From Ignavibacteriales bacterium (GTDB taxonomy: Bacteria; Bacteroidota; Ignavibacteria; Ignavibacteriales; Ignavibacteriaceae): DNA of 64,000 nt. The stretch covers positions 1-64,000 of the forward strand of contig JAGUYG010000040.1 of the NCBI GenBank assembly GCA_020061465.1, given 5' to 3'. Of this stretch, positions 1 through 64,000 are shown one piece after another. Each line of letters begins with the position of its first letter. Positions within the stretch are counted from its first letter, which is position 1. The notes below the pieces were generated by a model. That model did not search any database and was not told the DNA's origin. It was given only the letters and a program-made list of their open reading frames with translations. The position numbers were made by a program, and so were the translations under genes.

Positions 1-94
1 ATCCTTTGGATAAGAGAAGGGTTGGGATGAGTTCCATTGTAGTGTAAAAACAGTGTAATATTTTAATTATTCACAATAAATTTTTCCAAAGGAT
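1..94. repeat. Dispersed hairpin-type repeat, truncated by the window edge
   Basis: Positions 12-33 are identical (22 of 22 bases) to the complement of 63406-63427 at the other end of the window, so this is a copy of a dispersed repeat. The same stretch is bracketed by a 10-bp inverted repeat, ATCCTTTGGA at 1-10 and TCCAAAGGAT at 85-94. No open reading frame is evident. The element may start before the window. The function is unknown; a mobile palindromic element or MITE remnant is the likely explanation. Confidence 0.6.
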
Positions 95-259
95 CGTTCC
101 GACTTTAACAAAATTAATTTGGACAGTAATGCTATCAATAAAAATTATTTTGTGTTTATCACAACTTGAGTTATCAACTTCATCCTGATAAAATAGATTT
201 TTTTTATTTGTTCAGGTAAAGTCATTTACATAAGATGAAAGGGAAACTATAATAAATAA

Positions 260-1948
260 TCAAAAATCCCGCTTTATGCTCAGCCTCATCATCAAAATAG
301 ATAAAAAGAAAATCGGTAAATTAATTATTATTAATACGTATGTTGTCTTCTTCAAATTTTTTATTGCGGCATCTAAGACAGAAGGACGTGCATTTAAAAA
401 TTCAAAAATTGGGTAGTAAAGAAGCGCTATTAAAAATATGAAGTAGATAATCACCAATAGGAAAGTAATTGAGGCACCCTGCGAGGATGCTAATCTAATC
501 GGATTTTTTTCCTGGTAATTAACAAATGCCGAACCCATGCCAAGATTTAGAACAGCTACAGTCAAAGTTATTAAACCGGTATTTACTGCCGAAACCGCTA
601 ACAATTCTTTTGAAAAGCTAATGTGTGAAAAAAAGTTAACCGCCTGCCCTAAAATTAGTATAACAGCAAACCATATTAAGAATCTGACCCGGATTATCTT
701 TTGTGGATTTACCGGAGAATTAAGAATTTTTCCGAATGCTTGCCCTTCCAAACTTAATAATGGAAAGATAAACCTTAACGATAAAGCCGCAACGAGAAAA
801 ACATTAAATAGATACACCATCAGGTAAATTATCGTTCTTAACTCCGGGTTATATGCATTTAGCAATTTAGCATCGAGTCTTGAAATGCTTACGGCGAAGA
901 CGATAATTAATGAAATCATAACTATGAAATGAATCCACTGCCCGGGTTCACGCACAAAAAGCCAAAACTCACGTTTTAAAATTGCATTTGATGCCGGTGA
1001 AAAAATCGAATTATTTTCGAATGAAAGGAATTTAGTAATCGCTTTTCTACTTTTTCTGTTTCCATGCAGATTTAACGAAATATTCCATGTGCTGTAGTAA
1101 ATCTTCTTGCCTAAAAGAATCGCAGCAGTAAAAAGAAGCAAAGCGGTTGCTGACTGGAAAATAATGAAACGGATTGCAGTTTCTGATTTCGATGCCGATA
1201 TCCAATACAGAGCTTCCGAAGCCCAATAATTCGGCAGTAGTTTTATTAGCGGGTTATCCATAAAACCAAAGTAAGCATCGATGTTTGGGTAATGAATTAC
1301 TACCTGTGTTACAAGCTGAACCGGATCACTTATTTTGAAAAAAATAATTAGCAGTGAAATATAACAGATAGCTAATATTGTGACGAGAGTTCTAAAACCG
1401 ATTTTCTCCGTCAGCTTAAGTAAGATGAGTAATATTATCACAGCGGCAGATGCAGCGGAAATCATGAACGGTATAATCATAAAGAAAAAAGTAACGGCAT
1501 AAAAAGTCCAGCCCATTTGAAAATATGAGCCGTAGCCGGCTAATGCAGAGACGATTATCAGCAGCAGAGTAGTGGAGCTGTAAAAAAAGTTATCTAAGAA
1601 TTTTATCGTGAAAAGATTTGAGAACGGTATCGGTTTGGAAATTAAAAAAAGTATTTCATTAGACCGATAAAGAGTTGAATATGAGACTACAATATTTCCG
1701 ATGTTAACAGCTACAAAAAAAATAAACAGCGCAATGGAGATAAATCTGTGCAGCAGAAAAGAACCTATTCGTATATCCTCTAAGAGGTAAAAAATAATTG
1801 AACGTGTAAAGAAAAATATTCCAACAGCGAAACCTGCATAAACCATAAAAACTGCAAAGTTTCGGAAAAGCAAACCCGGGCTTAGGTTAATATTGAGCTT
1901 AATAAATCTTATCAGCTTATATGTCAAAATATGTAGGATAATTTTCAT
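260..1948 (-). CDS. ABC exporter permease (multi-spanning membrane protein)
   Basis: The 562-residue protein is built almost wholly of hydrophobic segments (about ten to twelve predicted membrane helices) separated by short basic loops. It has no recognisable enzymatic motif. It lies 77 bp downstream of an ABC ATPase gene on the same strand, so the two probably form one exporter in the cytoplasmic membrane. The size and the paired helix blocks resemble the large permeases of ABC-2-like exporters rather than FtsX-type permeases. The substrate cannot be told from sequence. The start at 1948 is an ATG followed by a basic and then hydrophobic N-terminus. Confidence 0.75.
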   Translation of the reverse strand: MKIILHILTYKLIRFIKLNINLSPGLLFRNFAVFMVYAGFAVGIFFFTRSIIFYLLEDIRIGSFLLHRFISIALFIFFVAVNIGNIVVSYSTLYRSNEILFLISKPIPFSNLFTIKFLDNFFYSSTTLLLIIVSALAGYGSYFQMGWTFYAVTFFFMIIPFMISAASAAVIILLILLKLTEKIGFRTLVTILAICYISLLIIFFKISDPVQLVTQVVIHYPNIDAYFGFMDNPLIKLLPNYWASEALYWISASKSETAIRFIIFQSATALLLFTAAILLGKKIYYSTWNISLNLHGNRKSRKAITKFLSFENNSIFSPASNAILKREFWLFVREPGQWIHFIVMISLIIVFAVSISRLDAKLLNAYNPELRTIIYLMVYLFNVFLVAALSLRFIFPLLSLEGQAFGKILNSPVNPQKIIRVRFLIWFAVILILGQAVNFFSHISFSKELLAVSAVNTGLITLTVAVLNLGMGSAFVNYQEKNPIRLASSQGASITFLLVIIYFIFLIALLYYPIFEFLNARPSVLDAAIKNLKKTTYVLIIINLPIFFLSILMMRLSIKRDF

Positions 1949-2025
1949 GTAAATTGTTCGCCGAGCAAATAGTTAATCGTTTTTTGTTAGTTGTTAGTCG
2001 TTTGTGGTGAACCGAAAATATTTAT

Positions 2026-2745
2026 TCATTTGTTTAATTCAAGAAAAAACGATTCCAAATTTTGTTTTTGACCCATTCTAAATGACTCAATCGATTCTTT
2101 ATTTCCATCAAATATTATTTTTCCTTCTTTGATAATTGCAATTTTTGAACAAACTTCTTCGGCGACATTAAGGCTGTGAGTAGACATGAAAACAGCACAA
2201 CCCTCATCAGCTTTTTGTTTTAATAGAGTCTTTACGTATTGAGCACTTAATGGATCGAGCCCAATCATAGGTTCATCAACCAAAATCAATTTAGGTTCAT
2301 GTAGAAGTGCAGAAGCAATTGAGACACGCTGTTTCATTCCCTGCGAATATTGTTCGGTTCGCTTGTTAATCCAATCGCCGATTTTAAGCTGCTCTACAAG
2401 CCCATCAATTTTCACTTTGAGCAATGCGGGTGAAATGTTGTACAACCCGCCGCAGAAATAGAGAAATTCTTTCCCGGTGAGCTTGTCATATAAAAATGGC
2501 TGGTCGGGAACATAACCAATCATTTTTTTTGCTTCAACAGGGTGCTTGAGAATATCAGTACCGTTGATGCTTATGTTTCCGCCGGTGGGCGAATATAATC
2601 CCGCAAGCATTTTTATAGTTGTGGTTTTCCCGGCACCGTTTAATCCCAAAAAGCCATAAAAATCACCGGCATCTACCTTAAGGCTTACATCATCTACCGC
2701 TTTCAGCGAGTTAAATATTTTTGTTAGATGGATTAGCTCAAGCAT
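2026..2745 (-). CDS. ABC transporter ATP-binding protein
   Basis: This 239-residue ATPase has every ABC landmark in order: Walker A GLNGAGKTTT near residue 35, Q-loop region, signature YSQGMKQRV near residue 135, Walker B LILVDEP and the switch histidine in STHSL. The SQGM form of the signature is typical of ABC-2/CcmA-like exporters. It powers the membrane protein encoded just downstream (260-1948), with which it forms a two-gene operon. The length is normal for the family. The substrate is unknown; drug, polysaccharide or heme export would all fit the subfamily. Confidence 0.9.
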   Translation of the reverse strand: MLELIHLTKIFNSLKAVDDVSLKVDAGDFYGFLGLNGAGKTTTIKMLAGLYSPTGGNISINGTDILKHPVEAKKMIGYVPDQPFLYDKLTGKEFLYFCGGLYNISPALLKVKIDGLVEQLKIGDWINKRTEQYSQGMKQRVSIASALLHEPKLILVDEPMIGLDPLSAQYVKTLLKQKADEGCAVFMSTHSLNVAEEVCSKIAIIKEGKIIFDGNKESIESFRMGQKQNLESFFLELNK

Positions 2746-2885
2746 ATAAATCCTTTAATAGAAATTTAAGATAATTAAACGGTATGCGAAATGGTTTTTT
2801 AACGAAGTGAGTACGAAAAGGAAATATTTTTTTTTGATAAAAATTTATTTTGTAATGAAAAAATCAAGCCGATAAAAAATTTGAA

Positions 2886-5800
2886 TTAAGCTTGTGTCAA
2901 TTCATTGAGATCGATTTTATCAACGTCTTCTATCGTGATGGTGCTTAAGTCTTCGTCATCCAAATCGTACAGAGTAAGAACTCTTTCTTCCTGGTTGCTT
3001 ATCGCTTTGTATAATATGTTTCGAACCATTCTTGCATTACCGAAGCTTTTATCACGACGGTTATAAAGGTCAGTAAAAATTTCTAAAAGAAGCTGCCAGG
3101 CTCCTTCATCAAGTTTATAACCGCTCTTTTCTGTTATAACGAGAGCAATTTCTAGAAGTTGACGTGGTGTATAATCATCATAAGTAAAGTAGTTGGTAAA
3201 ACGCGACTGCAAACCGGGATTTGATTCAACAAAATCTTTCATCTCGCCGGTATAGCCTGCAACAATAACGACAAATTTACCTTGATAATCTTCCATTCTT
3301 TTCAATAAAGTATCAATGGCTTCCTGACCGAAATCTTTATAACCGCGCACCAATGAATAAGCTTCATCTATGAACAGAGTTCCGCCCATAGCCTTTTGAA
3401 TTACCGCATCGGTTTTAGTAGCAGTTTGCCCCTGGTACCCGGCTACAAGGTTTGATCTATCAACTTCAACAAGATGTCCTTTTTCGAGTATTCCCATTTC
3501 CTTATAGATCTTACTCAATAACCGTGCAACGGTAGTTTTACCTGTACCAGGGTTGCCCATGAACACCGAGTGTAAATTCTTTTGCATTACTGTTAAACCG
3601 CGTTGTTCCCTAAGCTTAGCAACCTTTAAGCTGCTTACCAATTTATCAACCGATTTTTTTACCCATTCGAGCCCCGTAAGCTCATTTAGTTCTTTTAAAT
3701 ATTGGTCGAGCAGTTCCGGATCGCCTTCAATTTTAACCTTTTGCCTTTCTTTTTTCCCTGTTATAACGTCTTTAAAATCAATCAAACGAATAAATTTAAT
3801 ATCATCTTCGTTTCTTTCGCCTGAGGAGATGTCTGCAACTCGCAAAAGATGTTTTTTAAGTGTTGCATCGACAAGGTCTCTGGCAATTCTTGCATTGCCA
3901 AAAGACTTGTCGCGCGATCTGAATAAATTGAAATAGTATTTTCGCAGTGCATCGGCAGCATCTTCATGCAGAGTATGTCCCTTCTCTTCAATTAATTTTT
4001 CGGTAATGGAAATCAGTTCGTCGGGAGAATAGTCATCAAAAACAATTTTTTTCGTAAACCTGGATTTCAAACCCGGATTGCTTTCAAGGAAATCATACAT
4101 CTCATCCGTATAACCTGCGGCAATCACGATAAATTTTCCTCGGTCGTCTTCCATTCTTTTCAGCAAAGTATCAATGGCTTCCATGCCGAAGTCTGATCCG
4201 CTGTCACCTTTTTTGATTAGGCTGTAGGCTTCATCGATTAGAAGAGTGCCGCCCATAGCTTTGTCGATAATCTGTTTTGTTTTTTCGGCGGTTTGACCGA
4301 TAAAGCTGCCTACTAATGCTTGTCTATCTACTTCGAGCAGGTGACCTTTAGGCAAAATTCCGAGTGCAGAATATAATTCGCCGAATAAACGGGCAACAGT
4401 TGTTTTGCCGGTTCCGGGGTTGCCTACAAAAACATAATGCGATGAAAATTTATCCTGTAAATTTTCATTCCGCTCATGATAGTACCTTGCAAGTTTTATT
4501 AGCTGGTTCAACTCATCCTTAACGGTACTTAATCCAATTAATGAATCCAACTTTTTCTGAACTCTAACTAACGACTCTTCATTTATCCCGATCGTTACTT
4601 TTTTTTCGCCCGCTCCCTTCAGTGCTTCTTGAATATCATCCTTAGTTATTGTTGTGAGTGCTTCTTTGGTTTTTTCTGCGGCGGGTTTGCGCAGGAAATT
4701 TTTTCCGTGCTGAACTTTCGCATCATTAAAAATATTTCTTACAAGCCTTGCATTTCCGAATGAATGATCCCTTATTCGGTACAAACTTGTAAATTCCTTC
4801 TTTAGAAGAAGAAGTGCTCCGGATTCAATTTGATAATCTTCTTTACCTGCAATGCCTTTAAAAATCTCGGTAAGTTCATCGGGAGAATAATCTTCAAAAT
4901 GAAAGGAGCGAGTGAACCTCGATTTTAATCCCGGGCTGGAATTAATAAACGCCGTCATCTCTTCGGGATAGCCTGCTGCAATCACTACAAATTCCCCTGC
5001 CTTATCGTCCATCCGTTTTAATAATACGTCAATTGCTTCCTGTCCAAAGTCCTGCTGGTTGCCGGCTTTTTTCAAAGTAAAAGCTTCATCAATAAAAAGC
5101 AGCCCGCCGACGGCTTCGTTAATTACCTTATCGGTTTTTTGAGCGGTCTCGCCTATGAATTGCCCGACCAGTCCCGAACGGTCAACCTCAATTACGTGTC
5201 CGTTTTGTAATATCCCCATTGCTTTGAAAATTTTACCTAACAGTCGTGCAATTGTTGTTTTACCTGTGCCGGGCTTTCCGAGAAATACTGAGTTCATTGA
5301 GATAGTTTCTTCAGTCTTTAAGCCCAACTTCTTTCTTTCGTTAATGAATTTTAAGTAATCGACAAAATCTCTCATTGATTGTTTTACGCTATTTAAGCCT
5401 ACATAGGTATCAAGCTCGGCAAGAAGCTTTTCAAGAGATTCAGTTTCATGAGGTTTTAATGAAGTAAGCTGAACTTCATTAGGCTGCAATGTGGCGGGCT
5501 TCTCTGGGTGAACAAAGGCTTCGGTTAAAACTTCAGTTTCCTCAAAGTTAACAATTTCGGAGTGACCGATTAAAAACCACCTGGTGCAGATTTTATTATT
5601 AGCTAAATAAATATCAACTTTCCCTTGCCCGCTGCTCCAGAAACCGGGATTATCGGTTCCCCAGCTTTGAACAAATTCCACAGTCTTCCATTCTTTCTCT
5701 ATCCCAAGCTCAAATTGATGCCTCCCTGCTTCAATGTTATTCAGATACCAGACTGCTAAGCCTTCAATATTAACTATTTTATTTTCGTAAAAGGGATTAT

Positions 5801-6794
5801 CTATAATGATTTCTACACCTATATATCTTATCGTTTCCTCGTTAAATTGAAGCAGATAGGTTCTTTTTTCGGTTCGTAGATTTTCGAGCAGATCGTAAGT
5901 CTTAACACTAAATATATTAAAGAACGAATTTTGATATTTGATTAAGTCGGTTTTCTTTTCGTGAGCGCGATTTATTAATTCAATTTCAGGTTCGAAGAGT
6001 TGAATATCCTTATCAGCTTCAACGGAAGATTGGAATTTTAAAATTTTCTGATAAATGTTTTCAAATCTCGGATTATCCTTGAATCTTTCCTTAAGGCTTT
6101 CGGCTTTTTCGTAAGCCGCAACTGTTTGAAACATTGCAAGCAGTGTGTCTAACTCTAACAGATGTGCCCGGTTGTGTTCTTTTGTAAGTGAAGGAGAATT
6201 TAAAATATCTCTTGCAGCCCAAAGAGAAAACCAAAATTCTTTTTGCTTAAATGCCTCGTCGGCTTCTTCGATGTATGATTTTTTCTTGGTTAAAAGTCCG
6301 CCAAAAAATCCATCTTCGTAGCCCAAAGTAATTTTGAACCAATCGCGTACTTGCTTGAGCTTTTTATTATCCTCTTTGTCCAGTTCAATTGCGCGGTCAA
6401 TTTCTTCAAGTCCTTCAAAATATCTTCCAAGCCCTGCAAGCGCCCTCGCCTTATTCAGATATGCCCAAACTATCAGGTCTGGTTTTTTTGAAATAGCCCA
6501 GTCAAGGTCCGAAATAGCTCCTTCAAAAATGCTCATTCTCATCAAAAGGAATCCGCGGTAAAGGCGTGCGTCAACATTATCGGCGGCTGTTTGAACTGCC
6601 TGATTAGCAAGTTCGAGAGCCTGGTGTGGATTTCCATTCTCAAGGGTTGCCCAGGCAAGGCAGCAGGCAGCCCTAAAGTCGTACGGCTTTTGTTCATAAA
6701 CTTTTTTCGCAGCCGTTAAAGCCATACGATACCTGCCATTCTTCAGATGCTCGTATGCTTCGTCCAATAATTCGTCAAGTTCTTCGGTAGTCAA
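2886..6794 (-). CDS. TPR protein with three CbxX/CfqX-type AAA+ ATPase modules
   Basis: The 1302-residue protein begins with TPR-like helices (about residues 1-150), continues with an uncharacterised middle part that is beta-rich around residues 320-420, and then carries three homologous AAA+ modules. Their Walker A motifs G(K/N)PGTGKTT lie near residues 506, 791 and 1081, each followed by a Walker B (LFIDEA or LLIDEA) and a conserved SRF arginine segment. Each module resembles the single AAA domain of CbxX/CfqX (Rubisco activase-like) and SpoVK or EccA proteins. Triplication in one chain is unusual. It starts with TTG at 6794, after an AAGGGA ribosome site. No partner gene is adjacent. Remodelling of a protein complex is the family-level inference; the client is unknown. 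Confidence 0.9.
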   Translation of the reverse strand: MTTEELDELLDEAYEHLKNGRYRMALTAAKKVYEQKPYDFRAACCLAWATLENGNPHQALELANQAVQTAADNVDARLYRGFLLMRMSIFEGAISDLDWAISKKPDLIVWAYLNKARALAGLGRYFEGLEEIDRAIELDKEDNKKLKQVRDWFKITLGYEDGFFGGLLTKKKSYIEEADEAFKQKEFWFSLWAARDILNSPSLTKEHNRAHLLELDTLLAMFQTVAAYEKAESLKERFKDNPRFENIYQKILKFQSSVEADKDIQLFEPEIELINRAHEKKTDLIKYQNSFFNIFSVKTYDLLENLRTEKRTYLLQFNEETIRYIGVEIIIDNPFYENKIVNIEGLAVWYLNNIEAGRHQFELGIEKEWKTVEFVQSWGTDNPGFWSSGQGKVDIYLANNKICTRWFLIGHSEIVNFEETEVLTEAFVHPEKPATLQPNEVQLTSLKPHETESLEKLLAELDTYVGLNSVKQSMRDFVDYLKFINERKKLGLKTEETISMNSVFLGKPGTGKTTIARLLGKIFKAMGILQNGHVIEVDRSGLVGQFIGETAQKTDKVINEAVGGLLFIDEAFTLKKAGNQQDFGQEAIDVLLKRMDDKAGEFVVIAAGYPEEMTAFINSSPGLKSRFTRSFHFEDYSPDELTEIFKGIAGKEDYQIESGALLLLKKEFTSLYRIRDHSFGNARLVRNIFNDAKVQHGKNFLRKPAAEKTKEALTTITKDDIQEALKGAGEKKVTIGINEESLVRVQKKLDSLIGLSTVKDELNQLIKLARYYHERNENLQDKFSSHYVFVGNPGTGKTTVARLFGELYSALGILPKGHLLEVDRQALVGSFIGQTAEKTKQIIDKAMGGTLLIDEAYSLIKKGDSGSDFGMEAIDTLLKRMEDDRGKFIVIAAGYTDEMYDFLESNPGLKSRFTKKIVFDDYSPDELISITEKLIEEKGHTLHEDAADALRKYYFNLFRSRDKSFGNARIARDLVDATLKKHLLRVADISSGERNEDDIKFIRLIDFKDVITGKKERQKVKIEGDPELLDQYLKELNELTGLEWVKKSVDKLVSSLKVAKLREQRGLTVMQKNLHSVFMGNPGTGKTTVARLLSKIYKEMGILEKGHLVEVDRSNLVAGYQGQTATKTDAVIQKAMGGTLFIDEAYSLVRGYKDFGQEAIDTLLKRMEDYQGKFVVIVAGYTGEMKDFVESNPGLQSRFTNYFTYDDYTPRQLLEIALVITEKSGYKLDEGAWQLLLEIFTDLYNRRDKSFGNARMVRNILYKAISNQEERVLTLYDLDDEDLSTITIEDVDKIDLNELTQA

Positions 6795-7042
6795 ATTTGA
6801 AAATCCCTTAATATTTTGCCCTGATTTAAACTAAACCTTTAATCGACAGGATAAAAGTAGAAAATTACGATTTAAAATTACACTCCCAAGCGTTTATTTA
6901 TCAAATGAAGATTTTTTGTTATCTAATTTACAAAACTCCATAAACATAGGTACATCGATTAATATATTATTTTTAATTTCGAACAAGAGAGTAAAAAGTG
7001 AGTTCCATTAATAAAATTATTTTTAACATAAACGTTTAAAAC

Positions 7043-7072
7043 AAAAAAGGCGGGTAACTTGCCCGCCTTTTT
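7043..7072 (-). terminator. Rho-independent terminator of groESL
   Basis: A GC-rich stem, GGCGGG at 7049-7054 and CCCGCC at 7062-7067, with a short loop is flanked by A and T runs on both sides. It sits 15 bp after the groEL stop codon, so it would terminate the minus-strand groES-groEL transcript. Because of the A run it could work in both directions. Confidence 0.85.
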
Positions 7073-7087
7073 CAGAAATAGTATCTA

Positions 7088-8731
<1,644 letters not shown>

Positions 8732-8746
8732 TTATTTTAAAAATTA

Positions 8747-9043
8747 TTAAGCAACGATTGCAAAAATGTCGCTTTCTCTCATTATCAAATATTCAACACC
8801 GTCTACTGTTACTTCAGTTCCGCTGTATTTACCGTAAAGAACTTTATCCCCTTCTTTCACTTCCATTTTTATGGTTTTGCCGTCTTCCGAAATTTTACCC
8901 GGGCCGATCGCTACAACTATTCCCTCGATAGGTTTTTCTTTAGCGGTATCGGGGAGAATAATACCACCCTTAGTTTTTTCTTGAGCTTCGCTTGGCTTTA
9001 TTATTACTCTATCGGCAAGGGGCTTCAAATTTATTTTTGACAT
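8747..9043 (-). CDS. groES: Co-chaperonin GroES (10 kDa)
   Basis: The 98-residue protein is the lid of the GroEL chamber. Family landmarks are the N-terminal [12 protein letters not shown] strand, the mobile loop with [13 protein letters not shown], and a C-terminal strand ending with IFAIVA. It is the first gene of the groES-groEL operon, preceded by a plain AGGTAA ribosome site and a leader of about 50 bp that begins just after the CIRCE operator. Confidence 0.99.
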
Positions 9044-9094
9044 AATTTTACCTCCATTTAAGTTATTATTTTTTAATTATTTAACTATATGTTA

Positions 9095-9121
9095 TTAGCA
9101 CTCTCAAAAAGCGAGTGCTAA
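9095..9121 (-). promoter_or_regulatory. CIRCE operator (HrcA binding site) of groESL
   Basis: A perfect inverted repeat TTAGCACTC-N9-GAGTGCTAA is present. This is the classical CIRCE element bound by the heat-shock repressor HrcA. It overlaps the -10 box of the groESL promoter by two bases and reaches into the leader, the usual position for repression. The hrcA gene is not in the window. Confidence 0.97.
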
Positions 9122-9148
9122 TATAAGGTTCTTTAGAAAATTTGTCAA
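9120..9148 (-). promoter_or_regulatory. Sigma-70-type promoter of groESL
   Basis: On the minus strand TTGACA (9143-9148) and TATATT (9120-9125) are separated by exactly 17 bp, directly upstream of CIRCE. Both boxes match or nearly match the general bacterial consensus. This suggests that the vegetative sigma factor here reads a canonical -35/-10 promoter. Confidence 0.85.
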
Positions 9149-9277
9149 TATCCCTGTAATGAAACTGAGTATCAAATCACTTAATAAAAGAAATAGCTCA
9201 TCATTTCTGTAAAATGTATATTTTTGTTAAGTCCTTAAAGAATAGTGAACATCAAAAAATCCGAAGGGTAGTCAATT

Positions 9278-10060
9278 TTGAATCTGAAAATAGAGTTAGT
9301 GAATTTGGTGCGGATCATAAAAAACCTGGATCGTAAAGTAGTTATAATTTTTTTGTCCGTTGCCCTGATTCAAACCGTTTCGTGGTACTTTACTTCGAGG
9401 AGATTCTTCAGAATTAATTTATTCGATTATTTTTCTTTAAATCCGGATGTATATTTAATCGAATATCTGTATTGGTTCATAGGAGATTTTTTCAGTTTGT
9501 TTCTAATTCCGATTCTCATAGTAAAATTAATATTTAAAGAAAGTATATCTAATTTTGGCTTACGATTAGGAGATTATAAAGCAGGATTGACTTATACGGT
9601 TATTTTTATAATGGTAATGCTGCCGTTGGTTTGGATAGTTTCAAGCATCCCGTCGTTCGGTTCAACGTATCCTCATCTGCAGTCTGCTCGCGAATCATGG
9701 AAAGTATTTTTTATTTACCAAACCGGTATGTTCATTTACATGTTTTCATGGGAGTTTATTTGGCGGGGGTTTATGCTTTTCGGGCTTGAGCTGAAGTTTG
9801 GCTATTATTCGGTATTAATTCAGATGATTCCGTTTTTAATCTTACATAATGGAAAACCTGTGCTTGAAACATTCGGTGCTATAATTGCAGGAATCGCGCT
9901 CGGTATCTTAGCACTTAGAACCAGATCGGTGTATTATTGCATTATTGCTCATGCGGGAGTTATGTTTAGCATGGATTTTATTTCAACTTTGCGTTTTAAA
10001 GCCGGTGAATTCGGAATCGGATTTAACGCATTTATATCTATCTTAAAATCATTATTCTGA
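9278..10060 (+). CDS. CPBP-family intramembrane protease-like protein
   Basis: The 260-residue protein has about seven hydrophobic helices and the late-region motifs of CPBP (CAAX protease and bacteriocin-processing) proteins: an E-x3-R segment in EFIWRGFM near residue 160, an HNG motif near residue 188, and HAGVMF near residue 226. The usual EE pair is reduced to EF, so catalytic activity is not assured. It starts with TTG at 9278 behind a GAAGGG ribosome site. It is 10 bp upstream of pdxJ and probably co-transcribed with it. The substrate is unknown. Confidence 0.75.
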   Translation: MNLKIELVNLVRIIKNLDRKVVIIFLSVALIQTVSWYFTSRRFFRINLFDYFSLNPDVYLIEYLYWFIGDFFSLFLIPILIVKLIFKESISNFGLRLGDYKAGLTYTVIFIMVMLPLVWIVSSIPSFGSTYPHLQSARESWKVFFIYQTGMFIYMFSWEFIWRGFMLFGLELKFGYYSVLIQMIPFLILHNGKPVLETFGAIIAGIALGILALRTRSVYYCIIAHAGVMFSMDFISTLRFKAGEFGIGFNAFISILKSLF

Positions 10061-10070
10061 GGATTGTAAA

Positions 10071-10781
10071 ATGAGATTCGCATTGAACATCGATCATATA
10101 GCAACTGTTCGCAACGCAAGGGGAGAGTTTCAACCAGATCCTGTTGCGGCTGCATTATTAGCCGAACAAGCCGGCGTTGACGGAATAGTCGTTCATCTTA
10201 GAGAAGATAGAAGGCATATCAACGAAAGAGATGTTCGACTTCTAAGAGAATTAATTACCACAAAGCTTGACCTCGAAATGGCAGCAGTAGAAGAAATTAT
10301 AAGAATAGCTTGTGATGTAGGGCCAGAGTTAGCTACTATCGTTCCCGAAAAAAGGCAGGAGCTAACTACCGAAGGAGGCATTAATGTTATTGATAATATC
10401 GATCAAATTAAATACGCTATTAAAGAGCTTCATTCATCTGAAATTGAAGTTTCATTATTTATCGAACCGGAAATAAATCAGATTGATACTTCCGCTGAGA
10501 TCGATGCAGATTTTATAGAGATTCACACCGGAGTTTTTGCAAATGCTCTTTCGGAAGAAGAGCAATTTGACGAATTGGAAAAGATACGGCTTGCAGCAAA
10601 ACATGCTAAAAAGTTAGGATTGGGTGTTAATGCCGGGCATGGATTGAATTATCAAAACATTAAAGTTTTCAGAGAACTTACGGATATCGATGAAGTTAGC
10701 CTAGGTCATGCAGTTATAGCACGTGCGATTTTTGTAGGTTTAAAAGAAGCAGTTCAAGAGATGATTAGGCTGATTAGATGA
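10071..10781 (+). CDS. pdxJ: Pyridoxine 5'-phosphate synthase PdxJ
   Basis: The 236-residue TIM-barrel enzyme condenses 3-amino-2-oxopropyl phosphate (1-amino-3-phosphohydroxyacetone) with deoxyxylulose 5-phosphate to pyridoxine 5'-phosphate, the last ring-forming step of the DXP-dependent vitamin B6 pathway. Family motifs include the N-terminal LNIDHIATVRNARG, HLREDRRHI near residue 43 and the C-terminal NAGHGLNY and SLGHAVIARA. The length is typical (about 237-245). It sits between a CPBP protein and a propeller lipoprotein with gaps of about 10 bp, so the three genes are probably one operon. Confidence 0.97.
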   Translation: MRFALNIDHIATVRNARGEFQPDPVAAALLAEQAGVDGIVVHLREDRRHINERDVRLLRELITTKLDLEMAAVEEIIRIACDVGPELATIVPEKRQELTTEGGINVIDNIDQIKYAIKELHSSEIEVSLFIEPEINQIDTSAEIDADFIEIHTGVFANALSEEEQFDELEKIRLAAKHAKKLGLGVNAGHGLNYQNIKVFRELTDIDEVSLGHAVIARAIFVGLKEAVQEMIRLIR

Positions 10782-10790
10782 TTTATAAAA

Positions 10791-12032
10791 ATGTCTTATG
10801 TTAAAAATATTTTTTTGCGGGTGCTTATTCTTTTCACTGCAGCACTTTTTAATACTTGCAATATTAATCTGGTCTCGCCTTCCGAAGAAAATGAAAATAC
10901 AGGGATGCCTGCAAGAAACGCTTCGGTTATAATAAAAACCTCTCCTGATAAAGCATCAATTTTTATTTTTGATCGAAACACAGGTAAACTTACTCCCGAT
11001 AGTTTAACCAGCTTATACGAAGGTTCATATAATATCACTATCAAAAGATTAGGCTATTTAGATACAACTTTTACTTTTGCAATTTATTCGGATATGAAAT
11101 TCGCCTATGATATTATCCTAACTGAAGATCCAATAAAATGGAAGATATTTAATACATATAATTCCGACTTACCCGATAATTGGATTTGGGATATTCATAT
11201 TGATGAAACAAACCTAACTTGGATTGGGACTTTTGCCGGCGGTTTAGTAAAAACGGATTTGTCAAACTGGACGGTTTATAACTATTCTAACTCCGGTCTG
11301 CCGGATAATAAAGTGTATTCAATAGTCTCGGATTTGAATAATGAAAAATGGATTGGTACTGCATTTGGAGTAACTAACTTTAACGGACAAAACTGGGTAA
11401 CTTATAATTCAACCAATAATCCTGTTTTTTATTATAACTTTTTTATTGCCGTTGCTGCAGAGGGATTTGTTATTTGGGCAGCTAATGACAAAGGCGGGTT
11501 ATTTAAGTTCGAAAAAAATAAGTGGACAAAATATGATCCGACTAACTCAGGTATTCCCGATAATGTTATTTTTGCAGTTGCAATTGACGAGCATAAAAAT
11601 AAGTGGGTTGGAACATATCGAGGAGGTTTGGCGAAGTTTGACGGAAATACATGGTTAGTTTACAATAAAAATAATTCCGGGCTGTCTTCTAATCACATTA
11701 TTTCTGTACTTCCGGATAGGCAAGGCAATATTTGGGTCGGAACCATAGATGGTCTAACAAAATTTAACGGAAAGGAATGGGAAATTTTTCAAATCGGCAA
11801 TTCACCGCTTCGTTCGAACTGGATTGAATCATTAGCTGAAGATAATTACGGAAATATTTGGATTGGCACATGGGGCGGAGGATTGTATAAGTATTCAAAC
11901 GGTGCATTCGAAATCTTTAGTAGTGATAATTCACCGCTGCCTGATAATTATATAACTGCAGTAGCAGTTGACCGATTAGGAAACAAATGGATTGGAACAG
12001 TAAGCGGCGGGCTGGTGATATATACAGAGTAA
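10791..12032 (+). CDS. Two-component-regulator-type propeller protein with PEGA-like domain
   Basis: The 413-residue protein has an N-terminal hydrophobic export signal ending in a cysteine (LFNTC, a poor lipobox, so possibly a lipoprotein). A PEGA-like beta domain follows (about residues 40-112). The rest is about seven repeats of the Reg_prop type, each with a W-(I/V)-G-T core such as KWIGT, TWIGT or NIWVGT. In other Bacteroidota such propellers form the sensor part of hybrid two-component systems; here no kinase part is present. It probably sits in the periplasm or on the cell surface. The ligand is unknown. It follows pdxJ by 9 bp. Confidence 0.75.
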   Translation: MSYVKNIFLRVLILFTAALFNTCNINLVSPSEENENTGMPARNASVIIKTSPDKASIFIFDRNTGKLTPDSLTSLYEGSYNITIKRLGYLDTTFTFAIYSDMKFAYDIILTEDPIKWKIFNTYNSDLPDNWIWDIHIDETNLTWIGTFAGGLVKTDLSNWTVYNYSNSGLPDNKVYSIVSDLNNEKWIGTAFGVTNFNGQNWVTYNSTNNPVFYYNFFIAVAAEGFVIWAANDKGGLFKFEKNKWTKYDPTNSGIPDNVIFAVAIDEHKNKWVGTYRGGLAKFDGNTWLVYNKNNSGLSSNHIISVLPDRQGNIWVGTIDGLTKFNGKEWEIFQIGNSPLRSNWIESLAEDNYGNIWIGTWGGGLYKYSNGAFEIFSSDNSPLPDNYITAVAVDRLGNKWIGTVSGGLVIYTE

Positions 12033-12215
12033 GAAATCTAATTAAATTGATAACTATTATGTGCAATGAAACATAACAAAAGAAATTCCATTATCAAATT
12101 AACCCTCACTAATATTTATGAACAACGGCATTTTTTCTTCAATTAGGTTTGAGTTAAATCCTTTCCAAATCTTTAAATTTGGCATGATTTGTAGTTGTTC
12201 ACTTCTCCTCATTTC

Positions 12216-12244
12216 TTGACTACTGAAAGCCATTTATCTATATT
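12216..12244 (+). promoter_or_regulatory. Candidate promoter of the M16 protease-ald operon
   Basis: TTGACT (12216-12221) and TATATT (12239-12244) are 17 bp apart, and the implied transcription start is about 37 bp before the protease start codon. The boxes resemble the groESL promoter in this window. This is a prediction only. Confidence 0.5.
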
Positions 12245-12287
12245 TGAACGCAATTTTTTAAAGTAAATACAGAGATAATCTACTGCT

Positions 12288-13544
12288 TTGAGCCACTATA
12301 AGAAGACAATCCTGCCTAACGGTATTAAAGTATTAACTGAAACTATTCCTTATGTAAAATCATTTTCGCTTGGCTTTTGGTTTAATGTCGGTTCACGCGA
12401 TGAAACCATCCATAACAACGGCATTACTCATTTTATTGAGCACATGCTATTTAAGGGAACCAAACACCGGTCAGCAAAAAAAATAGCTACCGATATCGAA
12501 TCTTATGGCGGCTACCTTAATGCTTTTACTTCAAAAGAACATACATGCTATTACGGGAGAGGATTAAGCAACCACTTAGAACGAACTTTTGACGTCTTGT
12601 CCGATATGATTCAGTTTCCTGCTTTCAAGCAATCCGAAATTAAGAAGGAAGCTCGTGTAATAATTGATGAACTTAATGATATTGAAGATAATCCCGAAGA
12701 ATTAATCTTCGACAAATTTGAAGAAGCTGTCTTTGCAGGTAATTCATTAAGCCTTCCGATAATTGGGAAGAAAGAAAACATTCTAAATTTTACACAGTCC
12801 GATCTCTTTAATTTTATGATTGAAAAGTATGGAAGCAATAAGCTCATCATATCAGTTTCCGGTGCGGTTGAACATGAGCAAGTGCTTAAACTTGTGAATA
12901 AATATCTTCTGAAAGACTTAGGAATATCCGGTAGCCGAAGGAGGTATTTTAATCATCAACAAACCCCGGCAAGAATTGAATTAATTGATAAAAAAATTCA
13001 ACAAGTGCACACTATCATAGGCAGGACCGCTTTTGGATTTAGAGACGAACATAGAATAAAAATTGCCCTCTTAAACCAAATCCTCGGAGAAGGAAGCAGC
13101 TCAAGATTATTTCAATCAGTCAGGGAAAGGAACGGAATAGCTTATCAAGTAAATTCATTCTTAAATTCGTTCAAGGATGTCTCTACATTTGGTGTATATT
13201 TTTCGACTAATGAAAAGATGACCGAAAAAGCTGTGAGCCTTATCCTGAAAGAATTTAAAAAACTTAAAACAGCTACGATTTCTGAACGCGAATTAAAAAA
13301 GGCAAAAGAATCGATTAAAGGAAATATTTTGCTCAGCCTGGAAAACACATCAAATAGAATGATACGGATGGCACAATCCGAACTTTATTTCAACAGAATC
13401 AAAAACACCGAAGAAGTGATTAAGAATATTGATTCGGTGAAGACAACCGACATTTTAGAAATCGCCAACGAGATATTCGATGAAAAATCATTCATCACTA
13501 TAATAATCAAATCAAATAATGCATTACTAAAATCAGCCGCATAG
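12288..13544 (+). CDS. M16-family zinc metalloprotease (processing-peptidase type)
   Basis: The 418-residue protein is a single-chain M16 peptidase. The inverted zinc motif HFIEH is at residues 48-52 in the context GITHFIEHMLFKGT, and the third ligand glutamate lies in the downstream helix region rich in E and D (about residues 120-135). It resembles mitochondrial processing peptidase beta and the bacterial PqqL/YmxG class. It starts with TTG at 12288. It has no clear signal peptide, so a cytoplasmic location is possible. It lies 24 bp upstream of ald and shares its transcript. Confidence 0.9.
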   Translation: MSHYKKTILPNGIKVLTETIPYVKSFSLGFWFNVGSRDETIHNNGITHFIEHMLFKGTKHRSAKKIATDIESYGGYLNAFTSKEHTCYYGRGLSNHLERTFDVLSDMIQFPAFKQSEIKKEARVIIDELNDIEDNPEELIFDKFEEAVFAGNSLSLPIIGKKENILNFTQSDLFNFMIEKYGSNKLIISVSGAVEHEQVLKLVNKYLLKDLGISGSRRRYFNHQQTPARIELIDKKIQQVHTIIGRTAFGFRDEHRIKIALLNQILGEGSSSRLFQSVRERNGIAYQVNSFLNSFKDVSTFGVYFSTNEKMTEKAVSLILKEFKKLKTATISERELKKAKESIKGNILLSLENTSNRMIRMAQSELYFNRIKNTEEVIKNIDSVKTTDILEIANEIFDEKSFITIIIKSNNALLKSAA

Positions 13545-13568
13545 GTTGAGTAAAACAAGAGGTGTAAA

Positions 13569-14684
13569 ATGTTAATTGGGGTACCTAAAGAAATAAAAAC
13601 CAACGAAAACAGAGTTGCTCTGCTACCCGTAGGCGCACAAACTCTAATTCAAAACGGACATAAAGTTGTTGTTGAAATGAAAGCAGGAGCAGGCAGTGGT
13701 TTTACCGATGAAGACTATAAAGCAGTCGGTGCCGAAATTGCATCCACAGCAGCCGAAATTTTTGCTGCCGCAGACATGATAATGAAAGTAAAAGAACCTA
13801 TTAATAATGAATATACGATGATCAGAGAAGGGCAGATCGTGTTTACTTATTTTCACTTTGCCGCAAGCAGAGAATTAACAGAAGCTATGATGAAAAATAA
13901 ATGTGTAGGCATAGCGTATGAAACTGTACAGAAAGCCGACCGCTCACTGCCTTTATTAATTCCGATGAGCGAGGTAGCCGGAAGAATGGCTCCTCAGGAA
14001 GGTGCTAAATATCTTGAAAGAGTAATGGGCGGAAGAGGTATTCTTCTTGGCGGCGTACCAGGTACCGGTCCTGCGGAAGTTTTGGTTCTCGGCGGAGGAG
14101 TAGTCGGGACAAATGCCGCTAAAATTGCAGCAGGCTTTGGGGCACGGGTAACAATATTCGATAATAATTTGTATAGATTAAGATATCTCGATGATGTAAT
14201 GCCGAAAAACGTTACTACAATGATGTCAAATGAGTACTACATTAGAGCGGCATTACCTAAAGCCGATCTTGTTATCGGTGCCGTGCTTATTCCCGGTGCA
14301 AAGGCTCCTAAGCTTATAACGAGAGAAATGCTTGGCTTGATGAAAGAAGCTTCGGTTGTTGTTGACGTATCGGTCGATCAAGGCGGCTGCATCGAAACAT
14401 GCAAACCCACTACCCATGAAAATCCTACTTATGTGGTGGACGGCGTGCTGCATTATTGCGTTGCTAATATGCCGGGAGCTGTTCCGCATACTTCAACATT
14501 AGCACTTACAAATGCTACTTTACCTTATGCCGTTGAAATAGCAAATAAAGGATATGTAGATGCTATTCGAACAAATGAAGAAATTAAGTGGGGGCTAAAT
14601 TGCATCGACGGAAAAATTACATACAAGGGTGTTGCCGAAGCTTTTGATTTTGAGTATCATCCTGTCGATTCAATAATTAATTAA
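13569..14684 (+). CDS. ald: Alanine dehydrogenase
   Basis: The 371-residue enzyme catalyses NAD-dependent reversible deamination of L-alanine to pyruvate and ammonia. The N-terminus MLIGVPKEIK, the catalytic lysine in MKVKEP (about residue 75) and histidine in YFHFA (about residue 96), and the nucleotide-binding VLGGGVVGTNA near residue 173 are all conserved. The length is standard. It is downstream of the M16 protease with a 24-bp gap and is followed by a strong terminator. Confidence 0.97.
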   Translation: MLIGVPKEIKTNENRVALLPVGAQTLIQNGHKVVVEMKAGAGSGFTDEDYKAVGAEIASTAAEIFAAADMIMKVKEPINNEYTMIREGQIVFTYFHFAASRELTEAMMKNKCVGIAYETVQKADRSLPLLIPMSEVAGRMAPQEGAKYLERVMGGRGILLGGVPGTGPAEVLVLGGGVVGTNAAKIAAGFGARVTIFDNNLYRLRYLDDVMPKNVTTMMSNEYYIRAALPKADLVIGAVLIPGAKAPKLITREMLGLMKEASVVVDVSVDQGGCIETCKPTTHENPTYVVDGVLHYCVANMPGAVPHTSTLALTNATLPYAVEIANKGYVDAIRTNEEIKWGLNCIDGKITYKGVAEAFDFEYHPVDSIIN

Positions 14685-14693
14685 ATTTATCTA

Positions 14694-14724
14694 AAAGAGG
14701 ATTTGTAAACGGCAAATCCTCTTT
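14694..14724 (+). terminator. Rho-independent terminator of ald
   Basis: A perfect 12-bp stem (AAAGAGGATTTG and its complement CAAATCCTCTTT) with a 7-base loop is followed by a T-rich stretch. It lies 9 bp after the ald stop codon. Confidence 0.9.
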
Positions 14725-14779
14725 CATTTTTCTAACAGGCTTATATATTTTAGTAAAGCAATTACCATAAGGAAACTAA

Positions 14780-16459
14780 ATGCCTAAGTTCGTTTTAAAT
14801 GGCGAAGAAATAGAATTTAAACCGGGGCAAACTATTATCGAAGCTGCACGAGATTATGGAATAACCATTCCACATTTTTGCTGGCATCCAAGCTTATCGG
14901 TTTCCGGAAACTGCCGTGTTTGTTTAGTTGAAGTTGAAAAAATGCCGAAGCTCGTAATCGCATGCTCAACGCTTGCTGCGGAGGGAATGGTAGTACACAC
15001 CGAATCTGAAAGAACTATCGAAGCAAGAAACGCCGTAATGGAATTTCTATTAATAAATCATCCTTTAGACTGTCCGATTTGCGATGAAGCTGGAGAGTGC
15101 AAACTTCAAGATTATGCTTATCAGCACGGTGTTGGCGAGAGCCGTTTCATCGAGGAGAAAGTTCATAAAGATAAAAGAGTTCTGTTGGGTCCCTACGTTA
15201 TGTTCGATGCTGAGAGATGTATATCCTGCTCACGATGTATAAGATTTTGTGAAGAGATTGCCAAAGACCCCGAACTTACTTTTGTTCAAAGAGGCGATAG
15301 GGTTACCATAGTTACATATCCCGGTGAACAAATGGATAATCCTTACTCGCTTAATACAACCGATATTTGTCCCGTAGGCGCCTTAACAAACAGAGATTTC
15401 AGATTCAAAGCACGTGTGTGGGAAATGTCTGCAACAAAATCCATTTGCACCGGATGTTCACGCGGCTGTAATATCGAAATATGGGTACGCAATAATGAAA
15501 TCCTCCGGCTAACGCCTCGATATAATCCCGATGTTAACGGCTATTGGATGTGCGATCATGGAAGGATCGATACGTTCAAATTTGTAAATGCAGATGACAG
15601 AGTAGATGGACCGCACGTAAGACGCGAAGGTAAATTGGTGAAAGCAGGATGGGATGAAGCATATTCGGCAGCAGTTTCTGAATTAAAATCTTTTGCGAAA
15701 GATGAGATAGCGTTTCTCGGTTCGCCGCATGCAACCTGTGAAGATAATTTTATGCTTGCAAAATTTGCTCGATCGGTAATCGGTTCCAAAAAAATTGGTT
15801 TTATGAGGAAAGAAGATGCTTCCTTCGGAGACGATATCCTTAGAAAAAATGATGTTACACCCAACACGCTGGGAACAGAAATAATCTTTGATTCATATTT
15901 AAAACCGACGCTTAATTTTAATGGAATTTTAGAAGCGATTAATAATGGTAAAATCAAGGCGTTGTTTGTAATGGAGGAAGACCTAGCAGCTAATAATTCC
16001 GAAATTGAAAATATTCTTACAAAATTGGATTTATTAATTATTTGTGCAGTTAACTTCAACAAAACAACTGCCCTTGCCGATGTTGTATTTCCAGCCGCCG
16101 CTTATGCCGAGAAGAATGGAACGATGGTTAATTTCGATGGAATCATTCAACGCCTTAAACCTGCTGTGGCAACACTTGAACTTGATAGAGCTTTGGACGG
16201 AATGGCTATGAGCAGGCTCGATAAGTTCGGAACACATTACGATAGGTGGGCACAAGGCAAAAAACGTGATGCCCGTTCAAGTTGGAAAATTATTGCAGCT
16301 TTAGCCTCCGTAATGGGTCAAAAAATGAAATATGATATGGCTGAGAAAGTTTTTGAAGAAATGGCTGCGTCTATCGATGTGTTCAAGGGATTGGATTATG
16401 ATAAAATCGGCGAATCGGGTACAAAAATTAAATTTGAACCGGCAGCAGCTTCTAAATAA
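14780..16459 (+). CDS. nuoG: NADH-quinone oxidoreductase subunit G (short form)
   Basis: The iron-sulfur electron-relay subunit of complex I. The N-terminal 2Fe-2S ferredoxin domain has CRVC and further cysteines (residues 34-64). The His/Cys cluster HPLDCPICDEAGEC is near residue 95, and a CISCSRC...CPVGAL cluster is near residue 150. A molybdopterin-oxidoreductase-type cluster follows with CTGCSRGC and a distant WMCDHGR cysteine. The rest of the molybdopterin-like domain is strongly shortened: 559 residues against roughly 700-900 in most NuoG. nuoH follows after 21 bp. The other Nuo subunits are not in the window. Confidence 0.93.
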   Translation: MPKFVLNGEEIEFKPGQTIIEAARDYGITIPHFCWHPSLSVSGNCRVCLVEVEKMPKLVIACSTLAAEGMVVHTESERTIEARNAVMEFLLINHPLDCPICDEAGECKLQDYAYQHGVGESRFIEEKVHKDKRVLLGPYVMFDAERCISCSRCIRFCEEIAKDPELTFVQRGDRVTIVTYPGEQMDNPYSLNTTDICPVGALTNRDFRFKARVWEMSATKSICTGCSRGCNIEIWVRNNEILRLTPRYNPDVNGYWMCDHGRIDTFKFVNADDRVDGPHVRREGKLVKAGWDEAYSAAVSELKSFAKDEIAFLGSPHATCEDNFMLAKFARSVIGSKKIGFMRKEDASFGDDILRKNDVTPNTLGTEIIFDSYLKPTLNFNGILEAINNGKIKALFVMEEDLAANNSEIENILTKLDLLIICAVNFNKTTALADVVFPAAAYAEKNGTMVNFDGIIQRLKPAVATLELDRALDGMAMSRLDKFGTHYDRWAQGKKRDARSSWKIIAALASVMGQKMKYDMAEKVFEEMAASIDVFKGLDYDKIGESGTKIKFEPAAASK

Positions 16460-16480
16460 AGAAACAGGAGTATGGGATAA

Positions 16481-17512
16481 ATGAACTACCTTGAAATTAT
16501 TGTTATAACGCTTGTTAAGATTCTCATCATTTTTACTATAATGATGTTAACCGTATCCTATCTCGTGTATTTCGAAAGACGAATAAGTGCATGGGTACAG
16601 AACAGATTAGGTCCTAACAGAGTTGGTTGGGAAGGTGTACTGCAGCCTTTTGCCGATGTGTTCAAGCTTTTACTGAAGGAAGATATAGTGCCGCTGGTTG
16701 CTAACAAACCGCTTCACACATTGGCACCTATCTTAGCTCTCTTTGTTGCATTTTCTACTTACGCGGTAATTCCTTTCGGGCCCGATATTACTGTTTTTGG
16801 ATACAAAGTATCATTAGTAGTTGCCGATATAAATATGGGTATTCTTTACGTGCTTGCATTAACGTCATTAGGAGTTTATGCTATTACATTTGCCGGCTGG
16901 TCATCGGGAAGTAAATATTCTTTGTTTGGAGGAGTTAGGGCTTCAGCTCAGATGATTTCTTATGAAGTATCGATGGGTTTCTCGGTGGCGGGTGTTCTTC
17001 TTTTTGCCGAGTCGTTAAGACCTGTCGCAATAGTTGAGGCTCAATCAGGCTGGATGTGGAACGCTGTACTGCAGCCAATAGGGTTTATAACTTTTCTTGT
17101 GTCCGCATTTGCTGAAACCAACAGGCTGCCGTTCGATTTACCCGAAGCCGAGCCGGAATTGGTTGGCGGTTTTCATACCGAATACAGCAGTATGAAGTTC
17201 GCAGGTTTCTTCTTAGCCGAGTACGCTAATATGATAATAGCTAGTGCCTTAATAGTTACTCTATATTTAGGCGGCTGGCAAATACCGTATATTGAATTAC
17301 TGGGACTTCCTTCATGGTTGACCGCTGCAATCCAGGTTGCCGGATTCTTCTTCAAAGTAGGATTTCTTCTATTCTTCTTCCTTTGGGTAAGATGGACCAT
17401 TCCGCGCTTCCGATACGACCAGTTAATGAGCTTAGGATGGAAAGTTATGTTTCCGCTTTCTCTTATTAATCTTGTTTGGGTTGCAGTTTTAATAATGATA
17501 TTTAAGTTATAA
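16481..17512 (+). CDS. nuoH: NADH-quinone oxidoreductase subunit H
   Basis: The 343-residue membrane subunit forms the quinone-binding junction of complex I. It has about eight helices and the family signatures ERRISAWVQNRLGPNRVG near residue 31 and the acidic loop AETNRLPFDLPEAEPELVGG near residue 213, which lines the quinone chamber. The length is normal. The gene lies between nuoG and nuoI in the order seen in many bacteria. Confidence 0.98.
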   Translation: MNYLEIIVITLVKILIIFTIMMLTVSYLVYFERRISAWVQNRLGPNRVGWEGVLQPFADVFKLLLKEDIVPLVANKPLHTLAPILALFVAFSTYAVIPFGPDITVFGYKVSLVVADINMGILYVLALTSLGVYAITFAGWSSGSKYSLFGGVRASAQMISYEVSMGFSVAGVLLFAESLRPVAIVEAQSGWMWNAVLQPIGFITFLVSAFAETNRLPFDLPEAEPELVGGFHTEYSSMKFAGFFLAEYANMIIASALIVTLYLGGWQIPYIELLGLPSWLTAAIQVAGFFFKVGFLLFFFLWVRWTIPRFRYDQLMSLGWKVMFPLSLINLVWVAVLIMIFKL

Positions 17513-17607
17513 AATTGTATTTTATTAAATAAGTGTAATACAATAGATGTTATGGAATTAATTTATACTTCCTCCTTGACGTAAGCATTCAAACTATTGG
17601 AGTATCG

Positions 17608-18102
17608 ATGCCGGTTAGACGACGACAAAAAGATTTAAATTTTTGGGAAAAGATTTATATTCCGGAAATCGCTAAAGGTTTGGCTTTGACTTTTAAGACA
17701 ATGTTTAAGCCGAAATTTACGATGGAGTATCCGGAGGAAAAATTCATTCCTCCTCCTTCGTATAGAGGCAGACCTGTGCTTGTGCAGGAAGAGAATGGTG
17801 AGGAACGGTGTGTAGCTTGTGGATTGTGTTCAAGGGTTTGCCCCGCATTGGCAATCGAAGTTCAAGCGGGAGAAACGGATAGAGAAAAAGAAAGATATCC
17901 GGAACGATTTGAAATAAATATGCTTCGGTGCATTTTCTGCGGCTTCTGCGAGGAAGTTTGTCCCGAGGAAGCTATAGTAATGAGCAAGGATTACGAGCTT
18001 GCGTTCACAAACCGTGAAGATGCAATCTATGGAAAGGATGAGTTATTGGTTCCGGTTAAGAATTTGAATGAGCGAATTAATTTTTTACGTCAGTATAAAT
18101 AG
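17608..18102 (+). CDS. nuoI: NADH-quinone oxidoreductase subunit I
   Basis: The 164-residue peripheral subunit carries the two 4Fe-4S clusters N6a and N6b: [12 protein letters not shown] near residue 70 and [12 protein letters not shown] near residue 110. It passes electrons to the quinone site. It starts with ATG after TTGGAG and is separated from nuoH by 95 bp, so a second promoter or a processing site is possible. nuoJ and the following genes do not come next, so the complex I genes are split in this genome. Confidence 0.97.
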
Positions 18103-18140
18103 TTGCAGTATTCAGAATAAGTGACTATTTTCCTACCCGC

Positions 18141-19841
18141 ATGTCAAAATTCTTTAATATATTGTTCATCATTATTTTTTCTATTGCACCATGTGCAAAG
18201 AATTCGGCGGACCGCTATAAAATAGCCGTTCCGAAATTTATTCCTATAAATTCTTCATTCGACATATCATTAATAACTTCTCCGAAGGATCGTTCCGAAA
18301 ATTATATTAAATCTGCCGATCAGCTCGAGCTTTACATTCTTCCTGATGAGAGACTTTATATTAATAAAGTTGAACTACATTCTATTTATCAAACTGCACA
18401 ATTAAGTTTTTCTCAATCCGTATTAGAAAATTATATAGGATCTGTATACAAAACTGTAATTGATTTAAGCGATTCGTCGTTCTCACCTGACACTTACTTT
18501 CAGATATTAATAAATATGCGCAGCGAAAATACTCTAAATGCTGTGGTTAAGTTTTACGGAGTGTTCAAGCAAAATGGTAAAGTGCTTGGATATTTAGTTA
18601 ACAATGCAGATTCTTTCCTTAATTTTGATAACAGGCTTATTACTACAGAACTAAAATTTTATCGTCCGCAAAGAAGCGCCGGAAGAGCTTTACAGCTTGG
18701 GAAAAAATCAATATTCGAAATATCGCCCGAAAATATTGAGACAAATAGTTTGTTAGTTGAATTTTGGATTAAGTTAAGCGCTGAGGACATTACTTTTCTC
18801 CGGATAAAAAATAAAGAAACCGGCAGTATTGAATTTAGTTTGCGCACAAACGAATTTCAGATGTTAAACTTAAGTTCCGATCAAAACACATCGGTTTCAA
18901 TCAAACCATATTTTGCCGCTAAAAAAACCTGGCTTCATGTATCCGTCCATTTTTTAATTGACGATAACCAGGTCTTCTTTTATTGTAATGGTGTTATCTT
19001 TTCCCGCTATCAGGTTAAGAGCGTAATTAAGCCCGGCGCTTTGGTATTTGATTTCTCAAATTTAGAAAATGAAAAAAGTTATCAGATAGATCTTCTCCGC
19101 TTCATTGATTTGAAGAACAACATCGAAGCAGCTTTCCAGAACCGCAGCTATCTTACTTTTAGAGTGGACAGCTCTACAGTATTAACCCGGTTTAGATTTG
19201 ACTCTAATGAAGAATTTACTTCTCCGAGAGATAAAGTAAAAACCACATACTCGGGTGTACAATTTGTCCGGTCCGATGCCCCCATTTATGCGCGTGCACC
19301 GGAATTGAATATTAATATTTTAAGTTCATCCTACGAACTTGAATGGAATGGAGGAGACTTCAAGCAGGCTTCGGCTTATATACTTGAAAAATCGTTAGAG
19401 AATTCCGAATATGTTACGGTTTACACCGTGCCCGCAGATAATTCAGCCGAAAAGAAATATTCTTTTATCGATAAGAAAGATGAATCTTCCGATATTATTT
19501 ATTACAGGGTCAAACAGATTAATCTTGACGGCTCGGTGGTATACTCTTCGCAGGTAAAAGTAGGGCAGGGAAAAACTGAATTATTCTTTCTCGAACAAAA
19601 TTATCCTAATCCATTCAATCCTAAAACCAGTATTCTTGTAGAGCTACTTGTTGATTCACATTTAGAGATTGTCGTTTACAATCTTGCAGGAAAAGAAATC
19701 GCACTGCTGCATGACGGCTTCTTAACTAAAGGTGTTCATAAATTTACCTTCGATGCAGCGGATCTTCCTTCGGGTATATACTTGTGTAAGGTATCTACGC
19801 CTAATTACACACAGACAAGAAAAATGATATTGACCAAATAA
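18141..19841 (+). CDS. Secreted LamG-like protein with type IX sorting domain
   Basis: The 566-residue protein has an N-terminal hydrophobic signal sequence, a concanavalin/LamG-like beta-sandwich region (about residues 180-335), a fibronectin-like stretch, and a C-terminal domain of about 85 residues beginning at LEQNYPNPFNP and ending in RKMILTK. That tail is the typical Por/type IX secretion sorting domain of Ignavibacteria and relatives. The protein is therefore expected on the surface or outside the cell. The binding partner is unknown. It follows nuoI by 38 bp but is unlikely to be related to it in function. Confidence 0.8.
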   Translation: MSKFFNILFIIIFSIAPCAKNSADRYKIAVPKFIPINSSFDISLITSPKDRSENYIKSADQLELYILPDERLYINKVELHSIYQTAQLSFSQSVLENYIGSVYKTVIDLSDSSFSPDTYFQILINMRSENTLNAVVKFYGVFKQNGKVLGYLVNNADSFLNFDNRLITTELKFYRPQRSAGRALQLGKKSIFEISPENIETNSLLVEFWIKLSAEDITFLRIKNKETGSIEFSLRTNEFQMLNLSSDQNTSVSIKPYFAAKKTWLHVSVHFLIDDNQVFFYCNGVIFSRYQVKSVIKPGALVFDFSNLENEKSYQIDLLRFIDLKNNIEAAFQNRSYLTFRVDSSTVLTRFRFDSNEEFTSPRDKVKTTYSGVQFVRSDAPIYARAPELNINILSSSYELEWNGGDFKQASAYILEKSLENSEYVTVYTVPADNSAEKKYSFIDKKDESSDIIYYRVKQINLDGSVVYSSQVKVGQGKTELFFLEQNYPNPFNPKTSILVELLVDSHLEIVVYNLAGKEIALLHDGFLTKGVHKFTFDAADLPSGIYLCKVSTPNYTQTRKMILTK

Positions 19842-20163
19842 CGACATTTGAAAACTTCCGGGATTTGTGGCATAGCACAACTTTGTGGAAACTTCGGAGG
19901 TTTTGAAAGCAAGAACAGAAGGCGACAAATGTTGTAATAGGAAATAACGCAGTTAGTTATCGATTTCCAGGCAAGGCTCATTAAATTAATCCATAATAAA
20001 TTGATGAATGTGTTTAGTGCAGAAGTAAGTTAAAGATTTGTTCTTATATTACTTTTTTTAGTCTATACTTTTCTTTAATACTTATAGAATATAACCTGGC
20101 GCAGTTAAAAAAGTTTTGATATTTAGATAGAGAATTTCTAACCAATAAGTCATTCCTAAAAAC
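19842..20163. other. Intergenic region with an imperfect inverted repeat
   Basis: There is no gene in this gap. AAAACTTCCG at 19851-19860 and CGGAGGTTTT at 19895-19904 form an imperfect stem just after the sorting-domain gene. The element resembles the AACCTTCGAGG inverted repeats found in region 3, and it might also end transcription. The remainder is AT-rich and presumably contains the comM promoter, which I could not assign. Confidence 0.5.
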
Positions 20164-21702
20164 ATGCTGTCTAAAATTTACTCGAGTTCCACTTACGGAA
20201 TTGATGCATTTATTGTCGAAGTAGAAACACATGTCGAAAAACAAATCCCTGGATTTATAATTGTAGGACTTCCCGATAGTGCCGTAAAGGAGAGCCGCGA
20301 AAGGGTTATGGCTGCGGTAAAAAACAGCGGTTATGAATTTCCGGTTAGAAAAATTACCGTTAACCTTGCCCCGGCAGATATTAAAAAAGAAGGAAGTTCA
20401 TTCGATCTTCCCATCGCGACAGGTTTGGTTTCGGCGTTTGAAGTAGTAGATGCCGGACTTTTACAGGATACATTATTGTTGGGCGAACTTGCCTTAGACG
20501 GAAAACTTAGACACATTAAAGGGGCTTTGCCTATCACTGTGGAAGCAAAGAAAAGAGGATTTAAAAGAATTATTCTTCCCGAAGATTCTGCAGTTGAAGC
20601 TTCCATTGTCGACGGCATTGAAGTCTTTGGAATGGAAAGCCTGGCAGAAGTTATACAGTTTCTAAACGGTGAAATTCATAAGAGCCCTGTTATTACCGAA
20701 AAAGAAAATATTTTTTCACAAGTGAACATATACCATCTGGATTTTTCGGATGTGAAGGGGCAGGAGAATGTGAAAAGAGCATTGGAAGTTGCTGCAGCAG
20801 GTGCTCACAATATCTTGATGATTGGTCCTCCTGGTTCAGGTAAAACCATGCTTGCCAAACGATTACCAACGATTCTCCCTCCGATGACTTTTGACGAAGC
20901 TCTTGAAACCACTAAGATCCATTCTGTTGCTGGAATTTTATCTAAAGATCGAGCATTAGTAACCGAGCGACCTTTCCGCAATCCGCATCATACAGTTTCC
21001 GATGCGGCACTTGTTGGAGGCGGTTCGTTCCCGCGTCCGGGTGAAGTATCATTTGCGCATCACGGTGTGTTATTTCTTGATGAACTTCCCGAATTCAAAA
21101 AGAACGTATTGGAAGTAATGCGGCAGCCGCTTGAAGATGCAAAGGTAACGGTAAGCAGATCAAAACTTTCGTTAGAATTTCCCGCTAACTTTATGTTGGC
21201 TGCGGCTATGAATCCGTGTCCATGCGGATACTTTACGGACCCTTCTAAAGAGTGCACATGCGCTCCTCCTCAAATTCAAAGATATATGGCAAAAATTTCA
21301 GGACCGTTACTAGACCGGATAGATATTCACATCGAAGTGCCCGCCGTAAAGTATAAAGAATTAGCAACCGAGCAGAAGGGAGAGCCTTCTACAGAAATAA
21401 GACAAAGAGTAATAAATGCGCGAGGGATTCAATATAAGCGGTTCGAAGGGTTAAAACACATTTTCAATAATGCGGATATGGGCTCAAGAGAGGTAAGGCA
21501 ATATTGCAAGCTTGATTCAGCCGGAGCGGAGTTACTTAAAATGGCAATGACAAAATTGGGATTATCCGCACGGGCTTACGACCGCATCTTAAAAGTAAGC
21601 CGCACCATAGCCGATCTCGATTCATCTGAAAATATTCTTCCCCAGCATATTAGCGAAGCAATACAGTATAGAAGCTTGGACAGGGAGTTGTGGAATCATT
21701 GA
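20164..21702 (+). CDS. comM: YifB/ComM-family Mg-chelatase-like AAA+ helicase
   Basis: The 512-residue protein has an N-terminal Lon-protease-like S5 fold domain (about residues 1-165), an AAA+ module with Walker A GPPGSGKT near residue 220 and Walker B LDELPEF near residue 306, and the cysteine-rich NPCPCGYF...CTC segment near residue 345. ComM promotes branch migration during natural transformation. The C-terminus SLDRELWNH is intact. A second, broken copy of these last codons lies 11.8 kb downstream at 33418-33511. comM is a known insertion site for genomic islands in other bacteria. Confidence 0.95.
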   Translation: MLSKIYSSSTYGIDAFIVEVETHVEKQIPGFIIVGLPDSAVKESRERVMAAVKNSGYEFPVRKITVNLAPADIKKEGSSFDLPIATGLVSAFEVVDAGLLQDTLLLGELALDGKLRHIKGALPITVEAKKRGFKRIILPEDSAVEASIVDGIEVFGMESLAEVIQFLNGEIHKSPVITEKENIFSQVNIYHLDFSDVKGQENVKRALEVAAAGAHNILMIGPPGSGKTMLAKRLPTILPPMTFDEALETTKIHSVAGILSKDRALVTERPFRNPHHTVSDAALVGGGSFPRPGEVSFAHHGVLFLDELPEFKKNVLEVMRQPLEDAKVTVSRSKLSLEFPANFMLAAAMNPCPCGYFTDPSKECTCAPPQIQRYMAKISGPLLDRIDIHIEVPAVKYKELATEQKGEPSTEIRQRVINARGIQYKRFEGLKHIFNNADMGSREVRQYCKLDSAGAELLKMAMTKLGLSARAYDRILKVSRTIADLDSSENILPQHISEAIQYRSLDRELWNH

Positions 21703-21703
21703 G
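21682..21703 (+). repeat. Left copy of the 22-bp direct repeat at the comM 3' end (candidate att site)
   Basis: The last codons of comM plus two bases, 21682-21703, are identical over 22 bases to 33491-33512 in the broken comM copy. The two copies bracket the whole nitrate reductase cluster. No integrase gene lies between them. Confidence 0.6.
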
Positions 21704-22041
21704 TGGGGTAACTCTTTTTTTTGAAATTCTAACTGAACATTTTATATCATTTCAATCATCTGTTGGAGAAGAAACCGACATATTACTCCTCTTTTTTCGT
21801 AAATAATTTTTTACAGCAATTAAAAAATAATTTCTACATGCCTCTTTTTTTCTTGACAAATTGACTCAGAGTATTTATTTTATTTTCGGAATTTTTAATC
21901 CGATTATAAATTTTGAGGTAGTTAAATAATCGCCGTGGATTCCATCGTGTTCGGTCCAAAAAATTTGGTTGTATATATATTTTCACAATCCACTTCGTAC
22001 TTGGTAAAGGACGATTAATAAAAATCTTTTTAGGAATTAAC
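21703..22041. other. Intergenic region upstream of the nar cluster
   Basis: No gene is seen here. On the plus strand TTGACA at 21853-21858 followed after 17 bp by TATTTA is a possible promoter for the cytochrome and nar genes. I looked for a palindromic FNR-type box (TTGAT-N4-ATCAA) and found none. A weak GAGT/ACTC hairpin followed by a T run at 21701-21720 may end comM transcription. Confidence 0.4.
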
Positions 22042-22863
22042 ATGGTTAAAAAGTTTTTCTATCTTAATATTTTATTTCTTATCGCTTTGTTGAACACAGT
22101 GATTGCTCAACCGCAAGGAGAAAAACTTTTCGCAGAAAAGTGCAAAGCGTGTCATACGGTTGGTGAGGGCAGATTAGTAGGACCTGATCTATCCAACGTT
22201 TATCAAAGAAGAAACGAAAAATGGTTAATAAATTTTATCCAGTCATCGCAAAGTCTGATCAACTCGGGTGATCCGGATGCAGTTGCGATTTTTAGTGAGT
22301 ACAATAAAATTATCATGCCAGATCAACCAGTCTCTGCTATTGAAATAAAAAGTATTTTAGACTTCATAGCGGCAAACAGTCCCGACGCCTCAAATCCTAA
22401 TCAACGAACTCCTGCGCAAATATTCAGCGCTACATCAATAACACAAATAGATATTGAGCGGGGAAAGGCTCTATTCGAAGGAACAATAAAATTAACCAAC
22501 GGTGGTGCTGCATGCATTTCTTGTCATAGTGTTGCCAATCCGGCAGTTTTTACAGGAGGCTTATTGGCTAAGGATTTAACAAATTCGTTTTCTTTATTAA
22601 CAGCCGCCGGCATAGATGGAATCTTGAGAAATCCACCGTTCCCAGCAATGAACAATGCTTACGGACTGCACCAACTAACCGATCAGGAAATTAAAGACCT
22701 GTTGGCATTTCTCGATTATGTGGATAATAAGGGCGTAGTTCAAATTTCTGGACTGATCTCCGAATCCTATTTATTAATCGGATTATTGCTAATGATTAAT
22801 CTGACCGCAGGCTTGTTGTTAATTTTTTGGAATAGAGTAAAAAAGACAAGCGTAAATAAATAA
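22042..22863 (+). CDS. Membrane-anchored dihaem cytochrome c (NarC-like)
   Basis: The 273-residue protein has a signal peptide ending near AQPQ. It carries two class I cytochrome c domains with CKACH near residue 36 and CISCH near residue 173, each followed by a methionine-containing distal loop (IIMPDQP and FPAMNNA). A C-terminal membrane helix follows, so it faces the periplasm. It lies 34 bp before narG. This position and the dihaem build match NarC of the Thermus nar operon, where it passes electrons to or from the nitrate reductase. The same role here is inferred. Confidence 0.8.
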
Positions 22864-22897
22864 AGTTTTTTACATAAAAAATTATGAAGTAAACTAT

Positions 22898-25800
22898 ATG
22901 AGCTGGATAAAAGACATCATCTCTCCTAGTACGCGTAAGTGGGAAGAATTTTATAGAAACAGATTTCAACATGACCGTGTTGTAAGAAGCACTCATGGTG
23001 TAAACTGTACCGGCGGCTGCTCATGGCAAATTCATGTAAAAGATGGAATTGTTGTTTGGGAAACCCAGCAGCTTGATTATCCGTTGCTCGAAGATTCCTT
23101 ACCGCCTTATGAACCGCGGGGATGCCAACGTGGAATCTCTTTTTCATGGTATCTATACAGTCCTTTAAGAATAAAATATCCGCTTATTCGCGGCGCTTTG
23201 TTGGATGCTTACCGTAAGGAAAAACAAAATACCGGCGATGCCGTTTTAGCGTGGGAGAATCTCCAATCGAATTCAAATAAAAGAGCGGCTTACCAAAAAG
23301 CACGGGGAAAGGGCGGGTTTAGAAGAGCTTCGTGGGATGAAGTGCTCGAAATTATAGCAGCCGCAAATATTTATACTGCAAAGAAGTACGGTCCTGATCG
23401 TGTTGTAGGGTTTTCTCCCATTCCAGCAATGTCTATGCTTAGTTATGCAGGCGGAAGCAGATTTTTGCAATTGTTCGGCGGCGTAAATTTAAGCTTTTAT
23501 GATTGGTACTGCGATCTGCCAAACGCTTCACCTGAAATTTGGGGTGAGCAAACTGATGTATGCGAAAGTGCCGATTGGTATAACTCCAAAATGATTGCAG
23601 TTATGGGTGCAAATCTTAATATGACGAGAACCCCTGATTGTCATTTCTTTGCAGAAGCAAGACATAATGGAACAAAAGCAGTGGTCTTTTCTCCCGATTT
23701 TAGTCAAGTATCTAAATATGCCGATCAATGGATACCGCTGCATGCCGGAAGCGATGGTGCATTTTGGATGGCGGTAACCCATGTAATTCTGAAGGAGTTT
23801 CATTATCAAAATAAAACCCTTTACTTCATTAATTATGTTAAAAAATATACCGACTCATCATTTCTCGTTGAACTTGTTAACGACAACGGTACTTACAAAC
23901 CTGGCAGGCTTATTCGCGCTAATAAAATTTCTGAATACAAAGATATTTCAAACGGTGATTGGAAATTCTTAAGTATTGATTCAAATTCAGGCAGACTCGT
24001 TGTTCCTAAAGGCAGCATCGGACATAGATGGGATAAAGAGCAAGGAATGTGGAATCTTAAATTGGAAAACTCTGCAGATGATTTTTTTTACGATCCTCTT
24101 TTAACGCTTGTTGATAATAATGACGAAATTCTTCGAGTAGAATTTGTTGAATATGGTTTGAATCAAAAAAGGTTACGCGGCGTACCGGTTAAATTTATAG
24201 AAACTGTGGACGGATCAAGAATTCCGGTAACCACAGTTTATGATCTTACAATGGCACAATACGGAGTGGACAGAAATTTTGGAGGGGATTACCCCAAAGA
24301 TTACAGCGATAAAGATGCTGCTTACACTCCTGCCTGGCAGGAAATCTTCACCGGAGTTGACTCGGAAACTGTAATTAGTTATGCACGTGAGTGGGCAAAC
24401 ACTGCAATAAATACGCAGGGAAAATGTATGATCATCATCGGTGCAGGTATCAATCATTGGTATCACAATAACCTGATGTATCGTTCCGGAATAATGGCAC
24501 TGATGCTTTGCGGGTGTGTGGGTGTCAACGGCGGAGGATTGAATCACTATGTGGGACAAGAAAAGTTAGCCCCTTCCGACTCGTGGGGTGCAATTGCGTT
24601 TGCTAAAGATTGGGTTGAAGCATCTCGTTTACAGCAAACCCCAATCTGGCATTATATAAATACCTGCCAGTACCGCTATGACGGATACTCATCTAAATAC
24701 AACGCCGCACCTGAAAATGAGATGACAAAAAAACACATGGCTGACCTTATATTTAAATCAGTGCGAATGGGATGGATGCCGTTTTATCCGCAATTCGATA
24801 AGAACGTTTTAAATTTAAGCAAAGAAGCTAATTCAAAAGATCCTGAAGCCATTAAAAATTATGTTATTGAAAAATTAAAATCTCATAAGATCAATTATGC
24901 AATTGGTGATCCAGATGCAGATGTAAATTTCCCAAGAGTTTGGATAATTTGGAGAGGGAACGCAATCTCAGGCAGCATGAAGGGACACGAATACGCCATC
25001 AAACATTATTTAGGTACTCACTCTAATTTAATTGCAAAAGATAATGAGGAAGAAAAAACACAAGAATTAAAATGGCATGAAGTTGCGCCTGTAGGTAAAA
25101 TGGATCTTGTTGTTGACTTGAATTTTAGAATGGATTCTTCCGCACTTTATTCTGATATAGTTCTTCCTGCCGCTTCATGGTATGAAAAGAACGATTTGAA
25201 CAGCACCGATTTACACTCTTTCATTCATCCCCTTTCTGCGGCTATTGCTCCGGTGTGGGAATCAAAAACAGATTGGGAAATTTTTAGAAACATTGCTCTC
25301 GAAACTAGCCGATTAGCAAAAAAACATTTATCAGAACCGCAAATTGATATTGTTACTGTACCGCTTTCTCATGACTCCGCCGATGAAATAACACAACCGG
25401 AAATTAAAGATTGGTATTTGAGTGAGTGCGAATTAATCCCTGGTAAAACCACGCACAAATTTGTGGTAGTAGAGAGAGACTACACAAAGCTATACGATAA
25501 ATTTATTACCCTTGGACCGAACATAAAGTCGAAAGGATTAGGAGCTCACGGCAATCATTATAAGTGTGAAGATTATTATGATGAATTATTAAAGTCGAAT
25601 CATTTTCCAATAGAAGAAATTGACGGACAGACATATCCTTCATTGAAGGAAGATGTAAATGCTGCAAACGTTATCCTCCAGCTTTCTTCATTAACTAACG
25701 GAGAACTTACCTATCGGGCTTATAAATATATGGAAGATAAAACCGGATTATATTTGGCAGACCTTGCTGAAGGAAGCAGAAATGTTAGAATGACGTTCAA

Positions 25801-26509
25801 AGATTTACAAGCACAACCACGCAGATATAATACTTCGCCTGTTTGGTCAGGTTTGATGAATAATGGAAGAGCGTATGCACCATTTACATATAATGTAGAA
25901 AGATTAGTTCCATGGAGAACTTTAACAGGCAGGCAGCATTTCTATTTGGATCATGAAATGTATATTGCCTTCGGGGAACATCTGCCCACCTTTAAACCGT
26001 CGCCTAAACCAGAACTATATGGTGACTTGAAAGAAACGCTAAAAGATGGGAACGGGCTTGTGCTTAATTGTTTAACGCCGCACGGCAAGTGGCATATCCA
26101 TTCAACTTATATGGACAACTTACGAATGCTTACTCTTTCTCGCGGCTGTGAACCGTGCTGGCTAAATGAAGAAGATGCAAAAAATCTTGGCATCCAGGAT
26201 AATGACTGGGTGGAAGTTTATAATGATAATGGAGTTTATTGTACTCGTGCTGTAGTCAGTTCAAGAATACCTAAAGGTGTATGCATAATTTATCATACTG
26301 TCGAGAGAACAATTACAATTCCAAAATCTAACGAACGAGGCAATAAAAGAGCCGGTGGAAATAATAGTATTACAAGAACGCGACTAAAACCAAACCTATT
26401 AGCAGGTGGTTATGGGCAGTTTACATATCATTTTAATTATTGGGGACCTACTGCACCAAACCGCGATACGCATGTTCTTGTTAAGAAGATGACGAAGGTT
26501 GAGTTTTAA
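22898..26509 (+). CDS. narG: Respiratory nitrate reductase alpha subunit
   Basis: This 1203-residue molybdenum bis-MGD catalytic subunit reduces nitrate to nitrite. The FS0 4Fe-4S site is seen as [11 protein letters not shown] (His plus Cys ligands, residues 33-43) and a further cysteine in RGCQRG. The molybdenum aspartate lies in the family signature [18 protein letters not shown] near residue 206. The protein is close to the E. coli length (1247). No twin-arginine signal is visible at the N-terminus, so a cytoplasm-facing enzyme of the NarGHI type is expected. narH follows after an unusually long 193-bp gap. Confidence 0.98.
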
Positions 26510-26547
26510 TTGTTGTGTGTTCTTTATATTCTGAGTAACAGTTTAAA

Positions 26548-26660
26548 TCTCCGTGGAACTCCTTTTATCTCAGTTACTCTCTGTGTTATTTGTTTCATAA
26601 AGTTACACAGAGAAGACACATCCCGAAGGGATCACTATGTGAGAGTGCCACAGAGAAGAT
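26548..26660. repeat. Hairpin repeat between narG and narH
   Basis: The narG-narH gap holds an inverted repeat, TCTCTGTGTTA (26578-26588) and TTACACAGAGA (26603-26613). A CATCCCGAAGGGATCAC palindrome follows near 26620, and a second CACAGAGAAG copy lies at 26650-26659. The TCCCGAAGGGA core recurs at 48504-48514. It looks like inserted repeat DNA within an operon. A processing or differential-expression role is possible. Confidence 0.6.
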
Positions 26661-26702
26661 AAAAATTAAAAATATTCAATAATAAATAATAAATAAAAAA
26701 TT

Positions 26703-28256
26703 ATGAACGTAAGATCACAAATCGCAATGGTTTTTCATCTCGACAAGTGCATTGGCTGCCATACATGTTCTATTGCATGTAAAAATATCTGGACTGACAG
26801 AAAAGGCGCTGAATATATGTGGTGGAATAATGTTGAAACTAAACCCGGTACGGGTTATCCTACAAAATGGGAAGACCAAAAAATTTATAAAGGTGGTTGG
26901 GAGAAAAAGAAAAAGGGAGAAATCACTCTTCGTTCTTCAGGTAAATACAAAGGGCTGTTGAACATATTCCATAATCCGCACATGCCCGTAATGGACGATT
27001 ATTATGAACCCTGGACGTACAAGTATTTAGATTTGATTGAATCCCCACAGGGTGATGATCAGCCAACTGCCCGCCCGGTTTCATTGGTTACGGGAAAACC
27101 GTTGGATATTAAGTCAGGACCAAACTGGGATGACGACTTGAGCGGTACGCCAAAATACGCTCGAAAAGATCCTAACTTTGAAGATTTATCCCCTGCTGAA
27201 CAAGAAGCGATGTTTCAATTAGAAAAGATGGCAATGTTCTATTTGCCAAGAATATGTAATCATTGTTTAAATCCAGCTTGTGTTGCTGCTTGTCCGTCAG
27301 GTGCAATTTATAAACGCGGTGAAGACGGAGTTGTACTGATAAACCAAAACGTTTGCCGGGCTTGGCGAATGTGTGTTACTGCTTGTCCTTATAAAAAGTC
27401 TTACTACAATTGGAGTACCGGCAAATCAGAAAAATGTATACTTTGTTACCCGCGTCTCGAAGCCGGATTTGCACCTGCATGCATGCACTCTTGTGTAGGA
27501 CGGATCCGTTATCTAGGAGTTTTATTGTACGATGCTGATAAAATAAAAGAGGCTGTTTCATCTGCTGAAGATGAACTTATTGAAAAACAGTTGGACTTGA
27601 TTCTCGATCCCTTTGACGAAAATGTTATTAAGGAAGCTAAAGCGAATGGTATAGCAGACTCAACCATATTCGCTGCACAAACTTCTCCAATATATAAGTT
27701 CGTCAAGGTTTGGCATTTAGGGCTTCCGCTTCATGCAGAGTACAGAACTGTTCCTATGCTGTTTTACGTTCCACCATTACTGCCCGTGATGGCAAGCTTA
27801 AGCATTACAGATAATTCTAAGCAAGCAGAAAAGCTTGACCCGATTGCAAAATTTTGGAATAAGAATCATTTATATAATACCAACACCGAATCAATCTGGG
27901 GTACAATCGAGCAGGCTAGATTTCCGCTTAAATACCTCGCAAGCTTATTCGGTGCCGGCAATGAGCAAAAAATAAAAAATGTATTGAAGAAACAACTTGC
28001 AGTACGTATTCACAGAAGGAATATTACTGTTGGCGATATAGACAAAAACACAGCAGAAAAAATTTTGCTCGAAACAGGCTTAACTCCAAAAATTGCCGAT
28101 GAAATTTATTATTTAACTTCACTGGCTAAGTTTGATGATCGATTTAACATTCCCCCCGCTCATAGAGAGCAAGCTTTGGAAATGCTCGAAGATACAGGCG
28201 ATCTGAAAGGTTCAACAGGATTCGGATTTAAAGCAGAACCCAAAAGAAGTTTATGA
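26703..28256 (+). CDS. narH: Respiratory nitrate reductase beta subunit
   Basis: The 517-residue electron-transfer subunit has four cysteine clusters: CIGCHTCSIACKN near residue 17, CNHCLNPACVAACP near residue 181, CRAWRMCVTACP near residue 215 (tryptophan replacing a cysteine, the sign of the 3Fe-4S cluster), and CILCYPRLEAG near residue 242. It bridges NarI haem and NarG. It overlaps narJ by the ATGA arrangement at 28253-28256. The start codon has no strong ribosome site, only an A-rich leader. Confidence 0.98.
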   Translation: MNVRSQIAMVFHLDKCIGCHTCSIACKNIWTDRKGAEYMWWNNVETKPGTGYPTKWEDQKIYKGGWEKKKKGEITLRSSGKYKGLLNIFHNPHMPVMDDYYEPWTYKYLDLIESPQGDDQPTARPVSLVTGKPLDIKSGPNWDDDLSGTPKYARKDPNFEDLSPAEQEAMFQLEKMAMFYLPRICNHCLNPACVAACPSGAIYKRGEDGVVLINQNVCRAWRMCVTACPYKKSYYNWSTGKSEKCILCYPRLEAGFAPACMHSCVGRIRYLGVLLYDADKIKEAVSSAEDELIEKQLDLILDPFDENVIKEAKANGIADSTIFAAQTSPIYKFVKVWHLGLPLHAEYRTVPMLFYVPPLLPVMASLSITDNSKQAEKLDPIAKFWNKNHLYNTNTESIWGTIEQARFPLKYLASLFGAGNEQKIKNVLKKQLAVRIHRRNITVGDIDKNTAEKILLETGLTPKIADEIYYLTSLAKFDDRFNIPPAHREQALEMLEDTGDLKGSTGFGFKAEPKRSL

Positions 28257-28906
28257 AAATGATAAAATATGAATTACTAGCAGACTTATTTCTTTATCCT
28301 TCGGATGAAGTAAAGTCTAAAATCTTGGAAGTTAAATCTTATATAAAAGAAAATTTTCCAAATCTATCTGATTGTATGGGAGGTTTTACAGATGTAATCC
28401 AAAAAATTTCATTATCCGATTGGGAGGAGATATATACCCGTACATTCGATGTTCAGGCTGTTACTACACTTGACGTTGGATACGTCTTATTTGGTGATGA
28501 CTATAAAAGAGGTGAACTGCTGGTTAATTTGAACAAAGAACATAAAAAAGCCGGCAACAATTGCGGAACTGAATTAGCCGATCATCTGCCAAATGTTTTA
28601 AGATTGTTGGACAAAATTGAGGAGGATTCATTAAAAGAAGATTTAACTAATTTTATTCTAATACCTGCTCTTAATAAGATAATTTCAGAATTTAATAAAG
28701 ATAAATTGACGGCTAAAGAAAATATTTATAAGAAACACCATCAAACAATTATCGAGCAGGATAATTCGACACGGTTGATTTATCAAAAAGCGTTAAAAGT
28801 TGTTCTTGAATTAATGAAAATTGAATTTCCTACCCGGCTTGAATCAGCGCCGGCTGAGGGCGGTTTCTCAGTGAAAATTTCAAACGAATTAGAAATAAAA
28901 AGTTAG
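28253..28906 (+). CDS. narJ: Nitrate reductase assembly chaperone
   Basis: The 217-residue acidic, all-helical protein of the NarJ/TorD family assists insertion of the molybdenum cofactor into NarG and is not part of the mature enzyme. The N-terminal LLADLFLYPSDEV and the internal YVLFGDDYKRGELLVNL segment (about residue 80) are typical. Its start overlaps the narH stop by four bases, which implies coupled translation. The length is normal. Confidence 0.92.
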   Translation: MKMIKYELLADLFLYPSDEVKSKILEVKSYIKENFPNLSDCMGGFTDVIQKISLSDWEEIYTRTFDVQAVTTLDVGYVLFGDDYKRGELLVNLNKEHKKAGNNCGTELADHLPNVLRLLDKIEEDSLKEDLTNFILIPALNKIISEFNKDKLTAKENIYKKHHQTIIEQDNSTRLIYQKALKVVLELMKIEFPTRLESAPAEGGFSVKISNELEIKS

Positions 28907-28916
28907 GGTTGAAATC

Positions 28917-29645
28917 ATGGCATTTTACAATAACTTCTTTTTTACTGTTCTGCCTTACGTTGCAATAATAATTTTTTTTATAGGTATTGTTTATCGCTTT
29001 AGAGCGGTAAAATTTAGTTACAGCTCACTATCCTCTCAATTTTTAGAAACCCGGAAATTATATTGGGGCTCGGTTCCGTTCCATTGGGGAATAATATTTT
29101 TGTTCTTCGGGCACTTGATTGCTTTTCTCGTTCCCGGTTACATTCTTCTTTGGAATCAGCAGCCACTGCGGTTGGCAATTTTAGAGCTTACTGCTTTTAC
29201 TTTTGGATTAATGACTTTTATCGGATTAATAAATCTCTTCTACCGCAGACTAACAAATGCACGTGTCCGGAAAGTGACAAACTATGTAGATATCTTTTTG
29301 GAAGTAATATTGCTTGCACAAATATTTCTTGGATTATGGATTGCCGTCGGTTACCGCTGGGGTTCGTCTTGGTTTGCAATTGTACTCTCACCTTATTTAA
29401 AATCTATTTTTACATTAAATCCGCAAATCGATGCAGTTGCTATGCTGCCGCTTGTAATTCAACTGCACATAATACTTGCATTTATAATTCTCCTAATTAT
29501 TCCTTTTACACGATTAGTTCATTTACTCGTTTTTCCATTGAGTTACCTGTGGCGCCCTTATCAAAAAGTTATTTGGAATTGGGACAGGAAGAAGATTAGA
29601 AATCCGCAAACAAGCTGGACACTACATAAACCTAGGAATAATTGA
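28917..29645 (+). CDS. narI: Nitrate reductase gamma subunit (b-type cytochrome)
   Basis: The 242-residue membrane subunit has five helices and oxidises quinol. The four haem-ligand histidine positions are visible: FHWG and FGHL in the second helix (about residues 46 and 56), and LHII and LVHL in the last helices (about residues 182 and 200). It anchors NarGH to the inner face of the membrane. The N-terminal half of its +2 frame also gives a long meaningless open frame, which is a shadow. Confidence 0.96.
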   Translation: MAFYNNFFFTVLPYVAIIIFFIGIVYRFRAVKFSYSSLSSQFLETRKLYWGSVPFHWGIIFLFFGHLIAFLVPGYILLWNQQPLRLAILELTAFTFGLMTFIGLINLFYRRLTNARVRKVTNYVDIFLEVILLAQIFLGLWIAVGYRWGSSWFAIVLSPYLKSIFTLNPQIDAVAMLPLVIQLHIILAFIILLIIPFTRLVHLLVFPLSYLWRPYQKVIWNWDRKKIRNPQTSWTLHKPRNN

Positions 29646-29656
29646 AATAAATAGAG

Positions 29657-31171
29657 ATGAATGAAAAAATTACTTTTAGGTCTAACAAAATCCTCTTCTT
29701 TAACACTATTGCCTTTACAGTTTGTTTTGCTGCCTGGATGCTCAACGGGGTTCTGGTAACTTTTTTAGTCGATAACCAGGTATTTGATTGGGGTCCCATC
29801 GAGATAGGTTGGTTGATGGGCATTCCCGTTCTGGCAGGATCAATTTTCAGGCTGCCTGCAGGGATGCTTACTGATAAATATGGTGGTAAACCAGTTTTCG
29901 GTGGATTGCTTTTATTCTCTACACTGCCAATGTATCTTTTATCTTTTGCAGATAGCTATTTCTGGTTTGCTCTTTTAAGTTTTGGTTTTGGCTTGACTGG
30001 GGTAAGTTTTGCTATCGGTATTGCTTATACATCTGTTTGGTATCCTAAAAATTGGCAAGGAAGAGCGCTTGGAATATTTGGTGCAGGAAATGCAGGTGCA
30101 GCATTAACAACTTTACTAGCGCCAACTTTACTGAATTATCTTACTGACAATGGTACTAATTTGGAAAATTGGAAAAGTTTGCCACACATTTATGCAGTCA
30201 TGCTTCTAACAATGGGAATAATTTTTTTAATTTTTACTGAAAACAAAAAACCTGCAAGTAATTCTAAAACAATCAGACAATTGCTGCTTCCATTAAAAAA
30301 CGCCAGAGTTTGGCAATTCGGATTATATTATTTTCTTGTGTTTGGTTGTTTTGTTGCTTTCTCCCAATGGTTGGTCCCTTACTTCGTTAACGTTTACTAT
30401 TTGCCGCTTGTAACAGCCGGAATTTTTGCATCATTATTTAGTTTTCCCTCGGGGGTTATTAGAGCCTTAGGGGGATGGATGTCTGATAAGTGGGGGGCGC
30501 GTAAGGTCATGTTCTTCGTTCTTGCATCTTCAGTTGTTATCAGCTTCATGTTGACTGTTCCGAGAATGGATATCTATTCTCCTGGACAAGGAATTATGAA
30601 TAAAAAATCCGGTACGGTTACTATGGTCTCTCCAAATTTGATTAAAGTAGATGAAACAGTTTATCCACTTATTTCAAAATCTGTAAAAAGCGAAATTATT
30701 GATGATAAAATACTGGTTTTACCTACAAAAGAAATCTGGCAAGAACCCATCGTAAAAGAAGGCAATAGAGTAGAGAAAAAAGAACTGCTTGCAAAAGGAA
30801 TAACGAGGATATATTTTCAGGCAAATGTTTGGATATTTGCATTTCTTGTAATACTGATCGGTACTATATGGGGGATAGGGAAAGCAGGGGTTTATAAATT
30901 AATACCCGATCATTTTCCTGAAGAAGTAGGTGTTGTTGGCGGTATGGTCGGGGTGATAGGCGGACTAGGAGGTTTCTTTGGTCCTATTATTTTTGGTTAC
31001 CTCTTGGAGGGAACGGGGCTTTGGACTAGTTGCTGGATGTTAATGTTTGTTTTGTCAATTGCATGTTTACTGTGGCTTCATCTTTCAACTAAGAAATTAA
31101 TGGAAGAAGAGGCACCAGAGGTTTTAGAACACATTGATATGATACCAAAGCATCGTCTTGAAAAAACTTGA
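29657..31171 (+). CDS. narK: NarK-type nitrate/nitrite transporter 1
   Basis: The 504-residue major-facilitator protein has about twelve helices. Family marks include the RLPAGMLTDKYGGKP loop near residue 70, the GNAGAA segment near residue 146 that corresponds to the nitrate signature, and WMSDKWGARKV near residue 275. An extra hydrophilic insertion of about 80 residues (roughly 305-385) lies between late helices and is not normal for compact MFS proteins. It lies 11 bp after narI. With the second NarK it probably brings in nitrate and exports nitrite. Confidence 0.9.
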   Translation: MNEKITFRSNKILFFNTIAFTVCFAAWMLNGVLVTFLVDNQVFDWGPIEIGWLMGIPVLAGSIFRLPAGMLTDKYGGKPVFGGLLLFSTLPMYLLSFADSYFWFALLSFGFGLTGVSFAIGIAYTSVWYPKNWQGRALGIFGAGNAGAALTTLLAPTLLNYLTDNGTNLENWKSLPHIYAVMLLTMGIIFLIFTENKKPASNSKTIRQLLLPLKNARVWQFGLYYFLVFGCFVAFSQWLVPYFVNVYYLPLVTAGIFASLFSFPSGVIRALGGWMSDKWGARKVMFFVLASSVVISFMLTVPRMDIYSPGQGIMNKKSGTVTMVSPNLIKVDETVYPLISKSVKSEIIDDKILVLPTKEIWQEPIVKEGNRVEKKELLAKGITRIYFQANVWIFAFLVILIGTIWGIGKAGVYKLIPDHFPEEVGVVGGMVGVIGGLGGFFGPIIFGYLLEGTGLWTSCWMLMFVLSIACLLWLHLSTKKLMEEEAPEVLEHIDMIPKHRLEKT

Positions 31172-31189
31172 TTTGAAAAAGGAATATTT

Positions 31190-32794
31190 ATGCCTCGAGT
31201 TAACATCGAAGATTGGAGAGTTGAAGATAAGGAGTTTTGGGATAATAGGGGGAAGAAAATTGCCTACAAAAATTTATTAATTTCAATTCCAGCGTTATTG
31301 CTCGCTTTTGCCGTTTGGATGATGTGGAGTATTATTGCCGCAAAGATGAAAGAGTACGGTTATAACTTCGGATTGATAACCGAGGGTATGAGTCCAAAAG
31401 AAATAACCGACAAACTAAAAGAAATTAATACGCTCTATTATACGCTTCCGGCAATTGCGGGACTTGCCGGAGCAACTCTTCGCATTCCTAATTCATTTTT
31501 AATATCTCTGGGCGGTGGAAGAAACGTAATATTCACTATAACTGCATTACTTCTAATCCCGGTAATCGGCACAGGCATAGCCTTGCGAAATGTCAATACC
31601 CCTTATTTACCGATTGCAATTTTTGCACTTTTATCAGGTATAGGAGGAGGTAACTTCGCATCATCGATGAGTAACATTAGTTACTTCTTCCCTAAGAAAG
31701 TTCAAGGAACTTCGCTTGGTCTTAATGCAGGTATCGGGAATCTCGGAGTGGGAGTTATGCAAAAAGCAATCCCTTGGGTAACAGGAATATTTTTATTCAG
31801 TGCAGTTAATGAAGCAGGAATCGAAATATCAAACGAAGGTCTAACCGGTATTCAAAACGCAGGATGGTTGTGGGTTCCTTTCCTAATAATTTCGGCAATT
31901 CTCGCTTTCTTCGGAATGAACAATGTTATAACCGGAACTCCCAACTTGCCGAATACTTTTCAAGGCATTACCAAAACCTTATATCTCGTGCTGCTCGGAT
32001 TTATAGCCGCGGCGCTCGGCGCATTATCATTAGTGGGTATTGATTTGAATATGTGGATCGTTCTACCGTTTGTAATTTTAGTTACGCTTGCTTTAATGAA
32101 ATACGCTACTCCGAGTGAGATACGAACAAACCTCAATAAACAATTCGCTATTTTCAGCAATAAGCATAACTGGGTAATGACGATTATATATACTATGACA
32201 TTCGGTTCGTTTATTGGTTTTTCAGCGGCATTCCCGAAATTAAGCCAGGATATTTTTATTTATTCAAATGAAGCCGATCCAACTTATATAAATCCAAACG
32301 CACCGGATTTTTTAACATGGGTTTTTATTGGTCCAATGTTAGGAGCACTAATTCGTCCTGTTGGTGGATGGTTGTCAGATAAAGTCAATAGCGGAGCGAA
32401 GGTTACCGAATTCAGTACCATCGCTCAAATTATAGCAACGGTATTAGCTGCATATTTTATTATACTTGCCAAAGAAAGCATAACACCAGAAAATTATTGG
32501 TTGCCGTTTTTTATTTGTTTTATGATTTTATTTCTAACTACAGGAATAGGTAATGGATCAACTTTCAGGAGTATTCCTAACATTTTTACAAAAGAACAAG
32601 CAGGTCCAGTATTGGGATGGACATCAGCAATTGCTGCTTACGGTGCATTTATCATTCCAAAGATTTTTGGTCAGCAAATTGAAAACGGAACACCCGAATA
32701 TGCACTGTACGGCTTCGCTATTTATTATGCGGTATGTTTAGTATTAAACCGATGGTATTATACTCGGAAAAATGCCGAAATAAAAAATCCCTGA
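31190..32794 (+). CDS. narK: NarK-type nitrate/nitrite transporter 2
   Basis: The 534-residue MFS protein of the NarK/NasA type has about twelve helices, the nitrate signature in LNAGIGNLGVGVMQK near residue 180 and the second in the C-terminal half around GGWLSDKVNSG. An insertion after the first helix (about residues 55-80) is hydrophilic. It follows the first transporter by 18 bp. Two different NarK proteins (one proton symport, one nitrate/nitrite antiport) in one operon is a known arrangement in denitrifiers. I cannot tell which type each is. Confidence 0.92.
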   Translation: MPRVNIEDWRVEDKEFWDNRGKKIAYKNLLISIPALLLAFAVWMMWSIIAAKMKEYGYNFGLITEGMSPKEITDKLKEINTLYYTLPAIAGLAGATLRIPNSFLISLGGGRNVIFTITALLLIPVIGTGIALRNVNTPYLPIAIFALLSGIGGGNFASSMSNISYFFPKKVQGTSLGLNAGIGNLGVGVMQKAIPWVTGIFLFSAVNEAGIEISNEGLTGIQNAGWLWVPFLIISAILAFFGMNNVITGTPNLPNTFQGITKTLYLVLLGFIAAALGALSLVGIDLNMWIVLPFVILVTLALMKYATPSEIRTNLNKQFAIFSNKHNWVMTIIYTMTFGSFIGFSAAFPKLSQDIFIYSNEADPTYINPNAPDFLTWVFIGPMLGALIRPVGGWLSDKVNSGAKVTEFSTIAQIIATVLAAYFIILAKESITPENYWLPFFICFMILFLTTGIGNGSTFRSIPNIFTKEQAGPVLGWTSAIAAYGAFIIPKIFGQQIENGTPEYALYGFAIYYAVCLVLNRWYYTRKNAEIKNP

Positions 32795-32974
32795 TTAGTT
32801 ATGTTGTAAGCAATGGTCTTATCAAAAGTTTTACTGAGCGAGCGGACGTAACTCAAGAATTTTTTAGCAGGACTTTTTCTGATATGATTTATAATTTAAC
32901 TATTGAACTGAACGAAAAATATAAATTCGTAGTTTTATTGTTGCAAAACTAAATAACTTTTATAAGGAGATAGG

Positions 32975-33403
32975 ATGAAATTACTGAGTGAATTAATTAA
33001 ATGGTTTGAAAAGCATAACAATCTTGCATATTCATTTATCAGGATCTTTTTGGGCATTGCGTTATTGATTAGGGGATTGATATTGAGTTCTGATCCTCAA
33101 ACGATTACACAATGGATTGGTGCTAACCAATGGTATTGGTGGTATTCTTATATAATAGTTATTCATATTATCGGCGGTTTTCTGTTAGCAATAGGATTTT
33201 CAAGCCGGCTTGCAGCACTTCTGCAAATTCCGGTGCTTATCGGTGCAGTATTCTTTATTCATCTTAAACAAGGTTTGATGAGAGTAGAACAATCTTTAGA
33301 GCTGTCCGTTCTTGTGCTTATTCTTTTAATAATATTTGTCATCTTTGGTTCGGGTGATTTATCGGTGGATAACTATATAGCTAAAAAGAAGTCGAAAGCT
33401 TAA
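32975..33403 (+). CDS. DoxX-family membrane protein
   Basis: The 142-residue protein has four membrane helices, with an arginine and a serine conserved near the first helix (SFIRIFLGIALLIRG). It matches the DoxX/SURF4-like family, members of which are linked to quinone-dependent redox reactions or stress. It is preceded by AAGGAGATAGG, a very strong ribosome site. It is the last gene of the nar segment, before the comM remnant. The role in nitrate respiration is unproven. Confidence 0.8.
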   Translation: MKLLSELIKWFEKHNNLAYSFIRIFLGIALLIRGLILSSDPQTITQWIGANQWYWWYSYIIVIHIIGGFLLAIGFSSRLAALLQIPVLIGAVFFIHLKQGLMRVEQSLELSVLVLILLIIFVIFGSGDLSVDNYIAKKKSKA

Positions 33404-33417
33404 GCTGGAAAACTGAT

Positions 33418-33511
33418 TGCCGATATTTGTTCATCAGAAAATATTTTTCAACAGCATATAAGCTAAGCAATACAATACCGAAGTCTCGATAGGGAGTTGT
33501 GGAATCATTGA
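33418..33511 (+). pseudogene. comM: 3' remnant of comM (diverged, with stop codon)
   Basis: The stretch translates to a copy of the last 30 residues or so of ComM: SSENIF-QHIS-stop-AIQYRS, then LDRELWNH and the stop, with TAA replacing the GAA codon after HIS. Several codons differ only synonymously from the intact gene at 21606-21702 (AGA to CGA, AGC to AGT, TTG to CTC), which shows that the copy comes from a related but diverged comM. The last 22 bases are identical. It marks the right edge of the nar segment. Confidence 0.85.
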
Positions 33512-33523
33512 GGGGGAAAATTT

Positions 33524-33682
33524 CTACCGATTAAATAAATACCTTCCATCTTGTTGATAAAACCAACGAACAGGTAAGCTGGCACAAAGTAAATTTACAC
33601 TGTGGTTAAAGATATGGGCAAGAATAAATGAGGCTCCTCTATTAATTTCGAATTCAATCCATTTAATAGTAAACAGGGTTAT
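33524..33682 (-). pseudogene. Remnant of a CPBP-like membrane protease gene
   Basis: A 52-codon open frame without a start codon on the minus strand encodes KWIEFEINRG and then ASFILAHIFNHSVN, which resembles the last helix of CPBP-type proteases (H-x3-N). The upstream part is missing: a TAA precedes it and the next gene begins shortly after. It sits at the scar next to the comM remnant. The identification rests on a short motif only. Confidence 0.4.
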
Positions 33683-33698
33683 TTATGCTCCAAAAAAT

Positions 33699-34763
33699 TT
33701 ATTGTCTCAGAGATATAACGTCTATAGAATTTAAATAAAAACTTCCCTGCCCATTAATACGAATTCCAACACTGCCTGGCTTAGGTTCGCTTCCGTGCCC
33801 GTGCACAATCATTTTGTTATTTACATACCCTCTGAAGTGAGTTCCATCGCCGATGACTTTTATCTCAATAAAACCTTTATCTGCGAATTTATCTTTTTCA
33901 AAAATTTTTGTTTGTCCATGGCTTTTTCTTGCAAGCGAAATTTCCCCATTACGAATCCTAAGGAAATCATAATTATTATTATCATTAAAATGATGTATAA
34001 ATTCTAATTCACCATCAAATTCATCAACATTTATTTTAGCAGTTATTTGAACACTTTTAATCTTATCGTTGTAGATAAATGTTGCTTCCTTTTGAGGATG
34101 AAACATCATTGCAGAATTTTCTTCATCAAACATCGGGGATACGTCTTCAATGCTGCTTTCAATCCACTTAAATTTTTCTTTAAGGATGGTAACCGTCTGT
34201 GCAGTTGCTATTAATTTCCAGGAACCATTTGTGCCTAACTTGAGGGTTGAATCAGAAATTGATTCATCACTTTTGGTTTCTTTTTCCATTTGTTCAACTT
34301 TTTCTAAAATGTTCCCCGTACCAAGACCATAACCAAAAACTAATTTCGCTCCGTGATCTGCAGTCTGATATAACAAATAAATTCCAGCAAAACCTATGAT
34401 AGTTATAATGAAAAGAATTGCGCGATGTACTTGTTTTTTCCAAAGCCCAATTGTTAATCGCACTGCTGAAAATATTATGAAAAACCAGAGTGTAATTTCA
34501 GCCCAATCAGCGTGATCCGTTACTGCCGGAATCACTTTAGCCGGAATGTCAAGTCCGTCTGCAGCGAAACGACCCGTAAAAAATGTTACAATAATTGACA
34601 GTGTTCCAACAATATATAGAGATAAAGCAGATTTTTCTAACCAGCCAAATTTTTTCAGAAACAGAAAGAGAAAATCAAAAATAACTGCAAATGTTAATAA
34701 TACTATAGGAAAATGAACAATCATCGGGTGAATGTTAGGTGCCCAATCAGGTACTATTTGCAT
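33699..34763 (-). CDS. DUF2231 membrane protein with LamG-like C-terminal domain
   Basis: The 354-residue protein starts with a four-helix DUF2231 membrane domain (MQIVPDWAPNIHPMIVHFPIVL, with two histidines typical of the family, residues 1-140). A linker follows, and then a beta-sandwich domain (residues 180-354) of the DUF1080/concanavalin type with DEFDGELEFIHHFNDNNNYDF and a final SFYLNSIDVISL. DUF2231 proteins occur near copper and cytochrome genes. The second domain is periplasmic or cytoplasmic; the helix topology does not settle which. It is the last gene of the minus-strand metal cluster. Confidence 0.75.
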   Translation of the reverse strand: MQIVPDWAPNIHPMIVHFPIVLLTFAVIFDFLFLFLKKFGWLEKSALSLYIVGTLSIIVTFFTGRFAADGLDIPAKVIPAVTDHADWAEITLWFFIIFSAVRLTIGLWKKQVHRAILFIITIIGFAGIYLLYQTADHGAKLVFGYGLGTGNILEKVEQMEKETKSDESISDSTLKLGTNGSWKLIATAQTVTILKEKFKWIESSIEDVSPMFDEENSAMMFHPQKEATFIYNDKIKSVQITAKINVDEFDGELEFIHHFNDNNNYDFLRIRNGEISLARKSHGQTKIFEKDKFADKGFIEIKVIGDGTHFRGYVNNKMIVHGHGSEPKPGSVGIRINGQGSFYLNSIDVISLRQ

Positions 34764-34807
34764 ATTAAATCCTTGTAAAAAAATTATGATTGAAAATTCT
34801 AAAAAAA

Positions 34808-35638
34808 TTATAAGCCCAAATTCATTTCTGCACTTAAGTTGAAATCGGGACTATAATTGCTCAAGCCTTTTGAGCCGATAAGTGAAAGTGAACTTAATCG
34901 GGCAAGTTTAAAATTTAATCCTAATGAAATTTGTCTCGGTGGTTCATATCCGTTTAGTATTTCGGTGTATGAATTATAATAAAGTAAAATTGAATTACCG
35001 TTTTCGGAAATGAATTTTCCTATTCCTATTCCATAAGTGAGAGGATTCTTATAGTCAATTCCGGGGGGAGCACCCAATTTAATGAAGCCTGCGTCTGCCA
35101 GTAGAGAAAAAGTTCCTATGGATTTTTTGAGATTGAAAGAAACTCCATAATTAAACTTACCGGTTCCAATACCCTTTGTTGCTGTAGGAAATTTTATATT
35201 AGGATTAATTGAAAGATTTACGGACTGCTTATACTCTTGTAAAAATTGATATGAACCATATAAATTAAAATCGCCCAAATCTATTTGCATATTTGACATT
35301 GACATACTACCGAAATCTCCACCATGGTGAGTTTGAATTCTACCCGATGAACCATCGCTTCCCGTACTCGTTGGAATAATCATCATACCGGATTGAGTAA
35401 AGGCGGAATTATTTTGAGCTAAAATGGGTCTAGAACCATAAATGTTAAAGTTTTCTGTTTGGTAACGGATACCGCCGTAAAGCAGATAAAGATTACTATA
35501 CTCATGATAAAAATAACTTCCGCCTGTTAACTGGACTGATGATGTTATAAACCACCTGGACTGCGGATAGTTTCTGATTGAAAAAAACATCATTATAATA
35601 AAAATTAGCAGGCTAAAATATTTGATGCGAATGTTCAT
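34808..35638 (-). CDS. Outer-membrane-type beta-barrel protein, unrecognised
   Basis: I do not recognise the family. The 276-residue protein has an N-terminal signal (LLIFIIMMFFSI) and then alternating hydrophobic strands rich in Y, F, G and N, ending in an aromatic-poor strand. This is the pattern of a small outer-membrane barrel. The segment around residues 90-110 (SSGRIQTHHGG) holds two histidines. It is transcribed with the other metal genes, directly downstream of a broken Met-rich gene. A porin or metal-induced barrel is possible. Confidence 0.6.
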   Translation of the reverse strand: MNIRIKYFSLLIFIIMMFFSIRNYPQSRWFITSSVQLTGGSYFYHEYSNLYLLYGGIRYQTENFNIYGSRPILAQNNSAFTQSGMMIIPTSTGSDGSSGRIQTHHGGDFGSMSMSNMQIDLGDFNLYGSYQFLQEYKQSVNLSINPNIKFPTATKGIGTGKFNYGVSFNLKKSIGTFSLLADAGFIKLGAPPGIDYKNPLTYGIGIGKFISENGNSILLYYNSYTEILNGYEPPRQISLGLNFKLARLSSLSLIGSKGLSNYSPDFNLSAEMNLGL

Positions 35639-35831
35639 TCATATTCTGCATCATATCCTTCATGCGGGCAGACATATTATTCATCCTTCCCATCATTTCC
35701 TGCACTTGAATGTTCATACCTTGCTACTGTTCACTGTGCACGCCGTGGTTATGCTGTGCATTCAAGTTTGATTTGAGCGTTAATAAAAAAATTACAATCA
35801 AACATAACTGAACTATTTTTAACATTTTCAT
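35613..35831 (-). pseudogene. Broken Met/His-rich periplasmic protein gene
   Basis: The frame starts MKMLKIVQLCLIVIF (signal sequence) and runs to SNLNAQHNHGVHSEQ, then meets an in-frame TAG at 35724-35726. The same frame continues with MNIQVQEMMGRMNNMSARM and ends at 35613. The protein is clearly a paralogue of the Met-rich protein at 50987-51439, whose N-terminus ends [25 protein letters not shown] to TAG change would explain the stop. The tail also overlaps the next gene. It is most likely a truncated copy, unless read-through or a short peptide is functional. Confidence 0.8.
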
Positions 35832-35845
35832 TTTATCCTCCAAGC

Positions 35846-36802
35846 TTATTTAATTAATTTATTGAAACTGTAATTTGATAATATGCTGCTCGGGAGATAA
35901 ATATCTCTAATTAATTTCTCTGCATGATTTAACGCTTCTTTTGATTTTTTATATTCACCAGTTAAGCTGTATAAATTGCCCAGTAAATAATAGGCATCTG
36001 CGTCGTCGGGGTATTTACTAATTTCTTCGAGTGTTAGTTTTATTGCATTTTCTATCTCACCTTCAAGATACTTCTGATTTGCCTTTAATAGATTTAGCTG
36101 TTTAAGGTTGGGTGATAGTTCTTCTAACTGGCGAATAAAATTTGCCGATTCGTTTAATTTTCCCTGGTACTGATATAAAATTACTAATCCCTTCAATGCT
36201 TCTGTTAAATTATTACTTATATCTATAGCTCGCTTAAAATTGATTTCAGCCTCATCATAAAGCTCACTTTGAAGATAGAACATTCCAAGTGTCAGGAATA
36301 TTTCACCATTATTAGGATTTATTTTTGCTGCTTGATTAAGTGTAGACACGGCGTTATTCAGATCTCCAGAAGTGCCATAAACAACTCCTAAATTAAACAG
36401 GGCTAACTCATTATCTTGATCTACCTTTACTGCCTTACTAAGAAATTCGACAGCCTTATCATAATTCTGTTCAACAGAGTAAAGAACCCCGAGATTAATC
36501 AACGCATCAATATTGGTTGGCTCAACGCTGAGGATTCTTTTATTATAAAATTTTATTGAAGGTATGTTTTGCTGTGCAACGGCAATTTGGGAAAGATAAA
36601 TCAGGGAATTTAGATCGTCTGGATTTTGTTCAAGATATTTTATGAACATTTTTTTTGCTTCTGTAAATTCATTTATGAGGAAAAGACCTTCTGCCTGCTG
36701 GAACAAAGCAGTTGATGTTTTGTCATTTTCAATTGAAACATTTTGAGCACCGATTTTTACAGATAAGCAAAGTATTACCAAAATATAATATTTGTATTTC
36801 AT
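35846..36802 (-). CDS. Exported TPR protein, copy A
   Basis: The 318-residue protein has a signal sequence ([16 protein letters not shown]) and about seven tandem tetratricopeptide repeats. It is a clear paralogue of the protein at 50020-50973; both contain [12 protein letters not shown] near residue 72. Both lie next to a Met-rich gene (the broken one here). A periplasmic scaffold role is inferred from the repeats. The ribosome site is GAGAGGTG. It shares an operon with the PII-like and YHS genes upstream. Confidence 0.85.
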
Positions 36803-36831
36803 ACCACACCTCTCTTTAAGTCAATTATTTA

Positions 36832-37125
36832 TCAAATAAAAGGGAATATACTTTTAGGTTTCCCTTCAACATCTTTTACTAAGAATAAATGATCTGCCGG
36901 TTTACCACAGGTGCCTATGTTATGTATCAAGCTGCGTAAATCTTCTGTTTGGTTTTCTTCACAAAAAAATTCAAACTTTGATATTTGCGAATTGGGTCTG
37001 AAATATTCAGTTACCATTATTTCTTGTATTCCTTCTTTATATAATTCTTCTACAAGCCAATGTATGCGGATTGTATTGACGTAAGCTGTAATTTTTTTAG
37101 GTTTATTCTTTTCTTGATTGTTCAT
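36832..37125 (-). CDS. Divergent PII-like small protein
   Basis: I chose the ATG at 37125 (MNNQEKNK) because it has GAAAGG upstream; a longer frame begins at 37173. The protein of about 97 residues has the PII/CutA-like pattern: an N-terminal strand KKITAYVNTI, an amphipathic helix, a strand with EIMVTEYF, and then FEFFCEENQTEDLRSLIHNIG. It lacks the PII T-loop and nucleotide loop motifs. It overlaps the end of the YHS gene by 23 bp. I read it as a degenerate PII relative in a metal operon; the binding partner is unknown. Confidence 0.6.
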   Translation of the reverse strand: MNNQEKNKPKKITAYVNTIRIHWLVEELYKEGIQEIMVTEYFRPNSQISKFEFFCEENQTEDLRSLIHNIGTCGKPADHLFLVKDVEGKPKSIFPFI

Positions 37126-37324
37126 TTTTGTAATCCTTTCCATAATTTGCGCTAAAATATTTTTCCGGATCATTGTTAAATTCTTGTTTACAAGATTGTG
37201 CGCAAAAGTAAAATATCTTCCCTTTGTAGAAATCTACATCCGCTGCGTACTCAGGTTCTATTCGCATACCACAAACCGGATCACGAACAAGGAAGTCTTC
37301 ATTATTTCTTTTATTAATCAGCAT
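37103..37324 (-). CDS. YHS-domain protein (copy 1)
   Basis: The 73-residue protein has a YHS domain with VRDPVCGMRI near residue 14 and FYFCAQSCKQEF near residue 38. This is the cysteine pattern of metal-binding YHS/TRASH domains seen in copper ATPases and metal sensors. Its start overlaps the stop of the ABC ATPase gene by 7 bp (ATGCTGA), so translation is coupled. It may carry copper or another soft metal in the cytoplasm. Similar domains occur at 44330-46168 and 59625-59810. Confidence 0.85.
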   Translation of the reverse strand: MLINKRNNEDFLVRDPVCGMRIEPEYAADVDFYKGKIFYFCAQSCKQEFNNDPEKYFSANYGKDYKNEQSRKE

Positions 37325-37986
37325 ATTAATTTGCCATCAGATAATTGAATGTTTCTAGTTGAATATTTTTTAAATACCGGATTATGAGTTACCATAATTA
37401 CAGTCTTACCGGTTTGATTTAATTCCAATAAAATATTCATAATATCTTCGCTGGTTTTGCTGTCAAGATTTCCGGTTGGCTCATCTGCTAGAAGTATCAT
37501 CGGATCATTAATAAGTGCTCGGGCAATAGCAACCCTTTGCTGCTCACCGCCGCTTAATTCATTTATCAGTCTTTTACCTTTACTTTCAAGATGAACTTTA
37601 TTTAAAATTGATGAGGCAAGTTCAGCTTGCAGTTTTTTTGAATGACTGTTCGTTGCCAAAGGAAGCTGAACATTTTCAATTACTGTCAAATATGGTATCA
37701 GCTGAAATGATTGAAATACAAAACCTATATACTCTCTCCTGAAATCGGCAAGACGGTTTGCAGAGAGATTGTAAATATCTATCTCATCAATAATAACTTT
37801 ATCTTTAGTAGGTTTATTTAAGCCACCAAGCATTGTTAACAATGTACTTTTGCCAGAACCGGATTCACCCATTAAAGAAATAAATTCACCTTGTTCTATT
37901 TCCAAAGAAATATTGTTTACAGCTATAACTTTTTCGTTACCGCTTTTATATTCTTTTGCTAGATTGTCTATCTGTATTAAGCTCAT
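37318..37986 (-). CDS. LolD/MacB-type ABC ATPase
   Basis: The 222-residue ATPase shows Walker A GESGSGKST near residue 38, signature LSGGEQQRVAIARAL near residue 141, Walker B ILLADEPTGNLD and switch MVTHNP. The subfamily is the one paired with FtsX-like permeases. The permease gene is just upstream on the same strand. The neighbouring DUF2318 gene makes it resemble the ABC part of the P19/FTR1-type iron (or copper) uptake modules of Campylobacter and relatives. That link is inference. Confidence 0.9.
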   Translation of the reverse strand: MSLIQIDNLAKEYKSGNEKVIAVNNISLEIEQGEFISLMGESGSGKSTLLTMLGGLNKPTKDKVIIDEIDIYNLSANRLADFRREYIGFVFQSFQLIPYLTVIENVQLPLATNSHSKKLQAELASSILNKVHLESKGKRLINELSGGEQQRVAIARALINDPMILLADEPTGNLDSKTSEDIMNILLELNQTGKTVIMVTHNPVFKKYSTRNIQLSDGKLIC

Positions 37987-38005
37987 ATCTTTTCCTTTTT
38001 TGTTC

Positions 38006-38056
38006 TTAAACCTTCAAGGTTGCCTGCTGAAAACGAAGTGTTAACCTTGAAGGTTG
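38006..38056. repeat. Inverted-repeat element AACCTTSAAGGTT (copy 1)
   Basis: AACCTTCAAGGTT at 38009-38021 and AACCTTGAAGGTT at 38043-38055 are mutual inverted repeats, and each is nearly palindromic in itself. The element is about 50 bp long and lies between the ABC permease and ATPase genes. Related elements lie at 41742-41791 and 58664-58710. Confidence 0.75.
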
Positions 38057-38064
38057 TTCATCTT

Positions 38065-39243
38065 CTATAGACTTCTGAATGCCACAGTAGGATCGAGCCT
38101 GGCTGCTTTAAGTGCGGGGAGAACACTTGCAAGCAGCCCGGCAAGCACAGCCATTCCGGCTGATGTTAATAAAAGTATGTAGCTAAAATTTATTTCTAAA
38201 CTCTCATTCATACTTAATATTGGTGTTATAATTTTTGCCGCAGCAACACCTATAAAAAATCCTAAAATTCCTGCAGCAAAACTCGCTATCAGAACTTCAA
38301 GAATTATAATTTTTATTATATGCCACCGTTTGAAACCTACAGCCATAAATATTCCGATTTCCCTAGTTCTTTCATTTACAGACGCATTTACATTTGTGAA
38401 GACTATAAGCAATGAGATTATAAGAATTACCGAAGAAATACCGAGAGAGAAATGTTCAAACCTGTGAATGGCAGTCATTTTAGATTCTATGGATTGTTTG
38501 ATAGCAGTTACTTTTGCACCCGGAAGCTTCTCCGAAGACTGTCTGACTATTTCTTCAATCGGACAATCGTAGCAGCGTGCAGCAATTTCAATAAGGCTTA
38601 ATTGGTTTTGCTTGTTGAATAAGATTTGAGCTTTAGTCAAATCTATAAATATCAAGCCATCATCCTGCGACCCGGTTTCATTTAGGATTCCTGTAATTAT
38701 AAACTCTTCATTATTCAGGTTTATTTTTTGATTTAATCCTAATCCTAAAACTTTGTTTACTTCACTTCCAATAACCGTTTCGTTTTCTTTTGCAGGATAT
38801 TTACCGTTAACTTGCCACAATTTCTTTAAGCGGATTTCTTCTTTAAAATCCACACCCGAAACTATTATATTTTTCTCACCTGCTCCGCCTGCGGGATCAA
38901 TTTTAGAAGCAGCAAAAAGCTTTGGCGCTATTATACTCAGGTTATCTCTATTCTTTATTGTTTTAATTAGAGCAATATCATCTTGCTTTAAACTGCCGCT
39001 TTCAAATGTTAAACCTGTAACAGAAACTCCGCCGTAATTAAGATTTAAGCCATCGCTCTTGGGAGTTATCAGCATATTAGCTCCAAACTCATCAAGGTCT
39101 GAGGCTACACTCTGATTAACATTTTCCGAAACAATAAAAAGCGTAACAAACGAAGCAACAGCCAGCAGCAGTCCGGTAACTAAAAATGCAGTTCTTGCTT
39201 TTCTTCGTCTTATACTTTGAAGAGATATGTTATATAATTTCAT
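38065..39243 (-). CDS. FtsX-like ABC permease
   Basis: The 392-residue protein has one N-terminal helix, a large MacB-type periplasmic domain (residues about 40-260), and three C-terminal helices with the FtsX signature (NERTREIGIFMAVGFKRWHI near residue 292). A CYDC motif lies in the periplasmic domain near residue 222, which is unusual and could bind metal or form a disulfide. It pairs with the LolD-type ATPase downstream. MacB-like mechanotransmission of periplasmic work is the family-level role; the client here is unknown. Confidence 0.9.
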   Translation of the reverse strand: MKLYNISLQSIRRRKARTAFLVTGLLLAVASFVTLFIVSENVNQSVASDLDEFGANMLITPKSDGLNLNYGGVSVTGLTFESGSLKQDDIALIKTIKNRDNLSIIAPKLFAASKIDPAGGAGEKNIIVSGVDFKEEIRLKKLWQVNGKYPAKENETVIGSEVNKVLGLGLNQKINLNNEEFIITGILNETGSQDDGLIFIDLTKAQILFNKQNQLSLIEIAARCYDCPIEEIVRQSSEKLPGAKVTAIKQSIESKMTAIHRFEHFSLGISSVILIISLLIVFTNVNASVNERTREIGIFMAVGFKRWHIIKIIILEVLIASFAAGILGFFIGVAAAKIITPILSMNESLEINFSYILLLTSAGMAVLAGLLASVLPALKAARLDPTVAFRSL

Positions 39244-39287
39244 TTAATTTTTTATCCTTGTTCTATCTATATGTCCAACGCCATGGA

Positions 39288-39773
39288 TTAGTTAAGCGGA
39301 ATATTTAGCATAAGCATTGCCGAATTAGTCTGCACATCATATTTCATTGATAGATTTTGATTATATATTTCCGCTGAATATCCGGCATCAAAAGCACTGA
39401 TAATCTTTACTACAACATAACCTGCTAACAAATAATAGAATTGAGTTCGTTCGTTACTTGTCCAGCGTCTATTATCTGTGTAGTCGCTATATGAATAATT
39501 GTGCATTCCCCATCCCCAATTATTACGACCAAGTAATATTGCAGCGGGTATAAAAAGAGCAAGTTCTGCAGTAGTGTATATAATTCCACGTTCCCAATTA
39601 CCTGTGTAGAAATTTCCAAAGGCAACAGGAAGAGGTTGGATAGAAAGCAGCGCAGCAATTGCAGGATCTTTTCCATTCCCGCTGCTCATCATACCTCCAC
39701 TATGATGTTGGGTAAATCCATCGTTTGATGTTATCATAACCAACAAAACGTAAAAATAAATTATTTCTTTCAT
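39288..39773 (-). CDS. Small exported membrane protein, copy A
   Basis: I do not recognise the family. The 161-residue protein has a signal sequence ending near GFTQ, a His/Met-rich stretch (HHSGGMMSSG), and then SIQPLPVAFGNFYTGNWERGIIYTTAE and two or more hydrophobic segments. The protein at 48622-49116 is a close paralogue (about two thirds identical by eye). The NFY-GNWERG core resembles DUF5683-like proteins. Location in the membrane with a metal-related role is suggested by context only. Confidence 0.7.
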   Translation of the reverse strand: MKEIIYFYVLLVMITSNDGFTQHHSGGMMSSGNGKDPAIAALLSIQPLPVAFGNFYTGNWERGIIYTTAELALFIPAAILLGRNNWGWGMHNYSYSDYTDNRRWTSNERTQFYYLLAGYVVVKIISAFDAGYSAEIYNQNLSMKYDVQTNSAMLMLNIPLN

Positions 39774-39829
39774 ATCTAACTCCCTATTTTAAGTTTGGTT
39801 TACGATACTACAATCCTTCATCTTCCATC

Positions 39830-40510
39830 TCAATTTCTTCTTGTCCAGTTTGCAACAATATACTCATCTATCTGAATTTCATTTCCAACAATTTTACTTG
39901 GAACCGGATCGGGCGGGTATTTACCGCAGGATCCGCTGAGAGCGTCAAGATTATTTAAATCCCAGGTTGTACCGCACGAGTTGCAAATCAAATTGCTTCC
40001 TTTAATATGAAAAGATTTTGAATCGCAGGGTTCGCATAAGCTTATAGCTGTTACCACTTTTCCATCTTCTGTGAGATAGGCGAGCAGAGGTACAGTTGCA
40101 TTGCTTGCGACGTAATCAAACTTTACAAACTTCTTTTCCTTTACTATATCAAGAGGAAGAATAATTTTGCCATTTTGAGCAAATGCTACGGAATAGGAAT
40201 GATCGGTACGGGATGCAGGATAAGTAACATTATCAGTTACTTTTGGTTGTTCTTTAATTACTGCTTCTTCTTTAGATGGTTTAGCGGTAACATAGAAAAT
40301 TAATGCACCTATTAATATGACACTTGCCAATCCAAAATATTTCCCTTTTTTAGAATTATTTGAGCCAGCGAGAACTTTATCTCTTTTATTGTTTACCTGA
40401 TGATTATTATCCTTAGCATTGAACCCTAACCTATGTCCGCAATCAGGGCAAAATTTTACTTCATTAGTTATTTTATGTCCGCACTGAGGGCAATAATTTA
40501 AATTCGGCAT
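39830..40510 (-). CDS. Zinc-ribbon DUF2318 (Fe-S-containing) protein
   Basis: I place the start at 40510 (MPNLNYC) because AGGTGA stands four bases upstream; a longer frame begins at 40561. Residues 1-30 form a double zinc ribbon, CPQCGH...CPDCGHRLG. A membrane helix follows (about residues 58-76), then a DUF2318 domain with CEPCDSKSFHIKGSNLICNSCGTTWDLN near residue 160. In the P19/FTR1 systems a DUF2318 protein accompanies FtsX-type permeases and a LolD-type ATPase, as found here. Electron transfer or reduction of a metal is the likely role. Confidence 0.8.
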   Translation of the reverse strand: MPNLNYCPQCGHKITNEVKFCPDCGHRLGFNAKDNNHQVNNKRDKVLAGSNNSKKGKYFGLASVILIGALIFYVTAKPSKEEAVIKEQPKVTDNVTYPASRTDHSYSVAFAQNGKIILPLDIVKEKKFVKFDYVASNATVPLLAYLTEDGKVVTAISLCEPCDSKSFHIKGSNLICNSCGTTWDLNNLDALSGSCGKYPPDPVPSKIVGNEIQIDEYIVANWTRRN

Positions 40511-40529
40511 TTCTTCACCTATATTCATT

Positions 40530-40745
40530 TTAATTAAGTAAATCTTTTTTCTTTTCTTCAAACTCTAGTTTATCAATTTCTCCCTTAGCGTATCTTTTCT
40601 TTAATAAGTCCAATGGCGTTTCTTTTGAGATATTATAAGACCCGGCTTTGGAGCTATTTGCTAAGTAAGCTAGAATTACTATTACGGCTATTATTATTAT
40701 AAGCCAGACCCACCACATACCCATAAAACTCATATCGTGAAACAT
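40530..40745 (-). CDS. SHOCT-domain small membrane protein
   Basis: The 71-residue protein has one membrane helix (MWWVWLIIIIAVIVILAY) and a C-terminal SHOCT domain, DLLKKRYAKGEIDKLEFEEKKKDL. SHOCT is a short oligomerisation domain, common in metal-resistance loci next to small membrane proteins. The ribosome site AAAGGAG is strong. The gene lies between the double zinc-ribbon genes. Its exact function is unknown. Confidence 0.85.
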   Translation of the reverse strand: MFHDMSFMGMWWVWLIIIIAVIVILAYLANSSKAGSYNISKETPLDLLKKRYAKGEIDKLEFEEKKKDLLN

Positions 40746-40765
40746 TTTTACTCCTTTTTCATTTA

Positions 40766-41728
40766 TTAAATTTTCTTTCCACCATATTTTTGATCAACAA
40801 TTTCCACTATTTCATTGATGGTGTATTTATTTTCATTAATTTTTTCATCAATAAATCTTTTAACTTCCATAGCTCCATTAGGATGATTACAAGTACAATC
40901 ACGCAATTCATCCTTAGTGCATTGCCCGCAAGGGCAAATAAATGCTGAGAATATTGTGTATCTATCTGAAATTGTTGCTTTAGTATTAATTAAACCAGGT
41001 GTTGATGAAACAATATCTTTTGTTATCTCAAGCTGATTAGGATTCCAAACTCTTGAAGCATCTACATTATAATTCGCAGCAAATTCTGCTTTCATCCAGC
41101 CATATTTGTTTGCAACTGCAACGACTATATCTTCTGGCTTTTGGTTTTGTTCTAAGTAATCACGAATAAACTGTCTCTCTTCAACTGCAGCTTCACATTT
41201 GCAAACTTCAAGCGATTCCTCATTACAAGTACCGCAGGAGCAGACAAATTTTGAAGCTATCTCAAATACTTTTGCTTCGACAACTGGATTGCTGCTTTTC
41301 AGTTCAACGGGGACATCTTTTGTTTGAGGACGGAAAATTAAATCAAATGCAGAAGCTATTATTACAGCACCGATAACAACGCCAACTGTTATCCATAGTA
41401 ATTTAAGATTTTTCATACCAGAAAATTTGCCTGCCTGCTTTCTTTTAAAGCTGTTCTTCAATTCCCGGCGGAGCTGCTTTTTACTTTTTTCTTTTTTACA
41501 AGTGCTGATATTAACTCTGTTCTGCTGAGTATAGTTTTTCTTCGGCTCGGACTTTTGATTTAATTGATGACCGCAAGAAATACAAAATTTATTTGTTTCA
41601 TTGGTTTCTGCGCCGCATTCGGGGCAGGCATTTTCAGATATATTCGCTGCTGCCGATAATTCCTTACCACAGTTTATACAGAATTTATTTTCTTCGGTAT
41701 TATTAATTCCGCAAGTATTGCAAATCAT
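40766..41728 (-). CDS. Zinc-ribbon membrane protein with two CcmH-like cysteine repeats
   Basis: The 320-residue protein begins with two zinc ribbons (CNTCG...CINCG near residue 3 and CPECG...CISCG near residue 34). A basic linker follows, then a membrane helix (residues about 112-132). The rest holds two homologous domains of about 70 residues, FVCSCGTCNEESLEVCKC near residue 165 and FICPCGQCTKDELRDCTCN near residue 254. Each continues with a helix ending in KYG. The CxCGxC motif resembles the CcmH heme-lyase helper. A periplasmic metal-binding or redox function fits. Confidence 0.75.
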   Translation of the reverse strand: MICNTCGINNTEENKFCINCGKELSAAANISENACPECGAETNETNKFCISCGHQLNQKSEPKKNYTQQNRVNISTCKKEKSKKQLRRELKNSFKRKQAGKFSGMKNLKLLWITVGVVIGAVIIASAFDLIFRPQTKDVPVELKSSNPVVEAKVFEIASKFVCSCGTCNEESLEVCKCEAAVEERQFIRDYLEQNQKPEDIVVAVANKYGWMKAEFAANYNVDASRVWNPNQLEITKDIVSSTPGLINTKATISDRYTIFSAFICPCGQCTKDELRDCTCNHPNGAMEVKRFIDEKINENKYTINEIVEIVDQKYGGKKI

Positions 41729-41741
41729 TTTTATGTCCTTT

Positions 41742-41791
41742 CATAACCTTCGAGGTTAACGCCTCGTTTACAAAGGGCACCTCGAAGGTTA
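41742..41791. repeat. Inverted-repeat element ATAACCTTCGAGGT (copy 2)
   Basis: A 14-bp arm ATAACCTTCGAGGT (41742-41755) is perfectly complementary to ACCTCGAAGGTTAT (41778-41791); the whole element is 50 bp. It lies in the gap between the CcmH-like gene and the heavy-metal-binding gene. See also 38006-38056 and 58664-58710. Confidence 0.85.
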
Positions 41792-41797
41792 TCACCA

Positions 41798-42199
41798 TTA
41801 TTCCTTTACCTTGAAGTTGTGTTTAAGAAGGTTTTCTTTTGCTTTTTCAAGACTCACTTCTTTAAGCTTCATTCCACAGAGTGGGCATTCACCCGGTACA
41901 TCCGATATAACATTCCAGTCCATCTGATCCTGATAGACTTTACCATCTTTGTTTTTATCAATTGCGGTGAGATCAATTTCACCTTCTCTTACCCAAGATT
42001 CTTCATTAGTTTTAGTCGAATCCATCAGCATATTTTTATGATCTTTCATATCCATATGCTTGTGAGGAGCACCTTTCATTTCCATTTTATGTTTATGATT
42101 TGAATGAGCCTTTGAAGAGTCTTCCTGTGCAAAAGAAATGGCCACACTGAATGTAAATACGAACAGAATAAGTGTTAGGATTTTTGTTTTGTAGTTCAT
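41798..42199 (-). CDS. Exported heavy-metal-binding-domain protein, copy A
   Basis: I place the start at 42199 (MNYKTK), with AAAGGAGAT upstream. The protein of about 133 residues has a signal sequence (LTLILFVFTFSVAISFA) and a His/Met-rich stretch (HSNHKHKMEMKGAPHKHMDM). It ends with a heavy-metal-binding domain whose core is GECPLCGMKLKEV near residue 107. The C-terminal 50 residues are nearly identical to those of the partial gene at 63601-64000. A periplasmic copper/silver buffer or chaperone is likely. Confidence 0.8.
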   Translation of the reverse strand: MNYKTKILTLILFVFTFSVAISFAQEDSSKAHSNHKHKMEMKGAPHKHMDMKDHKNMLMDSTKTNEESWVREGEIDLTAIDKNKDGKVYQDQMDWNVISDVPGECPLCGMKLKEVSLEKAKENLLKHNFKVKE

Positions 42200-42237
42200 C
42201 TTATATCTCCTTTTAATTAATTGTTTATTGATTAAAA

Positions 42238-42669
42238 TCATTTTACTTTCCCGGCAGATTTTTCTTTCTTAATTACATTTCCGGTTAAAGTAAGATTAAT
42301 TGTGGGATTCTTAGGGTCATTTGTATCAACGGTGATAAGCCTATTTTGCTTGCCTGTTTTTCCTTTAGAATCAAACGTAACTTTTAAATTTGTCGATTCA
42401 CCCGGCTTTAATTCATTCTTTTCGGGCATTACTGCCGTACATCCGCAAGATGCGCTTACTTTGGTTATCTTAAGTGTGTCGCTGCCTTCATTTGCAATTA
42501 CAAAATATGTTGTTACGACCGAGTCCTGAATAATATCTCCAAAGTCGTAAGCCATCGGTAGAATTACAACTTTAGGTTCATTTTCGAATTGTGCTAAAGC
42601 AAAGCCTATAAACACAAAAAAGAACAGTACAGTCCATCTGCTGCAGCAGATTGATTTATTAAGTTTCAT
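42238..42669 (-). CDS. Exported DUF1573 protein
   Basis: The 143-residue protein has a signal sequence ending AQFEN and a DUF1573 (Ig-like) domain with DFGDIIQDSVVTTYF, SASCGCTAVMPEKNELKPGES and GNVIKK. The SCGCT cysteine pair is the hallmark of the family, which is widespread in Bacteroidota and has no firm function. Its stop overlaps the beginning of the next gene region. It stands in the first transcriptional unit behind the sigma-54-type promoter at 43.5 kb. Confidence 0.85.
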   Translation of the reverse strand: MKLNKSICCSRWTVLFFFVFIGFALAQFENEPKVVILPMAYDFGDIIQDSVVTTYFVIANEGSDTLKITKVSASCGCTAVMPEKNELKPGESTNLKVTFDSKGKTGKQNRLITVDTNDPKNPTINLTLTGNVIKKEKSAGKVK

Positions 42670-42725
42670 TTACATATCTCCTGTTTATGCGAGTAAATAT
42701 TATTTGAATTAATTGAACTAATATT

Positions 42726-43064
42726 TCAAAGTGCTTCCGCACCTCGTTGTTTTCTTCTAATGCTTACAGCTTCGGATATATCCGAGACAAAAATCTTTCC
42801 GTCACCTTTTCTGCCGGTATGGGCTTTATCCAGGATTATATTTACAAATTTTTCAAGCTCATCATCCGTGCAAACAAGTTCTATCTTTACGCTGCTGCAA
42901 TATTTTTCACAATATTCTATAGACAATCTTGAATGTTCAGGATCTGCCCAGCCACCGAGTGTTGATACGTCTATAACAGTCATCCCTTTTATACCATTCT
43001 GTTCCAGGGCGGATATAACCCTATCAGTCATATCGGGTCTTATGTATGCCTTTATTTCTTTCAT
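42726..43064 (-). CDS. PII-type signalling protein, copy A (PII-NG-like)
   Basis: The 112-residue protein has the PII fold: MKEIKAYIRPDMTDRVISAL, KIELVCTDDELEKFV and the B-loop TGRKGDGKIFV near residue 88, with a C-loop RRKQRG near residue 105. The T-loop is not canonical: the uridylylated Tyr51 context is replaced by GGWADPEHSRLSIEYCEKYC. This matches the PII group encoded beside heavy-metal RND pumps (PII-NG). The twin gene at 59853-60191 indeed follows a CusA gene. Nucleotide-dependent control of the pump is suspected for the group. Confidence 0.85.
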   Translation of the reverse strand: MKEIKAYIRPDMTDRVISALEQNGIKGMTVIDVSTLGGWADPEHSRLSIEYCEKYCSSVKIELVCTDDELEKFVNIILDKAHTGRKGDGKIFVSDISEAVSIRRKQRGAEAL

Positions 43065-43080
43065 TGTATTTCCCTTTTTA

Positions 43081-43179
43081 TTATTTACAGCAGTCTTTTC
43101 CTTGAGAGGCTTTATTAAATTTTCTTACTCCGAAAAGAGCGATTAACGCCGCTACTCCGGCTAACACAAGATATTCCAT
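43081..43179 (-). CDS. 32-residue membrane protein with C-terminal CCK
   Basis: This gene is very short but well supported. AAGGAG precedes the ATG at the ideal distance, and the gene starts one base after the end of the previous gene. The product MEYLVLAGVAALIALFGV is a single membrane helix, followed by RKFNKASQGKDCCK. The pattern of one helix and a Cys-Cys tail resembles FeoB-associated or metal-relay small proteins. Delivery of metal at the membrane is possible; nothing is known for this family. Confidence 0.75.
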   Translation of the reverse strand: MEYLVLAGVAALIALFGVRKFNKASQGKDCCK

Positions 43180-43476
43180 TTACTTCTCCTTCTTATTCAA
43201 TTTTTCCTCGTACAACTTTGGATTTTTTAGAAATGCATTATCGCAGCCGGGGCAGCAAAATCCTATTATTTTATTTCCAAATATCAGATAAGGAATTTTG
43301 TGGTCAATTTTCTTCCCCTCAATCGGGCAGACTTCATTAATTGGCGTTAAAGGATTCCTTTCCTTCATATTCACTTCAACAATTTTTTCATTATTTAAAA
43401 ACATTGGTTCGTTTTGAGGAAGGCTTGTTCCCGCTATTATTAAGTTTATTGCTGCAGCCAAAAAAATCTTTTTCAT
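43180..43476 (-). CDS. Exported YHS-like metal-binding protein
   Basis: I chose MKKIFLAAAIN at 43476 as the start because AAGGAT lies just upstream; an upstream ATG at 43491 lacks a ribosome site. The product of about 98 residues has a signal sequence, then NEVCPIEGKKIDHKIPYLIFG and GFCCPGCDNAFLKNP. It is a YHS/TRASH-like domain with cysteines spaced as C-x33-CC-x2-C. It is the first gene after the sigma-54-type promoter at 43529-43544, which is about 55 bp upstream. Confidence 0.75.
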   Translation of the reverse strand: MKKIFLAAAINLIIAGTSLPQNEPMFLNNEKIVEVNMKERNPLTPINEVCPIEGKKIDHKIPYLIFGNKIIGFCCPGCDNAFLKNPKLYEEKLNKKEK

Positions 43477-43528
43477 TTCATCCTTATTCATTTAGAGTAA
43501 TTAATTTTAAAAACTCGATTATATTAAT

Positions 43529-43544
43529 GAAAATAGAATGCCAG
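43529..43544 (-). promoter_or_regulatory. Sigma-54-type promoter 1
   Basis: On the minus strand CTGGCATTCTATTTTC has the GG of the -24 element and the TC of the -12 element at the spacing of sigma-54 promoters. The consensus is TGGCAC-N5-TTGC; here -12 is TTTC. Two other promoters in the window (44159-44174 and 54720-54735) share the same variant. It directs transcription into the long minus-strand metal operon beginning at 43476. Confidence 0.75.
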
Positions 43545-43603
43545 CATTAATAGTTGAAAAACATCTGTTAAATGAACTTTTTTTTGAAAAAGAGAATGCG
43601 GGG

Positions 43604-43639
43604 ATTTAAGGAATTTAAATATTTTAAAGGTTCTTAAAA
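43604..43639. promoter_or_regulatory. Tandem upstream activator sites of promoter 1
   Basis: Two palindrome-like sites lie at 43622-43639 (TTTTAAAGGTTCTTAAAA, distal) and 43604-43620 (ATTTAAGGAATTTAAAT, proximal). Their centres are about 89 and 70 bp upstream of the -24 GG and about 18.5 bp apart, nearly two helical turns. They match the sites of promoters 2 and 3. Confidence 0.75.
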
Positions 43640-43797
43640 AAGAAAGAAATTTCTTTGATTTGAGATTGAATATGTACAAGCCAAGGTATTTTAAAATTTA
43701 AGGCCCAACTAAGATGCAAACTTGAAAAGAGCGTGTTGACTTCGAAGTTCTTGTATTTTTATGGATTAAAGCAGTGTCTTTTCTATTTCAGGTTTGA

Positions 43798-44073
43798 TTA
43801 TTCATCTATAGCTGAAAGGTTCAATATCGCAGCTGTTTTAAAATCCTCTTTGGCTCCTTGAATATCCTCAATATTAACCTTAATAGTTCCTCTACTAAAA
43901 AAAAGTCCGGCATCCTTTGGATATATTTCTATTGCTTTGCTGTAGTCTTTTATTGCTTCAATATAGTTTCCAATATCGGCTTTTAATGTTCCTCTCTTTT
44001 TATATTCAAGAACATTAAAAGGATTTACAGATATAGCTTTATTACAAATTTCTATAGCATCTGTTTCTTCCAT
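43798..44073 (-). CDS. Small TPR protein
   Basis: The 91-residue protein consists of about two and a half tetratricopeptide repeats (for example YKKRGTLKADIGNYIEAIKDYSKAIEI) and has no signal sequence, so it is probably cytoplasmic. The ribosome site GGAGGTG is strong. The gene stands alone behind its own sigma-54-type promoter (44159-44174) and so is likely a monocistronic member of the regulon. Partners are unknown. Confidence 0.8.
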   Translation of the reverse strand: MEETDAIEICNKAISVNPFNVLEYKKRGTLKADIGNYIEAIKDYSKAIEIYPKDAGLFFSRGTIKVNIEDIQGAKEDFKTAAILNLSAIDE

Positions 44074-44158
44074 TTTGCACCTCCGATATTTTTTATAAGA
44101 AAATAGTTACTTCAGCTTTCGATACGACTTTCCCTTTACTATTATATATACTTAGCGG

Positions 44159-44174
44159 GAAAGAACAATGCCAG
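44159..44174 (-). promoter_or_regulatory. Sigma-54-type promoter 2
   Basis: CTGGCATTGTTCTTTC on the minus strand, the same variant as at 43529-43544 and 54720-54735. It is about 86 bp upstream of the small TPR gene at 44073. Confidence 0.75.
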
Positions 44175-44234
44175 AAGGGAAGTTTGGTTTTTTGTAAATA
44201 AGTGATAGAATAAGTGGAGTATATACATTTATGT

Positions 44235-44270
44235 ATTTAAAATTCTTAATTTTTTTTAAGATTCTTAAAA
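44235..44270. promoter_or_regulatory. Tandem upstream activator sites of promoter 2
   Basis: The distal site TTTTAAGATTCTTAAAA (44254-44270) is a perfect 17-bp palindrome. The proximal site ATTTAAAATTCTTAAT (44235-44250) is imperfect. Centres are about 90 and 71 bp upstream of the -24 GG, 19 bp apart. Confidence 0.8.
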
Positions 44271-44329
44271 GCGTTTCATCAGAGTTTAATAAGCAATATA
44301 GAAATCTCCTCCCTAAAAAATTATTTTAT

Positions 44330-46168
44330 TTAATCATAAGCGTTTAAAACATACTGTAGAGCCATACGATGAGTATTAAAAAAAGAAGCATTGATAGCAA
44401 TTGCATGACGCATTATATTGATCCAATACTCCCTGCCAACATAAAAAGTAGGAATTATTGCAAATTCTAATTTATCATATAAGGAACTTGCATCTTGCTG
44501 GTCGTTGCTTTCCATATTCTGAGGAGTACCGATAGACCATCCTGTAATGTCCTCAATGCATCCTTCAATCCACCAACCATCTAAAATACTTAAGGAAGGA
44601 ACACCATTATGTGCCGCTTTCATACCTGATGTACCGGATGCTTCCTGTGGTTTGCGTGGCGTATTAAGCCATAAATCAACACCGGAAACTAATAGTTTAG
44701 CTAGCTCCTTGTCGTAATTTTCAAGGTAAACAACTTTTATTTTGTTTTCCAACCATTTCGATGCGGCAATTATTTTCTTTATAAGGTCTTTGCCCATCCC
44801 ATCCTGTGGATGAGCTTTACCTGAAAAGATAAATTGAATTTTGCCTGCATCATTAGCGATTTTTATCAGCCTGTCAATATCAGAAAAAATCAAATCAGCC
44901 CTCTTATAAGAGGCAGCTCTTCTTGCAAATCCTATTGTGAGGGTTTTATAATCCATTTCTTTGCCAGTTTTTTCATTAACATAATCAATAAGTTTATTCT
45001 TCGCTTCTTGGTGAGCCTTCCATATATTATCACCCGGAATGCTCAAGGCATAACGCAGGCTAAAGGAATCGTTCTTCCAATCGGGAATATATTTATCATA
45101 GAGCTTTTTAAAACTTTCGCAAACCCACGTGGAAGAATGTACACCATTGGTAATAGATTCTATTGAGTATTCGGGGAACATCGAGCGAGATACTTCGCCA
45201 TGCTTTTTTGCAACACCATTTATGTATTTACTCAGATTTAAGGCTAGAAAAGTCATATTCAGTTGTTCTTCACCACCGAGCATCTTTAGAACATCCAGGG
45301 GCAAAAATCTCCTTAATGCATTGTTCACTAAATCGTAAGGGAACTGATCGTGCCCCGCTGGTACGGGAGTATGAGTAGTAAATACGCAAAGCTCTCTCAC
45401 TGCTTCAAAATTCAATTCCGCTTCTTTATTGTTTTTCATCTCCTTTAATAATTCGAGAGTTAAAAAAGCAGCATGCCCTTCATTCATATGATATTTTTTT
45501 ATTCCTGTATATCCTAGACTTTGAAGCATACGCACGCCACCAATACCCAAGACAATCTCTTGCAGCAATCTATACCATTGATTCCCGCCATAAAGGAAAT
45601 CATTAAGCCCCCTATCATATTCACTGTTTTCTTCTAAGTCGGTATCTAAAAAAATTATAGGTATAGAATAACTGCTTATGCCTAAAACATTATATTGCCA
45701 GGCGCCAATAAATATATCTCTGTTTTCTACTTTGATGCCCACTTTATTAGGTAAGGGTTTTAAAAAATCCTCGCGGTTCCATTGGACAGGCAATTCCTGC
45801 TGGTTTCCTTGTGCATCTAATTTTTGGTTAAAATAACCTTTCTCATATAAAAGTGTAACTGCTACCAGAGGTACTTTTAAGTCTGCACAGGATTTTATAA
45901 AGTCACCGGCTAAAATGCCCAGTCCGCCGCTATAGGTTGGGATAGAAGAATCAATTCCAATTTCCATAGAAAAATAGGCAATCTTTCTTTCCTTTATTTC
46001 CTCAGATTCATACGACCTATGTCTGTGCTTCAAATATTTATCTGGAGAATTCTTAAATTCATTTTTACATAAATTTGAGCAGAAATAAAATATCTTTCCC
46101 TTGAATTCATATTTAAATTCTTCTTTTGCAATCATTCCGCAAACGGGGTCTCTATCCATTTTAATCAT
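44330..46168 (-). CDS. YHS domain fused to alpha-glucan phosphorylase
   Basis: The 612-residue protein has two parts. Residues 1-50 form a complete YHS domain, RDPVCGMIAKEEF with FYFCSNLCKNEF, like the metal-binding proteins around it. Residues 60-612 are a glycogen/alpha-glucan phosphorylase (GT35, short TIGR02094 class): YFSMEIGIDSSIPTYSGGLG near residue 64 and the PLP-lysine region SGTSGMKAAHNGVPSL near residue 510. I have not seen YHS fused to a phosphorylase described. The start at 46168 follows AAAGGCT closely. The gene ends the unit of the third sigma-54 promoter. Confidence 0.9.
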   Translation of the reverse strand: MIKMDRDPVCGMIAKEEFKYEFKGKIFYFCSNLCKNEFKNSPDKYLKHRHRSYESEEIKERKIAYFSMEIGIDSSIPTYSGGLGILAGDFIKSCADLKVPLVAVTLLYEKGYFNQKLDAQGNQQELPVQWNREDFLKPLPNKVGIKVENRDIFIGAWQYNVLGISSYSIPIIFLDTDLEENSEYDRGLNDFLYGGNQWYRLLQEIVLGIGGVRMLQSLGYTGIKKYHMNEGHAAFLTLELLKEMKNNKEAELNFEAVRELCVFTTHTPVPAGHDQFPYDLVNNALRRFLPLDVLKMLGGEEQLNMTFLALNLSKYINGVAKKHGEVSRSMFPEYSIESITNGVHSSTWVCESFKKLYDKYIPDWKNDSFSLRYALSIPGDNIWKAHQEAKNKLIDYVNEKTGKEMDYKTLTIGFARRAASYKRADLIFSDIDRLIKIANDAGKIQFIFSGKAHPQDGMGKDLIKKIIAASKWLENKIKVVYLENYDKELAKLLVSGVDLWLNTPRKPQEASGTSGMKAAHNGVPSLSILDGWWIEGCIEDITGWSIGTPQNMESNDQQDASSLYDKLEFAIIPTFYVGREYWINIMRHAIAINASFFNTHRMALQYVLNAYD

Positions 46169-46220
46169 AGCCTTTAATTTTTAATTAAGTATTTCTTTAC
46201 TTTTAAGATCTTTTTTTCAT

Positions 46221-48419
46221 TCATATTTTTAAGTTTATACCAATAACTGGAATTAATGGGAACACGGTCATCTGCCTCTTTGATGTATAGTCAAGATTAT
46301 AAATCCAATGAACTACATTATTGTTATTTAATACATTCAAAATTTCAATATAAAGTTCCAGTGGAAGATAGTTTAAATAGAACAATCTTGTTAAGCGGAC
46401 ATCAAGTCTGCTGTAAGAAGGATAACGCGCCGAATTTTGGCTGCCAAGTAAAGGGAAGAATTTCTCTGCACCTTTATCAAAATAACTGCCTAAAACCGGT
46501 ATGTAAGGTGTCCCAGTGCCAAATCTGTATTTTGCTCCTACCGACCAGACATCTGAAAATTTATAATTAAACACTGCACTTATAAGGTGAGTTCTATCAA
46601 AACTGAATAATTCTTCGCTGCGGATTAAACCTTCTTTTCTTTTAGCAATAGAGTAAGAATATGATATCCACCCTCCAATGTTTTCATTCGGTTTTATCTG
46701 CAAATAAATTTCCGCACCTCTTGCATAACCGAATCCTTCACTTGATAAATTTTGAGTTTCATTATCATAAGAGCCTAAATCATAAAAATTTTTTTTGTAC
46801 AATTCAAGATTTACAATCAGTTCATCTGATAACTGGTGCTTTATACCAAAACCAATACTTTCAGCTTTTTTGAAGTCAAGCGAAGGATTAGCAGCTGATT
46901 CATAAGCTAACGGTGACTGATAATACCAACCATAGTTAAAAGAAAGGCTCATATGTTCGTTCCAGTCGTAAGCGAAATTGAATCTTGGGGACAAAACGCC
47001 TTTCTTAATTTTATCAAGATAGTCGAACCGAAGCCCTGCGTTAAATGAAAGCTGATCTGTAAGTTTAACTTTGTCTTCACCATAAACAGAATAAAGAACA
47101 TCTTTCCCTGAAGATTTAATTTGATAATCTTCAAGTGTGTAAAAATTTATCTCGCCAGGAAGTCTTACAGAAGCTTTATCATCTTTAACTATTAACCATC
47201 CGCCTATATGTATTTCGTGGCTATTAAATAGGAAAGACAAATCATTCTTCAATCCATATTCTTTAATATTATAATTTTCAAAAGAGTTCAAGGGATAAGT
47301 AGATTCTTTATCTGCTCTTGAATAATATATATTTAGCTCATTTACAGAATTGTCGGATAAAATAAGATTTAAACTTGTGCCAAAGGATTGATTGTATCCA
47401 TCTGAATTCATTGCTCCGCTAAAATGGTCATAGTTAAAAACTCCATAAAGATTTTCAAAAGAATTGAGCCCGGTTATAGTCAATTTCCCAAGGTTCGAAA
47501 GATTGAAATCAAGCTTTCCGTAGAAATCATAGAAGTAGGGAACAGCGGCTGATTCACCTTTTAAATCGGGTAATAAATTATATACTACATCAAAGTAACT
47601 TCTTCTTGCAGAAATAAATCCAGATCCGTTCAAACCATTTAATGGAAATTCTATTATCCCATTTAAATCTGTTAAGCTTAGATTAACTTCTCCGTTAAAC
47701 TGATTTACACTTGCAGTTTTATTATTAATTGCTAAAACCGAAGATAATCTATCTCCGTATCTTGCCGGAAATCCTCCGGCATAAAATTTAACATCTTCAA
47801 CGAGGCGAGAATTAAAAATGCTGAATAAACCTCCGCCCATAAACTCAAAGTGATAAGGATTTGCAATAGTTGCACCATCAAAAAGGATTAGATTTTCAGA
47901 AGCGTTTCCACCGCGCACATAAAGTTTGGAGTCATCACTTCCACTTGAAACCCCGGGAAGTGTTTGCAATGTCCAGAATATATCTTGGGCAGAACCGGGA
48001 GAATGCTTAATCATATTCCGGTTTAACTTAGCTGTCAAGCCGGTTGCATCATATTTTTCTGGTTTGGGTGTTATAACAACGGATTGAAGGTATATAACTT
48101 TTTCAGTTAATGATGTGTCAATTGAGATTACTTTATTTACCCTTGCATTTAAGTTCTCTATAATCAATTCTTCATACCCAATCATTGATATGCGAAGACT
48201 ATAAATACCTTCCGGAATTTTAATTGAAAAATTTCCTTTTAAATCAGTGGCAGCACCATAGCTTGTATTTATGACCAAAATATTTACTCCAGCAAGTGGT
48301 TGGTTATTAGTATAATCTTTTACAGTGCCCCTGATGATTGCTTTATCGAACTGGTTTTGAGCAAGAACAAAATTTCCAACAAAAAAAAAGAAAATTATTT
48401 TTAACATAATCTGTTTCAT
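46221..48419 (-). CDS. TonB-dependent outer-membrane receptor
   Basis: I place the start at the ATG 48419, with AAGGA upstream. The 732-residue protein has a signal sequence (LKIIFFFFVGNFVLAQ), a CarboxypepD_reg-like domain (residues 27-110), a plug with SPGSAQDIFWTLQTLPGVS near residue 138, and a beta-barrel that ends in a typical strand (IPVIGINLKI). Context suggests import of a metal complex (copper or iron). No specific ligand residues are visible. Confidence 0.9.
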   Translation of the reverse strand: MKQIMLKIIFFFFVGNFVLAQNQFDKAIIRGTVKDYTNNQPLAGVNILVINTSYGAATDLKGNFSIKIPEGIYSLRISMIGYEELIIENLNARVNKVISIDTSLTEKVIYLQSVVITPKPEKYDATGLTAKLNRNMIKHSPGSAQDIFWTLQTLPGVSSGSDDSKLYVRGGNASENLILFDGATIANPYHFEFMGGGLFSIFNSRLVEDVKFYAGGFPARYGDRLSSVLAINNKTASVNQFNGEVNLSLTDLNGIIEFPLNGLNGSGFISARRSYFDVVYNLLPDLKGESAAVPYFYDFYGKLDFNLSNLGKLTITGLNSFENLYGVFNYDHFSGAMNSDGYNQSFGTSLNLILSDNSVNELNIYYSRADKESTYPLNSFENYNIKEYGLKNDLSFLFNSHEIHIGGWLIVKDDKASVRLPGEINFYTLEDYQIKSSGKDVLYSVYGEDKVKLTDQLSFNAGLRFDYLDKIKKGVLSPRFNFAYDWNEHMSLSFNYGWYYQSPLAYESAANPSLDFKKAESIGFGIKHQLSDELIVNLELYKKNFYDLGSYDNETQNLSSEGFGYARGAEIYLQIKPNENIGGWISYSYSIAKRKEGLIRSEELFSFDRTHLISAVFNYKFSDVWSVGAKYRFGTGTPYIPVLGSYFDKGAEKFFPLLGSQNSARYPSYSRLDVRLTRLFYLNYLPLELYIEILNVLNNNNVVHWIYNLDYTSKRQMTVFPLIPVIGINLKI

Positions 48420-48496
48420 CTTCAATCCTTGCTCATTTAATCTTCACTTGCCTTTGTAATCTATTTTTTGTTTTGAAGATGTCCTTAATTTCTATT

Positions 48497-48541
48497 TTAA
48501 GCATCCCTTCGGGACACTCCGTATACCGGGTCAGATACCAT
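48497..48541 (-). pseudogene. Remnant of a YHS gene, C to Y, cut by a repeat
   Basis: A GAGGATAAAA ribosome site and an ATG at 48541 lead into MVSDPVYGVSRRDA and then a stop. The first nine residues match the start of a YHS domain (compare MIKMDRDPVCGM and VRDPVCGM), with tyrosine in place of the metal-binding cysteine. The frame then runs into the palindrome CCCGAAGGGA, also found between narG and narH. A decayed YHS gene interrupted by a repeat is likely. Confidence 0.55.
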
Positions 48542-48621
48542 TTTTATCCTCGTTTTTTAATCAACTTTTTTTCGCAAACGCTCGGAAACAATAATTTTTT
48601 CTATATACTCTGATACTTTCA

Positions 48622-49116
48622 TTAAAATGAATTAAGCGGGATGCTCAATGAAAACATCGCTGTGTTAGTCGACGCATCGTAGCGCAACGAAATATTCTGA
48701 TTGTATCGTTCAGCCGAATACCCCGCATCAAATGCGCTAATGATCTTTACTACTATGTATCCCACCAGCAAATAATAAAACTGGATCCGTTCTGCTGTAG
48801 TCCATGAAGGGCGGTAATCTGAGCCATAATAATTTGAATAATTATGCATTCCCCATGACCAGCTATTGCGTCCGAGCAAAACGGCTGCCGGTACAAAAAG
48901 GATAAGTTCTGCAGTTGTGTAGATAATTCCACGTTCCCAATTGCCAATATAAAAATTTCCTAAATCAACAGGCAGCGGTTGAATCGAAAGCAGCGCAGCA
49001 GTTGTAGGGTCTTTTCTATTAGCATTGTCAACTCTACCTCTGCCGTGATGTTGAGCGAACCCATTGCTTGATGCTAGAACAATCAATAGCACTACAAAAA
49101 AAACAATTCGTTTCAT
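48622..49116 (-). CDS. Small exported membrane protein, copy B
   Basis: The 164-residue paralogue of the protein at 39288-39773. It shares the signal sequence, the His-rich start (HHGRGR), the core LLSIQPLPVDLGNFYIGNWERGIIYT near residue 44, and the end of FDAGYSAERYNQNISLRYD. Having two copies in the two transcriptional units supports module duplication. The family is unrecognised beyond a DUF5683-like core. The ribosome site is GAGGTTACA. Confidence 0.7.
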   Translation of the reverse strand: MKRIVFFVVLLIVLASSNGFAQHHGRGRVDNANRKDPTTAALLSIQPLPVDLGNFYIGNWERGIIYTTAELILFVPAAVLLGRNSWSWGMHNYSNYYGSDYRPSWTTAERIQFYYLLVGYIVVKIISAFDAGYSAERYNQNISLRYDASTNTAMFSLSIPLNSF

Positions 49117-49167
49117 TGTAACCTCATTGGATATAGAGTTTCGTACTTAGTTAGTATGTTCTTAAAA

Positions 49168-49782
49168 TTATCTGAACATAAAGAGCATTATTATTGCCAT
49201 TACACCGGCGCTGATTAAGACGACAGGAGATATGCCATATCCTGTCATATTATCACCATTTTCTGAATGTTGATCCACTTGACTTAATAGTTGAATGGTT
49301 TGGTCAACTTCGGTTGGTGGATCTATCGTAACATTTCCAACTCTTTCTAAAACAAAAATAAATTTATAAGCGCCCGTGTTTTTGATTGATGGACGAAAAA
49401 TATACGTCCCATTATTAATTCCGTCCGGTAAAAATTTCAATTCTTTCATCTTCCCGTGATCGGAATGTGAGTCTTGTCCCCGACTATTATCCGTAGTTAC
49501 AATCAATGAAATTGATGCATCGGAGATAATTAATTTTTCGCGAACATCATAAAGAGTAACTTTATAAGCCAGTTCATCGCTTAAAGTATATGGCGGAAAT
49601 TCAGCAGTAATTTTTATCCCATTAACAACAGATTCCTTTACGATTGTTTGACCGTTCATAGAAGAACCATGTGAATCTCCATGCGTATCGCCGCCCCCGG
49701 TGTGCCCCATTCCTCCCATACCGAGCATCATGCAGCCGCTGAGAAAAAGTGGCGTTAGAAGAGTTAAATAAATTTTGTTCAT
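49168..49782 (-). CDS. His/Met-rich lipoprotein with C-terminal helix
   Basis: I place the start at 49782 (MNKIYLT). The product of about 204 residues has a clear lipobox LFLSGC near residue 14, followed by a Met/Gly/His-rich stretch (MMLGMGGMGHTGGGDTHGDSHG). A beta-rich domain comes next (residues 55-160), with ISLIVTTDNSRGQDSHSDHG, and then a C-terminal membrane helix (ISPVVLISAGVMAIIMLFMF). A copper-binding surface lipoprotein is plausible from the composition. The beta domain could be Ig-like (CopC or FixH style). Confidence 0.7.
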   Translation of the reverse strand: MNKIYLTLLTPLFLSGCMMLGMGGMGHTGGGDTHGDSHGSSMNGQTIVKESVVNGIKITAEFPPYTLSDELAYKVTLYDVREKLIISDASISLIVTTDNSRGQDSHSDHGKMKELKFLPDGINNGTYIFRPSIKNTGAYKFIFVLERVGNVTIDPPTEVDQTIQLLSQVDQHSENGDNMTGYGISPVVLISAGVMAIIMLFMFR

Positions 49783-49827
49783 AGCGTCTCCATTATTTAG
49801 TTTTTTAAACAATTATTGATGATGAGA

Positions 49828-49938
49828 TTTGTGTTCTGATTCATTAGTCGAATTCTTAATCATATCGTGTTTCATCTTACTACTTTCACCGTTCATCATC
49901 TTCATCATCATTTCGATCTTCATATTGCTATCTAATGA
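49828..49938 (-). pseudogene. Met/His-rich short frame, probable gene fragment
   Basis: A 36-codon frame starts at the ATG at 49938, MKIEMMMKMMNGESSKMKHD, and ends ...HKSHHQ. No ribosome site precedes the ATG, and an in-frame stop lies about ten codons further upstream, with CIDKISLDSN just before the ATG. The composition is that of the Met/His-rich proteins of this region. It may be the tail of a lost gene or a very short peptide. Confidence 0.35.
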
Positions 49939-50019
49939 AATCTTATCTATACATTTTTCTCAACACAAACTCGGTTTAATGTAAGCGTAATCTTTTCCGG
50001 GTAATACCTCAAAGAAAGC

Positions 50020-50973
50020 TTATTTATTTAAAGAACTACCCAAATACATATTTAAGGGCGAAGCACTTTCAAAAAAACCGGGATTCTGATTTATTAATTT
50101 TTCTGCAATCGAAAAGGCTTCGCCTGATTTCGATTTCTCACCCATTATCTTGTACAAGATGCCAAGCAAAAAATAGGCATCTGCATCCCCAGGATTTTTT
50201 TCTATTTCAGTCATCACAGATTTTACAGCATCTTTATATTTCCCTTCGAGGTATTCCTGCTGTGCTTTGATAAGATTTAATTGGGGCAAATCTGGTAAAA
50301 GTATTTCAAGCTGCTTAATATAACGCCGGGAATCTGTAAGCTTATTTTGATTTTGATATAAAATGACTAAACCTTTTCTTGCTTCTATTAAATCAGGACC
50401 TACAACTAAAGCTTTCTTAAAATAGATTTCAGCTTCATCAGTAAGCTCATTTTGAAGATAGAACATTCCGAGTGCCTCAAGTATCTTTCCGTTTCGTGGT
50501 TCTATCTCAGATGCTTTATTCAAACTAATTACTGCATTATATAATTCTCCGGCTGTGCCGTAAACCATCCCGAGACTAAAAAGTGCAGATGCATTATCGG
50601 GTTGAATGGTTATTGCTTTATTCAGAAAATCTTTAGCTTTGTCAAAATCCTTTTGAACTGAATAGATTACCCCAAGGATTATTAAAGCATCTACATTATT
50701 TTTATCTATGCTAAGAATTCTTTCATTATAAAATTTTATAGAAGGGATATTTTGCTGCGCCATAGCAATTTGGGACAGATATGTTAAAGCTTTGATGTCT
50801 TCAGGGAATCGTTCAAGGTAATCTATAAACACTTTTTTGGCTTCATTAAAATTGTTTTCCTGAAAGTAAGCTTCGCCTTGTTTAAATAAAGCTTCGGCTT
50901 TTTTATCACTTTGTGAATACATTCCTACTGAAAAGAAGGAAAGTATAACAAGAAATATATATTTGTTTTTCAT
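50020..50973 (-). CDS. Exported TPR protein, copy B
   Basis: I place the start at 50973 (MKNKYIFL), which has AAAGGT upstream; a longer frame begins at 51009. The protein of about 317 residues has a signal sequence and about seven tetratricopeptide repeats. It is the paralogue of the protein at 35846-36802 and has the same [12 protein letters not shown] segment near residue 71. It directly follows the intact Met-rich protein gene, as copy A follows the broken one. A scaffold role in the periplasm is inferred. Confidence 0.85.
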
Positions 50974-50986
50974 TTTTTTACCTTTC

Positions 50987-51439
50987 TTACATGAGATTTT
51001 GAGCTTCATCCATATTATCCATCATATCTTCGAAATTATCTATTATCTCATCCATATTCTCTATCAAGTCTTCCATCATGTTTCTGAACTCACCGTTATT
51101 CATTAGTCCTTTATCATCCATCATATTTTTCATTTGCTGGGTCATATTTTTCATATCACCAGACATCTGGCTCATATATTTCATCAAGGGCATCATATTT
51201 TCGTGCTTCATACCTTGCATTTTCTGATGCGTTCCCATATCCTGATGTTGCTGCATCATGTCATCCATGCGCTTTGATATATCATTCATTCTGTTTATCA
51301 CATTCTGCATTTGATTCATTTGCATATTCATTTGTCCTTGCTTTTGTGTTCCGTGATCATGCTGCGCAATGAGATTTGATTGAAATACAAAAAAAATTAT
51401 TCCTGCCAATAGTAATTGGGCCATTCTCAGCGGTTTCAT
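50987..51439 (-). CDS. Met-rich exported protein
   Basis: The 150-residue protein has a signal sequence ending IAQHDHG. The mature part is very rich in methionine, glutamine, aspartate and asparagine, as an almost continuous coiled-coil-like helix ([19 protein letters not shown] and similar). Methionine-rich chains bind copper(I) and silver(I) in the periplasm. The broken copy is at 35613-35831. It has no recognisable family name. The function as a copper buffer is inferred from composition. Confidence 0.8.
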
Positions 51440-51468
51440 ATTTTATTCCTTATTTACTTTTTGATGAT

Positions 51469-51499
51469 ACCAACCGACACGATAAGCGTGACGGTTGGT
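51469..51499. repeat. Hairpin repeat ACCAACCGACACG (copy 1)
   Basis: ACCAACCGACACG (51469-51481) and CGTGACGGTTGGT (51487-51499) form a 13-bp stem with one mismatch and a 5-base loop. A degenerate copy lies at 53720-53750, on the other side of the nine-haem cytochrome gene. It may be a terminator-like or mobile hairpin. Confidence 0.75.
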
Positions 51500-51557
51500 T
51501 ATTGATTTATTTTCTTATTACATCATTCGTCATTATTTACTATTAGGATATTTGTCG

Positions 51558-53690
51558 TTATTTCAAGAGGACTATTTTCTTTGTCTCTCTGAATGCTTGT
51601 TTTCCATCACCAGCAGTTGCTTCCATGGAATAGAAGTAAACACCTGAGGCAATACTTCTTCCAATGGAGTTAGTGTCGAAAGTTATTTCATAATTCCCAG
51701 TTTGTTTAACTTCATTTATCAATTCAGCAACAATTTGTCCATTACTATCATAAACTATAATTCTAACTTTATTTTCGTAAGGTATTGAATATTTAATTGT
51801 CGTTGAAGGGTTAAACGGATTGGGATAATTCTGTAAAAGGACATAATTCTTTGGAAGAGTTCCTGATTCTTCATCTGCGGAACTTACTCCTTTAACCGCC
51901 TGAATAGACTTAACCAGTACATCAATTATGAACATTGCGTTGTGCATTCCTTCGCTTCCATCATTATTAACCAATTGGTAGTTCCAGTATGCTTTTTTAA
52001 TGGTTAGGTCATTTAGATCACGTATTAATTCCCAGGAGATAGAATCTATTCCAACTGGAGGCAAGACAATTCTTAAATTTCTTTCAAGCCCTTCTATTTC
52101 TTCAGGAATGCTGCCTTTTGTTCCGTTATTATCGTAATCTTCTGTAGCAATAAAATCATCCCAACTGGTTATACTTCCATGACAGTTAGCACAAGCTGTG
52201 GTATGATAATAATTATTTTCCTCGTTGTGCAGTATCCACGTATGATCACCGACATTGTCACGGTTAACATTCCCTGTATCCGGCGTTGCTACCATATGGC
52301 AATCAACGCACGCATTGGTTACTGCGAATTTATGTGGACCCGACAAAAAAGGTGAATCAAATTCTGCCGCATTTTGTCCTAAGAAAACATCTGTCTGAGG
52401 TGATTCGTGAGGTCCCCAAAATGCAGAAGTAACATTTGTCTGAACATAACTTACATTATCTCTTCTGGACTTATGGCAATTCATACATAATTGCCCTTTG
52501 CCTCCCTCAGTATAGCGATAACCATTTCCCAATGTATCAGACCCAACAGGAGTAAATCTTAAAGAATATTCGTTTGTGTTGCCATGAGGATCATGGCAAA
52601 CTGCACAGGAGATCATCTTCCGATTTGCTTGTATCATCCCAGTCGTATTTGTAGTCTGCCCTTTGGTAAAATTAACAAAGCCTTGTCCGTCATGACATCT
52701 GATACAATTATTCAAGTTATTTGTTTGAGATTCGGAACCTTGTGCAAATGAATTTGACCAAACAAGATTTGAGTGCAGTGAATTCTCCCACTGAGCAACT
52801 TTGTTTTGCCTCGAGGGATTGTCATGACATTGAGCACAATTCCCTGCGTCAATGGAAATTTGAATCATCTCAGTATTTCCACCATTAAATGCATGCTCAC
52901 TTCCAGGTCCATGGCAGCTTTCGCACCCAATGGTTGCAAGATTAACTAAGGCGGGATAATCTGCTTTGAGCGAATCCCATTTACCCGGACTCGGTGGTCC
53001 CTGCCATGCCCAACCCAACGATTTAGCCATATCATCAAAACCGCCGTTGCTCGCTACAATGTACTTATCAGTTCCGATAGTGTGGCAGTTAAAACATGAA
53101 GTTCCGTAATAAGAGGGACCTTGGGTAATCATTGTCTTAAACATCTGAGCATGACCGGAAACCTGCCAGCGATCAAATATTTCAGAAAATTCCGGGGATG
53201 ACTGATGACAAGTCATACATTTCGGGAACTGACCTGATATACCCTCGAAATTTCCAACACCTATAAAATCCGCAGCGTAAATTGTCTTAGTTGTGTCGTC
53301 CGTACCGCTTGATGTTGTAATTGTTAGCTTGATTATATATGAACCTTTTACCTCGGGTCTGAATTGCACCCATGTTGGATTAATAATTTCGAGAGTAATA
53401 TTTGAACCAGTCGGTTGGGATAACAATTCGTATACGGTTGAATTTATTGGTTCACTATTGCCAATATTTCTCGCAGATAAATAAACATAAGTTTCATTAG
53501 GAACAGTATTCAATCCGGTAGAAACCGAATTAGTATTTATTCCTAATGTTTGAAGTTTGTAAGGAGAAATAGCTTCTGTAATTATATTTGCTTTTTGTGC
53601 GAATACAGAAATAATTCCGGCAATCAGAAAGATTATTATAACTAAGGAGCTTTTGTTGATTCCCCACATGGAAAAAGCAATTTTATTCAT
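51558..53690 (-). CDS. Secreted nine-haem cytochrome c with type IX sorting domain
   Basis: The 710-residue protein has a signal sequence and nine CxxCH haem motifs: CMTCH, CFNCH, CESCH, CAQCH, CIRCH, CAVCH, CMNCH, CVDCH and CANCH, between about residues 155 and 510. Spacing and context resemble cytochrome c554/NrfA-like scaffolds. It ends in a C-terminal sorting domain starting NYPNPFNPS and ending KKIVLLK. It is therefore expected at the cell surface and could transfer electrons outside the cell. Flanking hairpin repeats suggest it is a movable cassette. Confidence 0.93.
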   Translation of the reverse strand: MNKIAFSMWGINKSSLVIIIFLIAGIISVFAQKANIITEAISPYKLQTLGINTNSVSTGLNTVPNETYVYLSARNIGNSEPINSTVYELLSQPTGSNITLEIINPTWVQFRPEVKGSYIIKLTITTSSGTDDTTKTIYAADFIGVGNFEGISGQFPKCMTCHQSSPEFSEIFDRWQVSGHAQMFKTMITQGPSYYGTSCFNCHTIGTDKYIVASNGGFDDMAKSLGWAWQGPPSPGKWDSLKADYPALVNLATIGCESCHGPGSEHAFNGGNTEMIQISIDAGNCAQCHDNPSRQNKVAQWENSLHSNLVWSNSFAQGSESQTNNLNNCIRCHDGQGFVNFTKGQTTNTTGMIQANRKMISCAVCHDPHGNTNEYSLRFTPVGSDTLGNGYRYTEGGKGQLCMNCHKSRRDNVSYVQTNVTSAFWGPHESPQTDVFLGQNAAEFDSPFLSGPHKFAVTNACVDCHMVATPDTGNVNRDNVGDHTWILHNEENNYYHTTACANCHGSITSWDDFIATEDYDNNGTKGSIPEEIEGLERNLRIVLPPVGIDSISWELIRDLNDLTIKKAYWNYQLVNNDGSEGMHNAMFIIDVLVKSIQAVKGVSSADEESGTLPKNYVLLQNYPNPFNPSTTIKYSIPYENKVRIIVYDSNGQIVAELINEVKQTGNYEITFDTNSIGRSIASGVYFYSMEATAGDGKQAFRETKKIVLLK

Positions 53691-53719
53691 AACAAACTCC
53701 GTATTTATTTTTTAATGAT

Positions 53720-53750
53720 ACCAACCGACGCAATAAACGTGACGGCTGGT
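53720..53750. repeat. Hairpin repeat ACCAACCGACGC (copy 2)
   Basis: A degenerate second copy of the hairpin at 51469-51499 (ACCAACCGACGC... GGCTGGT) upstream of the cytochrome gene. The sequence on both sides of the stem is also alike in the two copies. Confidence 0.6.
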
Positions 53751-53766
53751 TAATGATTTAATTAAG

Positions 53767-53797
53767 GCAGGCGTAATCTTTTCGGATTGCGCCCTGC
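53767..53797. repeat. Hairpin GCAGGCGTAATC
   Basis: GCAGGCGTAATC (53767-53778) pairs with GATTGCGCCCTGC (53785-53797), with a mismatch or bulge, around a short loop. The core GCGTAATCTTTTC also occurs near 49985. It is a small dispersed palindromic repeat in the gap before the cytochrome gene. Confidence 0.5.
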
Positions 53798-53818
53798 AAA
53801 AATTTTGTAGACACCGCA

Positions 53819-54622
53819 CTATTTCTTTTTCTCCATTCCCGTCTCAAGAATAATGGGAATACTATTGACGCCTACTGGCACAAAATAGAAAGACGCATTT
53901 CCACTTTTTGCTAATTCCTTCTGAATATCAAGCGCACGATACTGGAGATAAGTTGGAGTAAGTGTGCTGTCAATTATCCTTTGAGCAGTCTGCTGACCTT
54001 GTGCCTCGATAATCTTGATTGTGGCATCTTTCTCGGCAATCTTTAGCTCGAATTCCTTCTGCAACAGTTTCTGTTCAGTTGCCAGTTTTAGATCTGCAGC
54101 TTGTTTAACTCGCTCAGGATATTCTACATGCTTAATCTCTACGGCATCCAGTTCAAGATGCTTGTTCACAAGGTTCTCTTTGAGCTGAGCTAATATGGTA
54201 TTTTGAATCTCGAGACTCTTCTTGGGGATATCCGTGTATCTGTACTGAGAAAATACTGCTCTTGAGATAGAGCGAAATTGCTGCTGCACAACTTCCGCGT
54301 AATACTCTTGACCAATCTCAGTATGCAATAAATACAACTCACGGGGATTAGGTCGTAGCCGAAGTGCAACCTCTACATCCATATGAAGATCGTCCAGTGA
54401 AAGAATGTCCACCTTCTCGCTCTGTGTTTTCCAGCGGACGTCATATAAGATGACACTGTTCCATACCCATTCCCATTTGAACTCATTACCGTAAACCGTG
54501 GTATCAACTCCACTATAAGTTCCCCAATGGAGTCCCCCATAACCACCCGGGATTGTTGTTCCACAGCCTACCAGCAAAACCACTGCAAGCAAGCTAATGA
54601 TAATCACGTATTGCGTTTTCAT
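53819..54622 (-). CDS. SPFH-domain lipoprotein
   Basis: The 267-residue protein has a lipobox (VVLLVGC, residues 14-20) and an SPFH/prohibitin domain. Hallmarks are LHMDVEVALRLRPNPRELYLLHTEIG, the helix QQFRSISRAVFSQYRYTDI and a long helical arm ending in AEKDATIKIIEAQGQQTAQR. SPFH proteins oligomerise at membranes; a lipidated periplasmic version is less common. It is the first gene behind the third sigma-54-type promoter, which suggests that it is strongly induced. The nine-haem cytochrome follows. Confidence 0.8.
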   Translation of the reverse strand: MKTQYVIIISLLAVVLLVGCGTTIPGGYGGLHWGTYSGVDTTVYGNEFKWEWVWNSVILYDVRWKTQSEKVDILSLDDLHMDVEVALRLRPNPRELYLLHTEIGQEYYAEVVQQQFRSISRAVFSQYRYTDIPKKSLEIQNTILAQLKENLVNKHLELDAVEIKHVEYPERVKQAADLKLATEQKLLQKEFELKIAEKDATIKIIEAQGQQTAQRIIDSTLTPTYLQYRALDIQKELAKSGNASFYFVPVGVNSIPIILETGMEKKK

Positions 54623-54719
54623 AGTTTTTCTCCTCCGAGTTAAATTTGTCTTCTGCTCTGTTCTGCCTCTTGAGCAGTATTTTACAGAAGCTATTGGTGT
54701 TACTTTATTTTTTCAGAAA

Positions 54720-54735
54720 GAAAGTATAATGCCAG
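54720..54735 (-). promoter_or_regulatory. Sigma-54-type promoter 3
   Basis: CTGGCATTATACTTTC on the minus strand, the same variant as promoters 1 and 2. It is about 98 bp before the SPFH lipoprotein gene. Confidence 0.75.
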
Positions 54736-54795
54736 GATGAAACATTGTGAAAGGTCATTAAATTGCGGTTTGAATTGATGTTAAAGAATCTAGTG

Positions 54796-54831
54796 TTTTA
54801 AATAGTTTAATTTTTTTTAAAGTTCTTAAAA
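54796..54831. promoter_or_regulatory. Tandem upstream activator sites of promoter 3
   Basis: The distal site TTTTAAAGTTCTTAAAA (54815-54831) and proximal site TTTTAAATAGTTTAA (54796-54810) have centres about 90 and 70 bp upstream of the -24 GG, 20 bp apart. The geometry equals that of promoters 1 and 2. The pair lies just after the stop of the PD-(D/E)XK-like gene. Confidence 0.75.
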
Positions 54832-54848
54832 ATTGGAGATGGAGTATT

Positions 54849-56102
54849 TCATACAGACTTTGCAATTTTTTCCATAATAAAATGTGTGTCACCGAATCTG
54901 CATATTGCATCACAATTTGTTCTCAACTCAGAAAACAAAATATATTTTATAGGGACTGATATTTTTTTTATTGAAGGCCTGCTAAGCTGTAAAATAACAT
55001 CTTTTTCCCTGCTGTCAGGGATAATTATATAAAACACTTCATCACCATCTGCAATTGAGTAAGCCAAATCTGTAAGTCTTAGAATCCCCGAATATATACT
55101 TGTGCTTTTTTCTACTTCGAAAGCTCCAACAATATTGTTAGTGTCTTTTTTAAACCAAAGAACGTCAACCAATTGAATTGTATTAAGAGTTTCTTTATCT
55201 ACCTGAATAAAAGGAAATGTATTCAAACATAGGAATGAAAAATTTGAATCGTTGTAAGATTTTGATAAATCATTTCTGGCACAAATTACATCATAGCCCA
55301 GGGCTTTCCCTATTTTAAGCAAATGATATTGCATTTCGGAATGAAGGCTTTCTTCTTTCTTTTCTTCAATGATTTCTTTTTTTCGTTTATAAAAAAGCAA
55401 TTCTAATTTTTTTCGTTCATCGTCAGTAATATATTCATCACTTCCTACTAAAAGTCTTTGTATTCCGATTTCATACAACATTCCTGTAAAGGCTCCCAAA
55501 TCAAGAGAAAATTCTTGTTGATACCTCTTATTAGTTTTTACTATTACTTCCCTGATTTTTAAATAGTCCTCCCATGAACCCAGTTTCTTTTTATCCTTGA
55601 ATAAATAATTGAACCCTTTAATAATTGCCGTATTAAAAGGCGTGATAATTGTCGGATGAAGAAAATATAAAATACTGGCTACTGCCGGACCAAGACCTTT
55701 AATTTTATAAGAGTCTATTTTGATTATTTCTTTAATTACTTGCTCTTCTTTTGCAGCGAAGAGAACATTTTCCAGGAATTGACCAAAGGTTATTTTATTA
55801 TTTTCATTTTCGTAAATATCGGGAATTCTCAACTTCGGTTTCCAGAAAAAAGGATGTGCCGCCCCTTCAAAAACTTGTTTCTGTTCAGTAATGCAGGTTA
55901 GAACGAACTCAAGCGAGCTTCCTTTAAAATCATTCCCAAATTTTTTTTGTTTGATGTCTTCAATAACCTGCATTACACCTCGCCTAATGGAGCGAAAAGC
56001 TTTTAGTCTCTCCTCATTATTGATAAACCAGGTGTTATAAACTGATTCCTTGTCCTCTTTATACTGTTTAATAATAGAGCTAAAATTTATTTCCATATTC
56101 AT
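54849..56102 (-). CDS. Helix-hairpin-helix plus PD-(D/E)XK-like nuclease protein
   Basis: I do not recognise the exact family. The 417-residue protein has an N-terminal helical part with a hairpin motif [18 protein letters not shown] near residue 127, typical of DNA-binding proteins. The C-terminal domain (about residues 245-400) has [25 protein letters not shown] and [20 protein letters not shown], which fits a PD-(D/E)XK nuclease fold with an E-x-E variant like that of some type II restriction enzymes. Its start overlaps the stop of the regulator gene (ATGA). A metal-stress or defence role remains open. Confidence 0.6.
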
Positions 56103-57508
56103 TCAGCTCTCTCTTTAAACGGTGAAAGATTATAAGTTTCAATCTTGCTATATAAAGTTGGCAATGATATACCGAGAATTTTATACGCTTTATTTTTATT
56201 CCATTGAACAGCATCGAGCACTTTTTTGATATGATTTCTTTCATTTTCAGACAGAGTAATAAATTGAACACGCTCTTCTTTTATTTCTGATTGTTCCGGC
56301 TTTCTAACTTGTCCCTTTGGGATGAGTATATTTTCTTTATTCAAAACATCATCAGTAGAAAGTACAACTGCCTGCATCAGAGTATTTTCTAATTCCCGTA
56401 CGTTGCCTATCCAATAGTTATTCTTTAACATTTCCATTACTTCTTCAGGGATTTTGGTAACATTTTTATGAAGCTCTTTATTAATCTTCACAAGGAGATG
56501 ATTAACCAGTAAAGGAATATCTTCGATTCTATCTCTTAAGGGAGGTAATTTGATAGATACAACTTTTAATCTAAAATATAAATCTTCTCTGAACTTTCCC
56601 TCACGAACAAGAGCATTTAAGTCTTTATTTGTTGCAGCAATTATCCGGGCACTCATAGGAATTATACTTTCACCGCCAACTCTTTCAAATTCCTTCTGCT
56701 GAAGTATTCTTAATAATTTTACCTGAAGATTATGGGATATTTCGGAAATCTCATCTAAGAAAATTGTTCCTTCTCCGGCTAATTCAAACTTACCTTTCTT
56801 ATCACGAATTGATCCGGTAAAGGCACCTTTAACGTGTCCAAACAATTCGCTTTCAAGGAGAGATTCGGTTAGAGCAGTACAGTTAACAGGAACAAAGGGC
56901 TGGCTCTTCGTAATACCACTGTAGTGAATTGCTCTTGCAACTAATTCTTTACCGGTAACACTTTCACCTTCAATAAGAACAGTAACCCTGCTGGAAGTTG
57001 TTTGTCCGATTAATTTATAAACATCTTTCATTATTGGAGTCTTACCGATCAGAGTATTTTCCAGTTGATATTCTTCAGCTTCTGTCGAAATAAACAAAGC
57101 AAGCTGCTCACTCATCTTTTTATTTTCAAGCGCACGATTGATGATAATCTTCAGCTTATCAATCTCGAGCGGTTTTTCAATATAATCATAAGCTCCCTGC
57201 TGCATTGCCTCAACTGTACTGTGCATATCATCTAAGGCTGAGATTATAATAACCTGAATATACGAATCAATTTCTTTTGCCTTTTTTAATACTTCGAACC
57301 CATCTGCACCGGGCATTTTTATATCGGTTATTACTAAATCGGGATGCTCAGCATCTGCAAGTTCAATTCCATCTAACCCGTTATTAGCAGAATAAATATC
57401 AAAATTTAATTTCTTTAAATAACTTGTTAGCGTTTTTCTAATTGATTCATCATCATCAATTACTAAAATCTTATTTCCCGCAGGGCGGTGCGCCTGCAGC
57501 GAATTCAC
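56099..57508 (-). CDS. Sigma-54-dependent NtrC-family response regulator
   Basis: I place the start at the GTG 57508, one base after the upstream stop, with TTGGGTGA as ribosome site; a longer frame starts at 57550. The protein of about 469 residues has a receiver domain ([14 protein letters not shown], phospho-Asp in VITDIKMPG near residue 60), an AAA+ domain with Walker A GESVTGKE, the sigma-54-contact loop GAFTGS near residue 228 and Walker B IFLDEISE, and a Fis-type DNA-binding end ([14 protein letters not shown]). GAFTGS and the valine in Walker A depart from GAFTGA and GESGTGKE. Confidence 0.95.
57480..57505. repeat. GC-rich palindromic repeat in the regulator N-terminus
   Basis: The segment encodes SLQAHRPAG directly before the receiver domain. 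It is a near-palindrome (CCCGCAGGGCG and CGCCTGCAGCG) that is out of keeping with the AT-rich context. It resembles short GC palindromes of the same region at 57825-57847 and 59580-59594. Confidence 0.55.
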
Positions 57509-57509
57509 T

Positions 57510-58598
57510 TCACCCAATATTATTTTCCTTTTCTGAAGAACTAAGACCATCAGTTATTGTAACTTCCTTAAAAGGCAGTGTTATTTCAAAAATTGTTTTT
57601 CCTTGCTCTGATGAAACAAGCTTAATTCTACCTTTGTGCTGCTCTACTATTTTTTGAGCAACGGATAAGCCCAATCCTGTTCCGGATGATTTTGTGGTAA
57701 AAAATGGTTCAAAAATTTTCACATCCTCTTTGATACCTTTTCCTGTATCCCTAACAATTATAATTATTATTTTTTTTCCATCACCTATTTCTATTGTTGA
57801 TGTTATCTCTATCTCTCTGTTATTACCTGCCTGTCCGGTAGGCAGGTCCGGATATAAAAATTTAACAAGGTCAGTCCTTCCAAATGAATTCCATCTGCTT
57901 TCTACCGTAGTTGTTTTGACCGATGGATTACTCTTTAGCCTTAGCAAATCCTTTTCTGATGATTTAGCAATGTTTATTTCAACATCAGGTGTTATAAAGA
58001 TTATTAAAAGAGAAACAAATATTGCAGAAAGTGTTATTATCAAGTATCCTTTCCTGATTTGTGTCTCAAGTTTGAAGGCAGTTAACGCGGCAATAGAAAA
58101 AACAAATAAAATAATTGAGAGTGCCTGAATTATACTAAAAGTGTTAAGTAATAATAACCCCAGTAATGAGCCAGCCGCTGCACCAATCATATCAAAAGCA
58201 TATAGTATCCTGCTTTTATCTCCGTTAGCCTGGAATATAGAAGCTGTAATAATGCCAACCAGAAAGAAAGTAACACCCGCTAGAAGAATATAAATAATTA
58301 AACCAACCGAGCCGCTGCCTATGCCTTCAACTGAAGCTAAAATAAAAACCGCAGCAAGACTGATCGGAAATAGTAATAAAAGGACAATGAAGTATTTGGA
58401 AAATGAAAATGAGTTTTTTACTGCTAAACGCGATGCATAAAGCTGTCCTAAAGCCAGCGCAAGTATAGCAAATGCAATTATGATAAAGACAAAATGATAT
58501 GCAAGCACATAAGAAAAAATTCTTGCAAGAATTATCTCAAAACTTAAGGTAGAAAGCGAAAGTAGAAAAATTATAGAGAAAGGTTTAAGACTTTTCAT
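57510..58598 (-). CDS. Chimeric protein: spermidine-synthase-like membrane part joined to histidine-kinase ATPase tail
   Basis: The 362-residue frame has two unrelated halves. Residues 1-250 are six or seven membrane helices (SLSTLSFEIILARIFSYVLAY) ending in SRWNSFGRTDLVKF, as in membrane spermidine-synthase-like proteins just before their SAM domain. After PDLPTGQAG near residue 253 comes the end of a histidine-kinase ATPase: DTGKGI, FEPFFTTK and GTGLGLSVA. The H-box and N-box are missing, so kinase activity is unlikely. The junction is a 23-bp palindrome. Either a recombination product or an assembly join. Confidence 0.75.
   Translation of the reverse strand: MKSLKPFSIIFLLSLSTLSFEIILARIFSYVLAYHFVFIIIAFAILALALGQLYASRLAVKNSFSFSKYFIVLLLLFPISLAAVFILASVEGIGSGSVGLIIYILLAGVTFFLVGIITASIFQANGDKSRILYAFDMIGAAAGSLLGLLLLNTFSIIQALSIILFVFSIAALTAFKLETQIRKGYLIITLSAIFVSLLIIFITPDVEINIAKSSEKDLLRLKSNPSVKTTTVESRWNSFGRTDLVKFLYPDLPTGQAGNNREIEITSTIEIGDGKKIIIIIVRDTGKGIKEDVKIFEPFFTTKSSGTGLGLSVAQKIVEQHKGRIKLVSSEQGKTIFEITLPFKEVTITDGLSSSEKENNIG
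57825..57847. repeat. Palindromic repeat ACCTGCC...GGCAGGT at the chimera junction
   Basis: ACCTGCC (57825-57831) and GGCAGGT (57841-57847) form a palindrome of 23 bp. In the minus-strand frame it encodes DLPTGQAG. Repeats that encode GQAG are common in such genomes. It sits exactly where the two halves of the chimeric gene meet. Confidence 0.75.
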
Positions 58599-58663
58599 AA
58601 TAAAAATTCTTCAATTTTTTGCACCCTATTCATAATAGAATCATCCGGGAAATTTCTCTTTCT

Positions 58664-58710
58664 CTAACCTTCGAGGCGTATCGCCTGCGGTATCTTAACC
58701 TCGAAGGTTG
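58664..58710. repeat. Inverted-repeat element AACCTTCGAGG (copy 3)
   Basis: AACCTTCGAGG (58666-58676) and CCTCGAAGGTT (58699-58709) are perfect inverted repeats. The element overlaps the stop codon of the DUF5676-like gene. It is the third copy after 38006-38056 and 41742-41791. Confidence 0.85.
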
Positions 58711-59612
58711 CTGAATTTTTTGTCAAACCAATGGTAAACGATCATAAAGAAGTAACCTAAAATCCATCCCCATAAGAATGAAGCTGCAATTCCTCCGATA
58801 ATATTTATTACATTTAAAGAATTGAAAAACGGAATAAGCGGCTTGACATAAACTGAGTTATCTACACCAGAGAAAATCATCTTTATTGCTGCCAGAATAA
58901 AAATAGCTGCTGCAAAGATTCCGGCTGCAACTCCGAAATATTTTTCGTCATACTTTTTCCCTGCACCGGAGGATTCTAATTCTTTCCGCATCTCTTCCGA
59001 TTTTTTTAGTTCTGATTTTTCAAAGTTGTTGAGTGTTTTAGAGAAGATAAAAGCAGTGTAAGCGCTGTAAATTACTATAACGCCTAAACCAATCAGATAG
59101 CTCAAAAAATTCAAGCCGGTAAAGCCTGGAAGTAGCAGCTTCCATAAAGAAAGCATTTGATATTCGGCTGGAACAACTAAATCATATAATAAGCATAGAG
59201 TGAAGAGTATTGAAACATATACTGCAAAGGTCGCAAATAAAGTTTTAAATCTCACTATGATTGACTTTACTTCGCCCGAAGGGATGGATTCCCAAATTTT
59301 ATGTTCCCTTACTTTATTCCTCGTTAAAAAATTATAAGCGGGAACGACTATATAACCAATTAAATACGAGCCAAGAGAAACTTCCAGCAAACCAATTACA
59401 ATGCTTAATGAATCTAAACCCCCGAACCAGGGTAAGATTATCTCCCATATTTTATGCATGTGCCATAATCCTTCTATACCAAGACTTACAAGGATAAGCT
59501 TGACACCAATGCATACCAGGTATAAAAGAGTAAATATGAAAAATAATGCACTTGCTATAGGATAAGGCTCTAACTTTTTTCCCGCAAGGCGGGATTTCGC
59601 TTCGCTCAACAT
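58695..59612 (-). CDS. Membrane protein with three DUF5676-like units
   Basis: The 305-residue protein has three repeats of a two-helix unit of the DUF5676 kind. The units share a core of proline plus GL and a helix: PWFGGLDSLSIVIGLLE near residue 62, PGFTGLNFLSYLIGLGV near residue 165 and PFFNSLNVINIIGGIAA near residue 255. DUF5676 genes are frequent near CusA/CopA and YHS genes. The N-terminus MLSEAKSRLAGKK is encoded by a GC-rich palindrome (59580-59594) and looks inserted. It lies 12 bp after the YHS gene. Confidence 0.7.
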   Translation of the reverse strand: MLSEAKSRLAGKKLEPYPIASALFFIFTLLYLVCIGVKLILVSLGIEGLWHMHKIWEIILPWFGGLDSLSIVIGLLEVSLGSYLIGYIVVPAYNFLTRNKVREHKIWESIPSGEVKSIIVRFKTLFATFAVYVSILFTLCLLYDLVVPAEYQMLSLWKLLLPGFTGLNFLSYLIGLGVIVIYSAYTAFIFSKTLNNFEKSELKKSEEMRKELESSGAGKKYDEKYFGVAAGIFAAAIFILAAIKMIFSGVDNSVYVKPLIPFFNSLNVINIIGGIAASFLWGWILGYFFMIVYHWFDKKFSNLRG

Positions 59613-59624
59613 TTTAAACTCCTA

Positions 59625-59810
59625 TTAAGATTTTGCACCGTTTTGGTGACCGTTAATAAATTTTCTAGGGTCTTTCTCAAATTCCGCCTGGCAAATAGGA
59701 CAGCATAGGTAGTAAGTTTCCTTACCATATTTTACTTTTGCATAAGCTTTGTTAGGATTAATCTTTTTCCCGCAAACCGGGTCTCGAAGAATATGAGTGT
59801 TGAATTTCAG
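59625..59810 (-). CDS. YHS-domain protein (copy 3) with a non-standard start
   Basis: The frame gives a complete YHS domain, RDPVCGKKINPNKAYAKV with YLCCPICQAEFEKDP. In this frame there is no ATG, GTG or TTG after the preceding stop (the PII stop). AAAGGAG precedes a CTG at 59808-59810 at nine bases, so CTG is the likely initiation codon and the product has 61 residues. The gene lies between the PII gene and the DUF5676-like gene, and the context is that of other PII/YHS/CusA clusters. Confidence 0.75.
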   Translation of the reverse strand: MKFNTHILRDPVCGKKINPNKAYAKVKYGKETYYLCCPICQAEFEKDPRKFINGHQNGAKS

Positions 59811-59852
59811 TTTATTTTTCTCCTTTCCATAGTGCTGATCATTTAATTTTGA

Positions 59853-60191
59853 TTAAAGTGCTTCCGTTCCGCGTTGTTTTCTTCTGATGCTAACTGCTTC
59901 AGATATATCCGAAACAAATATTTTACCGTCGCCTTTGCTTCCGGTATGAGAATTATCAAGAATTACACTTACAAATTTTTCAAGATCATCATCCGAACAA
60001 ACAAGCTCGATCTTTATGCTGCTGCTGTATCTTTCGCAATATTTAATTGACAGCTTTGAATTTTCCGGATCAGCCCAGCCGCCAATAGTAGATACATCTA
60101 TTACCGTCATTCCTTTTGATCCGGCTCTTTCCAATGCTGAAATAACTCTATCGGCTACTGATGGTCTTATATATGCTTTTATTTCTTTCAT
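59853..60191 (-). CDS. PII-type signalling protein, copy B (PII-NG-like)
   Basis: The 112-residue twin of the protein at 42726-43064; most residues are identical. It has the B-loop TGSKGDGKIFV near residue 88, the C-loop RRKQRG and a T-loop GGWADPENSKLSIKYCERY without the usual tyrosine site. It begins 21 bp after the cusA stop, the arrangement known for PII proteins beside heavy-metal RND pumps. Sensing of ATP/ADP state to control the pump is a proposed but unproven role. Confidence 0.88.
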   Translation of the reverse strand: MKEIKAYIRPSVADRVISALERAGSKGMTVIDVSTIGGWADPENSKLSIKYCERYSSSIKIELVCSDDDLEKFVSVILDNSHTGSKGDGKIFVSDISEAVSIRRKQRGTEAL

Positions 60192-60212
60192 TTTAATCTT
60201 CCTTACTTATTT

Positions 60213-63200
60213 TTAATTTTCTAACAATCTTCCTTCTAACTTTGCCTGCTTTTTCATTTGCCAGGAACGCCATAGATAATAGATAACCGGGTAGACGGCT
60301 AATTCCATCAAGACCGACGTGACAACACCTCCAATCATAGGTGCAGCAATACGTTTCATAACATCTGCCCCGGTTCCGTGGCTCCACATGATAGGAGCTA
60401 AACCGGCAAGAATAACTGCAGCAGTCATAATTTTCGGTCGTACTCGTTTTACAGCACCATGATGGATAGCATCTTTCAGTCCTTTTAGTCCGGTTAACAG
60501 CTCTTTTTCTTTCCATTCTTTTAGCGCTACATCAAGATAGAGCAACATAACTACGCCTGTTTCCGCATCTAAGCCGGCAAGGGCAATTATTCCTACCCAG
60601 ACAGCAATACTTATATTGTAACCGAGCAGATAGAGCAGCCAAAAGGCACCGACGAGAGAGAAGGGAACGGCAAGAAATACGATTGCAACTTTTACCAAAG
60701 ATTTAGTATTCAGATAAATGATTACGAAGATGATAAATAACGTCATTGGAATTACATACAGCATTCTTTCTTGTGAGCGAAGCATATATTCATATTCGCC
60801 GCTCCAAGAAATATTATAACCTGCGGGCAGTTTAATTTTTTCTGCTACAATTTTTTGTGCGTTTTTAACATAAGTACCAACGTCAATATTTTTTATATCA
60901 ACATAGACCCAAGCGTTGGGACGTGTGTCTTCACTTCTTATAACCATTGGACCTTTACGCGGTGTAATAGTTGCAATCTGACCGATAGGAACTTGCTCAC
61001 CGATGGGCGTTGGTACCAGCACTTTCTTCATTGATTCGATATTATCTCTAAGTTCCCGGCTGTAACGAAGATTAACAGTGTATCTTTCCAATCCTTCAAC
61101 TGTATTTGTAACAGACATGCCACCCATTGCAGTTTGAATAACCATTTGAACATCTTCAATTGTTAATCCGTAGCGGGCTGCTTCTTTTCTATTGATTTCT
61201 ATATCGAGATAATTTCCTCCGACAGCTCTTTCAGCAAAGGCGCTTAAAGTTCCCGGTACAGTTCGCATAACTGATTCAACTTCTTTTCCAATATCCTGCA
61301 ATATTGATAGATCTGGCCCTGAAATTTTTATTCCTACCGGAGTTTTGATTCCCGTACTAAGCATATCAGTTCTTGTTTTGATTGGCATCGTCCACGCATT
61401 TGTAACACCGGGGAATTGAATCGCTCTGTCCATTTCATCAATAAGTTTTTGAACAGTCATTCCGGGTCGCCATTCATCCTCGGGTTTTAGCATTATCGTA
61501 GTTTCAACCATATCAAGCCCGGCAGGATCAGTAGCTGTTTCTGCGCGTCCAATTTTTCCGAATACGTGATGTACTTCGGGAAATGTCTTAATGATCTTAT
61601 CGGTCTGCTGAAGTATTTCTTTCGCTTTAGTAATTGACATACCGGGCATTGTTGTTGGCATGTAAAGTAAATCGCCTTCATAAAGTGGCGGCATAAATTC
61701 AGAGCCAATTTTATTGTAAGGAATTATTGTCAACCCAAGTATAATCAGCACCGTAACAAGAACAGCTTTGTTGTGCTTGATTACAAAATCAACAACAGGG
61801 TGATAAATTTTAATTAGGAATCTGTTTATAGGATTTTTTTCTTCTGGTAAAATCCTGCCTTTAATCCAGTATCCCATCAAAATAGGAACGAGTGTAACAG
61901 AAAGAATAGCGGCTGCTGCCATCGAATATGTTTTTGTAAATGCCAGCGGTCTAAATAATCTTCCTTCCTGTGCTTCAAGTGTAAATACAGGAATGAACGA
62001 GACGGTTATAACTAAAAGGGAATAGAATAGCGAAGGTCCAACTTCTTTTGAGGCATCCAGAATAAGCTGCCATCTTTCTCTTCTTTGCTCTTGCGGTTTA
62101 AGCATATCGTGTTCGATATGCTTATGTGCGTTTTCAATCATAATTATTGCTGCATCCACCATTGCACCTATTGCAATTGCAATACCGCTCAAAGACATTA
62201 TGTTGGCATTAATTCCCTGCCAGCGCATAACGATAAATGCCATTAGTATCGCAGTTGGCAGAGTGATAATAGCTACAAAAGCGCTTCGGGCATGAAGTAA
62301 AAACAAAATACAAATTAACGCTACAAATAAAATTTCTTCTAAAAGTTTTTCTTTTAGGGTGTCAATTGCTCGTTCAATTAAACCGGCGCGGTCATAAACA
62401 GATTCAATTTTTACATCGGAGGGGATTCCGGCTTTTAACTCTTCTATTTTTTGTTTTACATTTTCAATAACTTTAAGTGCGTTCTGTCCATAACGCATAA
62501 CTATAATTCCACCGACAACTTCACCTTCACCATTTGATTCAGCCAATCCTCTTCTCATCAAAGGACCAAGCGTAACATCGCCAACATCCTTCAAATAAAC
62601 GGGAGTGTTCGTCATTTTATTTACCATTAAAGGAATGTTCTGGATATCTTCAACAGATTTGATGTATCCGAGTCCACGCACCATAAATTCCATTTCGCCC
62701 ATTTCAATTACTTCGCCGCCAACATCGTTGTTCGATTTCTTAATTGCCATATCAACCATAGAAAGCGGAATATTATATGCGAGTAATTTTGCAGGATCAA
62801 CCGTAACCTGATATTGCTTTACGTAACCGCCGATGCTTGCAACTTCCGCTACTCCCTCTACAGCCGATAAAGCATATTTTAAATACCAATCCTGGATAGA
62901 TCGAAGTTCTTGGAGTGATCTTTTATCTGAGGTAAGTTGATACTGATAAACCCAGCCGACACCCGTGGCATCTGGACCAAGTGTAGGAATAATATTCTGC
63001 GGCAGCCGCTGCTGTGCATAGTTCAAATACTCAAGTACTCTGCTTCTTGCCCAATAAATATCAGTTCCGTCTTCAAAAATTACATAGACAAGTGAATAGC
63101 CGAAGAAGGAATATCCGCGCACTACTTTAGAACCCGGCACTGAAACCATCGCTGTTGTTAATGGGTAAGTAACCTGATCTTCAACTGTCTGTGGTGATTG

Positions 63201-63365
63201 TCCCGGATATTGAGTATAAATAATAACCTGAACATCGCTTAAATCCGGTATCGCATCTACCGGTGTGCTTAGCATTGAGTAGATTCCTACTCCGATTAAA
63301 AATAAAGTCGTAAGGATAACCATGAATTTATTTCTAATGGAAAACTCTATAATTTTTTCTAACAT
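60213..63365 (-). CDS. cusA: CusA-type copper/silver RND efflux pump
   Basis: The 1050-residue inner-membrane pump of the heavy-metal RND family has twelve helices and two large periplasmic domains. The three methionines that bind copper/silver in E. coli CusA are conserved: YMPTT near residue 568, LDMVETT near 618 and TDMLSTG near 666. The proton-relay aspartate in GAMVDAAIIMIENAH is near residue 401. The length is typical. It needs CusB-like and CusC-like partners, which are not in the window. It is followed by PII, YHS and DUF5676-like genes. Confidence 0.97.
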   Translation of the reverse strand: MLEKIIEFSIRNKFMVILTTLFLIGVGIYSMLSTPVDAIPDLSDVQVIIYTQYPGQSPQTVEDQVTYPLTTAMVSVPGSKVVRGYSFFGYSLVYVIFEDGTDIYWARSRVLEYLNYAQQRLPQNIIPTLGPDATGVGWVYQYQLTSDKRSLQELRSIQDWYLKYALSAVEGVAEVASIGGYVKQYQVTVDPAKLLAYNIPLSMVDMAIKKSNNDVGGEVIEMGEMEFMVRGLGYIKSVEDIQNIPLMVNKMTNTPVYLKDVGDVTLGPLMRRGLAESNGEGEVVGGIIVMRYGQNALKVIENVKQKIEELKAGIPSDVKIESVYDRAGLIERAIDTLKEKLLEEILFVALICILFLLHARSAFVAIITLPTAILMAFIVMRWQGINANIMSLSGIAIAIGAMVDAAIIMIENAHKHIEHDMLKPQEQRRERWQLILDASKEVGPSLFYSLLVITVSFIPVFTLEAQEGRLFRPLAFTKTYSMAAAAILSVTLVPILMGYWIKGRILPEEKNPINRFLIKIYHPVVDFVIKHNKAVLVTVLIILGLTIIPYNKIGSEFMPPLYEGDLLYMPTTMPGMSITKAKEILQQTDKIIKTFPEVHHVFGKIGRAETATDPAGLDMVETTIMLKPEDEWRPGMTVQKLIDEMDRAIQFPGVTNAWTMPIKTRTDMLSTGIKTPVGIKISGPDLSILQDIGKEVESVMRTVPGTLSAFAERAVGGNYLDIEINRKEAARYGLTIEDVQMVIQTAMGGMSVTNTVEGLERYTVNLRYSRELRDNIESMKKVLVPTPIGEQVPIGQIATITPRKGPMVIRSEDTRPNAWVYVDIKNIDVGTYVKNAQKIVAEKIKLPAGYNISWSGEYEYMLRSQERMLYVIPMTLFIIFVIIYLNTKSLVKVAIVFLAVPFSLVGAFWLLYLLGYNISIAVWVGIIALAGLDAETGVVMLLYLDVALKEWKEKELLTGLKGLKDAIHHGAVKRVRPKIMTAAVILAGLAPIMWSHGTGADVMKRIAAPMIGGVVTSVLMELAVYPVIYYLWRSWQMKKQAKLEGRLLEN

Positions 63366-63405
63366 TTTTTCTCCAATATTAAATTCGAAATACTACTTCT
63401 AAAGA

Positions 63406-63545
63406 AACTCATCCCAACCCTTCTCTTGTTAGAGAAGGGCTTATTGTCAACAATATTAATCATAATTTTTCCTGTCAGGACGTTTCATGTAAAATTGTAC
63501 TCCAACAAATCCCTCTCTTTGTAAGAGAGGGATTAGGGTGAGTTC
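63406..63545. repeat. Paired inverted hairpin repeats upstream of cusA
   Basis: Two hairpins face each other. On the left is AACTCATCCC followed by CTTCTCT-tgtt-AGAGAAG; on the right CCCTCTCTT-tgt-AAGAGAGGG followed by GGTGAGTT. The left one (63406-63427) is identical over 22 bases to 12-33 at the start of the window in reverse complement. It resembles a MITE-like element of about 140 bp. A TCCTGTCAGGA palindrome lies inside. Confidence 0.7.
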
Positions 63546-63600
63546 AATTAGCATAATGATAGGATATGAAATTCGTGACTTCATTCTGAGCATTTCATTT

Positions 63601-64000
63601 TTATTTAACTTTAAATCCATTCTCAATCAGTTTTTTCTTTGCTTCTTCAAGAGAAACTTCTTTTAGTTTCATTCCGCATAAAGGACAATTGCCTGGTTCA
63701 TCGGATATAACATTCCAATCCATTTGATCCTGAAAAACTTTTCCGTCTTTATTCTTATCAATTGATTTTAAATCAATTACACCTTTTCTGATTAATGGAG
63801 AAGTCTCTTCGTGACCGGAATGAGATTCATCTTTATTCATATCCTTCATTTTTTCATCATTCTTTTTTCCATCCGTCTTCACCAAGGTTTCGCCGGATAA
63901 ATCTTCCATCTTCCCTTTTCCGTCTTCCATCTGAGATTCATCCATAGGTTTACTCATATCCATTCCTTCGTGACCTCTCATCTGCTGTATTGCCGCTTTC
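63601..64000 (-). CDS. Heavy-metal-binding-domain protein, copy B (partial)
   Basis: The frame is open to the window edge and has no stop upstream, so the gene very probably starts beyond 64000. It encodes a Met/Asp/Lys-rich stretch (MRGHEGMDMSKPMDESQM) and ends with GVIDLKSIDKNKDGKVFQDQ and GNCPLCGMKLKEV, nearly the same as the protein at 41798-42199. It is part of the cusA operon or just before it. A periplasmic copper-binding role is inferred. Confidence 0.75.
   Translation of the reverse strand, partial: KAAIQQMRGHEGMDMSKPMDESQMEDGKGKMEDLSGETLVKTDGKKNDEKMKDMNKDESHSGHEETSPLIRKGVIDLKSIDKNKDGKVFQDQMDWNVISDEPGNCPLCGMKLKEVSLEEAKKKLIENGFKVK

Follow-up and report, generated by a model that had tools for sequence, protein, structure and literature searches.

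The 64,000-nucleotide stretch analysed here (the window; positions 1 to 64,000 of contig JAGUYG010000040.1 of an Ignavibacteriales bacterium) very probably contains part of a compact sigma-54-dependent copper/silver-resistance regulon, in which one NtrC-type activator, most likely the response regulator RR2, would act through enhancers of four TTAA half-sites on at least six promoters in two registers. In the mechanism we propose, a membrane sensor kinase would phosphorylate the NtrC-type regulator, most likely its neighbour RR2 (Table 1), which would bind the four half-sites, arranged as two tandem palindromes 19 bp apart, and, with a short DNA loop in between, contact sigma-54 RNA polymerase (for enhancer distance and DNA looping in general see PMC7057263, for tandem palindromes PMC6296734). 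The bound regulator would open at least P1-P3, P4 (CusCBA-like), P5 (YHS) and P6 (CopA-like ATPase, cupredoxin and YHS), from an enhancer that stands either near the promoter (about 60/79 bp) with TTG at -12, or far from it (about 71/90 bp) with a -12 that is mostly TTTC. The sequences and their positions, their conservation and their co-occurrence with the activator are observed; from these we infer that the regulator binds, that sigma-54 is needed, where the operons end, which metal is involved and that RR2 is the activator. Copper or silver is suggested by the target genes only (TIGR01511, the CusA/CzcA family, cupredoxin and YHS).

The three promoters within the window had been proposed in a sequence-only reading, which placed them correctly; all are on the minus strand. 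The exact 16-mer CTGGCATTNTNYTTTC has three matches in the 4.2-Mb genome, namely P1, P2 and P3. From the palindrome centres to the first G of the -24 GG we measured 89/70 bp for P1, 90/71 bp for P2 and 90/71 bp for P3, in agreement with the 89-90 and 70-71 bp given previously, and the earlier spacing of 18.5-20 bp was close, each pair being 19 bp apart. Alternatively, each of these enhancers can be described, by eye, as four TTAA half-sites that follow one another at 9-10 bp. PMC12316311 gives the sigma-54 consensus as TGGCAC-N5-7-TTGCT, from which validated deviants exist. Here the -24 TGGC with its GG is present, P1-P4 all reading TGGCATT, and the -24/-12 spacing is correct, the place of the -12 GC being ten bases after the GG; that GC is absent, with TTTC in P1-P3 and TTCC in P4.

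Table 1 Promoters, predicted activator sites and genes of the proposed regulon (positions of the window unless marked contig)
Feature	Position	Strand	Remark
P1 -24/-12 element CTGGCATTCTATTTTC	43529-43544	-	identical in relative G148
P1 tandem predicted activator sites	43604-43639	-	distal 43623-43639, proximal 43604-43620
P2 -24/-12 element CTGGCATTGTTCTTTC	44159-44174	-	
P2 tandem predicted activator sites	44235-44270	-	distal 44254-44270, proximal 44235-44251
P3 -24/-12 element CTGGCATTATACTTTC	54720-54735	-	
P3 tandem predicted activator sites	54796-54831	-	distal 54815-54831, proximal 54796-54812
P4 -24/-12 element	contig 66876-66891		
P5	contig about 70797	+	precedes gene of 57-residue YHS protein
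P6	contig 94510		found by scan for tandem sites alone
HMBD (heavy-metal-binding domain) protein, presumed P1 operon	41798-42241	-	
DUF1573 protein, presumed P1 operon	42238-42669	-	
P-II-like gene, presumed P1 operon	42726-43064	-	by eye near-copy of 59853-60191
Small secreted-looking Cys-containing protein, first gene after P1	43180-43491	-	without match in Pfam or NCBIfam
TPR protein, first gene after P2	43798-44073	-	
Multihaem cytochrome with C-terminal sorting domain, presumed P3 operon	51558-53690	-	
SPFH/Band 7 protein, first gene after P3	53819-54622	-	
RR1, NtrC-type response regulator	56099-57550	-	diverged paralogue; activator of the earlier reading
Fused remnant of presumed RR1 kinase	57510-58598	-	HATPase end only retained
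P-II-like protein after CusA	59853-60191	-	matches PF00543
CusA/CzcA-family efflux pump, presumed P4 operon	60213-63365	-	TIGR00914, 1200 vs cut-off 701 bits
RR2, NtrC-type response regulator	contig 67017-68405		
Complete membrane sensor kinase preceding RR2	contig 68402-70561		

A loosened -24/-12 element is not informative alone: the 16-mer with up to two mismatches gave 142 genome matches against 78 in the reversed control, and TGGCAY-N5-TTKC gave 14 against 22, hence no excess. The latter comparison also does not support TTTC as a general sigma-54 feature of this genome. Eight of the 11 TGGCAY-N5-TTKC matches besides P1-P3 lie inside ORFs longer than 90 aa and three do not, and by eye the palindrome pair is absent upstream of all six one-mismatch copies of the 16-mer in the genome. 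The genome-wide scan that the sequence-only reading had put forward as its check, run with the combined pattern TTTAAGNNNYTTNAA-N60..90-TGGCA, yielded six matches against none in the reversed control: P1-P4, all outside ORFs of at least 90 aa, and two off-locus matches on other contigs, both inside ORFs (138 and 238 aa). The 799,000 bases of 42 stretches that surround activator homologues contained 40 promoter-plus-pair matches at cut-offs chosen after inspecting the palindrome-to-GG distances of promoters already found; five Markov shuffles gave 1, 0, 0, 0 and 2, and the reversed sequence gave 0. Single parts of the pattern are common when taken alone, as expected if the promoters were chance matches in AT-rich DNA, but the outcomes of six against none and of 40 against at most two per shuffle leave that explanation a negligible probability. 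On the scale of the phylum the loose combined pattern is by itself not specific, since control matches were common too; its matches, found in 118 of 395 genomes, are mostly background.

Six promoters (P1-P6), each with one of two site geometries, lie on one contig between 43.5 and 94.6 kb, a number that is a lower bound because one tandem pattern misses P2 and P3 and another misses P1. P4, just outside the window (combined-pattern match at contig 66886-66987), has the same geometry as P1-P3 and precedes a CusCBA-like operon comprising an outer-membrane efflux protein, a CusB-type adaptor with heavy-metal-binding domains (194 bits, under its NCBIfam cut-off of 390 bits) and the CusA/CzcA pump. 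Downstream of P6 stand, in this order, the genes of a Met-rich 129-residue protein, a CopA-like copper P-type ATPase (TIGR01511, 624 bits vs a cut-off of 397 bits), a cupredoxin and a double-YHS protein. A further tandem-site match, on contig 116, lacks a convincing promoter; we regard it as chance. As to the co-regulated genes that had been proposed, the metal genes are supported and the set is larger, with at least six promoters that include those of the CusCBA-like and CopA-like operons. The sequence evidence thus supports P1-P6 as a real co-regulated set of sigma-54-type promoters with phased tandem sites for a predicted activator.

We then compared family genomes (mostly drafts, with rows related by descent and downstream genes named by eye). 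Close activator orthologues (E <= 1e-200) occur in 15 of 80 genomes; tandem sites are found in 14 of these 15, which carry 52 of the 64 matches, and the remaining 12 matches are spread over nine of the other 65 genomes. The reversed control gave six matches in all 80 genomes and none in the 15 (in these counts a palindromic site may count on both strands, and the contig 116 match of the source genome is deemed chance). Tandem sites therefore appear to track the presence of the activator. The one genome with the activator and no tandem sites, G427, is a draft with the activator on a 3.1-kb contig. In G426 and G461, which are among the nine, a site and promoter stand by eye before the same kinds of gene, so that the activator may be missing from incomplete assemblies. 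The recognition helix IS[LIV]PTLYSKI is found in all 14 of the 15 genomes that were compared (all except G451), and eight rows outside the 32-row clade of the tree read otherwise. The helix alone does not predict sites, since G184 and G373 (58-60% identity) have it and no such site was found at their locus. Of ten loci found in one search, seven are 74-82% identical; they belong to draft genomes or to a chromosome, under the labels Ignavibacteriota, Ignavibacteriales or Bacteroidetes.

These comparisons bear on an alternative in which the palindromes would be bound by an unrelated protein of AT-rich DNA and the promoters read by another sigma factor. The missing -12 GC would fit this proposal, as would the fact that TTAA arrays are simple AT-rich DNA, but the tandem sites follow the activator across the 80 genomes and stand at a fixed distance from a sigma-54-type GG, and we regard it as highly improbable. 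For sigma-54 itself, the genome has one copy of RpoN (PF04552, E 2.7e-60), which rules out a second RpoN dedicated to TTTC promoters.

The choice of activator departs from the sequence-only reading, which had named RR1, at 56.1-57.5 kb. RR1 and RR2 are 81% identical, and RR2 has a receiver, an AAA+ sigma-54 domain, a Fis-type helix and an intact P-loop, GESGTGKE. As the sole or main activator RR1 would have in its favour its place near P3, its retained receiver, AAA+ domain and Fis-type helix, and a recognition helix identical to that of RR2, which leaves room for RR1 to bind the sites as well, perhaps in a modulating role. Against such a role, its P-loop reads GESVTGKE where 36 of the 41 rows compared have GESGTGKE (two GESVTGKE rows being the RR1 gene read twice, and a draft sequencing or assembly error being possible), its presumed kinase is mostly lost, and its branch is longer than that of RR2. 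In the tree, RR2 groups with the orthologues of G148 and G402 (96/96), and RR1 falls outside the other seven rows of its group (fork 91/92, not starred). We therefore consider RR1 improbable in that role and RR2, with its complete kinase, the better and most likely candidate as judged from these features. Both regulators score under the cut-off of 760 bits of the ZraR equivalog NF007689 (RR2 368 bits, RR1 346 bits). At the position of the GAFTGA loop RR2 reads GSFTGS, and GAFTGS or GSFTGS is common among its orthologues. A coupling of the GAFTGS loop to TTTC was ruled out, as G070 and G066 combine GAFTGS with TTGC, and G396b combines GAFTGA with TTCC. In the remnant of the RR1 kinase, the N-terminal part (about 250 residues) has no Pfam match and is membrane-spanning by eye, the junction to the HATPase end is a short palindrome at 57845, and the gene looks like a deletion fusion. 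The start of a gene for a 417-residue protein without a Pfam match (54849-56102) overlaps the RR1 stop codon.

The tandem sites occur at two distances from the -24 GG, near (about 60/79 bp) and far (about 71/90 bp), and since the shift between them is one helical turn, the same face of the helix is kept. In the 40 matches of the 42 stretches, the proximal centre lay at 58-61 bp in 15, at 70-73 bp in 17 and elsewhere in 8. In the alignment of these matches, selected by a promoter score that treats G and T alike at that -12 place, TTG stood at -12 in 15/15 near and 0/17 far promoters. A count without any -12 criterion, which kept every row, including cases where a near-promoter TTGGC at -12 was recounted as a far -24, gave TTG in 15/16 near and 0/22 far. 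The widest count took in more loci (GG[CT]A used, rows with an identical 46-base key dropped, double readings retained); here TTG was present in 18/19 near and 2/30 far rows, TTTC or TTCC in 19/30 far rows, and rows at other distances had 5/88 of each kind. The exceptions were two far promoters with TTG (L172, L178), nine far promoters with neither TTG nor TTTC/TTCC, and a single near row lacking TTG (window 21842), which is probably chance. Fisher P values of 1e-9 (count without a -12 criterion) and 3e-10 (widest count) overstate the evidence, because the classes were set after seeing the 42-stretch data and related rows are not independent. The far class, which holds P1-P3, is thus almost never TTG and the near class almost always. 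Within this genome, two promoters of the same regulon have TTG at -12, TTTC goes with the far geometry, and one TTTC promoter is found next to a more distant activator (57% identical); the TTTC shared by P1-P3, previously thought to be perhaps a family-specific variant, thus characterises neither the regulon as a whole nor the organism.

Conservation between P1-P4 and their counterparts in G148 amounted to 23/24 positions in the -24 hexamer, 15/16 in the -12 tetramer, 18/20 in the spacer and 174/280 in the flanks. P1 is uninformative here because its flanks are nearly identical to those of G148. At P2, all 15 bases of TGGCATTGTTCTTTC are kept and the flanks have diverged, which argues that TTTC matters.

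A different interpretation of the far class is that the promoter has been placed in the wrong register: TGGCA would be the -12 element, the -24 would lie 12 bp upstream, and the enhancer distance would be equal in both classes. The 11-12 bp shift does equal the -24 to -12 distance, L150 and L151 (far in the alignment, from order-level relatives) are readable as near promoters too, and several near promoters carry TTGG at -12. However, P1-P4 have no GG at the needed place (by eye in the alignment), the P2 15-mer is retained down to its TTTC in G148 despite the diverged flanks, and when promoters are aligned on TGGCA the upstream context looks, by eye, alike in both classes. We consider this shifted register unlikely.

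If the two registers are taken as distinct, they could constitute a two-state promoter code, an idea that we hold as plausible and somewhat short of probable. One activator would serve an enhancer that is near or far, the far register would go with loss of the -12 G (TTTC for TTGC), and register and -12 base would be tuned together to set leakiness or strength, with slips between the states when a -12 TTGGC becomes a new -24. The register of the promoter preceding the outer-membrane efflux gene differs among relatives: G132, G148, G398 and G396 have the far form, G070 and G066 the near one. Under such a code, close relatives would have their pumps in the far state and their YHS and ATPase genes in the near state. 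The occurrence of the same activator site at two distances that agree in helical phase, and with two -12 sequences, amounts to a natural experiment on the construction of sigma-54 promoters; since both forms occur even inside one genome, distance and -12 base can each be swapped and measured.

Metal-responsive systems of related kinds are known. In E. coli the copper/silver two-component system CusRS controls a CusCBA-type pump (CusCFBA) through CusR, an OmpR-type regulator, unlike the NtrC-type regulator considered here. As described in parts of PMC3707914, CorSR of Myxococcus xanthus is likewise a copper-related two-component system, whose regulator combines PF00072, PF00158 and PF02954 and acts together with sigma-54, and among the products of its curA operon are a CopA ATPase and a protein with a cupredoxin domain, a likeness by description. 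It differs in that the target operon, which has four putative sigma-54 promoters, contains corSR itself, and those parts of the description contain neither a four-part TTAA enhancer nor two registers; the present regulon would thus be like CorSR in kind, with an unfamiliar enhancer and two promoter forms. ZraSR of E. coli, according to parts of PMC7657598, resembles it in pairing a sigma-54-dependent metal-responsive regulator with a kinase and in having few direct targets, but these are zraP, zraSR and mgtA, and a direct role in resistance to zinc, the metal in that case, is disputed. The DVU2275 activator of Desulfovibrio vulgaris has an AT-rich palindrome as here, and its targets in the relevant parts of PMC4641369 are pyruvate formate-lyase genes, not metal resistance. 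Our search of the open-access literature, outside which most subscription papers lie, returned no description of this regulon, so within that literature the earlier label of an undescribed regulon stands. The same search found no paper on Ignavibacteria with sigma-54, and the words for Ignavibacteria and copper are absent from the main text of PMC12316311, which surveyed sigma-54 regulons in 2025. What emerges is a small, well-defined candidate sigma-54 metal-resistance regulon in an uncultured Ignavibacteria-like bacterium, for which candidate activator, kinase, sites and targets can all be named. New here are the two enhancer distances one helical turn apart, paired with two -12 sequences; the regulon also recurs in related genera.

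Several further features of the genome were noted alongside the regulon. The two P-II-like genes are closely similar, and each lies within a presumed metal operon of the regulon. Within the metal island, 44330-46168 encodes an alpha-glucan phosphorylase-family protein with a YHS metal-binding domain at its start, and beside P6 (G000 contig 57, 92973-94327, L167) a MerR-like regulator and a MerT/HMA-like transport protein were recognised by eye. In a scan of ten more distant activator homologues (downstream within 700 bp, G or T required at the third -12 place), the gene was followed in six cases, 82-137 bp on, by a TGGCA site with TTG, and one had TTTC. The latter is a third paralogous activator (G000 contig 109, 20243-21770, L143), followed by TGGCACCATTCTTTC, a TTTC -12 that falls outside the regulon, with a palindrome that is, by eye, a different one, and then by genes that may be curli-like.

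Follow-up and report, generated by a model that had tools for sequence, protein, structure and literature searches.

We describe a protein from an Ignavibacteriales bacterium which joins an N-terminal YHS domain to an alpha-glucan phosphorylase; by its sequence matches it is a short-form member of TIGR02094/GT35, predicted to carry out phosphorolysis. We propose that it is a metal-controlled glycogen phosphorylase, which would be switched on by cytosolic copper or silver (or mercury) to feed efflux and metal reduction. We give this reading a probability of about one half. The gene lies in a stretch of 64,000 nucleotides, which will be called the window. Its parts are the following:

44330..46168 (-): YHS-alpha-glucan phosphorylase fusion, 612 aa, an open reading frame with matches to PF04945, PF00343 and TIGR02094
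46025..46159 (-): YHS domain, residues 4-48 (PF04945)
45989..46024 (-): linker, residues 49-60, with low pLDDT, high dN/dS and variable length
44333..45988 (-): short GT35 phosphorylase catalytic domain, residues 61-612 (TIGR02094; AlphaFold2 model)
46148-46150 (-): candidate metal ligand D7, invariant in the fusions
46139-46141 (-): candidate metal ligand C10, invariant in the fusions
46079-46081 (-): candidate metal ligand C30, invariant in the fusions
46067-46069 (-): candidate metal ligand C34, invariant in the fusions

The reading frame has an ATG start and is free of internal stops. Pfam finds YHS at residues 7-48 (E 1.9e-12, 47.4 bits, gathering cut-off 30.3) and the NCBIfam alpha-glucan family phosphorylase model TIGR02094 covers residues 63-611 (E 1.3e-175, 585.6 bits, cut-off 191.7); the linker between the two has 12 residues. 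The initial annotation had described a YHS domain ahead of a complete short-type phosphorylase with its PLP lysine motif, and this is borne out: both models score above their curated cut-offs, and the motif is EASGTSGMK with K517 (codon at 44618-44620). In an alignment of 59 plain and fused relatives E509, T513, K517, R417, K422 and H266 are invariant or nearly so, R417 and K422 being part of the RRxxxYK motif. We take K517, R417, K422 and H266 to be equivalent to K680, R569, K574 and H377 of muscle phosphorylase. Foldseek searches with the AlphaFold2 model gave glycogen phosphorylases as the best matches. The catalytic domain is 53-70 % identical to plain short TIGR02094 members, with which it shares the whole catalytic domain, the PLP lysine and the phosphate-site residues; it differs from most of them by the N-terminal YHS domain and by its location in a metal-resistance island. 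The source genome has a glycogen synthase gene and two other phosphorylases, one of the long TIGR02094 type and one of the classical type, so that the fused enzyme is an additional copy.

The fusion is not restricted to this genome. We have found 21 distinct YHS-phosphorylase fusions in Ignavibacteria, Deltaproteobacteria-type MAGs (L041, L060, L069, L070, L122, L123), Planctomycetota (L065, L157-L160, L162) and plasmids of cyanobacteria; L103 likewise carries the fusion. Independent assemblies contain it in a single frame, with identities of 87 % (L009/L038), 84 % (L010/L039), 81 % (L011/L040) and 69 % (L041). Four cyanobacteria, Chroococcidiopsis, Aulosira, Leptolyngbya and Stanieria, also have it on complete plasmids (55-58 % identity), where it is annotated merely as an alpha-glucan phosphorylase. 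The initial annotation named a frameshift or an assembly error at residues 50 to 60 as an outcome that would overturn its proposal. These assemblies and the four complete plasmids rule out both: the relatives are fused in one open frame. A TAG codon stands in frame near the start of the phosphorylase part of a Deltaproteobacteria sequence (L060/L169), which may be a broken gene or a case of recoding; this sequence was counted as fused in the tree and neighbourhood tests only. Of 80 genomes from the family to which the window belongs, 4 contain the fusion, and among 296 genomes spread over the phylum it is confined to members of this family. Such a patchy distribution is what one expects for transferred islands.

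A tree of 135 phosphorylase domains, calculated with the YHS columns left out, requires six changes of the fused state, and well supported branches demand at least three of them. A constraint that gathers the 21 fused rows in a single clade fails the AU test (p 3.4e-6), and with it falls a single ancient fusion followed by vertical inheritance; a single gain would require ten losses. The fusion has therefore arisen more than once, or else has been lost very frequently. A tree of the YHS domain itself gives a hint of two groups, with 45 columns which are too few for counting origins. In L039, L040 and L172 free YHS genes are immediately beside the fusion, which offers an easy route to fusing. 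The same three loci would also fit a neutral event, a read-through between a YHS gene and a phosphorylase gene next to it, in an island where both kinds abound. We consider this very improbable: the YHS part is under purifying selection, its ligands are invariant and there is more than one origin. The dN/dS values in particular are difficult to reconcile with it. Among the four closest relatives they are 0.04-0.21 for the YHS part (individual values are rough, with 45 codons only), 0.5-0.96 for the linker and 0.09-0.13 for the enzyme, to which the YHS values come close. As judged from these ratios, purifying selection is acting on the YHS part while the linker drifts. Since selection keeps its residues, as is apparent from both dN/dS and the invariant sites, the YHS part should be functional.

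The invariant positions are D7, C10, M12, F29, C30, C34, F38 and P42, found in 20 of the 20 aligned fusions; in the same alignment the length of the linker differs. D7, C10, C30 and C34 are the likely metal ligands of the domain, predicted by analogy: one Asp and three Cys have been proposed as YHS ligands in the adenylyl cyclase of M. phlei (PMC4626032). In the AlphaFold2 model (mean pLDDT 87) both domains have high confidence, about 87-93 in the YHS core, and linker residues 50-56 are loose (pLDDT < 50); the model contains no metal, and its pLDDT speaks for each domain and not for where YHS sits with respect to the active site. YHS-like domains can also serve as plain structural zinc sites, which counts against a metal switch, and some of the related FCS/TRASH domains are structural zinc fingers. 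The YHS part might thus be a treble-clef zinc domain that stabilizes the protein, helps it to form oligomers or binds glucan, and have no sensing role. The closest solved structures by sequence, TA0938 and phenol hydroxylase, point in this direction through weak matches. A purely structural domain leaves unexplained both the repeated origin of the fusion and its concentration in metal islands, when its plain relatives are mostly found elsewhere, and we find this explanation quite unlikely.

The island setting is clearly apparent in the window:

37106..37336 (-): free YHS protein, a stop-to-stop ORF (PF04945, E 1.5e-13)
41798..42241 (-): heavy-metal-binding-domain (HMBD) protein (PF19335, E 1.7e-8)
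43180..43491 (-): exported-looking 103-aa protein with a weak YHS-like motif (PF04945, E 0.004, below threshold; found with our own HMM)
46221..48425 (-): TonB-dependent receptor-like protein, directly upstream of the fusion on the same strand (PF00593, E 6.5e-19)
59628..59852 (-): free YHS protein (PF04945, E 1.8e-10)
60213..63365 (-): CusA/CzcA heavy-metal RND efflux pump (TIGR00914, 1200 bits, cut-off 701)

The free YHS proteins that had been noted near the fusion are thus present: those at 37106-37336 and 59628-59852 score above the Pfam threshold, and the YHS-like protein at 43180-43491 is a weak match below it. The metal cluster reported around the gene is equally real. Besides the CusA/CzcA pump, the window has more than one HMBD protein, and farther along the contig there are a CopA-type ATPase (YHS-HMA-HMA) and a mer set with MerR, MerT and HMA-MerA genes. 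The whole genome (4.2 Mb) has ten YHS matches; eight of them are on this contig, from 37 to 99 kb, a span of 62 kb. In L038 a MerR-MerT-MerA-like run directly follows the fusion, the families being called on the homologues in the genome of the window.

The same setting is found in the other fusions. Of the 21 fused loci 19 have, within 8 kb, a P1B heavy-metal ATPase, an RND pump or a further YHS gene, vs 7 of 74 loci with a plain short phosphorylase, where one plain locus was entered twice and RND pumps were recognized by BLAST to the CusA of the window. The Fisher test gives p 2.6e-12, uncorrected for kinship, related loci not being independent. Other neighbours belong to carbon metabolism: a phosphoketolase close to the fusion in L120, phosphofructokinase in L172 and L173, an AMPK-type glycogen-binding protein in L173, trehalose synthase in L178 and, in L039, PEP carboxykinase a few hundred bases downstream.

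Some P1B ATPases in these clusters have a YHS domain of their own. This is compatible with a docking or chaperone module, which would deliver metal or tether the enzyme to a YHS-bearing ATPase or other island proteins and provide ATP locally with catalysis unchanged; a disordered and drifting linker would also suit it. Only 5 of the 21 fused loci have such an ATPase at a distance of up to 8 kb, though the clusters reach further, and we hold a docking function to be unlikely. The fusion recurs in four phyla, its ligands are invariant, its YHS part is under purifying selection and metal genes are strongly enriched around it; all of this supports the architecture, the metal-resistance setting and a functional linkage of YHS and phosphorylase. 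A direct action of metal on the breakdown of glycogen, as put forward in the initial annotation, is the best explanation, and it has a biochemical precedent in the YHS-adenylyl cyclase.

In a metal-activated phosphorylase the YHS domain would bind a soft metal through D7, C10, C30 and C34; the likeliest candidates are Cu(I)/Cu(II) and Ag(I), and Hg(II) is another possibility. The gene content of the island could accommodate copper, silver or mercury. Binding would alter the conformation of YHS or its packing against the catalytic domain and turn phosphorolysis on; glucose-1-phosphate from glycogen would then support the production of ATP and NADPH. Meanwhile the metal would be exported by the P1B ATPase and the RND pump encoded nearby, and NADPH would be consumed by redox enzymes such as mercuric reductase. 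From the comparisons given here we infer that metal is bound, which metal it is, that it activates the enzyme and what purpose this serves in the cell. The activating direction is proposed because of the analogy with the M. phlei adenylyl cyclase, in which Cu2+ activates the full-length enzyme and not the catalytic domain alone (PMC4626032).

The sequence evidence is identical for a domain which works in the opposite direction: metal would inhibit phosphorolysis and thereby save glycogen, or activity would be confined to metal-free cells. In Synechocystis high copper represses the transcript of the ordinary glgP, together with glycolysis genes (PMC4182526), which agrees with inhibition and shows that copper does not generally increase the breakdown of glycogen. 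However, the sole YHS-enzyme fusion that we found with measured activity is activated by copper, and an enzyme silenced by metal would be of little use within a metal-resistance island. Inhibition appears to us distinctly improbable.

The M. phlei cyclase resembles the fusion in having an enzyme, a short linker and a YHS domain with Asp and three Cys. The enzyme is a different one, the linker has 8 residues instead of 12, YHS is C-terminal instead of N-terminal and the product is cAMP, whereas the fusion would give glucose-1-phosphate; the metal response of the latter is a proposal by analogy. CopA-type copper P1B ATPases have in common with the fusion an N-terminal YHS domain and their gene clusters, but they are transporters and not metabolic enzymes. 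The glycogen phosphorylase of E. coli is a bacterial enzyme under physiological control by HPr (PMC11046441; PDB 9s8k): its control comes from a separate phosphocarrier, while in the fusion it would come from a built-in YHS domain. If our reading is true, a single protein would couple metal stress to stored energy at the speed of metal binding. Glycogen phosphorylase would have a mode of control distinct from AMP, phosphorylation and HPr, and a function would be assigned to a group of proteins whose present annotation says no more than 'alpha-glucan family phosphorylase'. YHS together with a phosphorylase is unreported in the literature searched, which covers a minority of the subscription journals, and searches for a phosphorylase in copper islands gave nothing relevant there; domain databases may already contain the architecture as an automatic entry.

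Several other features of these islands deserve mention. A 164-aa protein outside all Pfam families (window 48622-49116) lies a little way upstream of the fusion in three Ignavibacteria loci, the window, L038 and L039, and is a candidate conserved partner. Two P-II-like proteins (window 42726-43064 and 59853-60191, one of which adjoins the CusA pump) score far below the nitrogen-regulator cut-offs and are thus likely metal-island relatives of P-II. The island also has a multihaem cytochrome-like protein with a Por secretion tail (window 51558-53690). In L171 a tandem double-YHS protein of 137 aa (14338-14751, +) is near a CopA-type ATPase. In three genomes from two phyla a plain short phosphorylase is 17-40 kb from the fused copy, within the same metal island: G078:C64 (L184), G835:C3 (L174-L176) and G773:C22 (L177-L178). 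These are perhaps pairs of a gated and an ungated enzyme.

In metal-resistance islands YHS may have been joined repeatedly to phosphorylase and to other enzymes of carbon and redox metabolism, PtsI-like and thioredoxin-reductase-like. We put forward such a class of metal-gated central-metabolism enzymes only tentatively; if it exists, cytosolic metal would redirect carbon and reducing power directly, without transcription. Two further candidates, L185 and L186, were rejected as fragments of YHS-HMA ATPases. A PtsI-like PEP-utilising enzyme in L041 (573-2459, -) has a divergent C-terminal YHS (E 4e-4, below the Pfam cut-off) and lies a short distance from the YHS-phosphorylase, on the opposite strand. 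In L070 a fusion of YHS with a thioredoxin-reductase-like flavoprotein (10888-11964, +) is found two genes downstream of the YHS-phosphorylase; it has homologues on plasmids, with the YHS part not fully covered among the matches listed.
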